From a virus: a stretch of DNA of 42,024 nt. Shown one piece after another: positions 1 through 42,024 of the stretch. Both the position numbers and the translations under genes were made by a program. The stretch lies in IMG/VR virus record IMGVR_UViG_3300011400_000009, positions 1 through 42,024 of that record; one strand, 5' to 3'. Position 1 is the first letter of the stretch; the number at the start of each line of letters is the position of its first letter. The notes under the pieces were generated by a model. It saw only the letters and a list, made by a program, of their open reading frames with translations. It was not told the origin of the DNA and searched no databases.

Positions 1-508
1 TAAACCCCAATGAATTGCGGGCTATGGCGCTCGGGTCACGCATAATCTTACGGGCAAGGGCTGCCCCGGTACCACTTCTAGTACCCGCCACTTCTGCTAC
101 CGATCCAGTGAGTTCAGCCTGTTTGTCCTCATCTGTTACTATGGCGGCATTGGGGTGCACAAATATCCTGAGGCCGGGATACCGATTAGCCTCTGCTCTA
201 AGGATATCCCGGTCAATTATAGCCCCCGCTGATAAGTATACGGGGATGTTTACTCCTCGTAAATACAAATATACAGCAAATGTGGGCAGTTGTTTAAGTA
301 CTATCTTCTCGTCGTCCATGTAGAATGTGTGACCACTGTTTGGCCCTCCACTATAAATACAGCCACCAAACGTGTTGCCGATTTTATGAGTTAGTGCGCA
401 ATCTGCCAACCACGCGCTTAAGGCTCCTTTGCCAGTGGAGCCGAATTGACCATCCACGATACAGTGAACGCCAAATGAGTCAAACAGTGGAATATCATTC
501 ACTGTCAT
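1..508 (-). CDS. purZ: PurZ, 2-aminodeoxyadenylosuccinate synthetase (N-terminal part, cut by window edge)
   Basis: Only about 169 N-terminal codons are inside the window. The family condenses dGMP with aspartate to make the precursor of dZMP, the first step of replacing adenine by 2-aminoadenine in phage DNA; host PurB and kinases finish the route. Seen: a P-loop-like GQFGSTGKG around residue 20, GGPNSGHT around residue 50, a K-Q-L-P segment, an HPNAAIVTDE stretch and GTRSGTGAA. In cellular PurA the first motif is Q-W-G-D-E-G-K-G; here Asp-Glu is Ser-Thr, the substitution I recall from phage PhiVC8 PurZ. The start ATG overlaps the end of the DUF6378 gene by 14 bases and has GGGGGAG upstream. 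It is the last visible gene of the leftward replication operon. A plain phage PurA homologue is the alternative, but the D-to-S change argues against it. Confidence 0.88.
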   Translation of the reverse strand, partial: MTVNDIPLFDSFGVHCIVDGQFGSTGKGALSAWLADCALTHKIGNTFGGCIYSGGPNSGHTFYMDDEKIVLKQLPTFAVYLYLRGVNIPVYLSAGAIIDRDILRAEANRYPGLRIFVHPNAAIVTDEDKQAELTGSVAEVAGTRSGTGAALARKIMRDPSAIARNSLGF

Positions 509-857
509 TTTCCGCTCCCCCAGAAGTAACCATTCCAGCGAGTGCAGAATAACCGGCACCATCGACATAGTTATCCATTCCGTGACCATAAGCTGATCGG
601 GTTATCTTCAACATAACCATCATTTGGGCTACATCGCTGGCGGTCAGTTTATGTTGACCCCGGATAGCCATAACGTGACCCACATAAGTTGTCCACAATT
701 CGGCTATCATGGAGAATGAAGCCTCGGTTTCGCCGTGGCGGTCTGAATTGGCGCTAATGGCAGCCATGGCTTTTTCTAGTATCGCCTTAGCTTTGGGGGT
801 CGCCAAGTCATACTTGTTTTCTTCGACCATGTTGGGTTTGCGGGTGGGTTTCTTCAT
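495..857 (-). CDS. DUF6378-like phage protein
   Basis: A 120-residue helical protein resembling phage proteins of the DUF6378 type: an ILEKAM...HGE..ASFSMIAELW stretch, then SDVAQMMVMLKI and VDGAGYSALAG. The function of the family is not established. I chose the inner ATG at 857 because GGAG lies 3-4 bases upstream and it joins the nuclease stop codon as TAATG; the longer reading frame starts inside the nuclease gene. It lies directly between the nuclease and purZ. Known Z-genome phages carry a nucleotide pyrophosphohydrolase (MazZ or DUF550 type) or DatZ near purZ, so a nucleotide-pool role is possible, but that is inference from position only. Confidence 0.7.
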   Translation of the reverse strand: MKKPTRKPNMVEENKYDLATPKAKAILEKAMAAISANSDRHGETEASFSMIAELWTTYVGHVMAIRGQHKLTASDVAQMMVMLKITRSAYGHGMDNYVDGAGYSALAGMVTSGGAENDSE

Positions 858-1252
858 TATCTCCTCACTGAGTTGTGGAACTGAACTAACTGATCGTGGA
901 ACGACATATCCGTGGTGGTAACTGAGAAGCAATTTTCCGGTTTAACCTCTACTCTAAGCTCGCTGAAATAGTACGTGCCATTCTTATATCCGATCAGCAG
1001 CGGAAACACGTGACCATTAGGATGACCCACGTATCGTATTCGTTCCAGTTCCACGTGCTGGCGTAGTGTTGGCCCGAACGTTGCCCCCCGGATCATCTTT
1101 ACCTCAGTCATAAATACAGGGTACCCAAATGGGATAAGGATTAGGTCAAATATCCCCACCCCATATTGATCTTCGATACGGCGACCGTAACCGCCGGATT
1201 CTTTCATGGACTTGACCATGGCCCGCTTGACGTCTGCTTCTAGGACCATCAT
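857..1252 (-). CDS. Putative PD-(D/E)XK (VRR-NUC-like) endonuclease
   Basis: About 131 residues. The order E..VK..M...GG..RR, then G-x-FD-L-I-L, then EVK and a following LRQ..EL.R helix matches small phage VRR-NUC or resolvase-like nucleases, where D and E-x-K form the metal site. Such enzymes nick or resolve branched DNA during replication and packaging. The ATG at 1252 overlaps the previous stop (ATGA) and has GGCGGAG 8 bases upstream; a longer frame begins at 1282 but has no better site. It lies in the replication operon between the polymerase-side small gene and the DUF6378 gene. Exact subfamily is uncertain. Confidence 0.65.
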   Translation of the reverse strand: MMVLEADVKRAMVKSMKESGGYGRRIEDQYGVGIFDLILIPFGYPVFMTEVKMIRGATFGPTLRQHVELERIRYVGHPNGHVFPLLIGYKNGTYYFSELRVEVKPENCFSVTTTDMSFHDQLVQFHNSVRR

Positions 1253-1545
1253 TCGTCTAGCTCCGCCTTTTGGTACCACCACTCTGTCACCTTGAATGCC
1301 CGATTACCGTCCTCATTGGGTTCTCCCACACTTACTACTTGGGATTTAGGCAGCCAAACTTCGCGCTTGGTCCCCATAACCGGTTCTATCAGGTAAGCTT
1401 TGGCCGTAGTTACCTCGATACGTGCTTCTAAGTCTACTGTTGGGTCACCGGGGCGATAAAACATTTTCTTGGGTCCTGTGTTTGCTAAGTATTTACTACG
1501 CGCTGTAAGATACCGCTTTTGATTGGCGGTCATCTTAGTCATCAT
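1249..1545 (-). CDS. Hypothetical small replication-operon protein
   Basis: 98 residues, basic N-terminus, then a beta-rich part with V-T-T-A-K-A-Y-L-I and EVWLPKSQV, a pattern seen in small phage proteins that sit with replication genes. No catalytic motif is visible. It overlaps the polymerase 3' end by 11 bases and the nuclease start by 4 bases, so it is translationally coupled. Several ATGs are close together (residues 1, 2 and 5); no strong ribosome site decides between them. I do not recognise a function. Confidence 0.6.
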   Translation of the reverse strand: MMTKMTANQKRYLTARSKYLANTGPKKMFYRPGDPTVDLEARIEVTTAKAYLIEPVMGTKREVWLPKSQVVSVGEPNEDGNRAFKVTEWWYQKAELDE

Positions 1546-3325
1546 ATTGGTCTAGCTTGTCTCCGTAGGAAGCTCTGGCCCAATCCTTCCCGCTGCCGAT
1601 GCCGAACGGAATGGGGACCGACAATTTTAATTCATCCGCTACCCCTTCGATAGACTTGATCAGTTCTGCAGGATTGTGGTCTGGTTTTCGCTGCCACAGC
1701 AAACTGTCGTGAATAGTGAGGAGTAGTTGCACATCATCGGGGAATGCATCCTCATATTGGCATGCTCGGAGTAAGCACAGCTTAAGATGCTCTCCCCCCA
1801 CATTCTGTATGATCCGCGACACCGCGCGGTAAGCGAATTTAGGGTCCTCGCAATAGGCTCGGCGGCCCAGAATTGTTTTGACATAGCCCCTCCGCTTAAA
1901 CACGCTCACGGCTTGGTCTTGGAATATCTTGATCATCGGGAACGCATCGGTGAGAAACGTTCGGTGGGCAGATCGCGCCCGTTCTAAGTCCCAACCCATG
2001 TGACCCGCAAGCGTTGGTGCACTCATCATAGTTAGCATGCCCATCGCCATTCTTTTCGCGGTGTCGCGGTCCAGTTTCAGGAGTTGCGACGCCCTGTCGT
2101 GGATATCCATAGTTCCACTTCGATATCCTTCTGTAAGGGCTGGATCACCTGAATAATGAGTGAAAAGTCTCGGCTCTTGTTGCTTAGCATCAGACTCTTC
2201 AATAACGAAACCATCATCGGGAATGACGAGCTTTCGAACGACCCTTCCCACGTCGATGTTCCGTTTAGGGAAAGCTTGTAGGTTAGGGTCTGAGCATGAG
2301 AATCTGACACCGGATACTCCGTAATCGTCCGACTTGGACTGGTTGAGAATTGGGTGGACTCGTCCATTTACGTTATGAGTGTCGATCAGCGGGGCGATAA
2401 AACTATCTCGCGCCTTTTCCAATCGGCGCACCGCTAGAATGGCGTTGCCTATGTTATTGGTTCCTAGCCACTTTTCCGTGAAGGAAATCGCTCCGGCATC
2501 TGTGCGGGCGAATTGGCCATCCGCGTATCCGTTCGTTCGGTACAGTTGCTCTACCGCCTTGGGTGACCGGACGTTAAACCCCGGCACGAACACCTTGCTT
2601 GCCTCGTCGATGGCTGCTTTCACATCGTCAACTACTCTGCCAGCATAATCGGCGTCGATCTTCAAGCCCCGACTATGTATTCTCGCAACATAAGCCAACA
2701 GGTCGCATTCCAACTGCCACGCCTTTCTGAGGCCGTCATTGTCTAGGATGGGCTGTTGCTTAGCCCAAAGTTCTAGGGTAGAGATTCCGTCGCCGGTAGC
2801 GTAATCCACTACAAGGGGGTGGTCGCCCTCAAGCCGCCAGAAGTGTTTCATCTGCTTACGATCAGGAAGACCACCAAATCTGCGGGCTAGTTCGGCGTAT
2901 ACTTCGCTGCCCTTCTTGGCAGTAACTTTGTGGCGGAGGCAACAATCATCTAGACCATACCCCTGCGTAATATCATTAATGATCGCCTCATTGATCATCG
3001 TGTCTTCTAGGGGACTATTAAGTACAATGCCGTGCCGAAGGCTAATACGCAAATCAAAGCCCAAGTTGTGTCCGACAGTTCGGTAGCCATATCGCGCTCT
3101 ATCCTTGAAATTAAGCGCCAATACACGCTCAAATTCATCTCCGTTTGGTATGTTTCCTCCTGCTTCGTGTCGGACCGGGATGTAAACTGAATAATCTTCG
3201 CTGGTGATGACATAACCGCATATCCTACTGTTGATAGTTAGACCATCGGTTTCTGTATCATAGGCAATAACCGGCGCTTCCCTTACGAGCCGCAAGGCTA
3301 ACGCCGGATCAACTAATTGTTCCAT
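1535..3325 (-). CDS. Family A DNA polymerase with 3'-5' exonuclease (DpoZ candidate)
   Basis: 596 residues. Exonuclease motifs: I DTET (D23, E25), II GHNLGFD (D91), III YATGD (Y175, D179). Polymerase motif A is S-D-A-K-Q-Q-E-P-R (D379), motif B R-D-T-A-K-R-M-A-M-G (K424), motif C HDS (D540). There is no 5'-3' nuclease domain, as usual for phage enzymes. Against E. coli Pol I the O-helix has Met at the Phe762 site and Thr at the Tyr766 site, and motif C has Ser where Pol I has Glu883. Start ATG follows GAGGAAATAA. It lies in the same operon as purZ; in PurZ phages a family A polymerase (DpoZ) that prefers dZTP is a known partner, so this is a DpoZ candidate, unproven. Confidence 0.93.
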   Translation of the reverse strand: MEQLVDPALALRLVREAPVIAYDTETDGLTINSRICGYVITSEDYSVYIPVRHEAGGNIPNGDEFERVLALNFKDRARYGYRTVGHNLGFDLRISLRHGIVLNSPLEDTMINEAIINDITQGYGLDDCCLRHKVTAKKGSEVYAELARRFGGLPDRKQMKHFWRLEGDHPLVVDYATGDGISTLELWAKQQPILDNDGLRKAWQLECDLLAYVARIHSRGLKIDADYAGRVVDDVKAAIDEASKVFVPGFNVRSPKAVEQLYRTNGYADGQFARTDAGAISFTEKWLGTNNIGNAILAVRRLEKARDSFIAPLIDTHNVNGRVHPILNQSKSDDYGVSGVRFSCSDPNLQAFPKRNIDVGRVVRKLVIPDDGFVIEESDAKQQEPRLFTHYSGDPALTEGYRSGTMDIHDRASQLLKLDRDTAKRMAMGMLTMMSAPTLAGHMGWDLERARSAHRTFLTDAFPMIKIFQDQAVSVFKRRGYVKTILGRRAYCEDPKFAYRAVSRIIQNVGGEHLKLCLLRACQYEDAFPDDVQLLLTIHDSLLWQRKPDHNPAELIKSIEGVADELKLSVPIPFGIGSGKDWARASYGDKLDQYDD

Positions 3326-3433
3326 TTATTTCCTCGATACCCATTCCTTCAAACGAATGGCGGGGTCGTATTTAGGCGGCAAAAGCACCAGTACGATACA
3401 AATTCCAATCAGAGCTATTGTTTTCCAGTCCAT
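3326..3433 (-). CDS. 35-residue single-pass membrane protein
   Basis: A micro-ORF starting M-D-W-K-T with a hydrophobic segment (IALIGICIVLVLLPP, residues 6-20) followed by a charged tail ending R-L-K-E-W-V-S-R-K. It has GGGGAG 6 bases before the ATG and its stop abuts the polymerase start, so its tail also contains the polymerase ribosome site. The close packing and good ribosome site support it as real. Function unknown; it may be a small inner-membrane protein made with the replication proteins. Confidence 0.6.
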   Translation of the reverse strand: MDWKTIALIGICIVLVLLPPKYDPAIRLKEWVSRK

Positions 3434-3452
3434 TGATGCTCCCCATAAGTGA

Positions 3453-3478
3453 GGGGGCAGGCATTTGCGCCCGCCCCC
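3453..3478 (-). terminator. GC-rich hairpin after the SSB-like gene
   Basis: Arms of 10 bases (3453-3462 and 3469-3478) around a 6-base loop. The stem is complete only on the leftward transcript, where the one imperfect pair becomes G-U. No U-run follows, so it may be a processing or attenuating stem rather than a full terminator; genes downstream have no other visible promoter. Confidence 0.4.
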
Positions 3479-3484
3479 ACGATC

Positions 3485-4321
3485 CTAGAACGGAATTTCA
3501 TCATCTTTCAGATTCGCACCAGCCTTGGTGTTATCAAACACTGGTTTCTCGGGCGTGTCTTCTTCTTCATCGCTAGCTCGCCAACCTATTTCACCAAATT
3601 GGTCGTAGAGTTTACTACACAAGTCGGCAGTATGGTCGTCAGCGAATCCGGCTCCGGTGTAGGTGAAGTTAAAATAGGGACCCTCAGCGCCTTTCTGCTG
3701 CACCGACCCGATAGTGTAAACCTGGCAGAAGTGCGGGACCGGTTTGGAATCGATCCGTGATAGTAACTGCTGCATTGGCTTAACGCTGGACCGGGTATTG
3801 ATGATAACAGATGGGCTAAGGTCCGGGAAGTCCGGTAGAAACCACATCATGTTGTACGTAAGGCTGGCTGCGGGCGGCGAATTGGCGTCACCCGGAATTG
3901 ACGTGCCAAATTGGTCGAGGCCGGATTCGGCCACAGTCTTCTTGGTCTTGTAGGTTACGGGATTAGGTGATCCCTTGGGCTTGACAGTGAACTCGGCGTC
4001 AGCCGGGTCCCAATGAATACCATCCATTGCCCTCGCCAGAATGCCCCGGTCATCATTGCGCGGAGCCCAAAGGACAAAGGATTTGCGAATGATGATAGGG
4101 ACGGCCCTTAGCGTTGGGCCTATGTTCTGCTGCGCGATGGTATGCCAGAATTGACCGGCTTTGGCCTCCGGGAAGTCGTTTAATTCGGGCGAGATTGCCT
4201 GAATTAGCTTAATCCGGGGGATTATGCGATCAGAAGCATCGACGTTTCCGATCTTAGCCTTCTGGTACTTAGCCAAATGCTCCGGGACTCCTGAGCTGGT
4301 CTTCGCTACATCGTTGCTCAT
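3485..4321 (-). CDS. Putative single-stranded DNA-binding protein
   Basis: 278 residues. Body contains R-I-I-P-R-I-K-L-I-Q, a segment typical of a phage protein family often found beside replication genes. The C-terminus is acidic (E-E-E-D-T near residue 250) and ends D-D-E-I-P-F, almost identical to the bacterial SSB tail D-D-D-I-P-F that recruits replication partners. That tail plus its place one gene before the polymerase supports an SSB role. The fold of the body is not a visible OB-fold by eye. The start overlaps nothing upstream except a 4-base ATGA link to the small gene at 4318. Confidence 0.65.
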   Translation of the reverse strand: MSNDVAKTSSGVPEHLAKYQKAKIGNVDASDRIIPRIKLIQAISPELNDFPEAKAGQFWHTIAQQNIGPTLRAVPIIIRKSFVLWAPRNDDRGILARAMDGIHWDPADAEFTVKPKGSPNPVTYKTKKTVAESGLDQFGTSIPGDANSPPAASLTYNMMWFLPDFPDLSPSVIINTRSSVKPMQQLLSRIDSKPVPHFCQVYTIGSVQQKGAEGPYFNFTYTGAGFADDHTADLCSKLYDQFGEIGWRASDEEEDTPEKPVFDNTKAGANLKDDEIPF

Positions 4322-4503
4322 CGCTCACTCCAGTTGTTGTGTTTACGTGCGCTGTATAAGCGTGACCACATGAGTTCGCCAGCTTGTACACCAAATAACT
4401 CATTAAGCCTACGCTTAGTTTCTTCATCACTCATATTTCCTTCACGGAAATCTTCCTCGATAGCAGTTACAATTTCTTGCCACTGACTTATAAGGATACC
4501 CAC
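4318..4503 (-). CDS. Hypothetical small acidic protein
   Basis: 61 residues from a GTG at 4503 joined to the previous stop as TAGTG, with AGGTGA upstream. An inner ATG at 4434 (M-S-D-E-E-T-K-R) has an even better site, GAAGGA 4 bases upstream, and would give a 38-residue protein beginning S-D-E-E. The 3' end overlaps the SSB-like start by 4 bases. No recognisable domain; helical by composition. It belongs to the replication operon. Confidence 0.5.
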   Translation of the reverse strand: MGILISQWQEIVTAIEEDFREGNMSDEETKRRLNELFGVQAGELMWSRLYSARKHNNWSER

Positions 4504-4994
4504 TACTTCACCTTTGTGATCGAAGTGTAAGTCATGATGCTCGTTACGAACGTCGGTTGGGGAAGTTCTATACCCCCCTCGTTCAACTCCCTAGCAAGAG
4601 CGCCAAGGGTCTGTGCGTTCACCGTTTCGATGATGACGCCACCGTGGTCGTTTTCGCGCAGCCATTCGAACCCCGCCTCTTTGTCGGGCATGGAAGCAGA
4701 CCAGCGGGTTCCAAGGGACACCCGGCCTACGCCTTCCACGGTGATGTTGCGAATAGCGCGGGACCGCAACGCATCCGGTATCTGTTCCCGCGACAGCTTT
4801 TCTTCTATTTGGGAGAGAACTTCGCGGGATTCCTTGATCAGGGCGGTTGCCTGACGAAGGCTATCGTAGTGCTTAATAATTGCGATGTGGTCGTTACTTG
4901 CGACCACTTCGTTGGTTTCGTCCCTAATTTCTGTTGATATTTCGGCTAGTTTGGCGCACACATCAGATAGGTGCTTTATGGTATATGGCTTCAT
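4503..4994 (-). CDS. Hypothetical protein, first gene of the replication/purZ operon
   Basis: 163 residues from the ATG at 4994. The longer frame to 5045 is rejected because its start codons lie inside the promoter -10 box. The N-terminal half is helical with coiled-coil character (LAEISTEIRDE, then SLRQATALIKE, SREVLSQIEEKL); the C-terminal half has a V-E-G-V-G-R-V-S strand pattern and G-F-E-W-L-R-E-N. Similar proteins occur next to replication genes of podoviruses, but no function is known to me. It is the first gene after the promoter at 5036-5064 and leads the leftward operon that ends in purZ. Confidence 0.65.
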   Translation of the reverse strand: MKPYTIKHLSDVCAKLAEISTEIRDETNEVVASNDHIAIIKHYDSLRQATALIKESREVLSQIEEKLSREQIPDALRSRAIRNITVEGVGRVSLGTRWSASMPDKEAGFEWLRENDHGGVIIETVNAQTLGALARELNEGGIELPQPTFVTSIMTYTSITKVK

Positions 4995-5035
4995 ACTACG
5001 CTCGCTGCACCGGTCCGGGATTGGGCCGTAGAGAT

Positions 5036-5064
5036 AGTGTACCACACCCGGCAGCCGCTGTCAA
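5036..5064 (-). promoter_or_regulatory. Leftward promoter of the replication/purZ operon
   Basis: -35 TTGACA at 5059-5064, 17-base spacer ending TGG, -10 TACACT at 5036-5041. The expected start near 5029 lies about 35 bases before the ATG at 4994. Extended -10 TGN is present. It is the only promoter seen for the genes from 4994 down to purZ. Confidence 0.85.
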
Positions 5065-5089
5065 GTATTGATTCAGATATTCATAAAGT

Positions 5090-5120
5090 GAAGGCCGCTG
5101 ATTGGGGACCAGCGGCCTTC
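5090..5120 (-). terminator. Hairpin terminator after the 5145 gene
   Basis: Perfect 11-base inverted repeat (5090-5100 with 5110-5120) and 9-base loop, placed just after the stop of the leftward gene at 5145 and before the next promoter. Only a weak U-containing tail (CACUUUAU) follows, but position and stem strength fit transcription termination. Confidence 0.7.
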
Positions 5121-5144
5121 TAACGACTGACGGAGCGGCAGCCG

Positions 5145-5564
5145 TTATGCGGCAGCTTGCTTGTTAGCAGCTGCCTTGGCAGCAGCACCAGTAAGGACTG
5201 TCTTCGGAAGGTCGATCTCAACTTCCTCGCCATCCAAACCGGTGAGCTTGCCATTCTTGCGGGCAATCGTGGCCAGCATGTTGCGGAGAGTCATGCGGGT
5301 ACGGCCTTCTGCGCCGTGCCGCTTTTCTGCCACTTGGCCCCGATAGTGGTCCACCTTATCTTGCGGCAGACCGTTTTTTAGGCAAAGGTCGAAGAACCGA
5401 TCGAAGCTAAACACCGACTCATGGGTGCATTGCGTCTTGATGAATTCGGCCAGCGGACCTTCACCGCCGTTCTTGTACCGGCCAGAATACTTCGAAGGAA
5501 CGATCGACTTGGTAGTCTTCTGTTCCGCCGGAGTTTCTGCCGGGGTTTGGGTTTCGTCACTCAT
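5145..5564 (-). CDS. GW-GR-RMT-R family paralogue 1
   Basis: 139 residues. An S/T/P/Q/E-rich N-terminus (residues 1-20) precedes a globular part with S-K-Y-S-G-R-Y-K, F-D-L-C-L-K-N-G-L and E-G-R-T-R-M-T-L-R, then G-L-D-G-E-E-V-E and an Ala-rich tail. The core matches three other proteins in this window (9022, 16063, 20481), the most divergent copy of the four. It stands alone between its own promoter (5603-5631) and a hairpin (5090-5120), so it is expressed as a single-gene unit. Ribosome site GGAGTG, 6 bases before ATG. The basic, helical core could bind nucleic acid, which is a guess; the abundance of dedicated promoters suggests a protein needed in quantity. Confidence 0.75.
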   Translation of the reverse strand: MSDETQTPAETPAEQKTTKSIVPSKYSGRYKNGGEGPLAEFIKTQCTHESVFSFDRFFDLCLKNGLPQDKVDHYRGQVAEKRHGAEGRTRMTLRNMLATIARKNGKLTGLDGEEVEIDLPKTVLTGAAAKAAANKQAAA

Positions 5565-5602
5565 TACTCACTCCTTATCAAAGGGGGTCATCCCCAGAGC
5601 CC

Positions 5603-5631
5603 ACCCTAGCACACGTCGGCCTTGCTGTCAA
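5603..5631 (-). promoter_or_regulatory. Leftward promoter for the 5145 gene
   Basis: TTGACA at 5626-5631, 17-base spacer ending TGC, TAGGGT at 5603-5608. Nearly the same sequence as the promoter at 15905-15933 (26 of 30 positions by eye), which suggests promoter duplication. Confidence 0.82.
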
Positions 5632-5638
5632 GTACCCC

Positions 5639-8176
5639 TTAAATATTCCCAAACCGGGAATTCATTCCGCGCCATGGTTGCGCTCCCATGAATTCCGATG
5701 TGTTAGAACCAAAATCGTCGTCGGTAAATATAAACCTAGGTTCCAGCTCAACGCCAATGGCTTTACTGAATTCTTGGGTTAGAGTTCCAAGCTTGTATTT
5801 AAATCGCCAGAAATTGAGCGAACCAGAACTCCATGTTTCAATTAATCCAGCGCTTTTGAATTCTTCGAATACGTGCCGTGGTTGAGCGTATTTTATCTGC
5901 ATGGACTTAGCAATGTCATCCACCCGCTTATTAAATTCAGGTATGGTGAATGGAGCTGATATGTCTAAATCCTCCCAGATTCGTCCTTCTTCGATGATCG
6001 CCTTAGCCACTCGCCTTGGGTAAGACATATTGGATTCCACGATGTGATTGTCGTCACCGGAAGATAGAGCCGTATTCTCAATGGCGTGGCGATTAACCGG
6101 CGTCGTGTCGAATATGTACATGTAATGCTCTTTGACGTCCATTCGGTGTATGAACGTGTTGAACTCGTCGAAGAATGGCTTAAGTGTAACAGTCCATATC
6201 TTAAATTCTAACTCAGTCTTGTTCATGAAGTCCTTGTCGTAAGTCTTAATATAGAACAATGCCCGGTCTTGTGTGTTCTGCTGCCCAATGTTCATATCAA
6301 ACCGGTTGGACGCAAACACTACGCGCGAGAATATTCGGTAGGTTCGCGCAGATTGGAACTTTTCGGAGCCGCCCATCCTATCCGCTCGGATCAGTTTCTT
6401 AATTTCGTCCGTGCTGGCCTCACTATAGAATTTGGCCTCGTCGATGAACACGAACATCTTGTTGATAAATGGCTCTACGGAGAATGTGCCTTCTAGTATC
6501 TTAGGGGAAGCTGACCCCCACTGGTTTTGGAATAGCTGCTCAAGGAACACGTTGCCGAAGAATGACTTGCCAACTCCCTGCCCGCCGATAAGAACTGGGG
6601 CAATCTGTTGCTTCTGGCCGGGGAATTGTACCGTCCAAGCTAACCATTGCCTAATCCAAGTAGCTTGCCTTTCATTGTCCTGAGTAAGGTACCTAAGTAG
6701 CTGATCCAGCATCCTATTACATTGGGCTAGTAAGTTCGGGTCGGGATTCTTAGTGGGTAGAATTGGCCATCCCCGCCACGTATTGAATACGGTCATAGTT
6801 CCGGGTTCGGAGTCTTGATCGTCGGGGACAACGTTGCCCGCTCGGGATAGACGGAAGATTGACCCCGGCTTGAAATCAGGGTACAAATCCCTTCCACCCA
6901 CTCGCCTTCGTAGCGGCGACGATTCAAACAGCTTGAATACCGGCCTCATCTTTCCGGCTACTTCCATAAGATCATTTCGATGCCTTCGATCCAACTCGGC
7001 TCCGTCGTGAGTAAATCCCGACATTGTATAGAACCGGTCGCGGTCGATATATTTGTCATCTGTTTCGTCATAGATATATCGATCCGCCATCTGAGTGAGC
7101 GGCGAAACATCAACACCCGGCATAAAAACAGTACGAAGCGCGAGCATTGATTCGGTTCCAATGTCAGCTTCAAGTGCAGGCCAACCGGGGATTCGGGCGT
7201 CGGGGTTGTTTTCGAGCTTTTTGATCGCGTCACGGAATACTCTCTTTCTCATGTAGGCTTCTTTGTCGCCTAGTTCGCCGCACATAAAGTCAATCATAGA
7301 TTCGGCTGTCTCAGGCGTTCCCACCGGGCAGTAAGTACCCCGCGACACACCCTCATTATTGTTGATGCCTTGGCTTTCGCGCACCAACCGCGCCAACCAA
7401 CCGGCTACTTTGATGCCTAGATTCTGCCGGGTACCTTCGACCCAGAAGGGTTGTAGCACATACAGGAAGGTGCCGAACGCGATACCCGTTATTAGGGCAG
7501 AGAAATCTGTCTTGCGCGGAGTGGTGGCTGCTATTTCGCCTACTGAGATAGCTGCCTTCCCATCGTGGGTATACCAAACTGATATGTCGTATTCACCCGG
7601 ATTGGTTTTGTGGATATAAATGCTTCCCGGCATCACGGTTTGACGGGCTTCCTTGATGGTATTTTGTGCGTCGGGCGGGAGCGGCCCCATAGAGCGAAGC
7701 TCACACTTATATCGCTTCCCATCCATCCTGAATTCGTTAGGTTCAAATTCCTTCATTACATCATAATTTATAAGGTCCGCTTCGCCTAGCTGCACCATTA
7801 CATGGGACGGAACACCATTAGATAAGCGGCCAAATGAGAACCGTGTATCTATGTTTAGAAATTTGAATGCTCTAATTATGCATTGGTTATAGCGCGGGTC
7901 TTGTGCATCTATGTCTACGTCGAGCCAGCCAAACTGTAGGTTGAAACCTAAGTTCAGCGCCCGCATATCGGGGTTATCTATCCACTCCTGTAGATTGGTA
8001 TCCCGGAATTTTTTCTTATGCCAGTCAGAAGCGAACGGATTCTTGCCTGACATTTGCAGGAAGACAGCACCTACCTGTATAAAGTTATTGTTTACTTGGG
8101 CTGTGATGGCGCGTTGCCGATTAATGATTTGTTCGTCCGCGTCGTTAAACGCGAATCCGCCCTTGACTATTTCCAT
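5639..8176 (-). CDS. Primase-polymerase / SF3 helicase (PrimPol-DUF5906 type)
   Basis: 845 residues. N-terminal archaeo-eukaryotic primase-polymerase domain: K-x-P around residue 45, W-L-D-V-D-I-D (D86, D88) and S-F-G-R...G-V-P-S-H (H125). C-terminal superfamily 3 helicase: Walker A GGQGVGKS (531-538), Walker B M-F-V-F-I-D-E-A (574-581) and a sensor-like F-A-S-N-R-F. This is the usual architecture of phage proteins that prime and unwind DNA at the fork, here working with the family A polymerase at 1535. The start ATG at 8176 follows GGGGAATCATAG and lies 35 bases after the promoter -10. It is a single-gene unit. Cyanophage S-2L, another Z-genome phage, also uses a PrimPol; that is family knowledge, not proof. 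Confidence 0.9.
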   Translation of the reverse strand: MEIVKGGFAFNDADEQIINRQRAITAQVNNNFIQVGAVFLQMSGKNPFASDWHKKKFRDTNLQEWIDNPDMRALNLGFNLQFGWLDVDIDAQDPRYNQCIIRAFKFLNIDTRFSFGRLSNGVPSHVMVQLGEADLINYDVMKEFEPNEFRMDGKRYKCELRSMGPLPPDAQNTIKEARQTVMPGSIYIHKTNPGEYDISVWYTHDGKAAISVGEIAATTPRKTDFSALITGIAFGTFLYVLQPFWVEGTRQNLGIKVAGWLARLVRESQGINNNEGVSRGTYCPVGTPETAESMIDFMCGELGDKEAYMRKRVFRDAIKKLENNPDARIPGWPALEADIGTESMLALRTVFMPGVDVSPLTQMADRYIYDETDDKYIDRDRFYTMSGFTHDGAELDRRHRNDLMEVAGKMRPVFKLFESSPLRRRVGGRDLYPDFKPGSIFRLSRAGNVVPDDQDSEPGTMTVFNTWRGWPILPTKNPDPNLLAQCNRMLDQLLRYLTQDNERQATWIRQWLAWTVQFPGQKQQIAPVLIGGQGVGKSFFGNVFLEQLFQNQWGSASPKILEGTFSVEPFINKMFVFIDEAKFYSEASTDEIKKLIRADRMGGSEKFQSARTYRIFSRVVFASNRFDMNIGQQNTQDRALFYIKTYDKDFMNKTELEFKIWTVTLKPFFDEFNTFIHRMDVKEHYMYIFDTTPVNRHAIENTALSSGDDNHIVESNMSYPRRVAKAIIEEGRIWEDLDISAPFTIPEFNKRVDDIAKSMQIKYAQPRHVFEEFKSAGLIETWSSGSLNFWRFKYKLGTLTQEFSKAIGVELEPRFIFTDDDFGSNTSEFMGAQPWRGMNSRFGNI

Positions 8177-8217
8177 CTATGATTCCCCAATTAGCCCCGC
8201 TGCGGCGAGGCTATTGT

Positions 8218-8246
8218 AGTATAGCACAGCCGGGGGCGGCTGTCAA
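8218..8246 (-). promoter_or_regulatory. Leftward promoter for the PrimPol-helicase gene
   Basis: TTGACA at 8241-8246, 17-base spacer ending TGC, TATACT at 8218-8223. One of the best matches in the window. The leader contains a small hairpin (CCTCGC, loop, GCGGGG) before the ribosome site. Confidence 0.88.
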
Positions 8247-8257
8247 TATCTTAAGCG

Positions 8258-8638
8258 CTATTCAGGAACCGAATCATCCAGTTCCTCAAGTTCCTGCGCG
8301 TCCCCCGGTTCCAGTGGATCGATTGGTTCCAGAGTGCCCAAGTCATCGAAGTCGGTGCTTCCCCAACTGTCCATCCAATCCTGATAGCTAGAACCTTCGT
8401 CGGAGTCGTGCCATTTCTCGGACTTCCCATCATAGTGATCTTGCATCCTCTGTACGATGTTATCACGGAAGTCCCTCACGTTATGGAGAGTATTGTTATA
8501 CGACGAGATTCTTTCGTTCAGTATGGCTATCGCCTCGTTTACTGCGATCGCTGCTTCTTCTATTACACCTGCTTCTCTAGTGAGAGTGGAAATCATCTCG
8601 TTCCGCTCGCCTAAATCCTTTTCAGAGAGTCTCTTCAT
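8258..8638 (-). CDS. Hypothetical coiled-coil protein with acidic tail
   Basis: 126 residues. Residues 1-65 are helical with heptad-like character (ERNEMISTLTREAGVIEEAA, NEAIAILNERI). Residues 70-126 are strongly acidic and proline containing (DDLGTLEPIDPLEPGD, ending D-D-S-V-P-E). The start ATG overlaps the previous stop by four bases and has AAAGGAAC upstream, so it is coupled to the zinc-finger gene. No known domain seen. The acidic tail might imitate nucleic acid or recruit a partner, which is speculation. Confidence 0.6.
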   Translation of the reverse strand: MKRLSEKDLGERNEMISTLTREAGVIEEAAIAVNEAIAILNERISSYNNTLHNVRDFRDNIVQRMQDHYDGKSEKWHDSDEGSSYQDWMDSWGSTDFDDLGTLEPIDPLEPGDAQELEELDDSVPE

Positions 8639-8868
8639 TTCATGTTCCTTTCGGGGTGGAGTTTATTTAGATAGTTATCCAAGTCTCTAGCTGCCGCTTT
8701 CCTTTCCCTCCTTCTGTTCATTTCGTCTGCGCGTCTGCACTTTTCGGAGCAGTAATTCTTATTAGGATTCTTAGTAATGAATTGTACTCTGCACTTTGAA
8801 CAATAAGGCTTTAAAGTTGGCCAGATATTTTTTCCTCTAGCAACTCGGGAATAAGGCATGTACGGCAT
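8635..8868 (-). CDS. Small zinc-finger protein
   Basis: 77 residues from the ATG at 8868, which has TTGGAG 7-8 bases upstream; the frame extends to a GTG at 8892 with no ribosome site. A Y-C-S-K-C pair and, 16 residues later, Y-C-S-E-K-C-R form a CxxC...CxxxC zinc site like MYM/TRASH-type fingers, followed by a very basic helix (R-R-R-E-R-K-A-A-A-R). It probably binds nucleic acid or a protein partner. It lies second in the unit started by the 9901-9929 promoter, between paralogue 2 and the coiled-coil gene. Confidence 0.65.
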   Translation of the reverse strand: MPYMPYSRVARGKNIWPTLKPYCSKCRVQFITKNPNKNYCSEKCRRADEMNRRRERKAAARDLDNYLNKLHPERNMK

Positions 8869-8892
8869 CGTAAACTCCAATAATTTAACCAC

Positions 8893-9021
8893 TGCCCGTG
8901 GGCTGTGGGGGCAGCAGCCCTACTACTAGCATATAGCCCCACACAGCCGCACCGCGTACCATACGCCGGGGCGCGGCTGTAGGCGCTGAGGGCGGCGGCT
9001 GCGCGCGGTCATAGGCGGCTG
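8893..9021. other. GC-rich intergenic segment with repeated GGCTG/CAGCC elements
   Basis: No gene or clear promoter. On the minus strand it holds several copies of CAGCCGC/GGCTG, including a hairpin GGGCTG, 9-base loop, CAGCCC (8899-8919). It may attenuate or process the leftward transcript between 9022 and 8868. Confidence 0.4.
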
Positions 9022-9879
9022 CTACGATTTTGACTTGAACTTGTGTTCAATGGACGCGACCCAATCTTCGCTTAGCTTGTACGATTCGGGGTACCAACCC
9101 GGTGGCATAAGTAGCACGCCGCCGTTATTTTTCAGGTGTTTAGTCAGCAGGTTGCGGCCAGTCATTCGCAGCCTACCTTGCCAGCCGCGCGTAGTTCTAT
9201 CGTACCGCGCCAGCTTGATGCCATTCGCCTCGCATATTTCCTCGAATAGTTGTATATTTATACCTGCCTTATTGAGGCACAGGTTGTTCAGCAGAACAGC
9301 CAATTCGTCACCACAATGGGTGGGATGCCCTAGTTCTGAGTAGTTCGCGCGGTATCTGCTCGTTACTACCGACCCTTTCGCGGGCGGGGATTCGGATAGG
9401 TCAGCCGCGTCGTCCCATTCCTTGTTCCAGCGTGCGAATTCCTCGCTTTCTTCTGGATAGGGGCAATCCCCTGCGGGAACTCCATCCTTGAAGGCTATCG
9501 CCCCATTGATGTGAACTCCGCCTATGTGAGTAAGCTCGTCTATCTTATCCTCTACAGGTTCGTCCATCGACACCCACCTTTCCTCACGGGCTTCTAAAGT
9601 AGCCCAAATATCAGAGGGTAAAGTGGGGCAGCCTGTTAGCATTGTGTTGTGGTTGAACAGAGTTACCATATCATCTTTGTGGTTAGTAACTATTCTGAAA
9701 TCTGGATTGAACTGGATGATATTCTGGACGGCGCGCATTTCTTCCAGTGCTGAATTTACTGAAGTTGCGAATAACTCAACGGCTCGTTGGGGCCAGAATA
9801 TGCGGTATTTGTTCCCCGATACACTTATGTGGCACCCCATTTGCATGGCTTGTTTGGCCTTCGTGTGGTGTATATTCAT
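9022..9879 (-). CDS. GW-GR-RMT-R family paralogue 2 with extra N-terminal domain
   Basis: 285 residues. Residues 1-175 are unique to this copy, with no motif I recognise (M-D-E-P-V-E-D-K-I near 103). From about residue 178 it matches the family: S-R-Y-R-A-N-Y, L-L-N-N-L-C-L-N, C-E-A-N-G-I and R-G-W-Q-G-R-L-R-M-T-G-R, then a P-G-W-Y-P segment. Its ribosome site AGGAGGT is perfect and it is first behind the promoter at 9901-9929. The fused N-terminal part may give it a separate target; nothing in the sequence names it. Confidence 0.7.
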   Translation of the reverse strand: MNIHHTKAKQAMQMGCHISVSGNKYRIFWPQRAVELFATSVNSALEEMRAVQNIIQFNPDFRIVTNHKDDMVTLFNHNTMLTGCPTLPSDIWATLEAREERWVSMDEPVEDKIDELTHIGGVHINGAIAFKDGVPAGDCPYPEESEEFARWNKEWDDAADLSESPPAKGSVVTSRYRANYSELGHPTHCGDELAVLLNNLCLNKAGINIQLFEEICEANGIKLARYDRTTRGWQGRLRMTGRNLLTKHLKNNGGVLLMPPGWYPESYKLSEDWVASIEHKFKSKS

Positions 9880-9900
9880 ACGGCTACCTCCTGAAAGCCC

Positions 9901-9929
9901 ATTTTAACACGCCGCGTCCCGGCTGTCAA
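9901..9929 (-). promoter_or_regulatory. Leftward promoter for the 9022-8258 unit
   Basis: TTGACA at 9924-9929, 17-base spacer containing GCGGCGTGT, TAAAAT at 9901-9906. Extended -10 TGT. Confidence 0.86.
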
Positions 9930-9943
9930 GATATATAAGTATA

Positions 9944-9990
9944 GAAAAAGGCCGGGGTGGACCGTGACTTAGGAGGCAGAACCCCGGCCT
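9944..9990 (-). terminator. Rho-independent terminator of the leftward 12.5-10 kb operon
   Basis: Perfect 10-base stem (9949-9958 with 9981-9990), 22-base loop, followed on the minus strand by UUUUUCU. It directly follows the exported-protein gene. Confidence 0.85.
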
Positions 9991-10000
9991 CCCACCACCC

Positions 10001-10474
10001 TTAGTTGTCGAGCAACTTCAGGGTTTTAGTCTCGCCTTCGAAGGTTGCTTGCAACCGCAAGACACCATCGTTGACCGAGACTGGTGTTCCAACGCGAGCC
10101 CAACCAGCGGGGCAGAACGTGCCCGTTACAATTGAACTGCCGTAACCATCGAACGTCCAAGACTGTGGCTTGTCCGAGGGGTTAGTAATGACGGACGACA
10201 GAACTACTGTCGTTCGAGTGGTCGCCCGACGAAACTGTCGAACGGTGGTGGTTCCGATCCTCCTGCAGTTGGTAATCCAAGTCCGGGAGCGTTGAGTCGT
10301 GAAGTTCACGCTCTCCGCTGCTTCAAGGGTAGCAACAACCGCGCTGCCGAACAAGGCCGTTAGGTCTTGTTTATCGGCGGTGCCGGTGCCAGATAGTATA
10401 TCGAACTCAACTGCCGCTGATGCAGGACTGACAAGCATTGCCAATACTGAGGCGGTCATCAACATCTTCTTCAT
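10001..10474 (-). CDS. Exported protein with Sec signal peptide
   Basis: 157 residues from the ATG at 10474, which has AGGAGG 8 bases upstream (a frame extending to 10507 begins inside a hairpin and is rejected). Signal peptide: M-K-K, hydrophobic MLMTASVLAMLVS, then P-A-S-A with cleavage expected after residue 21. The mature part is beta-rich with two cysteines (T-N-C-R-R, G-T-F-C-P-A) that could form a disulfide in the periplasm. No domain recognised. An exported early protein in a phage may alter the host envelope, for example by blocking superinfection, but this is inference. It is last in its operon, before a strong terminator. Confidence 0.72.
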   Translation of the reverse strand: MKKMLMTASVLAMLVSPASAAVEFDILSGTGTADKQDLTALFGSAVVATLEAAESVNFTTQRSRTWITNCRRIGTTTVRQFRRATTRTTVVLSSVITNPSDKPQSWTFDGYGSSIVTGTFCPAGWARVGTPVSVNDGVLRLQATFEGETKTLKLLDN

Positions 10475-10489
10475 CGTCGTTGCCTCCTT

Positions 10490-10508
10490 GGTGCAGAAGC
10501 GCTGCACC
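10490..10508 (-). promoter_or_regulatory. Hairpin upstream of the exported-protein ribosome site
   Basis: Perfect 7-base inverted repeat (10490-10496, 10502-10508) with a 5-base loop, ending just before the AAGGAGG site. It may regulate translation or stabilise a processed mRNA. Confidence 0.45.
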
Positions 10509-10515
10509 GTCGCTC

Positions 10516-11250
10516 TCAGCCTTTTGGCTGAATTACTGGATCGAGCATTTCTTTATCGTATATCTCTTCGAGCGCGTTATTGTAACAGGCTTGGCTAGTC
10601 TTCAAAGATTCGCCCCTTGGCGAACATAACCACCTATCGGGGGAGTCGCCATCCAAATCCTGATAATACCAACCCGCTATTTGAATATCACTATCGGGTT
10701 CGCGCCACTGAATTACGACACGGTGGTCGTAATCACACATGGGGCTGCGCATTTTATGGATACCAGCTTTAGTTTTAGCGTGTTTATTATTTATTGGTTC
10801 GCTCTCCTTATTAGCTGCGGTGAAAGCTATTGCTTTCTCAACTAATTCAGGTCTGAGATACTTTTCTTCGAACCTGTCCCTTCCTAGGCCGATTTCTTCT
10901 TGCTTAACATTCTTATAGTGCGGCGAATTGGCGGTGCAAATATGCGTTACGGTTCGCCTATCGATGGCGTACATTTTAGCAAGAACTTCGCGCGAAGTTC
11001 TATTCCTATGTAGAGCCAATATTTCGCACCTACTAGCAAAGCTAAGTTTGGGTGCGAATTTGTTGGGCCGATTATTATTAAGGTGGAGGAGCGCCAAGCG
11101 CTCCTCCATTGTTATATTCGGGGTATTGGAGTATATGGTAAACAACTGATCAACAGTTGCATCACCATTTAGCCCTGCCTTGGAAACCATAGTTTCGATG
11201 GTTGTCCGCTTGTCAGGTTCTAGGTAGTGGAGTGCCTCACTTACCTTCAT
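10516..11250 (-). CDS. Putative HTH DNA-binding protein
   Basis: 244 residues. A helix-turn-helix-like stretch lies around residues 69-105: S-F-A-S-R-C-E-I-L-A-L-H, then S-R-E-V-L-A-K-M-Y-A-I-D-R-R-T-V-T-H-I, the layout of homeodomain-like or resolvase-type HTHs, where the second helix reads DNA. The C-terminal part has W-R-E-P-D-S-D-I-Q-I-A-G-W-Y-Y and a C-Y-N-N-A pattern. Strong ribosome site AAGGAGG. It overlaps the DUF2786 gene by four bases. It could be a phage regulator, but no partner or operator is identified. Confidence 0.55.
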   Translation of the reverse strand: MKVSEALHYLEPDKRTTIETMVSKAGLNGDATVDQLFTIYSNTPNITMEERLALLHLNNNRPNKFAPKLSFASRCEILALHRNRTSREVLAKMYAIDRRTVTHICTANSPHYKNVKQEEIGLGRDRFEEKYLRPELVEKAIAFTAANKESEPINNKHAKTKAGIHKMRSPMCDYDHRVVIQWREPDSDIQIAGWYYQDLDGDSPDRWLCSPRGESLKTSQACYNNALEEIYDKEMLDPVIQPKG

Positions 11251-12221
11251 TCTAGCCTCCTTGTTTTATTGCGATCCACCTGCTTGTCCAGCGATACATG
11301 CTCGCCGTCATTGTAACCGGAGCGGAATGAACCGAGCGATCGGCGCTCTTCCTCAGCGGTTGGTTTGCGCGGACGGCTATTTCTGGACCACTTTTTCATC
11401 CGCTCGTCGTACTCTTTGCGCTCCTTAGCCTTGCGGGCTGCGGCTTCTTCGGGGTGGGCCGCGTCCCACTCTTCTTGTTTGCGCAGTAGTTCGTTAGCCT
11501 CGCGGTCGGCTGCTTCTTGTCTCGCCTCGCGTTCCATCCGCAGTTTAGCGGAGGTTCCGGGAGCCCGACCGAGGATGAAGTCCGTATTTAGGTCCTCTTC
11601 GGTGGAGATAACGTCCGCGAGAACTAGTGCATTTTCAGTGGCGTAACCGTTACCGGCTGCTTTCCTCTTCTCGCTTTTCTCCCTATCCTCACGCAGCCGC
11701 TCTTCGCGGATGCGCCACATTCGGTTGGTGATTCTGGTTGCCATCCCTTCCCGGTAGGCGATGGCTTCCTTTATGAACACCGATCTTCCCGGCCTGTGAG
11801 CTTTCACCCAATCTTGGGCCATCCGTTCGATGGTATCTTGGAGGTATTGGGCCATGATGGTGGAACTAATCACGTTGACCTTCGACCCGATTAGCTGGTG
11901 CTCGTAACTAGAGCCAGCTTGAAGGCCCCGGTAGTAGGAATAACGGCAAAAATTGAGCATCGCCGTCATGTTCCACAGGTCGCGTTGCCACTTATACAAC
12001 CCGCCCCGCAGGGTCTGCTTGTCGCGGGGTGCGAATGAGTCGGTCTTTTTCCCGATCACCGCCATATCGAGGTTGTAAGCCTCGAGCAGTTCCCGCGCTT
12101 TGTTTGCGGCTGCTTCTGCTTGATGCTCGTTGTCGTTGTTCTGAGACAGAGCAAGGAGCTTGCGCACCTTTGCAATTACCGCCTCAGTCTGAGCGTCGAA
12201 TGAGTGTCCTTGGGTGTACAT
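11247..12221 (-). CDS. DUF2786 / DUF7168-type protein
   Basis: 324 residues from the ATG at 12221 (TAATG link, GGGGAGG upstream); a longer frame to 12353 runs into the upstream gene. Residues 15-55, V-I-A-K-V-R-K-L-L-A-L-S...E-A-A-A-N-K-A-R-E-L-L, are the DUF2786 signature. The middle part (W-Q-R-D-L-W...C-R-Y-S-Y-Y...LIGSKVN...T-I-E-R-M-A-Q-D-W) fits the linked DUF7168 domain of phage proteins. The tail is very charged and helical (E-E-A-A-A-R-K-A-K-E-R-K). The function of these families is unknown; they are common in phages and prophages. Confidence 0.75.
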   Translation of the reverse strand: MYTQGHSFDAQTEAVIAKVRKLLALSQNNDNEHQAEAAANKARELLEAYNLDMAVIGKKTDSFAPRDKQTLRGGLYKWQRDLWNMTAMLNFCRYSYYRGLQAGSSYEHQLIGSKVNVISSTIMAQYLQDTIERMAQDWVKAHRPGRSVFIKEAIAYREGMATRITNRMWRIREERLREDREKSEKRKAAGNGYATENALVLADVISTEEDLNTDFILGRAPGTSAKLRMEREARQEAADREANELLRKQEEWDAAHPEEAAARKAKERKEYDERMKKWSRNSRPRKPTAEEERRSLGSFRSGYNDGEHVSLDKQVDRNKTRRLE

Positions 12222-12493
12222 TACTCGTCCTCCCCTTTGGGGAACATCTTTGCCCATTGAGCAGGAGTAATGCCCGTCATTAAGAACTCGCGGTCGTCGG
12301 CGCTCATGTTGGGGAACGCATTTTGGACCAGATCGCCCCGAGTGAACATCCATGTGGCAATGTCCATCGGGGAGTATTCCTTGGTAGCAATACGGTGGGT
12401 TGTGATTTGACCGTACATATTCGGTCGAGTAACGTAGATGTTCCCGTCCGCGTCCGTTGTAACGGACCTTGCGTGGTCGATTATTATATTCAT
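12221..12493 (-). CDS. Hypothetical protein, first gene after the 12.55 kb promoter
   Basis: 90 residues from the ATG at 12493 (M-N-I-I-I-D-H-A-R). The longer frame starts upstream of the transcription start and is rejected. The C-terminal half, R-E-F-L-M-T-G-I-T-P-A-Q-W-A-K-M-F-P, resembles a short segment I know from small phage proteins of unknown function. Ribosome site GGAGA, 9 bases from ATG. It opens the operon 12221, 11247, 10516, 10001. Confidence 0.6.
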   Translation of the reverse strand: MNIIIDHARSVTTDADGNIYVTRPNMYGQITTHRIATKEYSPMDIATWMFTRGDLVQNAFPNMSADDREFLMTGITPAQWAKMFPKGEDE

Positions 12494-12530
12494 GGCTTGG
12501 TTCTCCGTTGTGGGACTATCCCCACACCGT

Positions 12531-12559
12531 ATCCTACCATGCGCGGCGGGTACTGTCAA
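12531..12559 (-). promoter_or_regulatory. Leftward promoter for the 12.5-10 kb operon
   Basis: TTGACA at 12554-12559, 17-base spacer ending TGG, TAGGAT at 12531-12536. The -10 and spacer lie in the gene-free end behind the 12562 gene, whose stop codon is next to it. Confidence 0.85.
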
Positions 12560-12561
12560 CC

Positions 12562-12942
12562 TCATTTTCGGCACCGCCATTGTTTGCGACTCACCCATAC
12601 TTTTCGCATCTTGTGTTTAGTGCAAATGTCTTCCACCTTGTCTGGTTTAACAGCTACCTTCGTTGGTGGCGATGGTTCGTGCCAAACAATGTAACTAGGA
12701 AGTTCGAACCATGACACTTGTAACCACATAGGTTGTTCCCAAGGTTCTAACTCTATTCGCGGCATCGGTACAGGTTTAATTCGCTGTACCGATGCCGTTC
12801 GTGGGCCAATATCCTTCAATTTATCAGCCTTATTCGTACTCGCCTTCGCGGGCGGGTGTGTTCCGAGCGAGGCGATCATTACGAGCGCCAATACTACCAA
12901 TACGATACCGATCAGAATCGCTATCAGGAGTTCCTTCCTCAT
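12562..12942 (-). CDS. Membrane-anchored hypothetical protein
   Basis: 126 residues from the ATG at 12942: M-R-K-E then one transmembrane helix (LLIAILIGIVLVVLALVMIA, residues 5-24), then a proline-rich outer part (K-P-V-P-M-P-R-I-E-L-E-P-W) and a basic W-V-S-R-K-Q-W-R-C-R-K end with two late cysteines. The topology fits an inner-membrane anchored periplasmic protein. It overlaps the end of the 12830 gene by 113 bases in another frame. Its ribosome site is weak. The layout recalls nested lysis or spanin pairs, but no lipobox is present. Confidence 0.5.
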   Translation of the reverse strand: MRKELLIAILIGIVLVVLALVMIASLGTHPPAKASTNKADKLKDIGPRTASVQRIKPVPMPRIELEPWEQPMWLQVSWFELPSYIVWHEPSPPTKVAVKPDKVEDICTKHKMRKVWVSRKQWRCRK

Positions 12943-13264
12943 GGGGAGCTTCTGTGATAAGTGGCGCGGCAGGGATAACGAAAGTGCGTAGCATCGCTTG
13001 AAAACTGGCGAATAATGTCTCATATTTCGCTCTCTCCGCTACGGCTTGGTCACGAACGAGTTGCATAGAAGCGACGCGGCTCTCCATGTTGTTAATTTGA
13101 GCCACCTGTGCTTCCGTCACCACCTTAAGGGACGCAATATCATTCTTGCACTTAGCCAATTCCTTAGCTAGAGTATCTCTTTCATCAGCCACCATTTGGT
13201 AATGAACGAGACCCGCTTCTACTGCCGCTTTGCGGTCTTCTCTTAGTCCGTTATTATTAGCCAT
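12830..13264 (-). CDS. Coiled-coil hypothetical protein
   Basis: 144 residues. Residues 25-85 have a long heptad pattern (E-R-D-T-L-A-K-E-L-A-K, V-A-Q-I-N-N-M-E-S-R-V-A, V-A-E-R-A-K-Y-E-T-L), followed by a proline-containing, disordered C-terminus (E-E-G-T-P-D-S-D-S). It follows the zinc-protein gene after three bases. The last 113 bases are shared with the membrane-protein gene. It may be a small structural or scaffolding-type partner; unknown. Confidence 0.5.
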   Translation of the reverse strand: MANNNGLREDRKAAVEAGLVHYQMVADERDTLAKELAKCKNDIASLKVVTEAQVAQINNMESRVASMQLVRDQAVAERAKYETLFASFQAMLRTFVIPAAPLITEAPHEEGTPDSDSDRYRIGSIGARNDRLARNTPAREGEYE

Positions 13265-13267
13265 TCG

Positions 13268-13474
13268 TCAACTCTCCTCTATTGGCTCGTCTGCTTGGTA
13301 ATTTGGATCAGTAAGAACCTCTGGCCGGTATCTGGCCATAACCTTCTTGTGACACTTTACACACGTTCGCGCCAGCGGGATGTTTCTCGCATCGTATTGC
13401 CAAGCTGAGCGATAACCGCTACCGCATGAACAAATAACATGACTACGATCACGTGAGCTTATCACTGACGCCAT
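13268..13474 (-). CDS. Small zinc-ribbon-like protein
   Basis: 68 residues. C-S-C-G-S-G at residues 15-20 and C-V-K-C-H-K-K near residue 38 form a CxC...CxxC zinc site; a basic linker sits between them. The start has GGAGAAATAAA upstream, partly inside the end of the preceding gene. Acidic C-terminus D-E-P-I-E-E-S. Probably nucleic-acid or protein binding; not further recognised. Confidence 0.6.
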   Translation of the reverse strand: MASVISSRDRSHVICSCGSGYRSAWQYDARNIPLARTCVKCHKKVMARYRPEVLTDPNYQADEPIEES

Positions 13475-13475
13475 T

Positions 13476-13697
13476 TTATTTCTCCGCTTTCTCCATGGTT
13501 ACTTTGATACGATCGCCCACTTGGAATTCGGGCGGGTCAAATCCCACGAATAGAGCTTCGTGGGAACCCTCCAATAACATGTAGAATCCTTTGTCTACTT
13601 CACGGAATTTTGCATTCTCACCTGTCCCTTCTTTATACACGCGCGACATGCGCCTTTCTATCAACTTCACTTTGGAATAGAAAGCTATCTTAGCCAT
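13476..13697 (-). CDS. Hypothetical beta-rich small protein
   Basis: 73 residues from the ATG at 13697 (M-A-K-I-A-F-Y-S-K-V-K), GGGAA upstream. The longer frame to 13817 runs through the hairpin at 13717-13755 and is rejected. The strand pattern ending F-Q-V-G-D-R-I-K-V-T-M-E-K resembles a small barrel, but no family is recognised. Confidence 0.5.
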   Translation of the reverse strand: MAKIAFYSKVKLIERRMSRVYKEGTGENAKFREVDKGFYMLLEGSHEALFVGFDPPEFQVGDRIKVTMEKAEK

Positions 13698-13716
13698 AGC
13701 GATTCCCAAAATAAGA

Positions 13717-13755
13717 GCCCGGTGAGGTAAAACGGAGAGTAAAACCCCACCGGGC
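13717..13755 (-). terminator. Hairpin between 13795 and 13697 genes
   Basis: 12-base arms (13717-13728, 13744-13755) around a 15-base loop; the one imperfect pair is G-U only on the minus-strand RNA, and U-rich sequence (CUUAUUUUGG) follows. Likely terminator or attenuator for the leftward operon from 15.9 kb. Confidence 0.6.
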
Positions 13756-13794
13756 CGACTAGGCAGCTCTACCGTCCAAGCTTTGCTGCCCAGC

Positions 13795-14073
13795 CTATTG
13801 TAATTCCAGTACCTCAAGCATAAAGTCTAAGTGATCCACACTCAACAAATCGCCCTTTGGCACAGTTACCACTGGCATGTTCCTAAGCCAATCAGGGCTA
13901 CTTCCAACCCATCCTGTGTGCGTAATCGACTGTTCGAACTCGTCTTGGGTGACTTCGGCTAACACGGCAGCAAACACATGGTCTACATTCTCCATGAGCC
14001 GGATCACTTTCATGCCCATCAGGGATGGCCGCACTGAGTATTGGTCGAATCTGAGTGCGTCTTCTATTCCCAT
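13795..14073 (-). CDS. Hypothetical protein
   Basis: 92 residues, start M-G-I-E-D-A with GGAGG upstream, inside the end of the micro-membrane gene (TAATG link). Contains V-F-A-A-V-L-A-E-V-T-Q-D-E-F and T-G-W-V-G-S-S-P-D-W. No domain recognised. Last gene before the hairpin at 13717-13755. Confidence 0.55.
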   Translation of the reverse strand: MGIEDALRFDQYSVRPSLMGMKVIRLMENVDHVFAAVLAEVTQDEFEQSITHTGWVGSSPDWLRNMPVVTVPKGDLLSVDHLDFMLEVLELQ

Positions 14074-14180
14074 TAGTCGTCCCTCCTATCAGCGTCGGCT
14101 CCAACCGTGAGAATAGCAGCAAGGCCAAAACCAAGAGCAGCACCTAACGGAACGAGCAACAAACACCAATGCCAAGTCAT
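14073..14180 (-). CDS. 35-residue membrane protein
   Basis: Micro-ORF M-T-W-H-W-C with one hydrophobic segment (CLLLVPLGAALGFGLAAIL, residues 6-24) and a charged end D-A-D-R-R-D-D. It overlaps the preceding gene by ATGA and the following one by TAATG, so it is locked in the operon by two start-stop overlaps. Function unknown. Confidence 0.6.
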   Translation of the reverse strand: MTWHWCLLLVPLGAALGFGLAAILTVGADADRRDD

Positions 14181-14416
14181 TTGCGTTTCACTCCCCCTGC
14201 TTTCTGGAATATTTCCTCACGCTCGTCTTCTGTCAACGTGGGCCAGAGTTTGTTGATCCGATCCCACAGTTCGTCCATGGTCCAAGGCTTGTGCTTGTAT
14301 TCACGTCTAGCTATCCACGCCTTCATCACGGTTACTTCATTACTCACGCCATTGCGGAGAAATCTAGGTAAAGGCTTAGTATAACCTAGCGGTCGTCCAC
14401 GTTTTTTCTTGGCCAT
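14177..14416 (-). CDS. Small basic protein with AT-hook-like start
   Basis: 79 residues. Starts M-A-K-K-K-R-G-R-P-L-G, an R-G-R-P core as in AT-hooks that bind the minor groove. The rest is helical: M-D-E-L-W-D-R-I-N-K-L-W, D-E-R-E-E-I-F. Its ribosome site is weak, so it is probably coupled to the HTH gene before it, whose stop is one base away. DNA-binding role is likely by composition, unproven. If the genome carries 2-aminoadenine the minor groove would be altered, which makes this motif worth noting. Confidence 0.55.
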   Translation of the reverse strand: MAKKKRGRPLGYTKPLPRFLRNGVSNEVTVMKAWIARREYKHKPWTMDELWDRINKLWPTLTEDEREEIFQKAGGVKRK

Positions 14417-14417
14417 T

Positions 14418-14660
14418 TTACTTGCCTTTGCCGTTGACGATTTTCAATTGCATCCCGGCTCCGCGAAGAGCCGCGTTCATAGTCGATGCGTAAGTGCGCT
14501 TGGACTTGCGCTTCTTCCAGTTATAGAAAGTGGTGGTCGATACGCCAGAATCCTTAGATAACTGGCCGAATTTGGTCCCGGTGTCCTCAATTTTCTCGAT
14601 CGCCTCCGTTAGGAGTGGGTCTTGCCCGCGAAAGAAGTAGGTCTTGTACGGTTTTGCCAT
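14418..14660 (-). CDS. Small HTH protein (Cro/CI-like fold)
   Basis: 80 residues from the ATG at 14660 (AAGGTGG, 5 bases). Residues 27-68 read F-G-Q-L-S-K-D-S-G-V-S-T-T-T-F-Y-N-W-K-K, a helix-turn-helix of the type that finds start-of-repeat operators, with the recognition helix S-T-T-T-F-Y-N-W. It is too small for a protease-sensitive repressor and no lysogeny partner is nearby, so it is likelier a lytic-cycle or accessory regulator. Overlaps the preceding gene by a stop-start. Confidence 0.7.
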   Translation of the reverse strand: MAKPYKTYFFRGQDPLLTEAIEKIEDTGTKFGQLSKDSGVSTTTFYNWKKRKSKRTYASTMNAALRGAGMQLKIVNGKGK

Positions 14661-15001
14661 CACGCCACCTTACGTGGTTGCTTCATCCATACCCCCCGCT
14701 CTTTCAATTTGATCCGCTTTTCCTTCTTCCATCGTTGCAGGTAGGAATTGGCGCTACCAACGGGGGTCCCGATAGCTACTAATTGCGCCTTGAACTCCTG
14801 CACGGTGAACGGGGTCGGCATTTTGTCGAGAATGGCGTAGGCCGCCTCTAACTTCGACCCAACAATAGCCTTGCCGCCCTTTTCCCTATTAATCACGGGC
14901 TGTGGGCTGTTGGGCATTTCGACGCCCTTGATTCTAGCTAGAGCGTGGAGGACTTCGCCTAGCGACTTGTCTTCGATGAAACACTCAATGCGGAATGTCA
15001 T
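14660..15001 (-). CDS. Hypothetical winged-helix-like protein
   Basis: 113 residues. The C-terminal half (residues 48-108), K-L-E-A-A-Y-A-I-L-D-K-M, F-T-V-Q-E-F-K-A-Q-L, S-A-N-S-Y-L-Q-R-W-K, then R-I-K-L-K-E-R-G-V-W-M-K, has the helix-helix-helix-wing order of a winged helix. The N-terminal half is not recognised. ATGA overlap with 14998. Likely DNA-binding, moderate confidence. Confidence 0.5.
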   Translation of the reverse strand: MTFRIECFIEDKSLGEVLHALARIKGVEMPNSPQPVINREKGGKAIVGSKLEAAYAILDKMPTPFTVQEFKAQLVAIGTPVGSANSYLQRWKKEKRIKLKERGVWMKQPRKVA

Positions 15002-15267
15002 GGCTTTTTCCCCATCATTTCTGCTATAATGTCAGCGGCGGGACCTGTAACTAGCATGTAATTGCAGCCCCGCTCTTTGATGTTAGTTACAGTGTTACAC
15101 TTGTCGCAGGTACCTTCAACATGGAATACGTTGGCATCAGGCATCGTTAGGCGTTGACCGCAGCCGTGGCAAGTGAATTTCTGATATACCGTGGCTCCAC
15201 TGGTGATCAATTCCTCAGCCTTCTTAACCACATCGTCCCAAGGGAAGTCTCTCGGTGGGTTGCTCAT
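14998..15267 (-). CDS. Zinc-ribbon hypothetical protein
   Basis: 89 residues. C-H-G-C (33-36) and C-D-K-C (54-57) give a CxxC...CxxC zinc ribbon of about 20 residues. Ends P-A-A-D-I-I-A-E-M-M. GGAG upstream of the ATG and ATGA overlap with the next gene. Small zinc ribbons of this type are frequent in phage early regions; partner unknown. Confidence 0.6.
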   Translation of the reverse strand: MSNPPRDFPWDDVVKKAEELITSGATVYQKFTCHGCGQRLTMPDANVFHVEGTCDKCNTVTNIKERGCNYMLVTGPAADIIAEMMGKKP

Positions 15268-15482
15268 GGTTCGATCTCCTCCACGCTGGTGAAGACTTGG
15301 GTTCGCAAGGCTTTTAGCGCATTGAGGCAGCGAGCTTGGTGCGACGGTCCCATAACAATCTCGTACTCCGCCACGTCGTCTTCGTTGTACCCGACAATGT
15401 GAACGTGGTTATCGGGACAGCAGAAAAACCGGCACTTGAACGCCTGTCCGTAAAGTGTGGGTCGTGCTTCACTCCTTGGCAT
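15264..15482 (-). CDS. Hypothetical small protein
   Basis: 72 residues; C-R-F-F-C-C near residue 17 and V-H-I-V-G-Y-N-E-D-D-V-A-E-Y. The cluster of cysteines and histidine might bind metal. Ribosome site GGAGA and TAATG link with the membrane gene. Not recognised. Confidence 0.5.
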   Translation of the reverse strand: MPRSEARPTLYGQAFKCRFFCCPDNHVHIVGYNEDDVAEYEIVMGPSHQARCLNALKALRTQVFTSVEEIEP

Positions 15483-15628
15483 TAGTTTTCTCCGTTGCTA
15501 ACCCATATAACTAGGGCGATTAGTGCTATCCCATATAGAATAGCTGATGGATGGTCGATAAGGAACTTGGCGGTGAGTAAGTACACCGGCCACATTATGA
15601 TCCAGTAGCACCACCTAGTTGCTGTCAT
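15482..15628 (-). CDS. Small two-segment membrane protein
   Basis: 48 residues from the ATG at 15628 (M-T-A-T-R-W-C-Y-W). Two hydrophobic stretches, WCYWIIMWPVYLLTA and SAILYGIALIALVIWV, with a short D-H-P turn between, fit a helical hairpin. ATGA overlap with the previous gene. The longer frame to 15742 lies inside that gene and is rejected. Confidence 0.6.
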   Translation of the reverse strand: MTATRWCYWIIMWPVYLLTAKFLIDHPSAILYGIALIALVIWVSNGEN

Positions 15629-15864
15629 TGGATGTTCTCCGATCCGGGTTCTTCCGCCCTGACCTTCTCGATAGCTGCTCTTACGTAGGGGGATCGGTCG
15701 AATTCCAGATGGCTGGCCCACTGAATGTGGCCAACGACCCATGCCCTTGCGGGTGGGTCTAAGTCGCCGTATTCGGTGTCTAGGACTTCATAGACACGCA
15801 TAATCGCTCTGATTACTCTGAGCGGGTCGGTTGCAGGATACTTCCTGCCCTCTTCTTCTGCCAT
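15625..15864 (-). CDS. Hypothetical helical protein, first gene of the 15.9-12.5 kb operon
   Basis: 79 residues; acidic start M-A-E-E-E-G-R, then R-V-I-R-A-I-M-R-V-Y-E-V-L. GGAGAG upstream. It is the first gene after the promoter at 15905-15933, whose leader carries the inverted repeat 15883-15899. Not recognised. Confidence 0.55.
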   Translation of the reverse strand: MAEEEGRKYPATDPLRVIRAIMRVYEVLDTEYGDLDPPARAWVVGHIQWASHLEFDRSPYVRAAIEKVRAEEPGSENIQ

Positions 15865-15882
15865 TGGTTCTCTCCGTTATAT

Positions 15883-15899
15883 TGCCACGTGCCGTGGCA
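15883..15899. promoter_or_regulatory. Inverted repeat at the start of the leftward transcript
   Basis: TGCCACG, 3 bases, CGTGGCA, perfect. It lies at about +1 to +16 of the 15905-15933 promoter, so it can act as an operator or as a 5' stem-loop. Confidence 0.55.
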
Positions 15900-15904
15900 C
15901 ATCC

Positions 15905-15933
15905 ACCCTAGCACAGCCGAGCCTTGCTGTCAA
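15905..15933 (-). promoter_or_regulatory. Leftward promoter for the 15.9-12.5 kb operon
   Basis: TTGACA at 15928-15933, 17-base spacer ending TGC, TAGGGT at 15905-15910. Divergent from the rightward promoter at 15995. Confidence 0.85.
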
Positions 15934-15994
15934 GGTATGCTTCACATCTTCCGGGAATAGTAAGTACTTCGCTAGCGGGAATACGTAAAGGGGG

Positions 15995-16023
15995 TTGACA
16001 GCCAACGAGCGATGTGCTATAGT
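15995..16023 (+). promoter_or_regulatory. Rightward promoter for paralogue 3
   Basis: TTGACA at 15995-16000, 17-base spacer ending TGC, TATAGT at 16018-16023. Shares a 16-base block around the -35 box with the promoter at 16708. Confidence 0.88.
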
Positions 16024-16030
16024 TAAGCAT

Positions 16031-16047
16031 GGCTCGATCCACGAGCC
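16031..16047 (+). promoter_or_regulatory. 5' leader hairpin of paralogue 3
   Basis: GGCTCG, 5-base loop, CGAGCC, at the very start of the transcript and just before the AAAGGAGAG ribosome site. Likely protects the mRNA end or regulates translation. Confidence 0.5.
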
Positions 16048-16062
16048 GAAAAGGAGAGTAAG

Positions 16063-16650
16063 ATGGCGAAACGTGGTAAAAAGTCGAAGGCAGAAGAGCA
16101 GGCTGAATTGGGGCGCAAAATGCGTGAGCAGGAAGCGGCGACCGAAGTGATCGAAGTGCCAGAGGCCGTAGTTCCGGCTAGTCTGGTGGCGGAAGATCAG
16201 GCGGTGGAAGCCGAGCAGGACGCTGCGGACACGGCAGCGAACACGGCTGAGGATGCGGCGGAAGCTGAGGTTGAGGAAGATAACAAGAAGGCGAATTCCG
16301 TGGTGGCGGTGAAGTTCAAGGAAAAGTACCTCGCCAACGCGCGGGAGAAGGGAATCCCCGGAAAGGCAGCCAAGCGGTCGAATTGGGACTGGCTGGCTGA
16401 AAACCTCGCCAAGCTCTGCCTCGACGAAAAGCACAAAATCTCCATCGGCAAGTTCAAGGAGATTCTGGATGCGAACGGCGTGGACCACTCGAAGTGGACC
16501 AACCAGAACAAGGGTTGGGAAGGTCGGTTCAGAATGACGGGCCGGGTCGCGCTGCAGAAGGTGGTGGCCAACAATGGGGTGATGAAGACAGCAGAAGGGG
16601 ACCTTACCCCACCGGCTGAGTTCATCGCTCGCTTCAAGACCAAGGAGTAA
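16063..16650 (+). CDS. GW-GR-RMT-R family paralogue 3
   Basis: 195 residues. The N-terminus is basic (K-R-G-K-K-S-K), then a long acidic, Ala-rich stretch (residues 40-75). The family core runs from about residue 77: N-S-V-V, Y-L-A-N-A, R-S-N-W-D-W-L-A, L-D-A-N-G-V-D-H-S-K-W, K-G-W-E-G-R-F-R-M-T-G-R, then P-P-A-E-F. It is close to paralogue 4 (20481) and looser to 9022 and 5145. It is a single-gene unit between a strong promoter and a strong terminator, which suggests high and separate expression. The basic plus acidic ends and W/R-rich core suggest a nucleic-acid or chromatin-like role, unproven. Confidence 0.78.
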   Translation: MAKRGKKSKAEEQAELGRKMREQEAATEVIEVPEAVVPASLVAEDQAVEAEQDAADTAANTAEDAAEAEVEEDNKKANSVVAVKFKEKYLANAREKGIPGKAAKRSNWDWLAENLAKLCLDEKHKISIGKFKEILDANGVDHSKWTNQNKGWEGRFRMTGRVALQKVVANNGVMKTAEGDLTPPAEFIARFKTKE

Positions 16651-16658
16651 GGCGGAAC

Positions 16659-16683
16659 AGGGGCAGCGCAAGCTGCCCCTTTT
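16659..16683 (+). terminator. Rho-independent terminator after paralogue 3
   Basis: Nine-base stem including AGGGGCAGC, GCAA tetraloop, then UUUU. Eight bases behind the stop codon. Strong. Confidence 0.92.
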
Positions 16684-16707
16684 CTGTATCCATCGCAGAA
16701 ACTGGGG

Positions 16708-16736
16708 TTGACAGCCAACACGCGGCGTGGTAGACT
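16708..16736 (+). promoter_or_regulatory. Rightward promoter for the 16.76-17.77 kb operon
   Basis: TTGACA at 16708-16713, 17-base spacer with GCGGCGTGG, TAGACT at 16731-16736. Confidence 0.86.
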
Positions 16737-16761
16737 TGGGAGTCAACAATGGAGAGAGCAA

Positions 16762-16938
16762 ATGGCAGACCAAGTGGAAATGCGACTGACGTTCATCAAG
16801 TCGACCCCCGGCACGCATGTTTACGGGACCAACGATAACGACGCGCCGACGCGGCAAATATACCTGTCGAAGTCCTGCGCGTTGTTCGCAACGTCCAAGC
16901 CGGATTACATCACGGTCGTAATCAAGGCGGGGGTGTGA
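16762..16938 (+). CDS. Hypothetical small protein
   Basis: 58 residues from the ATG at 16762 (M-A-D-Q-V-E-M-R-L-T-F), GGAGAG upstream; the longer frame begins inside the promoter. Beta-rich, with T-P-G-T-H-V-Y-G and Q-I-Y-L-S-K. First of five overlapping small genes. Not recognised. Confidence 0.6.
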   Translation: MADQVEMRLTFIKSTPGTHVYGTNDNDAPTRQIYLSKSCALFATSKPDYITVVIKAGV

Positions 16939-17156
16939 AAGCCCCCCGCATTATAGTCGAGTTCGGCCCCACCGGGTGCAAGTGGCATTCGGTGGGGTGG
17001 GGCCACGACAAGAAGTTGATGGCCGAGGCTAAGAAGGCAATCAACGAGGGCGACACCCCAAGCGAGGTGATTCGCCTCCTTGGCATAGCTGGATTTACAG
17101 TGGTACACATAATGGGAGGGCAAGATGGGAATGGACCTAATAGCAAAGAGCGGTAA
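16935..17156 (+). CDS. Hypothetical small protein
   Basis: 73 residues from a GTG that overlaps the previous stop (GTGA). Strand-helix pattern: R-I-I-V-E-F-G-P-T-G, K-K-L-M-A-E-A-K-K-A-I-N. Not recognised; the alternating pattern suggests a small alpha/beta domain. Confidence 0.5.
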   Translation: MKAPRIIVEFGPTGCKWHSVGWGHDKKLMAEAKKAINEGDTPSEVIRLLGIAGFTVVHIMGGQDGNGPNSKER

Positions 17157-17409
17157 GACGCTGCATTACAACATTTCGGGCTGGCGCGGAATCCGTGAAA
17201 TGGTAGTCAAGCATTTCCCACTCATGGACTTACCAGTGATGAACGATGGTGAGGAAATCCCCGCGCGGGACTGTATTCGGATCGGCGGGGCCATCGAATA
17301 CAACGCCGACTGGTATAATCACGAATACGGCGGGGGCGGGTATGGCGATAAGCCCGCAGCCGAACACGCCGAGTTCTGGAAGATGAGTAATGGGGTGGAA
17401 GTATGGTAA
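17125..17409 (+). CDS. Hypothetical phage protein, M-G-M-D-L family
   Basis: 94 residues starting M-G-M-D-L-I-A-K, then L-H-Y-N-I-S-G-W-R and, near the end, Y-N-H-E-Y-G-G-G-G-Y-G. Small proteins with this start are widespread in phages, function unknown. GGAGGGCAAG before the ATG; overlaps the previous gene by 32 bases and the next by 7. Confidence 0.6.
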   Translation: MGMDLIAKSGKTLHYNISGWRGIREMVVKHFPLMDLPVMNDGEEIPARDCIRIGGAIEYNADWYNHEYGGGGYGDKPAAEHAEFWKMSNGVEVW

Positions 17410-17594
17410 TACTGCCGCGATGTAAGGAGTGCAAGGAGTTCTTCGCTAGGTTTCGGCACAACCCGGCAGGAGAATGTGACTGCCCTAAATGTCAAGGGCT
17501 GTGCGAATGCGACCTGCCTGTGAAGGATAGGGAAGGGGGCGAATGGGACCCCGATCCTATACTGTTCCAACCCCCCCTGAGGAGTAAAGAATGA
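17403..17594 (+). CDS. Cysteine-rich zinc-binding protein
   Basis: 63 residues. Seven cysteines: C-K-E-C (7-10), then C-D-C-P-K-C-Q-G-L-C-E-C around 25-36, a pattern of one or two structural zinc sites. Acidic, proline-rich tail. GGTGGAAGT before the start. Not assigned to a family. Confidence 0.6.
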   Translation: MVILPRCKECKEFFARFRHNPAGECDCPKCQGLCECDLPVKDREGGEWDPDPILFQPPLRSKE

Positions 17595-17767
17595 TAATGC
17601 GAAGAGTGAGAGACGGTTCGTCCTACCTTTATCAGGTTGGTTCGATCCAATATTTCAGAGTAGACGGGCCTGCCTTCGAGCCGGTAGCCGAATTTGGAAC
17701 ACTAATGGAAGCCGCGCAGCTTCTAAACTACATAAATGGAGGCCACGCGCTAAACCTAAAGTTATAG
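17591..17767 (+). CDS. Hypothetical 58-residue protein
   Basis: Small ORF joined by ATGA to the previous stop, GGAGTAAAG upstream. Sequence begins M-I-M-R-R-V-R-D-G-S-S-Y and has V-G-S-I-Q-Y-F-R-V-D-G and F-G-T-L-M-E-A-A-Q-L-L-N, a strand-strand-helix layout. Last gene of its operon. Not recognised. Confidence 0.55.
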   Translation: MIMRRVRDGSSYLYQVGSIQYFRVDGPAFEPVAEFGTLMEAAQLLNYINGGHALNLKL

Positions 17768-17797
17768 ACACTTCACGTTCAGCTGCGGAAAGAGACA

Positions 17798-17826
17798 TTG
17801 ACAGCGCCCCCGCGCTGTGTTAAAAT
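17798..17826 (+). promoter_or_regulatory. Rightward promoter for 17851 and 18102
   Basis: TTGACA at 17798-17803, 17-base spacer ending TGT, TAAAAT at 17821-17826. Confidence 0.87.
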
Positions 17827-17850
17827 TGTGGATAGACAATGGAGAGCAGA

Positions 17851-18105
17851 ATGCGCAAGCCACGACCAATCCGACCGAACCCCCTTTTCGAACTCTGGCG
17901 GGCCGACGAAGCAGCCGAATGCCTCGAACTCCCGAACGAAGTGTATAACAAGCTGTGGACCGTAATCGTGCCGCTGCAGGGCGAAGTCATCGCGAATGAC
18001 GGTTCGTGGTGCCTCAAGAAGTACTGGAGCAAGCTCACGCTCCGGGAGCAAATCGAGCTGAACATCGCAGCGGTGAAACACCAGAAGGAGGTAGAACGCC
18101 TATGA
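17851..18105 (+). CDS. Hypothetical protein
   Basis: 84 residues from the ATG at 17851 (GGAGAGCAGA before it; an ATG four codons earlier coincides with that site). Basic start R-K-P-R-P-I-R-P, then E-L-W-R-A-D-E-A-A-E, and a helical end I-E-L-N-I-A-A-V-K-H-Q-K-E. Not recognised. Confidence 0.55.
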   Translation: MRKPRPIRPNPLFELWRADEAAECLELPNEVYNKLWTVIVPLQGEVIANDGSWCLKKYWSKLTLREQIELNIAAVKHQKEVERL

Positions 18106-18350
18106 TAAAGTCACCATTCTCGTGCCCCGAAGAGGAGCGGGACTGTAAGGCCATGATTGAAGAGATCAAGGAAATAAAGTGCGTCGCATTCGATGCTATG
18201 CGTTCGGTCGCACGAATGTCGGAGGAAGAACTTAAATGGTCGGGGCACCGCAAGGGCAACGCCGAGGCCGTTCTGTCCACCCTGAACAAGGCCCTTAGCG
18301 ACATAGAAAAAGAGTCCAAAAAGTTCCTATCCAAGTGGCCAGACAAATAG
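18102..18350 (+). CDS. Hypothetical helical protein
   Basis: 82 residues from the ATG at 18102 (ATGA overlap, AAGGAGGT upstream); a longer reading frame starts inside the previous gene. C-P-E-E-E-R-D-C near residue 8, then long charged helices (M-I-E-E-I-K-E-I-K, N-A-E-A-V-L-S-T-L-N-K-A-L). Not recognised. Confidence 0.55.
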   Translation: MIKSPFSCPEEERDCKAMIEEIKEIKCVAFDAMRSVARMSEEELKWSGHRKGNAEAVLSTLNKALSDIEKESKKFLSKWPDK

Positions 18351-18376
18351 TTCATGTTCCGGTTGCGAAAGACACA

Positions 18377-18405
18377 TTGACACGACGCGCGGCGCGTGTT
18401 AGACT
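18377..18405 (+). promoter_or_regulatory. Rightward promoter for the 18434 gene
   Basis: TTGACA at 18377-18382, 17-base very GC-rich spacer ending TGT, TAGACT at 18400-18405. Confidence 0.86.
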
Positions 18406-18433
18406 GGTGGTGTAGTCGCAACAGGAGAGCAAA

Positions 18434-18610
18434 ATGGAGAATATCGTCAATTACGACCAGTACTTCCAAGTGGTGGCCGAAATCTGGGGGGCCTTCAATG
18501 AGGGCCGAATATCCGGGCAGAAGCGCGATCAGCTTCTGAGCCCGTATCGCAAGCAGCTGGAATCGCTGGTTCCGTCGCCGTTCGCGCGTGGTCCCAATAC
18601 GTTCGCATAG
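18434..18610 (+). CDS. Hypothetical 58-residue protein
   Basis: Starts M-E-N-I-V-N-Y-D-Q-Y with GGAGAGC upstream and its own promoter at 18377-18405. Helical: F-Q-V-V-A-E-I-W-G-A-F, then S-P-Y-R-K-Q-L-E-S-L. A single-gene unit ended by the hairpin 18617-18644. Not recognised; having its own promoter argues it is functional. Confidence 0.6.
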   Translation: MENIVNYDQYFQVVAEIWGAFNEGRISGQKRDQLLSPYRKQLESLVPSPFARGPNTFA

Positions 18611-18616
18611 TCGGCG

Positions 18617-18644
18617 CGGGGCGGGGCTTTCGGGCTCCGCCCCG
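18617..18644. terminator. GC-rich hairpin between convergent genes
   Basis: Perfect 8-base arms (18617-18624, 18637-18644), extended by three more pairs. No U-run on either side. Placed 6 bases after the 18434 gene and before the opposite-strand gene, as for a convergent terminator. Confidence 0.55.
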
Positions 18645-18675
18645 GCTGTATTAAGAAACGCTTCTGTGGGGGGTT

Positions 18676-18694
18676 GGGGGGCTATTCGCCCCCC
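18676..18694 (-). terminator. Hairpin over the stop codon of the 18682 gene
   Basis: GGGGGGC, 5-base loop, GCCCCCC. The leftward gene's stop codon lies in the loop. No U-run, but with 18617-18644 it makes a two-stem convergent end. Confidence 0.45.
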
Positions 18695-19032
18695 TCCTTG
18701 TCCATGTAGGAAACGACGGTTGTTCCCTCGTCGCCGTCCTCGTAGTAAACGAGGTTCGAAATCCCGTTTTCCACTGGCTCGGTGTCTTGCTCCCCGCGCC
18801 TGCTCTTCGCCCATCGCACGAAAGCGGGCGTCACGTTCGCCGTGACCAAGGCGCTGTCCCGGTCTTCGGGGAGGATCGAAACGAACTCGATTTCGTCCGT
18901 GTCCGGGGCTCCCATTTCTTTGAGTTCGTCCCGCTCGATCTTCCGTAGTTCGGGGCTGTCCTGCAAGTAGAAGCCCTCGTCGTCTGTTGCTTCACTGACT
19001 TGAAGCCACGCGAAGTCGTATGCCTTACTCAT
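18682..19032 (-). CDS. Hypothetical acidic protein
   Basis: 116 residues, acidic (E-A-T-D-D-E-G-F, E-Y..G-D-E-G-T-T). AAGGAGTGGCAA before the ATG, overlapping the previous gene by 8 bases. GC-rich codon use differs from the left arm. Last of four leftward genes behind the 19889-19917 promoter. Not recognised; a DNA-mimic role is only a thought from the charge. Confidence 0.5.
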   Translation of the reverse strand: MSKAYDFAWLQVSEATDDEGFYLQDSPELRKIERDELKEMGAPDTDEIEFVSILPEDRDSALVTANVTPAFVRWAKSRRGEQDTEPVENGISNLVYYEDGDEGTTVVSYMDKEGGE

Positions 19033-19447
19033 TTGCCACTCCTTCCTTCATGAGAATGACGCCGAACGCGTCCTCGCCCAATTCGCTCTCCCGGTAGCCT
19101 TCGGGACATTCGCCGCCGTACCGAAGTTTGTAAACACCGGGGGCTCCGTGGTTTGTGTCTTCGGGGTTGTCTGGAACGTGGTGAACCCACAGCGGAACGG
19201 GCCGGTCGCCGTCTTCCCCGTATTCCAAGTCCGTTCCGTCCTCGATTTCCAGCTCGCTTTCGAGGGTCGCCGCGCCTAGGAAGTCCTCCTTTGCTATTTC
19301 GAGGCCCTCCACTTTCTTCTCTTCCTCGTCCAACCAGAAGGTCGAGGCGTACTTCTTGTAGGCTTCGTCCTTGGTGGGGGCCACGACGAACGACGCGCCG
19401 CCGCGACTATCGTAATGCCCAAATAAGAACCCCTGTAGCTTCGTCAT
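19025..19447 (-). CDS. Hypothetical acidic protein
   Basis: 140 residues, acidic; M-T-K-L-Q-G-F-L-F-G-H-Y-D then A-P-T-K-D-E-A-Y-K-K-Y, a start rather like the next gene (M-T-F-V-A-Y-L-V-H-T-D-D, G-A-T-E-D-E-A-I-A-K). The shared strand plus T-x-D-E-A helix suggests these two belong to one small family. GGAGAGCAAG upstream. Not recognised. Confidence 0.55.
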   Translation of the reverse strand: MTKLQGFLFGHYDSRGGASFVVAPTKDEAYKKYASTFWLDEEEKKVEGLEIAKEDFLGAATLESELEIEDGTDLEYGEDGDRPVPLWVHHVPDNPEDTNHGAPGVYKLRYGGECPEGYRESELGEDAFGVILMKEGVANE

Positions 19448-19456
19448 CTTGCTCTC

Positions 19457-19693
19457 CTATTCGACTGGTTGCACGTGTAGAATGTAGCCTTCGTCTTCGA
19501 ACGAAAGGGGCGGCTCGACTTCGTATCCTGCCGCCTTCGCCCTTGCGCTCTCCTCTTCGTAGGCGCGAAGGTGCGCCGCGCGGACCTTCGCTATGGCTTC
19601 GTCCTCCGTCGCCCCGACGCCGAAGTAGCCGAGGCCGCTTTCGGGGATCAGGTGGGAATCGTCTGTGTGGACCAAATAAGCAACGAAGGTCAT
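19457..19693 (-). CDS. Hypothetical protein, related in layout to 19025
   Basis: 78 residues from the ATG at 19693; the longer frame lies in the previous gene. Starts M-T-F-V-A-Y-L-V-H, then F-G-V-G-A-T-E-D-E-A-I-A-K-V-R-A, similar in order to the start of 19025. GGAGAGCGCAA before ATG, ATGA overlap with the gene upstream. Not recognised. Confidence 0.55.
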   Translation of the reverse strand: MTFVAYLVHTDDSHLIPESGLGYFGVGATEDEAIAKVRAAHLRAYEEESARAKAAGYEVEPPLSFEDEGYILHVQPVE

Positions 19694-19848
19694 TTGCGCT
19701 CTCCTTCGATTTTGCGCGTGAGTTCCTCGCGCACCGCGCGAATGTGGCGAAGCACGCTCTTGGAAAAGTCGGGCGGCGCGACGTCTTCCAAGCACGACAG
19801 GAAGTCGCGGATGGCTTCCGCCTCTTGTCTGGATATTTCTATCGGCAT
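19690..19848 (-). CDS. Hypothetical helical protein
   Basis: 52 residues from the ATG at 19848, M-P-I-E-I-S-R-Q-E-A-E-A-I-R-D-F-L, with GGAGAGAAAA upstream; a longer frame starts in the promoter. Ends in a charged helix. First gene after the promoter at 19889-19917. Not recognised. Confidence 0.55.
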   Translation of the reverse strand: MPIEISRQEAEAIRDFLSCLEDVAPPDFSKSVLRHIRAVREELTRKIEGERK

Positions 19849-19888
19849 TTTTCTCTCCATTCTGGCCGTGCGGCTTGCACGGTCCCGC

Positions 19889-19917
19889 ATTGTAACACGG
19901 CGCGGCGCTGTCGTCAA
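19889..19917 (-). promoter_or_regulatory. Leftward promoter for the 19.85-18.68 kb operon
   Basis: TTGACG at 19912-19917, 17-base spacer ending TGT, TACAAT at 19889-19894. Confidence 0.84.
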
Positions 19918-20003
19918 GTACTCTTTCGCGGCGAGGCAGCGAATTGGTTCGGTTTACTTATGCGTACATCCTAACACTTTGTACACTATACTTCTCTCTT
20001 CTT

Positions 20004-20037
20004 GGGGGGAAAAGTACACGGGGGGAGAGGGAGGGGG
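20004..20037 (+). repeat. G-quadruplex-capable G-rich tract
   Basis: Four runs of G on the plus strand (6, 6, 3 and 5 long) separated by 10, 3 and 1 bases. Such tracts can form quadruplexes; actual folding unknown. Confidence 0.45.
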
Positions 20038-20239
20038 TTACAATGTCGTGGGCTGTGTGTACACAAACGGGGGGCCGGGGCGCGGCTGCGCGAAAGGTGT
20101 ACGGTGGACGAGGAGGCAGGGGGTACGAAACGTCTCTCGTCGCGCGCCGCTTATGGCTTAGGCGTTCGAAGTGTGCGGTTGGTTATAAGCGATTGGGCTA
20201 CTACGAAGGCGAAACGCTTCGTCGTTGCGAAAATGTTCG

Positions 20240-20268
20240 AGGGTAGCACGCCGCGCGCCGTTTGTCAA
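20240..20268 (-). promoter_or_regulatory. Leftward promoter with no protein gene downstream
   Basis: TTGACA at 20263-20268, 17-base spacer ending GCGGCGTGC, TACCCT at 20240-20245. The predicted start is near 20233. No start codon with a ribosome site follows before the next promoter at 19.9 kb. Confidence 0.75.
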
Positions 20269-20287
20269 GTATAGTTTCGACGCGCGT

Positions 20288-20303
20288 GGCGAATCGATTC
20301 GCC
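20288..20303. promoter_or_regulatory. 16-base perfect palindrome
   Basis: GGCGAATC followed directly by its reverse complement, 20 bases upstream of the -35 box at 20263-20268. A dimeric regulator site or a restriction-related palindrome are both possible. Confidence 0.5.
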
Positions 20304-20450
20304 GTGCGTTAGGCGTTTCGCCTGTGCATAAGTTAGAAGCGCCTCGCGACGTAGAAGCGTTTCGCCTGTCTGTATAATTTCAAAATTAAGGCATAGTTGG
20401 ACTCCGGTCCCTTTGGTGTGGGACGAAACCCTTATCCGATCAGGAGAGGA

Positions 20451-20472
20451 GGGCGGGCCTTGCGGCCCGCCC
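20451..20472 (-). terminator. Hairpin after paralogue 4
   Basis: Perfect 9-base stem (20451-20459, 20464-20472) with GCAA tetraloop on the minus strand, 9 bases behind the stop codon. Only a C/U-rich tail follows. Confidence 0.65.
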
Positions 20473-20480
20473 CGTCTTCG

Positions 20481-20954
20481 CTAGTGGGCGTGCTTCGCCA
20501 CCCATTCGGCGGGGGCTTCGAGCTCCTCGCCGTCCGGGGTCTTCAGCACCCCGGCCTCCGCCACCACTCGCTGAAGGGCGAGGCGGCCCGTCATCCGAAG
20601 GCGGCCTTCCCAGCCCTTGGACCGATTCGTCCAGCGGCTGTGGTCGACTCCGTTCGCGTCCAGCAGGGCGAGGAAGCGCTCCACGTCCAGCCGGTCTTTC
20701 GCCCCGAGGCATTCGCCCGCGATGGTCTGGGCGAGCCAGTCCCAAGCGCTCCGCTGTGCGGCCTTGCGCTTGTTCCCGGCCTCGACGGCCCGCGCCGCGT
20801 ACCGGCGCTTGTACAGCGTCTTCACGACGCTGTTCTTTTTCGCGTTGTCCGCCTCGACTTCGGGGTGGACGGCCACGGGCTCGACCGCGACAGCGGCTTC
20901 GACCGGGGCTTCGACGAGCGCGGCTTCGACCGCGCGCTTGCTTCGACGAGACAT
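20481..20954 (-). CDS. GW-GR-RMT-R family paralogue 4
   Basis: 157 residues from the ATG at 20954 (GGAGAG upstream); longer frames pass through the promoter. Basic start M-S-R-R-S-K-R, an Ala/Val/Glu-rich stretch (residues 9-37), then the family core: N-S-V-V, Y-K-R-R-Y, R-S-A-W-D-W-L-A, L-D-A-N-G-V-D-H-S-R-W, K-G-W-E-G-R-L-R-M-T-G-R, P-A-E-W-V-A-K-H. It is roughly half identical to paralogue 3 over the core, but its codons are far more GC-rich, which suggests separate histories. Single-gene unit with its own weak promoter and hairpin terminator. Confidence 0.78.
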   Translation of the reverse strand: MSRRSKRAVEAALVEAPVEAAVAVEPVAVHPEVEADNAKKNSVVKTLYKRRYAARAVEAGNKRKAAQRSAWDWLAQTIAGECLGAKDRLDVERFLALLDANGVDHSRWTNRSKGWEGRLRMTGRLALQRVVAEAGVLKTPDGEELEAPAEWVAKHAH

Positions 20955-21033
20955 TGTCTCTCTCCGTTGCGGTGGCGAGGGCGGGGCGAGAGCCCCGGCG
21001 CGGCGAGGGCCACCAGCCCCGCCTCGCACCAAC

Positions 21034-21062
21034 AGTAGAGCACGCCGCGTTGCGCGCGACAA
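21034..21062 (-). promoter_or_regulatory. Leftward promoter for paralogue 4
   Basis: TTGTCG at 21057-21062, 17-base spacer with GCGGCGTGC, TCTACT at 21034-21039. Boxes are weaker than in the others, but the spacer and extended -10 agree. Confidence 0.65.
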
Positions 21063-21079
21063 TGCGACACGGTGTCGCA
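21063..21079. promoter_or_regulatory. Inverted repeat abutting the -35 box
   Basis: TGCGACAC, 1 base, GTGTCGCA, perfect, starting right after the -35 box of the 21034-21062 promoter. Good candidate operator or activator site. Confidence 0.55.
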
Positions 21080-21085
21080 GTATCG

Positions 21086-21121
21086 GCGGTTGCACAACCG
21101 CTTCGCAGGTTGTGCAACCGC
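21086..21121. repeat. 14-base perfect inverted repeat
   Basis: Arms 21086-21099 and 21108-21121 with an 8-base loop. Can form a strong hairpin in RNA or a cruciform in DNA. Confidence 0.7.
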
Positions 21122-21137
21122 GAGTTGCAGCGAAACC

Positions 21138-21174
21138 CCCCGCTTATCGACGCCGAAGGCGTCGATAAGCGGGG
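21138..21174. repeat. 17-base perfect inverted repeat with GAA loop
   Basis: Arms 21138-21154 and 21158-21174. No U-run on either side, so it is not a classic terminator, but it could insulate the divergent transcripts or mark an origin or packaging site. Confidence 0.75.
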
Positions 21175-21255
21175 ACCCACATAGAACCTGAACGTTTCAA
21201 AGCTGCGTATGGCCGTATAGGTCTTCCGTCCCTGCCTGAACATGCTCTTCTACAC

Positions 21256-21284
21256 TTGACGAGCGCCTCACCATGTGCTACCCT
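21256..21284 (+). promoter_or_regulatory. Rightward promoter of the structural module
   Basis: TTGACG at 21256-21261, 17-base spacer ending TGC, TACCCT at 21279-21284. Start of transcription near 21291; first gene at 21316. Confidence 0.82.
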
Positions 21285-21315
21285 TCCTAAATTCCAACCT
21301 ATGGAGGAATTGGCT

Positions 21316-21921
21316 ATGGCTGACAAACCCGACCCAAAAAAAGACGAGGGCGCAAAGAAAGACGCGGAATTGGCTGGTTCAGCCCCGCGCCCGTCGCAAG
21401 CCGCTCAATCAGCTGCTCCCGGCGCTTACGAAAATGTAAGGCGAACCGAGGACAGGAGTAAGGATGATTCGGCTGCGGCGAAGCGTCCCAAGCCCCGTCC
21501 GTACAAAGTGAGCGAACTTTCGGAGAACTTGGAAGTGGAAGCTCGCGGCACGTATGACAATCTCGTTGGGGAGTTGCTTCCGGGCGAGTCGGGCTGGTTG
21601 CCATTGGATGCAGTTGGACAACCCGCTGGTCCAGCCGTAAGGGAACTTCCAGACCCATCCACTACCCGTTCGTGCCGCGTAATGGCGAACGGTGTAGACC
21701 AGCCCGGTGATATTCTGGTGACGAACACAGGTGCACCGATTACGCCGGTGATGCAGCCCAACACGGATGTTCTCCCATGGGCAGCCCCTCCGGAAATCCC
21801 CGTCGCGCGCACAAGTCAGAATCAAAGAGATCGGGAAGAGGACCGGCAGCGTCAAAAGGAGCGTGAGGAAGGGCGCGACCGCGCTCGTGAAAGCGCACAA
21901 CAGAGTGGAATGTCGAGATAG
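21316..21921 (+). CDS. Hypothetical disordered protein opening the late module
   Basis: 201 residues from the ATG at 21316, with TGGAGGAATTGGCT before it. Residues 1-60 are K/D/A/P-rich and disordered; residues 70-165 look folded (L-V-G-E-L-L-P-G-E-S-G-W-L-P-L-D, D-I-L-V-T-N-T-G-A-P-I). The end is a charged coiled stretch (D-R-E-E-D-R-Q-R-Q-K-E-R-E-E-G). No family recognised. First gene after the late promoter and followed by a hairpin, so it may be made in a different amount from the genes after it. Confidence 0.6.
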   Translation: MADKPDPKKDEGAKKDAELAGSAPRPSQAAQSAAPGAYENVRRTEDRSKDDSAAAKRPKPRPYKVSELSENLEVEARGTYDNLVGELLPGESGWLPLDAVGQPAGPAVRELPDPSTTRSCRVMANGVDQPGDILVTNTGAPITPVMQPNTDVLPWAAPPEIPVARTSQNQRDREEDRQRQKEREEGRDRARESAQQSGMSR

Positions 21922-21954
21922 GCTACCTTGTAGAGCCCTCTCTGGGTAGCTGAA

Positions 21955-21997
21955 CCCAACGCGCATAAATGCCCCCGCGAGCACGGTGCGCGTTGGG
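21955..21997 (+). terminator. Hairpin between 21316 and terS
   Basis: Perfect 10-base stem (21955-21964, 21988-21997) with a 23-base loop, followed by ACUUAUUAAUUGG. A weak terminator or mRNA-processing stem. Confidence 0.5.
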
Positions 21998-22018
21998 ACT
22001 TATTAATTGGGTTACGTG

Positions 22019-22519
22019 ATGGAAGACAGAGACGACATACCTAGTGATCTGGTGGCACTTCCCACTATGCCGTATTCCGAACGGCCATTGGAACTGCCAC
22101 TGGACGTGGAAGAATGCAGAACTGCTATTTGGATGGCCGCTGGAAACGTTACAGAAGCGGCGAAGCTACTCAAGATAACTTCCATACGGCTAAGAAACTT
22201 TGTCAAGAAGTCGCCTTACCTATCTGCAGAGGTACAAGAAGCTGCTGATAGGTTAGTCGATATAGCAGAATCAAATGTCAAAGAGGCTCTGACGGACGAA
22301 TTGGACCCTTCTCGGCGCGACACCATGAGTCGATACGTCCTGAGTAATATCGGGAAGCATCGCGGGTGGGGTACGGGAAGCCCCAATGTGAACGTGAGAA
22401 ATTCGGCGGGTGGAACGATAATTGTCCAATGGGCAGACGGGACTTCTTTCGGACGTGACGAATCAAAAGATATAGAGGGAGAGGTTATAGAAGATGGATC
22501 AGAATCAAAAGTCGCATGA
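22019..22519 (+). CDS. Terminase small subunit
   Basis: 166 residues from the ATG at 22019; a TTG four codons earlier is possible, no strong ribosome site is present at either. The N-terminal HTH region, W-M-A-A-G-N-V-T-E-A-A-K-L-L-K-I and S-I-R-L-R-N-F-V-K, followed by a helix and V-L-S-N-I-G-K-H-R-G-W-G is typical of small terminases, which bind the packaging site and load DNA onto the large subunit. Position 1.5 kb before TerL with only small genes between supports it. Confidence 0.78.
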   Translation: MEDRDDIPSDLVALPTMPYSERPLELPLDVEECRTAIWMAAGNVTEAAKLLKITSIRLRNFVKKSPYLSAEVQEAADRLVDIAESNVKEALTDELDPSRRDTMSRYVLSNIGKHRGWGTGSPNVNVRNSAGGTIIVQWADGTSFGRDESKDIEGEVIEDGSESKVA

Positions 22520-22730
22520 CGGGTATTCATTGGGCGCGCGTCGTGTCCGTGAGAGCTTCAACCCATCCCAAGATTCGTTGGTAGATAAGTTTAAGCGATA
22601 TACCGCTGACCTGATCGACTTATGTGAAGAACACAAAAGTCATGATCCAAGGCTGGCGGCATTGGCTCAGACCGCCTACGAAGAAGCAGCGATGTGGGCG
22701 GTGAAGTTGGTGACGACGGAGAAGAAATGA
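22494..22730 (+). CDS. Putative Acb2-like anti-CBASS protein (Acb2/Tad1 hairpin domain)
   Basis: 78 residues. Middle and end read F-N-P-S-Q-D-S-L-V-D-K-F-K, A-D-L-I-D-L-C-E-E, then A-L-A-Q-T-A-Y-E-E-A-A-M-W-A-V-K. This is the pattern I know from short phage proteins of the Acb2/Tad1 hairpin-domain family, in which oligomers soak up cyclic oligonucleotide signals and so silence CBASS defence. Overlaps TerS by 26 bases and the next gene by 4. Identification is by eye; binding residues are not checked. Confidence 0.6.
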   Translation: MDQNQKSHDGYSLGARRVRESFNPSQDSLVDKFKRYTADLIDLCEEHKSHDPRLAALAQTAYEEAAMWAVKLVTTEKK

Positions 22731-22957
22731 ATCTCGCGAACTTCATCCCCGTCCTGATAACTTTACACACGGTGTCGGGGATACCAGTAGAGGTTAATAC
22801 GGAATTGATTACGCACATGCGTAGTCCAGATAAAACTAATAAGGCTTTTGTTGAAGGCGTCAAGTGTATGATAAACATGGCAGACGGGAAATTTGTGACG
22901 GTGAGGGAAACGTGCGACAGTATTCGCCGCGCAATTAGGGGAGAAGGTCAGCCTTAA
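22727..22957 (+). CDS. FlbD-like small protein
   Basis: 76 residues from the ATG at 22727 (ATGA link). V-L-I-T-L-H-T-V-S-G-I-P-V-E-V-N-T-E-L-I, then D-G-K-F-V-T-V-R-E-T-C-D-S-I, is the strand-strand plan of FlbD-like proteins that occur in many phages near terminase genes. In bacteria FlbD-like proteins are linked to flagella; the phage role is unknown. Confidence 0.55.
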   Translation: MNLANFIPVLITLHTVSGIPVEVNTELITHMRSPDKTNKAFVEGVKCMINMADGKFVTVRETCDSIRRAIRGEGQP

Positions 22958-22967
22958 GGAGGCTTCT

Positions 22968-23189
22968 ATGCTGGAAATGGCGATTGGAGTACTCTGGTTC
23001 CTCATAGGCGTTATTATACTGGCGGGGATAGTCTACTTAGCTATTTGGGTGATCGAGAGCTTCATCTATCCCATCCCGGAGAGGGTGAAGCAAGGCATCT
23101 GGGTGGTGGTACTTCTACTAGCGCTTATAGCGCTGATTACAATACTAGCGGGCGGGGGAGCCGGAAATCTAAGGTCCCCCTTTCGCTGA
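22968..23189 (+). CDS. Two-helix membrane protein, candidate holin
   Basis: 73 residues. Two transmembrane helices (about residues 5-30 and 43-62) with a charged I-P-E-R-V-K-Q-G turn and a basic tail. Strong ribosome site AAGGAGG. It resembles the Thivi_2564-type membrane proteins of phages. Its place two genes before the endolysin makes it a candidate holin, since this topology and size are usual for holins. No spanin pair is seen next to it. Confidence 0.6.
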   Translation: MLEMAIGVLWFLIGVIILAGIVYLAIWVIESFIYPIPERVKQGIWVVVLLLALIALITILAGGGAGNLRSPFR

Positions 23190-23255
23190 GGAGAGTCTAA
23201 TAGGCCCGTTGTCGCCAGTTCCACCGGGGCCGCCGTCAATCTGTGTGGAGTGCTA

Positions 23256-23369
23256 ATGAAGAAACTGAAAAGAATGGTGTGCATCTTCTTTGGGCACAGT
23301 TGGAAGTACTTTAAGGGCAAATACGTATGTATGCGTTGCGGCGAATTAAAGAAAGATAGTCTGCCGTGA
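23256..23369 (+). CDS. 37-residue cysteine-containing protein
   Basis: Micro-ORF with GTGGAG before the ATG and a stop overlapping the endolysin start (GTGA). F-G-H-S-W-K-Y-F and V-C-M-R-C-G-E-L give an H...CxxC arrangement found in small phage zinc proteins. Function unknown. Confidence 0.55.
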   Translation: MKKLKRMVCIFFGHSWKYFKGKYVCMRCGELKKDSLP

Positions 23370-24001
23370 GTTGGTACTTAGCAAGGAGCCTTGAGACGTT
23401 CCGAACTCAGATCAACGAGAAGTACCCTAATCGTGATAAAGCATCCGACGGAACAATTGGCGACGAATCTCATTCGCACACCGACTCTGATCATAACCCG
23501 AATGATTACGGCGCGGTCTGCGCGATCGATATAACCCACGACCCATATAATGGCCCAGATTGCATGGCGCTAGCCGAGAGGATTCGACAAGCCGACGACC
23601 CCAGAACAGCGTACATCATCTGGAATAAGCAGATTTCTAACCCGGACATAGAGAATTGGGCGTGGCGACCTTACACCGGGAAGAACCCCCATACGAGCCA
23701 TTTGCACCACTCAGTTAGGCAGCAGAAGGAGTTGTTCGACGATCCTTCTGTGTGGGGCGGAGTTGTTCCAGTTCCGATGGAAGGCAAACCCGCACCGCCG
23801 ATGCCGAGGCTGGAAATCGGTATGGTTGGGGATTCTGTTAAGGTTCTCCAAATATTCCTTGGGATCGAACCTGATGGGGTGTTTGGGAGAGTAACCGAAG
23901 AGGAAGTGCTCGCTTTCCAAGACAATAACGGCCTAGTCGATGATGGAGTCGTTGGGGTTTATACTTGGCAAGTGTTAATAGAACAATGGGGAGTTGAGTA
24001 A
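23366..24001 (+). CDS. Endolysin: M15-like peptidase plus peptidoglycan-binding domain
   Basis: 211 residues from a GTG at 23366. N-terminal part: S-D-H-N-P-N (H43), A-I-D-I-T-H (D55) and P-H-T-S-H-L-H-H-S (H112, H114) give the metal-binding H/D/H layout of VanY/M15-type peptidases that cut peptidoglycan cross-links. C-terminal part (about 146-207), M-V-G-D-S-V-K-V-L-Q...P-D-G-V-F-G...F-Q, is a PG_binding_1 repeat that holds the wall. No signal peptide, so release needs the holin. Its stop is directly followed by the TerL start. Confidence 0.82.
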   Translation: MSWYLARSLETFRTQINEKYPNRDKASDGTIGDESHSHTDSDHNPNDYGAVCAIDITHDPYNGPDCMALAERIRQADDPRTAYIIWNKQISNPDIENWAWRPYTGKNPHTSHLHHSVRQQKELFDDPSVWGGVVPVPMEGKPAPPMPRLEIGMVGDSVKVLQIFLGIEPDGVFGRVTEEEVLAFQDNNGLVDDGVVGVYTWQVLIEQWGVE

Positions 24002-25327
24002 GTGGAGGCTGCTCTAAAAGAAGAAGTACCGCGGGTTACAATACCCTATACGCCGCGCGAGCACTTCAAAGCGTTGCACGCCTCCCCGAAGCGATGGAAT
24101 TTCGTGGTCGCGCACAGGCGCGCGGGAAAAACGGTCGCGCTGTGTAACCAAACCATTCGCAAGGCCCTAGAGAACCCGAGACCGTTCCCGCCGCCAAGGT
24201 ACGGCTATATCGGACCTACCTTTGCTCAGGCTAAGGATTTGGTGTGGGGTTACTTTAAACATTACACGTCGGTACTGCCGAATGTGAAAGTAGTAGAAGG
24301 GGACTTGCAGATCATCCTGTCGAACGGCGCGATGATAAATCTATACGGGGGAAGTGCGGCCTATGAGCGAATGCGTGGATTGTACTTTGATGGAGTCGTT
24401 GCTGACGAATACCCCCTTCTTAATCCTAGTATGCTTGGTTCTGTTATCCGCCCTTGTTTGGCAGATTATCAGGGGTGGGCGGTCATAAGTGGAACGTCCA
24501 ACGGGGATGACCATTTCCATGAGCTAAAGAAGCGCGCGGAGCACGATACTGGTAGTTGGGGTATATTCGACATACCGGTGGACCAGACCGACGCGTTGGA
24601 CCCGGATGAAGTCGCAGAAATGCGGAAGGATATGACGGCGGACGAGTTCGCCCGCGAAATGATGTGCTCATTCGATGCGCCGATCGAAGGCAGCTATTAC
24701 GGCGAAGTGATGAACGAAATCCAGATGGCGGGGCAGATTACTGGTGTTCCGTATGACCCCAATTCGCTAGTCTGGACCGAGTGGGACTTAGGTATCGATG
24801 ACGAAATGGTGATCTGGTTCGGGCAGCGTTGCGGCAGGGAAATCCACTACATCGATTACTACGCTAACACGGGCAAGGGTCTGGACCATTACGTGGCGCA
24901 AATCAAGTCCAAGCCATATGCTTACGGCTGCCACATACTTCCCCATGATATCAAGGCGCGGGAATTGGGTACGGGCGTTAGCCGAAAGGATGTGCTGGAA
25001 CAGATGCTGCCAAATTTGTTCGTCTGTCCGGACCACAAGGTGGAAGACGGGATTAGCGCGACACGCGCTTCGCTGCGTAGATCGTGGTTCGATAAGGTCC
25101 GATGCGAGCCGGGGATAATGGCGCTACGTAACTACCACAAGTCAGGCACAGGAAAGCCCCTCCACAATTGGGCTTCCCATGCTGCCGATGCCAAGCGGAT
25201 AGGTTGCGTGGCGTACAACATGATTCAATCAATGATCGGTGGCTCTAATGTGATAGGTATCGGAGAAGGGCCGCTTAGGAGAAATCTAGCGCGAATGGGT
25301 AGCGGAATGCCAAGGAGAATCCGATGA
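24002..25327 (+). CDS. Terminase large subunit
   Basis: 441 residues from a GTG at 24002. ATPase: Walker A A-H-R-R-A-G-K-T (37-44), Walker B V-V-A-D-E (E136), motif III S-G-T-S-N-G (163-168). Nuclease: E-W-D-L-G-I-D (D262), with later acidic sites (H-D-I-K-A, A-S-H-A-A-D-A-K). It drives DNA into the prohead and cuts the concatemer. Length is usual for the family. Followed by the portal with a 4-base ATGA overlap, so the two are coupled. Confidence 0.93.
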   Translation: MEAALKEEVPRVTIPYTPREHFKALHASPKRWNFVVAHRRAGKTVALCNQTIRKALENPRPFPPPRYGYIGPTFAQAKDLVWGYFKHYTSVLPNVKVVEGDLQIILSNGAMINLYGGSAAYERMRGLYFDGVVADEYPLLNPSMLGSVIRPCLADYQGWAVISGTSNGDDHFHELKKRAEHDTGSWGIFDIPVDQTDALDPDEVAEMRKDMTADEFAREMMCSFDAPIEGSYYGEVMNEIQMAGQITGVPYDPNSLVWTEWDLGIDDEMVIWFGQRCGREIHYIDYYANTGKGLDHYVAQIKSKPYAYGCHILPHDIKARELGTGVSRKDVLEQMLPNLFVCPDHKVEDGISATRASLRRSWFDKVRCEPGIMALRNYHKSGTGKPLHNWASHAADAKRIGCVAYNMIQSMIGGSNVIGIGEGPLRRNLARMGSGMPRRIR

Positions 25328-27555
25328 ATATTCCTGGAATGCCATTAGGTATGGACCCGGAAGCTCTAGACCCCGCAGCCCTCGAAAGTATATTCGGAAA
25401 TAGCCCTGTGGGCGGTTTGGCCGACGCGGTGGTTCCGGAAGAAGCTGATAGTGAGGAAGACTATCAGGCGGTTGTTACTAAGATGATCGACGATGCGAAA
25501 TCGTTTGAAGAGAGCGTCCTTGGACCTAATCGCGAGGATAACTTAGAGTATTTCTACGGCGAAATTCCTGCTCCGGAGGGCGACGGAAAATCCAAAGCGG
25601 TGTCCACGGACTTCCGTGATACTGTTATGGCCATTCTACCATCCCTTATACGTATCTTCACATCATCTGAAAATACTGTGAACTGCAAGCCGAATAGTAA
25701 GGGCCAGGAAGAAATGGCTCGGCAATGCACGGACTACCTCAACTATGTATTTTGGGAGGATAATCCGGGCTTCTTGATACTCCACGATATTATCAAGGAT
25801 GCTCTGCGGTGCAAGACGGGCGTCGTAAGGTGGGAGACTGATAACGATGAAGAGGTAACGGAGGAAGAATACTCTAATATTACCCCCGAACAAGTCCAAA
25901 TGTTGGTCAGTGAGAATCCAAGCCTCAAAGTGCTGGATCAACAAATGGACCCCATGATGCCAGAGGTTATTAAAAGCCTCCGGGTGCGCTTCGTTAAGTC
26001 GAAGCCCCTCCTCAGAATTATGTCGGTGCCTCTGGATGAATTCCGAATATCTCGGAAGGCCAAAGACGTGGATAATGCACCACTCATTGGGCATGATCAA
26101 ATCGTTGACGTGTCCGAACTGGTCAAGGCGGGGTACGATCTAGAGTCATTGAAGGATTTCTTGGGCGCAACTCCGGATAGCGCGTCTTCGGACCGTATCT
26201 TTAGAAATAGCGGAATCGATGAAGGGGATATCTCTGATAACTGGTCCATTCGGTATGGATGTTATTATGTCAGGATCGATAAAGATGGGGATGGAATTTC
26301 GGAATTACGAAAAATCAAAACGGTCGGTGATCAGCACCTTATTCTTCATGACGAAGTTGTTGATTACGCTAATTTTGCTGTTTGGTGTCCTGATCCTGAA
26401 CCTCATACTCTTGTTGGCGACACTCCCGCTGACTTGGTTAAAGATATACAAGTAATTAAAACCAACATGCTTCGGGGTTCGCTGGACTCCCTTGCACAGT
26501 CTATTTGGCCTAGGACGGTGTTCAACCAGACTATTACCAACGCGGACGACGTGTTGAACGACGAAATTGGTGCCCCAATTCGCACTACGGGTTCTCCGAA
26601 CGATGCGGTAATGTCGATTAACCACAACTTCGTCGGCCAGCCCGTTTTCGCTATGTTCGAGGTAATGGAGCAACTTCGTCAATCAAGGACGGGCATTTCG
26701 GATGCGTCGAAGGGCATAGACCCAAGGGCGCTGCAATCCACGGCGGTTACAGGCGTCGACGCTATTGTTCAGGGTGCTCAAGAACGCATCGAACTATGCG
26801 CTCGCATTCTGGCGGAAACCGGAATGAAGCAGTTGTATAAGGGGATGCTACGCGAAATAGTCAAGCACCCTAATCAGGAGCGCACAATTCAGCTTAGGGG
26901 TGAATGGATAGATGTGAATCCATCTACATTTGACCCCACGATGCGTGTGTCGGTCAATCCAACCCTAGGGAAGGGTTCGGATATGACGCGGTTGATGGTT
27001 CTACAGGAAGTGAAGCAGACCCAGACAGCCATTATGACTCAATTTGGGGTGGAAAACCCCCTCTGCGGCGTACAAGAATTCCGAAATACCCTCACGGACA
27101 TTTTGGCCATCGCCAATGTTAAGAACGTAAGCCGGTACTATCGCGATATCGACGCCGCGACTGTTCAGCGCATTGCGGAGACGCCTAAGGAGCCGGATGC
27201 GGCCACTCTTCTCGCTCAGTCGGCTATGGAGAAGAACCGGGTTCAGATGGCCACCGCAATATCCAAGTCCAACTACGAGGATCGGAAGCTGCGGGTGGAT
27301 GACGATTTCCGCCGCGACCAGATGATAGTTAAGGGCATCTTGGATGCGGCGAAGATCGAAGCTCAATTCATGGTGGACGTGAACGAAGAAGAATTCCAGT
27401 CGGAGAATACCCCGGTTCTAAATCTAGAGGTTAACCCGCTTCCGGTTCCTAGTTACGCTCAAGAGTTAATGGGAAATGCCAATGCTCAACAGCCACAACC
27501 CGAACCAGCCCCCGAGCAGCCAATTGCCCCTGACGGAACACAAACGGCTGTCTGA
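25324..27555 (+). CDS. Portal protein (P22-like)
   Basis: 743 residues, the size of P22-type portals. D-F-R-D-T-V-M-A-I-L-P-S-L, then C-T-D-Y-L-N-Y-V-F, I-L-H-D-I-I-K-D-A-L-R-C-K-T-G, and Q-S-R-T-G-I-S-D-A-S-K-G near the middle are typical. The helical C-terminus ends in a Q/P-rich tail. It forms the ring through which DNA enters and to which the tail adaptor binds. Located directly after TerL and before the scaffold. Confidence 0.9.
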   Translation: MNIPGMPLGMDPEALDPAALESIFGNSPVGGLADAVVPEEADSEEDYQAVVTKMIDDAKSFEESVLGPNREDNLEYFYGEIPAPEGDGKSKAVSTDFRDTVMAILPSLIRIFTSSENTVNCKPNSKGQEEMARQCTDYLNYVFWEDNPGFLILHDIIKDALRCKTGVVRWETDNDEEVTEEEYSNITPEQVQMLVSENPSLKVLDQQMDPMMPEVIKSLRVRFVKSKPLLRIMSVPLDEFRISRKAKDVDNAPLIGHDQIVDVSELVKAGYDLESLKDFLGATPDSASSDRIFRNSGIDEGDISDNWSIRYGCYYVRIDKDGDGISELRKIKTVGDQHLILHDEVVDYANFAVWCPDPEPHTLVGDTPADLVKDIQVIKTNMLRGSLDSLAQSIWPRTVFNQTITNADDVLNDEIGAPIRTTGSPNDAVMSINHNFVGQPVFAMFEVMEQLRQSRTGISDASKGIDPRALQSTAVTGVDAIVQGAQERIELCARILAETGMKQLYKGMLREIVKHPNQERTIQLRGEWIDVNPSTFDPTMRVSVNPTLGKGSDMTRLMVLQEVKQTQTAIMTQFGVENPLCGVQEFRNTLTDILAIANVKNVSRYYRDIDAATVQRIAETPKEPDAATLLAQSAMEKNRVQMATAISKSNYEDRKLRVDDDFRRDQMIVKGILDAAKIEAQFMVDVNEEEFQSENTPVLNLEVNPLPVPSYAQELMGNANAQQPQPEPAPEQPIAPDGTQTAV

Positions 27556-27805
27556 TTTCGAAGTGGACGAACGGGCGGCGGAAGCTCAGTCTATATTGGA
27601 TAATTCTGTGTTTGTGGATGCTTTGGATGATGTATATTCCCGAGCACTAGGAACACTACTAAATGCCGATGTGGGTAGCTTGACAGCCAGCACAGCCCAT
27701 GCTACCATGAAAGCCATTCGCGACGTACGAAGTCAGTTGGAACAGTACATAACTGACAAAAAGATGCGTACCAAGTTTAGTAAGGGGGATAGTAATGTCG
27801 GATGA
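27476..27805 (+). CDS. Hypothetical protein overlapping portal and scaffold
   Basis: 109 residues from the ATG at 27476 (GGGAA before it; a second ATG two codons later). It overlaps the portal tail by 80 bases in another frame and the scaffold by 11 bases. Helical (E-R-A-A-E-A-Q-S-I-L-D-N, V-R-S-Q-L-E-Q-Y-I). Similar small proteins follow portals in related podoviruses; possibly a head assembly factor. Its second half carries the promoter-like site at 27680. Confidence 0.6.
   Translation: MPMLNSHNPNQPPSSQLPLTEHKRLSDFEVDERAAEAQSILDNSVFVDALDDVYSRALGTLLNADVGSLTASTAHATMKAIRDVRSQLEQYITDKKMRTKFSKGDSNVG
27680..27708 (+). promoter_or_regulatory. Intragenic promoter-like site before scaffold and capsid
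   Basis: TTGACA at 27680-27685, 17-base spacer ending TGC, TACCAT at 27703-27708, the same layout as the intergenic promoters. It lies 87 bases before the scaffold ATG and could boost scaffold and capsid transcription. Confidence 0.65.
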
Positions 27806-28916
27806 AGGTATAGATAAAGCTGCTCAGGCGTTTGACGCCGTTATGAAGTCTGATGCTAAGGCCCCTACCAAGACTCCGAGCAATATCGATCGTTCCGAAG
27901 GCCCTCCCCAAGCTTTATTCAAGAATGTTGGAAATTTAGACCCCGACGCTGAGGCGAAGGGCGGCGGAGACGATGAACCTGATCCGGAGGAACTTATTTA
28001 TGGCGATCCCAAAAAAGGTAAGGCCGATACAGGGGATGCTGGCGAAGGAGATGGATCAGATAGCGAAGGCGATGACGACGCCCCCGACGATGATGCTGAA
28101 AAGCCCGGTGATGACGACGCCGACAAAGAAGGGGCCGAAGAAGAAGAAGCTGTCCTCGCCCAAAAAGTTGAAGTTACCGTCGATGGGGAGCCTGTTGAAG
28201 TTTCCGTAAAGGAAGCTCTTGAGGGCTACATTCGTACTGAGACGTTCCACAGGCGAATGAACCAGTTGGACGAGGCGAAGAAGATAGTTCGCCGCGCCGC
28301 TGCCGATGCTGTTCAGAATTACGAATACTCCATGAACATCGGTAAGCAGATGGAAGCCCACATGGAGCAGATGATTCCCAAAGAGCCAAATTGGGATGAA
28401 GAATTCGCTAAGGACCCTGTTGCTGCGCGGAGGTTACAAGCGTACTACGAGAAGGCAAATGGTTTCCGTACGCAGTTACAGAGTCAGATGAAGGAAGTCG
28501 CCGCTAAGGCGAATGAGTCGCAGATGGCTCAGCTACAAGCCTTCGCTGAGGAAGAAGGCATGAAGTTCGAGTCCATGAATCGCAAACAGTGGTCGGACCC
28601 CAAGAGAAAGGCCAAGGACCTGCATTCGATGCGGAGAACTGGTCTAACGGCGGGATTCACCGAGGAGGAATTGTCGCAGGTATACGACAGTAGGATGCTT
28701 CAGGTTCTTTTGAAGGCATCTAAGTATGATCGAATGATGGCTGCTAAGCCCAAGCCAGTTGTTCGGCCACAAGGCAAGCCGATTACTCCGGGAGCGGGAA
28801 GCGCTAAGTCGCGAACGGCTCAAAGTGGGGTTACTTCGGCAATGAAGAGGCTCAACAAAACCGGCAGCATCGATGATGCCGCCGTAGTGTTCGACCAGAT
28901 CATTGCAAGGAGATAA
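27795..28916 (+). CDS. Scaffold protein
   Basis: 373 residues. Residues 50-115 are extremely acidic (G-D-D-E-P-D-P-E-E, runs of D and E). K-V-E-V-T-V-D-G-E-P-V-E-V, then A-L-E-G-Y-I-R-T-E-T-F-H-R-R-M, then long helices. The end is basic, as in capsid-binding tails. Acidic, helical proteins just before the major capsid gene are scaffolds in this virus group. The capsid ATG lies two bases after its stop. Confidence 0.85.
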   Translation: MSDEGIDKAAQAFDAVMKSDAKAPTKTPSNIDRSEGPPQALFKNVGNLDPDAEAKGGGDDEPDPEELIYGDPKKGKADTGDAGEGDGSDSEGDDDAPDDDAEKPGDDDADKEGAEEEEAVLAQKVEVTVDGEPVEVSVKEALEGYIRTETFHRRMNQLDEAKKIVRRAAADAVQNYEYSMNIGKQMEAHMEQMIPKEPNWDEEFAKDPVAARRLQAYYEKANGFRTQLQSQMKEVAAKANESQMAQLQAFAEEEGMKFESMNRKQWSDPKRKAKDLHSMRRTGLTAGFTEEELSQVYDSRMLQVLLKASKYDRMMAAKPKPVVRPQGKPITPGAGSAKSRTAQSGVTSAMKRLNKTGSIDDAAVVFDQIIARR

Positions 28917-28918
28917 CC

Positions 28919-29923
28919 ATGGCCAAAGTTACGAGTGCCTTCACCACTTACGATGCGAAGGCGAACAGGGAAGACCTGTCGAATTCTATCTACAACATCG
29001 ACCCCTTCGACACTCCTGTAATGTCGATGGCTCGCCGTCGGAACGCCAAAAACCGCACATTCGATTGGCAGACCGAATTTCTACCTACCGTCGATCCGAA
29101 TAACGCTCAGATCGAAGGTTTTGAGCTTACCCGGATGGCGTCAACGCCAACCGCACGTCTTACCAACGTGACGCAGATTTCCAAGCGCGATGCGACCGTT
29201 TCCGGATCGCAGGAGGCTTCGGATGCGGCTGGTAAGGGCTCCGAAATGGGCCACCAGATGGCAATGTCGTCCAAGGTGCTCAAGTCCGATATGGAAGCAA
29301 TTATGTCGGGACGACAAGCACGTGACGATGGTGCCGATGCAACGGCCCGTAAGACCGAAGCTATCGCTCACTGGCTCGGGCGAGCGGTTAACAAGGCGGG
29401 TGCTGTATCCACCACCGATCTTCTTGGTGGTGCGGTAGTTGGGGTGCACACTGGTCTTCCGACAACTGCAACGATGGCCTTCGCCGCTGTTGCAGGTGCT
29501 TCTCAAGTGGCGGTAACTGAGCAGATGCTCGGTGATGCCATGCAGAAGGCATACACCAACGGTGGCAAGCCCGACAATTGGGTCGTTCCACCGGGCATTA
29601 AGCGGACTGTCAGCACCTTCGAAGGTCGTGGCATTTCGCAGGTACTGGTTGGTAAGACCGAAGTGGTTGCAACGGTGGATATCATTGCCACCGATTTCGG
29701 TCGCGTCAAGGTGATGCCGTCGCTCTGGATACCTTCGGATATTGCCCTCCTGTTGGATTCAGACTTCGTTGCTGTCGCCTTCTTCCGTAATTTCCGTCAA
29801 TTCCCGATTGCAAAGGTCGGTGATGCGGAAACTCGCCTCATCCTTTCGGAATGGGGCGTCGAGATGCGGAACCCGCTGGCGCACATTCTGTTCAACGGCG
29901 TCAAGCAAGGCGCTGTTATCTAG
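28919..29923 (+). CDS. Major capsid protein (SU10 type)
   Basis: 334 residues. N-terminal D-L-S-N-S-I-Y-N-I-D-P-F-D-T-P-V, M-A-R-R-R-N-A-K-N-R-T-F-D-W-Q, and Q-I-S-K-R-D-A-T-V-S-G, then late segments R-V-K-V-M-P-S-L-W and R-N-F-R-Q-F-P-I-A-K, match the phage SU10-type head proteins (HK97 fold). It forms the shell. Its end is followed by a strong terminator, so the capsid unit is separable from the tail genes. Confidence 0.92.
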   Translation: MAKVTSAFTTYDAKANREDLSNSIYNIDPFDTPVMSMARRRNAKNRTFDWQTEFLPTVDPNNAQIEGFELTRMASTPTARLTNVTQISKRDATVSGSQEASDAAGKGSEMGHQMAMSSKVLKSDMEAIMSGRQARDDGADATARKTEAIAHWLGRAVNKAGAVSTTDLLGGAVVGVHTGLPTTATMAFAAVAGASQVAVTEQMLGDAMQKAYTNGGKPDNWVVPPGIKRTVSTFEGRGISQVLVGKTEVVATVDIIATDFGRVKVMPSLWIPSDIALLLDSDFVAVAFFRNFRQFPIAKVGDAETRLILSEWGVEMRNPLAHILFNGVKQGAVI

Positions 29924-29944
29924 TTCGCCACCAGCCTGCTACTT

Positions 29945-29970
29945 AGCCCCCTTAACAGGGGGCTTTTTCT
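29945..29970 (+). terminator. Rho-independent terminator after the capsid gene
   Basis: AGCCCCC, 6-base loop, GGGGGCT, then TTTTCT. Strong; it probably gives high capsid mRNA with reduced read-through into the tail genes. Confidence 0.92.
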
Positions 29971-29988
29971 CTTCTATAGGGGAAGTAC

Positions 29989-30147
29989 ATGCCAAGCAAA
30001 TCGGCTAAACAGCATCGCGCTATGGCAGCCGCCGCTTTCGGCAAGTCTAATATAGGTATCCCCAAGAAAGTAGGGAAAGAGTTCATAAAGGCCGACAAGC
30101 GCAAAAAGAAGAAAGTTATTAAATACAAGGGCACCGGAGGAATTTAG
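29989..30147 (+). CDS. Small very basic protein after the capsid gene
   Basis: 52 residues, [16 protein letters not shown], then [13 protein letters not shown] and a K-R-K-K-K-K run. GGGGAAGTAC before the ATG; its stop overlaps the next start by one base. Similar short basic proteins lie behind the capsid gene of many podoviruses. It may coat or condense packaged DNA, a guess from composition. Confidence 0.65.
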
Positions 30148-31376
30148 TGCCCAGACCATTTTGGGAACTTTTATTTGGAAACGGGGCGGAAATGCAGCCC
30201 CCCGTTCCGGGATTGATGAGTGGTGATAGTTTGCGTGCGGCTTCTGCTGAAACATTGCTGCCTACTTATGCACCTACAGCCAGAGAGGCGGCTGCAGAGT
30301 TAAGTGCTCAGCGCCTCAATAAGCCTGATCCGGCGAGCATGGCTTTTGAGTTGGCTGGTGGCCCGATGTTGGGTCGGGCCGTTAAGCCCGGTCTAACTTT
30401 AGCGAGCAAGCCTCCTCTAATTGGGGGTTATCGCGGAACCGGCGTCCCAGAGCAGTTGATAGACCCAAAGTTTGCAGACTTAGGTACCCATATGGCTGTA
30501 GACCCCGCTGTTGCGAATCTGCATGCTTTTATGGTGCGTGACAGTATTCCAATGAGTCAACTGAATCCAAGAGTTTCACCAGTTGTGGCTGATGTTAATA
30601 ATGCTTTTAAGTTCCCGACAGACCCCCAGAATTGGAACGACCCTACTTCAGTAACGCTAGCATTATATAATTCTGCTAAGAGGGGAGCCCATATTCCTAA
30701 GGGTTTATTGGGGGATATTGAAAGGATAGAAGCACAGCCCGGTGGGTGGAACAAAAATTTCATACCTGCGATGCAGGAGAGGGGATTTGATGCCATTCAT
30801 TACCCCCATCAAGTAATGGGACCTTTGGGTTCAAGGTATGGCAGGGAACCGGCTCCGGGTAATTATAGTTCATTCATGTTGTTTGATGATAAACAAATGT
30901 TGCCTAGGTTTTCAGAAGAGGGACAAGCTCTTATAAAGGAACGGGGCATAAAAGAGCCACTAAAGAAGGACCCTTGGGTGGATGAAGTATATAATTATCA
31001 TTTACAGGGAAAAGTATCGCCTGTGGGGGATAGAACGAAGTACCCAAACCGTGAGGTATGGAAACCACCTAAGGGGATATTACAGCCTTATGATGAAATG
31101 GTACCGGGCAGGGGAATGCTATCTGAAATAGATAGGGTGGGCCAAGAAATGACAGATAAGATCATTGCGGAGCACATTAAAAAGCAAGGGTTTGAAGATG
31201 CATGGAGAGAAGCAAGGAAGGCTGCAGCGCTAAAAGCTAATCCTAATGCTTTCGATCCACATAATAGCACTTTCCAAGAAATTGAAGATGCTATAAAGGG
31301 TTTCACCATACGTGATCCTGCGGTTATGTCGGAATTTAATAGGCTGTCCTTGGAAAAGGCACGAGCAGGACAATGA
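30147..31376 (+). CDS. Putative virion-associated ADP-ribosyltransferase-like protein
   Basis: 409 residues from a GTG. The segment Y-R-G-T-G (R96), D-L-G-T-H-M-A-V-D-P-A-V-A-N-L-H-A-F (111-128), G-F-D-A-I-H-Y-P (213-220) and Y-S-S-F-M-L-F-D-D-K-Q-M (240-251) follows the layout of ART-like domains in phage and polymorphic toxin proteins (Y-R, G-x-H-x-T-x-D-P, G-x-D-x-x-x-Y, S-x-x-V-x-D). The usual late Glu motif is not certain, so activity is open. Codons from about 30.4 to 31.35 kb are more AT-rich than neighbours, suggesting acquisition. Position after the capsid and before the adaptor fits a protein carried in the particle. Confidence 0.5.
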   Translation: MPRPFWELLFGNGAEMQPPVPGLMSGDSLRAASAETLLPTYAPTAREAAAELSAQRLNKPDPASMAFELAGGPMLGRAVKPGLTLASKPPLIGGYRGTGVPEQLIDPKFADLGTHMAVDPAVANLHAFMVRDSIPMSQLNPRVSPVVADVNNAFKFPTDPQNWNDPTSVTLALYNSAKRGAHIPKGLLGDIERIEAQPGGWNKNFIPAMQERGFDAIHYPHQVMGPLGSRYGREPAPGNYSSFMLFDDKQMLPRFSEEGQALIKERGIKEPLKKDPWVDEVYNYHLQGKVSPVGDRTKYPNREVWKPPKGILQPYDEMVPGRGMLSEIDRVGQEMTDKIIAEHIKKQGFEDAWREARKAAALKANPNAFDPHNSTFQEIEDAIKGFTIRDPAVMSEFNRLSLEKARAGQ

Positions 31377-31394
31377 CGGAATATACGTCCCAAC

Positions 31395-31423
31395 TTGACA
31401 GCGAATTCGGAGTGTGCTACCAT
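31395..31423 (+). promoter_or_regulatory. Promoter-like site at the start of the 31422 gene
   Basis: TTGACA at 31395-31400, 17-base spacer ending TGC, TACCAT at 31418-31423. The -10 box shares its last two bases with the ATG at 31422, so this promoter would start transcription inside the gene; it may serve the tail genes behind it. Confidence 0.6.
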
Positions 31424-31730
31424 GGCTGAGAAGAGGGTAGTTTACAGGGACGATGGCGCTGTAAAGCGCACGCTGATTGTTGATGACGATGTGCCTGATC
31501 TTGTGCACGTCGTAACTGAGCAAGACCTTACGCGAGCGGTGGAAAATAACCACCTTCTGCGTGAGTTGCACCCTAAACGTTCTACCAACAAATTGTTGGC
31601 GCGAGGGGTGCCCATCGCAGTAGCCGAAAAGGCAATTCTGGAAAACTGGGATGAGCAGGATTGGGCTCGTTGGTTAGACGATCCCGACAACGCTGCATTC
31701 AGAGTTTGGCCGGGGCGGGTGGGTAGATGA
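31422..31730 (+). CDS. Hypothetical head/neck region protein
   Basis: 102 residues from the ATG at 31422, with no ribosome site. L-V-H-V-V-T-E-Q-D-L, V-E-N-N-H-L-L-R-E-L-H, R-S-T-N-K-L-L-A-R-G-V-P and D-P-D-N-A-A-F-R-V-W-P-G-R-V resemble a protein seen between capsid and adaptor genes in related phages, function not known to me. Its stop overlaps the adaptor start by four bases. Confidence 0.6.
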   Translation: MAEKRVVYRDDGAVKRTLIVDDDVPDLVHVVTEQDLTRAVENNHLLRELHPKRSTNKLLARGVPIAVAEKAILENWDEQDWARWLDDPDNAAFRVWPGRVGR

Positions 31731-32365
31731 CAACTTTCCTTTCCGATAAGTGCCAAGAAATACGCAACTGGTTAGCACTTGGCGCAGAAGTTTACCCGGA
31801 CCCGGTTATTACCGGTTGGATTCGTATGGCGGAAGAGTACTTATCTACTGCTCTCCGCGTCAAGCACATGATCCAGATCGATACTTGCGACTTGGTGGAA
31901 AGTCGAGCCCCTCTTCCTTTAGACTGGCAAGAAATTCGGTTAGTTCGCAGACTAGATACCGGTGGTATCCTTCGCTACCAGACTCCCGATGGGTTCTTTA
32001 ATCCTGAATACCTTGATCCCCCTGCTTCACCTTATCCGGGTCAGCAAGGTAAGTATTGTATCCTAGGTAATTATATCGTAGTTGGTGGTGTCTGTTTTCC
32101 ACCATCCACGAAGGTGGAATTAACCTATTACCAAAATGTTCCGCCTCTTACTAACGAGGTTAACAACTGGCCCAATATGTACCATACCACTGTTTATACA
32201 TTGAAGATATTGCACGTGGCGTCATTGTACGCTATCGAAGATGATAGAGGGCCAATGTGGGATCAAGAAGTTGTGCGGATGGTTAACGGGATGAACCTGC
32301 AGCACAAGATGGATATGGCGAGCGGTTCGGTTCTCACACAAACAAGGTGCAAATCATTTGGGTAG
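31727..32365 (+). CDS. Head-tail adaptor protein (P22 gp4-like family)
   Basis: 212 residues. Helical start (I-T-G-W-I-R-M-A-E-E-Y-L-S-T-A-L-R) followed by D-W-Q-E-I-R-L-V-R and beta-like stretches, then T-L-K-I-L-H-V-A-S-L-Y-A-I-E-D-D, resembles phage adaptor proteins that sit under the portal ring and begin the tail. Position between capsid and tail genes supports this. GGGTGGGTAG before ATG. Confidence 0.68.
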   Translation: MTTFLSDKCQEIRNWLALGAEVYPDPVITGWIRMAEEYLSTALRVKHMIQIDTCDLVESRAPLPLDWQEIRLVRRLDTGGILRYQTPDGFFNPEYLDPPASPYPGQQGKYCILGNYIVVGGVCFPPSTKVELTYYQNVPPLTNEVNNWPNMYHTTVYTLKILHVASLYAIEDDRGPMWDQEVVRMVNGMNLQHKMDMASGSVLTQTRCKSFG

Positions 32366-32387
32366 CAATACGGACTGTGGAACTGTA

Positions 32388-32546
32388 ATGCCGGGAGGCC
32401 GTAAATACGGAATAGGTGATTATGGCATGCGTAGTTACGATTTGGGCTCCCCTGTTGTGCATCCTTGGGTCCCTGTTTCAGTACCTTCACCTATAGAGCC
32501 GTGGGTACCAATCAAAACTACGGTAGAGCAATCGTTGGAGACATAA
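32388..32546 (+). CDS. Hypothetical small proline-rich protein
   Basis: 52 residues from the ATG at 32388 (GTGGAA upstream, weak); a TTG at 32358 in the same frame would add ten residues. Contains [10 protein letters not shown] and repeated P-W-V-P (twice). Tightly packed before the fibre gene. Not recognised. Confidence 0.45.
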
Positions 32547-32547
32547 T

Positions 32548-33798
32548 ATGGCCGATGTGCTTACTCCTAATTTTGACTTGGTTAAGCCTGATGTTGGTCA
32601 TTCCGATGATACTTGGGGTCAGAAGTTAAATGATAATTTTGATAAAATCGACGCTGCTTTAGCTGGCGGCCCCGGAGGCGGTGGCGGAACTCCTAACGAT
32701 AGCGATCCCCTTATGGATGGGATAGCTGATGCGGGCAATCTCGTCCCTTATTCACGCGGGGATCATGTTCATCCACATGACGATACTAAGGTAAATAAGT
32801 CCGGCGATATGATGAGTGGGCAATTAGGTGTGCCTTACCCTCCTGTCGCGGATTCCGATGCAACATGTAAGAAATACGTGGATGAAACTGTAACTACAGG
32901 TCCAACAGGTCCCCAAGGCGAAACTGGTTTAACTGGCCCAGAAGGTGCACAAGGGCCGCAAGGTGAACCCGGCCTTACTGGTCCTGCTGGTGCAACTGGT
33001 CCTGCCGGTCCAACTGGTCCCGAAGGTCCTGCCGGTCCTACTTCTCCACCCGCAACGGATACTGTTGCTGGTGTTGCTGAACTTGCAACCAACGCCGAGG
33101 TAATTGCGGGCGTGGATGCGACGCGAATTGTTACCCCCGCTGGTTTGGCTGCTAAGGTCGCTTCGTCAGCGGCGCTAGGTCTTGTGGAGTTGGCTACTAA
33201 TGGTGAGACGATTGCAGGAGCAGATGCTGGCCTTGCTGTAACTCCTGCTGGTCTTGCCGCAAAGCAAGCATCACTTACTGCTCAAGGTATTGTTGAGCTT
33301 GCAACTTCGGCGGAAACGGGGGCGGGGGCGGATGCCACCCGCGCTGTTACTCCAGCTGGTTTGGCCGCTTATGTTTCTTCGGGCATATGGGTTCCCGGTA
33401 CTTCGGCTGTCGTAAATCAGGACAACGCGCCTGTTAATCAAGGTTTTGATTATCAGCGTATTGGTGATATGGTATTTTTCAGCGGAGTTTGGAACGTCAA
33501 TCCGACTACATTTGCCCCTACATTGACTTCTTTTAACATGGGTTTGCCGATTGCACCAACTGCTCCTTTTGTCGCTACTACGCAAGCACACGGAACTGTA
33601 ACTGGTGGCGGTGCTGTCGCAGAGAGCGGTGTTGTCGAAGCCCTCGTTGGGTCGAACACCGTAAAAGTTGAGTTTATGGCTTACAGCGGGGCGGTTCATA
33701 GGATTGCCGTAAACGGTAGTTATCGCGGCGTTGGATCATCATCATTTCTCGCAGCAGAAGCTAGACCGGCATCAGAGGGGGAGAAAGTAAATGGCTGA
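32548..33798 (+). CDS. Tail fibre with collagen-like repeat
   Basis: 416 residues. Residues 1-40 ([17 protein letters not shown]) form an attachment domain shared with the next gene. Residues about 115-166 are Gly-X-Y triplets ([10 protein letters not shown] and so on). Then three repeats of V-E-L-A-T-N..., each with T-P-A-G-L-A-A, a common trimeric fibre module. The C-terminal domain (about 280-416) is beta-rich and may be the receptor part. GGAGACATAAT before ATG. Confidence 0.85.
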
Positions 33799-34990
33799 GA
33801 CAGTTACTCCCAATCTGAACCTCACTAAGCCTGAAATAGGCGCGTCTAATAACGTGTGGGGCGCTAGACTTAACGACAACTTTGATATTCTTGACCAGAG
33901 AACTGTACGGCAAACCGTACAATGGACTATTACTATGGGGGACGATGTTCCCCTAAGTGCCACTGGCCCGTGGATTTTGTCTAGATACGGTAATGATGGT
34001 ATTATAATTGACAATCCTATTATAGTGGATCGTCAATCTGGCCTTGTTACTGCCAAAAGTCTAACTGTCCTTGGTGCTACCACTATTAACGGCGCTGTCG
34101 TCTTACCGGGCGGGATAACTGGTAATTTAGCTATAACCGGCGAGTTGGGCGTAACTAGCCACGTATCTATCGGCGGAAATCTAAGTGTTGTAGGCAGTTC
34201 AAGTCTAAACACGCTTTCAACTATCGGTGCGGCGACAATCGGTGGCAATCTTGGCGTTACAGGTCACATTAATGCTGCTGCTAATGTTGTTGTAGAGGGG
34301 GATTTAGACCTTACTGGCAAAGTTACGAAAGCCCTAAAATTACCACATTTAGCGCCCCCTTCTCCACCACCCGCTGATACTTCGGCTGTTTACTTTGATG
34401 CTAACGGTAATCCGGTTGTAAGACGTTCAGATGGCACTATTGCACATTTAGGCGTTCCTCCGGGGACTATTGCTTTCACTGGCGGCGCGAATGCTGATAT
34501 TGGCTGGGCTTTGTGTAACGGTCAAGCGATATCTAGAGTGAATAATCCAGCTTTGTTCGCTCGATACGGCGTTATTCATGGACCGGGCGATGGCACTACC
34601 ACTTTTAATATACCTGATCTTCGCGGGCGTGTAATTGCGCACGTCGATGGTGGAGCCGGAAGGTTAACTTCTACGGGTCTTGGAGTAAACGCTACACTTA
34701 GCGCTGCGGGTGGCGATGATACGCGCATCCTAACCATTCCTCAGATGCCGTCGCATAATCACGTTGTCCATGAAGTGGCGCATTCGCACGAAACTGCTGC
34801 TACATCCCGAAGCGTTGCTGGCGGAGCAGCCGAAACAATCCATAAATTGTCTGATTATCCCGGTAATGTTCCCCAAGGCACCACCGAGGCAGTTAAAACA
34901 GACATTACGATCGATCCAAGTGGTGGCGGGCAAGCACATTCCGTTGTCCAGCCGACTTTCGTTCTCAACGCTCAGGTTAAATTAGGATGA
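33791..34990 (+). CDS. Tail collar-domain fibre protein
   Basis: 399 residues. N-terminal [23 protein letters not shown] repeats the start of the preceding fibre. The middle (about 85-190) has regular beta repeats ([20 protein letters not shown]). The C-terminus [35 protein letters not shown] is the phage tail collar domain (PF07484 type). It overlaps the previous gene by 8 bases and the next by 4. Confidence 0.87.
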
Positions 34991-36498
34991 CGCCGATCGA
35001 GTTTCCACCGGGTGTAACTACTCTCCTTTCGAGAGCGGCCAAAATTACCAACTGGCGCGACGGTAATCTTATGCGCTGGGAGAATGGCATTACCTTAAAA
35101 CCGGTAGGCGGTTGGGAAGAGGAAGTATTTGTTGGTACATTTGCTTCCCGAATTAGGGCAATGCACCGATGGACCGCTCTTAACGGCATCGTGTATACTG
35201 CTTACATGTGCGAGCAGCATTGCTACGTGGAATCCACTGGCACTCTAGTGGATATCACTCCGGTTGGGGGAATAATTTCGCCGCCCGGAAGTAATGCGGG
35301 ATACGGTGAATTAGACTACGGCGAAGGTAATTACGGTGTTGACGTTCCCGGAGCGCTTTCATCCACCCAAAAGTTCTCCTTAGCTTGGTCATTAAGTAAT
35401 TGGGGTGAGAACTTACTAGTTATGTGGAGCTATGATGGTAAGTTGTTAGAATGGAAACCATCTACTCCTTCTGTTGTATTGACACCAGTAACTGGTGCTC
35501 CAATAGGCAACCGCCAATTCGTGATAACTCCTGAGCGCCACGTGATGCTATTCGGCATGGACGGCGAATTTGGGGATATCGGTTGGTGCAGCCAAGAGAA
35601 TATCAACGATTGGGACTTCGCTAGCATCACCAATTCTGCGGGCGCTTATACAGTTGACCCATTATCGCCTATCATAGCCGTACGACTGTCTGCTGCTGGT
35701 ATCTTAGTATTTACCCCGGCTATGTCCCATGTTTTGGATTATGTTGCCCTACCTTATATATACCGCATCCGGCCAATTGGTAAGGTACCAATTCCAATCA
35801 GCGCTTCTTCTGTAACTTCCATTCCGGACGGCGTAATTTGGGTTTCAGTTGAAGGCTACTGGATGTGGAATGGTACCACCGCCGACGTTGTTCCGTGTCC
35901 GTTGTGGGATTCCGTATCTGCTAGAATGGATTTCGGCAGAACTGTTTACGAGTCGTCCATAATTAGCATCGGTAATCGGGGTGAAATTTGGTGGTTCTGG
36001 GTGGATGTTACCCTTGGGCTGGAAACTAACCGTTACATTGCATTAGACTATCGGAACAAGATTTGGATGCCGGGAATACTTAGCAGGACTTGTGGTTTTA
36101 CGTACGGTAATGATCGATATCCAGTAATGTCGGACGGTCACAAGGTGTGGAAGCATGAAGTTGGCTTTGTTTACCCCGGAGCTTTGTTTATGCCGTTCTT
36201 AGAATCCCAAACACTAAACGCCGACGGTGGTGAAAGGTGGATTACTATTTCTAAGATACTTCCGGACATAATGGGGGACCGCACGGCTTTGGCTTTCCGC
36301 TTGGCGCTCAACGATGATCGAACTGTGTATTCAGCCCAAAGATATACTCCGCAACGTACGGTGAATGAACACGGTTGGGTGGATATAAGGGAAACAGCGC
36401 GGGACTGTCGGCTTCGTATCGATATGGTTAGAAATTTAAATTGGGCTACTATTGGTCCCATCATTTTCGACATTAAAACGCGGGGTAAAAAGAAATGA
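34987..36498 (+). CDS. P22 gp10-like tail (DNA-stabilisation) protein
   Basis: 503 residues, beta-rich with many W/G/Y blades: N-W-R-D-G-N-L-M-R-W-E-N-G, then W-S-Y-D-G-K-L-L-E-W, M-F-G-M-D-G, G-Y-W-M-W-N-G-T. The P-P-G-V start and the M-R-W-E-N-G region are those of P22 gp10-type packaged-DNA stabilisation proteins, which plug the tail tube after packaging. Length is close to the family. ATGA overlap with the previous gene. Confidence 0.75.
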   Translation: MTPIEFPPGVTTLLSRAAKITNWRDGNLMRWENGITLKPVGGWEEEVFVGTFASRIRAMHRWTALNGIVYTAYMCEQHCYVESTGTLVDITPVGGIISPPGSNAGYGELDYGEGNYGVDVPGALSSTQKFSLAWSLSNWGENLLVMWSYDGKLLEWKPSTPSVVLTPVTGAPIGNRQFVITPERHVMLFGMDGEFGDIGWCSQENINDWDFASITNSAGAYTVDPLSPIIAVRLSAAGILVFTPAMSHVLDYVALPYIYRIRPIGKVPIPISASSVTSIPDGVIWVSVEGYWMWNGTTADVVPCPLWDSVSARMDFGRTVYESSIISIGNRGEIWWFWVDVTLGLETNRYIALDYRNKIWMPGILSRTCGFTYGNDRYPVMSDGHKVWKHEVGFVYPGALFMPFLESQTLNADGGERWITISKILPDIMGDRTALAFRLALNDDRTVYSAQRYTPQRTVNEHGWVDIRETARDCRLRIDMVRNLNWATIGPIIFDIKTRGKKK

Positions 36499-36731
36499 TG
36501 AAAGTTCCACGATTCAAGGACCCGGAAGTTACTAGATTCTTAACGGAATACCTGAGGGAGGTTGACAGGACCGGTAAGGATGTGCTATACTCCAATAAAG
36601 CTAATAAATCGCTGCTACTTTCGGACTATAGCGGCAAAAATGTATACGAAATTACAGTTAAGAATCTGTCGGGGGGCGAAGGAGAGCTAGTAATCACTAA
36701 GTTGCATGGAGATGAAATACCGCCGCCATGA
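36495..36731 (+). CDS. Hypothetical tail-associated small protein
   Basis: 78 residues. F-K-D-P-E-V-T-R-F-L-T-E-Y-L-R-E-V-D-R then Y-E-I-T-V-K-N-L-S-G-G. ATGA overlaps at both ends. Possibly a tail or neck component; the helix-then-strand layout resembles nothing I can name. Confidence 0.5.
   Translation: MMKVPRFKDPEVTRFLTEYLREVDRTGKDVLYSNKANKSLLLSDYSGKNVYEITVKNLSGGEGELVITKLHGDEIPPP
36562..36591 (+). promoter_or_regulatory. Intragenic promoter-like site
   Basis: TTGACA at 36562-36567, an 18-base spacer ending TGC, TATACT at 36586-36591. One base longer than the others. It could read into the ejection genes. Confidence 0.5.
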
Positions 36732-37084
36732 TCGTAACTGACGAAGCCATGAGGAAGAAGATGCAGCGGGCATTAGATTTCAATGGCAACTTGTATAGTT
36801 TAGATGACATAGAAGAGCACTTGCTCAGTGGCAAGTTGCAGGGCCACGTAGAAGGGGATACTTGGGTAATTACTCAGGTTCATGATTGGCCTCAGCGCAG
36901 AGCAGTTAACATTATGTACCTTGTAGGATCACTTGCCGGTACGCCGGAGTTGGAACAAAAAATAGAAGAATGGGCTAAATCTTTAGGCGCGGACCTTATA
37001 ACGGCGGGTGGTCGCGATGGGTGGTTGAAGTTCAGAACCCCCGGATGGAAGAAAGTCGGCAGTTTATATTCGAAGGATATCTAA
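36728..37084 (+). CDS. Hypothetical protein, GNAT-like fold suspected
   Basis: 118 residues. I-T-Q-V-H-D-W-P-Q-R-R-A-V-N-I-M-Y-L-V-G-S, then helix E-Q-K-I-E-E-W-A-K-S-L-G-A, then G-R-D-G-W and P-G-W-K-K-V-G-S-L-Y-S-K resemble GNAT-type small phage proteins found in tail gene clusters. No catalytic residues are evident. ATGA link with the previous gene. Confidence 0.5.
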   Translation: MIVTDEAMRKKMQRALDFNGNLYSLDDIEEHLLSGKLQGHVEGDTWVITQVHDWPQRRAVNIMYLVGSLAGTPELEQKIEEWAKSLGADLITAGGRDGWLKFRTPGWKKVGSLYSKDI

Positions 37085-37085
37085 C

Positions 37086-38438
37086 ATGCCAATGGGTGGC
37101 GGTCAACCAGCACAAACTACTCAGACCACCAAGGTCGAGCTTCCCGGATGGGTGGAAAGAGCCTCGAAGGATAACTATCAGCTTGCGAGGCACATCTCTA
37201 ATAGGCCGCACAATCCATGGGAAGGAGATCGGGTAGCTAACCGCTCTGCTTTCACGGATGCGAGTTATGATCTTCTTAGACATAATCTAGGGTCGACGAA
37301 TAAATACTACAATCAAGCAGAGGGTTCTTTTGACCGCGCTCGTGCGGCATACGGCCAAGGGATCGGGATGCTCAACCAAACTCGACCGTTATATGGCCAA
37401 GCTGAGGGTGAATTTAACAAGGCCAGCGGAATGGTTGACCAAGCTGCGCCTCTGTATGGCGAAGCAGCTGACATTTTTAGGAAAACCGCTGGCCCACTCG
37501 ATATCAGTCCATATTTAAACCCGTATACCAACGAGGTAGAGAATAGAGCTATTGCGAATGCGGGCACGGCTCTTACTCAGCAATTAGCACAGCAGAAGGG
37601 TGAAGCTGCAAAGAATAGTGTATTCGGTGGTACTCGATTTGGGGTGCAACAAGGTGTAACCTCAGCCGAAGGGGCGAGAGGTATCGGGGACTTATCCGCT
37701 GCGCTGCGTAAGGCAGGCATCGATTACGCCACCACAACCGGTCTTCAAGATAGGGCCGGGATACGGGATTCTGCCACCGGGTTGTTAAACACAGCTGGCG
37801 GAAGGCTGAGCGCGGCGGGAGCATATGGCGACGTTGGTACTGGTTATCTCAATACCGCTGGAAGCATGCAGAATGCCGCTGCTGGTTATGGGGGCCTTGG
37901 GGGCGGCCTTACTCAAACTGGACAGGGCTATCTAAATACCGCTCAAACTCGTGGCATGCAGAATGCTGCGGATGTGGCTTCGCTTTCAGCTGCTGGCGAA
38001 GAACAAAAGGCTCAACGGCAACAAATATACGATATGAGAATGGGCAAGTGGGGGGAGAAAGTAAATTACCCCCTTGAGCAGCTTAATATTAGGCTGGCTG
38101 CATTGGGTATGTCGCCTTACGGCAAGACGGAAACCATGCATAAGACCAGTACCTCCGAACAGCCCCCGTTTGATTGGGCTACGTTCGGATTAGGCGCTTT
38201 GAAAACTATTCCATCATTCTGGGCAATGTCCGATCGAAATATGAAGACAGATATCGAGAAGCTTACGGGCGGTCCGCTTCCGCTGTATGCCTATCGGTAT
38301 AAAGGCGATCCGAAGAGTTATCCAAAGGTGATCGGCCCAATGGCACAGGACGTTGAGAAAGTCGTTCCGAGCGCTGTCAAGAAGATAGGTGGCAAGCGGG
38401 CGATCGATATAAATAACCTCTTGGAGGTACTAAGCTAA
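37086..38438 (+). CDS. Ejection/internal virion protein with C-terminal S74-type chaperone domain
   Basis: 450 residues. Long helical repeats such as Y-G-Q-A-E-G-E-F-N-K-A and Y-G-E-A-A-D-I-F (residues 95-130) and Gly/Ala-rich turns (residues 230-285) fit an internal or ejection protein. The last 69 residues, S-D-R-N-M-K-T-D-I-E-K-L, Y-A-Y-R-Y-K, V-I-G-P-M-A-Q-D-V-E-K-V-V-P, match the peptidase S74 intramolecular chaperone domain (S382, K387 as the self-cleavage pair). In fibres this domain folds the trimer and cuts itself off. Its presence at the end of an ejection-type protein is noteworthy. Confidence 0.75.
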   Translation: MPMGGGQPAQTTQTTKVELPGWVERASKDNYQLARHISNRPHNPWEGDRVANRSAFTDASYDLLRHNLGSTNKYYNQAEGSFDRARAAYGQGIGMLNQTRPLYGQAEGEFNKASGMVDQAAPLYGEAADIFRKTAGPLDISPYLNPYTNEVENRAIANAGTALTQQLAQQKGEAAKNSVFGGTRFGVQQGVTSAEGARGIGDLSAALRKAGIDYATTTGLQDRAGIRDSATGLLNTAGGRLSAAGAYGDVGTGYLNTAGSMQNAAAGYGGLGGGLTQTGQGYLNTAQTRGMQNAADVASLSAAGEEQKAQRQQIYDMRMGKWGEKVNYPLEQLNIRLAALGMSPYGKTETMHKTSTSEQPPFDWATFGLGALKTIPSFWAMSDRNMKTDIEKLTGGPLPLYAYRYKGDPKSYPKVIGPMAQDVEKVVPSAVKKIGGKRAIDINNLLEVLS

Positions 38439-39397
38439 TGCCCTCTATAATCGATAGGACCAGATTTCTAAACGAAATCGCGCAGAACCCCGATCTGATT
38501 AGCAAATTGGCGTCGATGGTTAGGGGAGAAGTGGGGCTAGGAAGGGATAGGGTCAGGGAGATTATACAGTTAGAAACTGCATTCAACCGCGCACAAGCCC
38601 GAGAGCATTCACTAGGGAAGGCACTATTATCGACAGGGGAATCAAAGGCGGGCTATTACGACCCCAAAACCTACAGGCAAGCGGCTACTCCGGAGCAAAT
38701 TAAGTATTTCCGAGAGAATATCCTCAATCCGGTATTGGCCGGGTCGAATGAAGGAGAGCGATTTCTCGGTAAGCCGCCCACAGGCAATGCTTCGCAGATG
38801 GGTTTCGCTGGACGACGATTAGCTAGTGGTCAATATGCGGCAGGTAAATGGTATGGACAGCCCGGTGGCAGCGAAATGTTTGTGTTAGAAGCACACGATG
38901 CTCCTAAGATTGGTAGATTAGGCGGTGGTACTGAATACGCTGGCCTTGAGAATGTGTCGAATAAGGTTCAGTTTGGTCCGGATGGCAACCCAATCTGGAA
39001 TCCTACAACTCCGGCGTACGGACCCCAAGGTACGACATTAACTTCCACCCCACAACAACCCCCTGCGCCTCCTACGACAGCGCCAGCGGTGGAACCTACT
39101 CTAGCGAATAAGGTTCAAACAGCGCTATTCGGGCAGCCGGGGGCAGCTACAACTCCCGGACAACCTGCTCAGTCTACTCCTTTAATGTCGGGATTGGAAG
39201 GATTGGCTGGTGCGTTCAAACCAAGGGTAGACCCCCAAGCGGCAGCGGCAGCGGCAACGCTTACTCCACCGTCGCCAACGCCGACAGCGGGTGGAACTGG
39301 TAATCCTGCTCAAGCTCAAGCTTTGCTGGCCGCGCTATTACAAAATCAGCGTAAGCAGTACGGCTTGTCGTTGACAGGAATGGGAGGGGTGGGATGA
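38438..39397 (+). CDS. Putative ejection/peptidoglycan-related virion protein
   Basis: 319 residues. Residues 38-150 have E-T-A-F-N-R-A-Q-A-R-E-H-S-L, Y-Y-D-P, V-L-A-G-S-N-E, T-G-N-A-S-Q-M-G-F and G-S-E-M-F-V-L-E, a pattern I associate with phage virion proteins that open the wall. The other half is Pro/Ala/Thr-rich and disordered. Its ATG overlaps the previous stop. Activity is only inferred. Confidence 0.5.
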   Translation: MPSIIDRTRFLNEIAQNPDLISKLASMVRGEVGLGRDRVREIIQLETAFNRAQAREHSLGKALLSTGESKAGYYDPKTYRQAATPEQIKYFRENILNPVLAGSNEGERFLGKPPTGNASQMGFAGRRLASGQYAAGKWYGQPGGSEMFVLEAHDAPKIGRLGGGTEYAGLENVSNKVQFGPDGNPIWNPTTPAYGPQGTTLTSTPQQPPAPPTTAPAVEPTLANKVQTALFGQPGAATTPGQPAQSTPLMSGLEGLAGAFKPRVDPQAAAAAATLTPPSPTPTAGGTGNPAQAQALLAALLQNQRKQYGLSLTGMGGVG

Positions 39398-41355
39398 ATA
39401 TAGCTGACCTTATCGCCGCTCTTCAAGCAGGTGGCGATCCAAACCAAGCTATAGTTAATCAATTCCAGCCGGGTCCTCCTACGGGTCCTGTTATTCCTCC
39501 TGCGTACGGAGGGGGCGGTTCAATGCTTCCACCTATTCCCTATTTGGGAGGAGCATCAAACACGCCAGGAGCTTCTGCATACGCTTCGGCGGGACCTGCG
39601 ATGCCTCCCCCTGCGCCTCTTGGTAGTGATGTTCCCCCTACTGAGCCACTTACGCCTCCTGCTGCGCCTCCGCCTGTTACGCCTCCTGCGGCTCCTCCTC
39701 CTGCTGCGACAACCCCACAGGGAGCAGTTACGCCGGTAACCAATCCGTCAACGCCTTCTACTACGCCCGCTGCTATGAAATCTCCGCCTGATTTAACTAA
39801 TATGTATATTCAATTAATGCAGAAGAATCAGAACGCTGCGGCGCTCGACTCCGGTTTGACACTTATGGCAGCGGGGCTTTCCAATAGTCAAGCCACTAGG
39901 TCTGCGCTTATCAATGCTGCTTCGGGCGGCAGCGGCGGAAGAGGAGCTGGTGGAATTACGTCGGCTGATATCATTAATTTGCAGAAGCAGGACCAAGAAA
40001 ATCAGAATAGATTGCTGCGCCAATCTATGCTCGGCGGATTGATGAAAGAATATAATATGTCTCCAGAAACTGTTAAGTATTTGGAGGCTAGTGGCCAATT
40101 GGATGAAGTTATTAAGCACAAGAATACTCAGAACCTTGTTCAGCAAGAAGGTGCGGATGGGTCCAAGGCATTCTATAACGCGACTACTGGCCAGAAGATT
40201 ATTGATATTAGTCCGGCGAAGGTTGAGGAAGGTGAATTTGTTGACACTCCGGAAGGAAAACAGCTTAGGAGTAAGAGGACTGGTCTACCCATGGGTCCAG
40301 CCGCTGGAAAGGCTCCGGAGACTGAATTCATTGAAGGCCCCCAAGGGAAGCAGCTTAGAAGCAAGACAACGGGTGAGCCTATCGGTCCAGCCGCTGGACT
40401 TACAATTCCGGATGCAGCCAAGACGGATGCTATGATGTTGGATGGCATCAATCAGGAACGCGTTGCTCGCGGGATTCCCCCGCTTTCCATGGAAGAGTAC
40501 ATCACGACCATCAAGCGCGATCCTAAAGCGCCTGCCAATGCACTAGATATGGAAAATCTAGCAGCGGTAAATAAAGGTCTGGTCGCTGAGGGCAAGCCCC
40601 CGATTACTATGGGTGAATACCTACTCAAGTACAAGCACCCTGCCGGTACAAGCATTTACGTGGGCCAAGACGGCATTCAGTATCCCAAACCACCAGAGGG
40701 TTACGACTACGAGCGGCACCCCGATGGTAAGGTTATGATTGGCCCAGATAGGATGCCAATTATGCGCGCCGTTAGCCCGAAGGCTGCGGGCGAGGAGAAA
40801 GAAACTGCGCAAGATATCGCAGATAAGGAGAAGAAGGCGTCTGATCTGCTCAAGAAGGAACATAAGGAGCGGGTATCTGCTGTACTTATGGCCAGTAACG
40901 TTGGTGATGCTATTGATACTTCTCTTGCATTGGCTGACAAGGTGGGCGCAACTGGAACCTTTGCGAAATGGGCTAGAAATATAGCCCCCGTTACCGGTAT
41001 GTCTTGGGATACCATAGATTCTAAGGTTAAAACTATCGACGCGAATAACGTAGTCTCAGCCTTGAATGCGATGCGAGCAGCTTCACCCACTGGCGGCGCA
41101 TTGGGCAACGTTACAGAGCAAGAGAATAAGATGTTGGCAGCCATCATCGCTTCCACCAATGTGTATCAAGAGACTGGAGAATTTAAGAAAGGCTTAATTC
41201 GCATTAAAGCCGCGATGCTGACTATGGCTGAACAGAAATACGATGACGCAGATGGAGCGGCTAGGTTCAAGCAAGACTTGCAAGAAAAAATCGACGAGTT
41301 AACTATGGAGCAGCAAAATAAAAAGGGTTCCGGCATTACTATCAGACCAAGGTAA
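39394..41355 (+). CDS. Large internal virion/ejection protein
   Basis: 653 residues. Residues 20-130 are Pro/Ala/Thr-rich. About 140-230 is helical (Q-L-M-Q-K-N-Q-N-A-A, L-R-Q-S-M-L-G-G-L-M-K-E-Y). Two 25-residue repeats E-F-(V/I)-x2-(P)-x-G-K-Q-L-R-S-K-x-T-G (about 281-335) lie in the middle. Residues about 470-640 are helices with T-G-T-F-A-K-W-A-R and S-P-T-G-G-A-L-G-N-V-T-E. Placement in a row of large ejection-type genes supports a role in forming the DNA channel. ATGA link with the previous gene. Confidence 0.65.
   Translation: MNIADLIAALQAGGDPNQAIVNQFQPGPPTGPVIPPAYGGGGSMLPPIPYLGGASNTPGASAYASAGPAMPPPAPLGSDVPPTEPLTPPAAPPPVTPPAAPPPAATTPQGAVTPVTNPSTPSTTPAAMKSPPDLTNMYIQLMQKNQNAAALDSGLTLMAAGLSNSQATRSALINAASGGSGGRGAGGITSADIINLQKQDQENQNRLLRQSMLGGLMKEYNMSPETVKYLEASGQLDEVIKHKNTQNLVQQEGADGSKAFYNATTGQKIIDISPAKVEEGEFVDTPEGKQLRSKRTGLPMGPAAGKAPETEFIEGPQGKQLRSKTTGEPIGPAAGLTIPDAAKTDAMMLDGINQERVARGIPPLSMEEYITTIKRDPKAPANALDMENLAAVNKGLVAEGKPPITMGEYLLKYKHPAGTSIYVGQDGIQYPKPPEGYDYERHPDGKVMIGPDRMPIMRAVSPKAAGEEKETAQDIADKEKKASDLLKKEHKERVSAVLMASNVGDAIDTSLALADKVGATGTFAKWARNIAPVTGMSWDTIDSKVKTIDANNVVSALNAMRAASPTGGALGNVTEQENKMLAAIIASTNVYQETGEFKKGLIRIKAAMLTMAEQKYDDADGAARFKQDLQEKIDELTMEQQNKKGSGITIRPR
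40234..40398 (+). repeat. Two 75-base tandem-type coding repeats
   Basis: 40234-40308 and 40324-40398 code for related 25-residue blocks, each ending G-P-A-A-G, separated by 15 bases. They suggest internal duplication in the ejection protein. Confidence 0.7.
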
Positions 41356-41360
41356 AAACC

Positions 41361-42024
41361 ATGCCCGCATTTATATTGAAAGGCCCAGACGGTAAGGAAT
41401 ACGATGTTGAAGCTCCCGACGCAGACTCGGCTGCCAAGGAGTTCGCTAAATACCGTCAAACACAACTCAACCAACAGTATGCCGAAGAAGGCAAGAAAAT
41501 GCCGCCTTGGCAAATTCCGTTGGAAACGGCTCGGGACGTTGCTACAGTTGGAGCGGATACCCTTACTCTCGGGTTTGGGACTAAGGCCGTTAAGGGTTTA
41601 TTCGGCGGCGAACCCGAAATGGACATTGAGGCGCGACGTGCCCGAATGCCATATTCGGCCCCGGCAATAGATATCGGGGTGATGGCGGGGGCACTTCCTA
41701 CTGCCGTGCCAAGGGCTGTGGCTAAGTTGGGTGGAGGGCCAGCGGCTCGTGTTATTACGGGGACCGGAGCGGCAGCTACGGAAGGCGCGGTGGTTGGCGG
41801 GTTAGAAGCTGCTGGCCACGATAAACCTGTAGGACCGGGTGTTATGACCGGTATGCTCGGGGGAGCAGCGGGACAACAAGTAGGTACGGTTATAAATAAG
41901 GCGGACCGAATAATTCGCGGCATCGACGATGTGCCTAAGGGTATTCGATCAAATATGGCGGTGCTCCCAAAAAATCCTAGCCCATCCGATAGAGTAACTG
42001 TGGCACAGAACGAAGCGGCTTCCA
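41361..42024 (+). CDS. Ejection-type virion protein (N-terminal part, cut by window edge)
   Basis: About 221 codons are visible from the ATG at 41361 (AAGGT upstream). Starts M-P-A-F-I-L-K-G-P-D-G-K-E-Y-D-V-E-A-P, a short strand domain common at the start of phage ejection proteins. Then G/A-rich hydrophobic helices follow (I-D-I-G-V-M-A-G-A-L-P, G-V-M-T-G-M-L-G-G-A-A-G), as in membrane-crossing ejection proteins. The right end is cut off, so a catalytic domain cannot be judged. Confidence 0.65.
   Translation, partial: MPAFILKGPDGKEYDVEAPDADSAAKEFAKYRQTQLNQQYAEEGKKMPPWQIPLETARDVATVGADTLTLGFGTKAVKGLFGGEPEMDIEARRARMPYSAPAIDIGVMAGALPTAVPRAVAKLGGGPAARVITGTGAAATEGAVVGGLEAAGHDKPVGPGVMTGMLGGAAGQQVGTVINKADRIIRGIDDVPKGIRSNMAVLPKNPSPSDRVTVAQNEAAS

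Follow-up and report, generated by a model that had tools for sequence, protein, structure and literature searches.

The left-edge gene of the 42,024-bp linear virus contig IMGVR_UViG_3300011400_000009 (the whole stretch of DNA that was analysed, hereafter the window) raises the question of whether this uncultured phage builds its genome with 2-aminoadenine (Z), and bears on whether adenine is excluded from Z genomes by DatZ, by the polymerase or by both. The gene is read from the minus strand (508..2) and runs off the contig end, so that its 169 aa represent the first 169 of the 350 codons of purZ, which encodes 2-aminoadenylosuccinate synthetase. The 4,162-bp record IMGVR_UViG_3300038441_002542 (L002) is identical (100%) at one end to positions 1..695 of the window and at the other to positions 41446..42024, and therefore bridges both ends and gives a closed map of 44,912 bp. 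The rest of purZ lies within L002, where the full-length gene occupies positions 188-1240. The window also contains the terminase, portal, scaffold and major head protein genes (24002..29923, plus strand) and a DNA-ejection protein. We consider that the window covers nearly the whole genome of a Wolominvirus-like podophage in which the Z pathway is functional, with a probability of about 0.72.

The three motifs on which the original prediction of purZ was based were all located in the left-edge gene, these being the nucleotide loop GQFGSTGKG (425..451, minus strand, read from about 451 to 425), GGPNSGHT (about 349-326) and HPNAAI (about 157-140). In the alignment, the loop stands opposite LQFGSTGKG of phiVC8 PurZ and GDEGKG of Escherichia coli PurA, with Ser24 of the window protein at the place of the catalytic Asp13 of PurA. 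The 169-aa fragment scored 81 bits with the NCBIfam PurZ model versus 61 bits with the nearest PurA model, and the full 350-aa protein scored 201 bits (E 2e-59) versus 103.5 bits. The curated cut-off of the PurZ model NF038379, 300 bits, lies above both the window protein (201), for which this is still the best family, and that of Ochrobactrum phage OH (241), indicating a divergent branch. The protein also matches PHROG 1211 ("2-aminooxy adenylosuccinate synthetase") and, in the PDB, 7odx (S-2L PurZ) as the best match, together with 6fko (phiVC8). The phylogeny of the full gene against PurA, PurZ and PurZ0, which had been proposed as the check, was calculated with 36 sequences, including long branches and no archaeal PurA, and places the gene with PurZ. 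The window protein groups with OH and 20 metagenomic relatives (support 100/97), in a clade that neighbours the PurZ of phiVC8, S-2L, BUCT555 and SH-Ab and is separate from PurZ0 and E. coli PurA (90/87 to 93/91 for the PurZ placement); the MaF61 phage protein forms a very long branch next to this clade. The model, the tree and the replacement of Asp13 by Ser all identify the gene as PurZ and not as a cellular PurA, as had been predicted. A cellular-type PurA captured by the phage to boost the dATP supply of ordinary DNA would share its fold family with PurZ, but is highly improbable against the presence of Ser for Asp13 in 67/67 clade proteins, the tree position and the MazZ-2 partner described below.

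The active site of PurZ is kept throughout the clade. The catalytic Ser and the P-loop Gly and Lys are invariant in all 67 clade proteins, as are, in S-2L numbering, N49, G51, H52, T53, T132, R146, Q190, T205, R240, V241, T273-T276 and R280. In S-2L PurZ, dGMP is contacted by N49, T132, R146, Q190, T205, R240 and V241, with T273-T276 forming the tip (PMC8342488). A50, G130, S131, Y203 and C204 of S-2L are replaced in the window protein and in most of the clade. Values of dN/dS between 0.06 and 0.16, obtained from close pairs with unsaturated dS, show that purZ is under purifying selection, and PurZ is found near the clade polymerase in all sufficiently long clade contigs but one.

In L002, the end of purZ is overlapped by a gene for a MazG-like protein (1231-1554), in which E55, E58, E75 and D78 are invariant in the alignment with phiVC8 MazZ-2. 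The protein has both the metal ligands and the position of MazZ-2, and weak matches to MazG-like structures. Given that the left-edge gene is PurZ and is followed by a MazZ-2 gene, this locus is best understood as belonging to a Z genome. Known Z phages use such genes to substitute 2-aminoadenine for adenine across their whole genome. An open reading frame of 55 aa (1520-1687 of L002), also overlapping in this purZ-mazZ series, comes next, followed by an SNF2-type helicase gene (1750-3135). On the other side, the purZ start is overlapped by the gene directly upstream for an all-helical DUF6378 protein (495..857, minus strand; Pfam PF19905, E 2e-19), which is kept in relatives, including the one that lacks purZ. 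Further along the minus strand there are genes for a probable PD-(D/E)XK-type nuclease (857..1282; weak PHROG endonuclease match), a small homologue of OH p29 (1249..1545) and a family A DNA polymerase with 3'-5' exonuclease that is related to phiVC8 DpoZ (1535..3325). The probable nuclease occupies the place of the "putative nuclease" p30 of OH, and the protein at this place in the purZ-less relative has a weak PDDEXK_9 match. The predicted family A polymerase near the left edge is therefore present, and from purZ to the polymerase the genes lie on one strand and overlap end to start. Overlaps of this kind between neighbouring genes suggest that the genes between the polymerase and the helicase, both included, form a single, probably co-transcribed operon. 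The gene called SSB-like in the original prediction lies at 3485..4321 (minus strand) and encodes a protein of the Pam3 gp34 family (PF23977), for which an SSB role is putative. A replication protein of the primase-polymerase/helicase type, 52% identical to OH p22, is encoded at 5639..8176 (minus strand); the domain of this type of protein has been named for OH (PMC7139368).

In the pathway that we propose, MazZ-2 would cut dGTP to dGMP, PurZ would join aspartate to dGMP to give N6-succino-2-amino-dAMP, the steps on to dZTP would be carried out by host enzymes, and the phage polymerase would copy T with Z. We infer the reactions of PurZ and MazZ-2 from characterised homologues, the enzymes and their active sites being recognisable in the window genome and L002. 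On these grounds, the phage is a well supported candidate for a Z genome.

The donor-base pocket of PurZ differs from that expected for an ATP-using enzyme. In S-2L PurZ, N305, F306 and Q308 (N297 in phiVC8) hold the adenine of the donor, and a 2-amino group there would reportedly clash with Q308 (PMC8342488). The window protein has S-H-M-D in this pocket, in place of the ATP-type N305, F306 and Q or N308. S/T-H-x-D is found in 30 of the 67 clade proteins (the window and 29 relatives), and N-F-x-N in OH and in most relatives outside the subclade of the window. Asp at the donor-base position is the state of PurA (TKLD in E. coli) and of PurZ0, and GTP is the phosphate donor of both of these enzymes. 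The introduction of PMC12884076 assigns GTP to PurA and ATP to PurZ, while a later sentence of the same paper on the donor preferences of PurZ0 and PurZ has them the opposite way round. In the subclade of the window, the ATP-base pocket of PurZ has been switched to the Asp type of PurA and PurZ0, which is a new observation, and the PurZ of this subclade probably uses a guanine nucleotide (GTP or dGTP), not ATP, as phosphate donor. This switch predicts a measurable change of cofactor.

The published Z cluster consists of datZ, mazZ and purZ, and many relatives, like OH (p35), carry datZ as the gene after mazZ. No datZ was found in the window, in L002 or in the closed genome by tblastn and profile searches, loose thresholds included, nor in 11 further purZ-bearing records that were searched in full. 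A DatZ encoded elsewhere in the genome was considered and rejected, as the closed genome contains no match anywhere. Among the 22 polymerases of the subclade of the window, the gap between mazZ and the helicase is occupied by the 55-aa open reading frame in 17 and by datZ in 5, with no case of both and none of neither. Sister pairs differ in this respect (L003/L114, support 100; L071/L110, 99; the window/L022, 93). Parsimony on the polymerase tree gives 8 changes of datZ, at least 5 of which are forced by starred branches. Because the DatZ proteins of the subclade form one group (support 80), datZ looks ancestral there, with the 55-aa open reading frame as the replacement. Outside the subclade, nine entries have neither datZ nor the 55-aa frame, including the purZ-less L152, and L074, L076 and L082 have datZ and no recognisable mazZ. 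Among phages that had been selected because they carry datZ as well as purZ, mazZ was described as always lying between the two (PMC8342488), and phages with PurZ have been described as "mostly" having DatZ (PMC12884076). Many members of the clade do without datZ, and in the subclade of the window datZ and the 55-aa frame are mutually exclusive, both of which are new; a helper gene that can be lost in relatives makes the Z pathway more flexible than described.

The absence of datZ means that the exclusion of dATP would fall to the polymerase or to another phage gene, or would be incomplete, so that the replacement of A by Z in this phage may be partial. If dATP persists, virion DNA would be a mixture of A and Z, in line with the absence of datZ from the window genome and with the lower substitution obtained in E. 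coli from incomplete Z clusters, as in the S-2L work, where Z content is lower without the full cluster (PMC8342488). This reading is possible, though rather unlikely, given that the repeated absence of datZ together with strong selection on purZ suggests that dATP is handled otherwise. That datZ and the 55-aa frame never occur together at their shared site, where 17 entries have the frame and 5 have datZ and even sisters can differ, could also be understood if that frame or the DUF6378 protein took over the task of DatZ, directly or through a host enzyme. We regard such a stand-in as quite unlikely: the 55-aa protein has no family or fold match in profile and structure searches, DUF6378 also occurs in genomes with datZ and in the purZ-less one, and the nine other entries have neither datZ nor the 55-aa frame. 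The predicted structure of the 55-aa protein is a single long helix without a PDB match, and its interpretation as a ribbon-helix-helix regulator was discarded. DUF6378 as a MazG-type enzyme was likewise discarded, with no profile or fold support and MazZ 7ody reached only at E 5.9.

The window polymerase has exonuclease and polymerase domains, and its motif B is AKRMAMGMLTMM, with Thr432 at the place of Tyr766 and Ser503 at the place of Asn845. With the NCBI DpoZ model it scores 251 bits, versus 264-319 bits for the ordinary PolA of the phages used as controls (Erwinia RF1, Synechococcus JY38, Pseudomonas Ab18 and Lydia); identification as DpoZ by this score was rejected, since all four outscore it. 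Unlike phiVC8 DpoZ, the window polymerase lacks insertions 2 and 3 in the alignment, and has Met, Thr and Ser at the places of L455, F459 and G548, the insertions and the residue set having been described in PMC8599892. In the polymerase tree, the window clade is sister to phiVC8 DpoZ with weak support (76/66). The original prediction had purZ accompanied by dpoZ. This was not supported: the enzyme is a PolA related to that of phiVC8, but the DpoZ model does not discriminate, the signatures are absent and the sister relation is weakly supported, and its sequence gives no basis for naming it DpoZ.

Of the 70 clade polymerases, 69 have Thr or Ser at the place of Tyr766, where Tyr is otherwise strict, and Ser at the place of Asn845. 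Full replacement of A without DatZ, a special form of the Z-genome reading, would be explained by a strongly dZTP-selective polymerase with active-site changes of its own (Tyr766 to Thr/Ser, Phe762 to Met/Leu and Asn845 to Ser), which would add a third route to those of the phiVC8 and Wayne types of DpoZ. The same positions are odd in phiVC8 DpoZ (PMC8599892), and in the lone relative without purZ both places are occupied by Asn, with ordinary-PolA residues at positions 425 and 503. However, this relative is a single genome on the longest branch of its group in the polymerase tree, and ordinary polymerases are not told apart from those of Z phages by the DpoZ score, so we hold this selectivity as a tentative proposal with somewhat less than even chances.

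This relative, L152 (a 44,213-bp record), is the only one without PurZ among clade polymerases with at least 39% identity and enough flank for the survey. Neither purZ nor datZ was found anywhere in the record. The helicase follows the DUF6378 gene directly, which indicates that the whole cluster is absent as one unit, and the position of L152 inside the purZ-bearing tree makes this a probable loss. L152 has thus probably lost purZ, mazZ and datZ together and kept the polymerase, which is a new case.

GANTC, the site recognised by CcrM in Alphaproteobacteria, is absent from L152 (0 sites versus 108 expected), whereas its purZ-bearing sisters have 183-194 sites (observed/expected 0.84-0.91). 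The window has 123 sites (0.80), while the ratio is 0.33 in OH and 0.41 in L142. This pattern, seen in one genome, would be consistent with ordinary DNA in L152, from which the site has to be removed, and with Z-DNA in its relatives, which have no such need. Weaker avoidance of A-containing 6-bp palindromes was rejected as a Z signature, with ratios of 0.89-0.94 in known Z phages, 0.81 in the window, 0.71 in L152 and, within the range of the Z phages, 0.93 in the ordinary RF1; avoidance of G+C-only palindromes is also seen in the ordinary Ab18. That restriction-site avoidance does not separate Z from ordinary phages was counted against the Z-genome reading, as were the PurZ score below 300 bits, the lower Z of incomplete S-2L clusters and the putative nature of the polymerase selectivity.

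The nearest isolate is Ochrobactrum phage vB_OspP_OH (MT028492, Wolominvirus OH), for which nucleotide salvage was proposed by its describers (PMC7139368) and which is already listed as a Z-cluster phage with MazZ-2 (PMC8342488). The lineage is already represented by OH, and the Z-phage kind itself is known. OH and the window share the order PrimPol, polymerase, DUF6378, purZ, mazZ and helicase, with identities of 56-63% for PurZ and 61% for the polymerase. OH has datZ and the N-F-x-N pocket, whereas the window genome has neither, the place of datZ being filled by the 55-aa frame. With phiVC8 and SH-Ab 15497 the window shares Ser for Asp13 in PurZ and a PolA with exonuclease, and with phiVC8 also MazZ-2; it differs from them in the lack of datZ and in low identity (31-33% for PurZ, 28-29% to the phiVC8-type DpoZ). 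Cyanophage S-2L (datZ, mazZ-1 and purZ with PrimPol) resembles it in the dGMP pocket of PurZ and in the PrimPol-type protein, in contrast to the window having MazZ-2 instead of MazZ-1, a PolA and no datZ. The Asp at the donor-base position is shared with the PurZ0 phages Wayne and Ghobes (DutZ/DmtZ), yet the window protein groups with PurZ, and no DutZ was found in the closed genome. Judged from its genes, the window appears to hold a variant pathway in which datZ is missing, the donor pocket of PurZ is altered and the polymerase falls outside the known DpoZ signatures.

Within one syntenic background, datZ has been deleted in some relatives, mazZ apparently in L074, L076 and L082, and the whole cluster in L152, and the share of each gene is therefore directly testable. 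In its most far-reaching form, the Z-genome reading would have a fully substituted genome without DatZ, made with a dZTP-selective PolA of a third type and a PurZ reverted from ATP to a guanine nucleotide, with the cluster-deleted sister phage as natural control. This combination is unlikely in our estimate; if true, the reversion of the donor would contradict the view that evolution led in one direction only, from PurZ0 to a PurZ that uses ATP. There is also demand for diverse Z enzymes in the production of ZTGC-DNA. A search for prophages in bacterial genomes returned a single 11.8-kb contig, from a Gottesmanbacteria MAG, at 40% identity.

The place of datZ is occupied in most of the window's subclade of the polymerase tree by a 55-aa ORF (positions 1520-1687 of L002, the contig that bridges both window ends), whose strictly conserved residues are W, W, R, H, E, R, and W. 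In the records L074, L075, L076, and L082, datZ lies directly after purZ, and no recognisable mazZ was found in them.

Upstream of purZ, a gene for a DUF6378 protein (window 495-857) is present in nearly all members of the clade. The PHROGs families matching this protein carry the label 'phosphofructokinase', which looks like a misannotation. The DUF6378 gene is also retained, together with the polymerase (6974-8788), in the relative L152 (IMGVR_UViG_3300047471_000079; helicase at 12782-14200), from which purZ, mazZ, and datZ are all absent. This genome contains 0 GANTC sites in its 44,213 bp, versus 108 expected.

Six-base palindromes made only of G and C are strongly avoided in the window (1-42024, closed map), with 36 observed versus 126 expected, and CCCGGG, GGCGCC, CGGCCG, GCCGGC, and GGGCCC do not occur in its closed map at all.

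Two phage proteins named PurA have Ser at the place of Asp13. That of Streptomyces phage Keanu (L056) groups with PurZ0, and that of Bacillus phage vB_BpsS-140 (L054) falls outside the main PurZ groups. A genome bin assigned to Candidatus Gottesmanbacteria includes an 11.8-kb contig (L184, JAHFKN010000011.1), which may be of phage origin or misplaced in that bin, with a PurZ relative at 40% identity.
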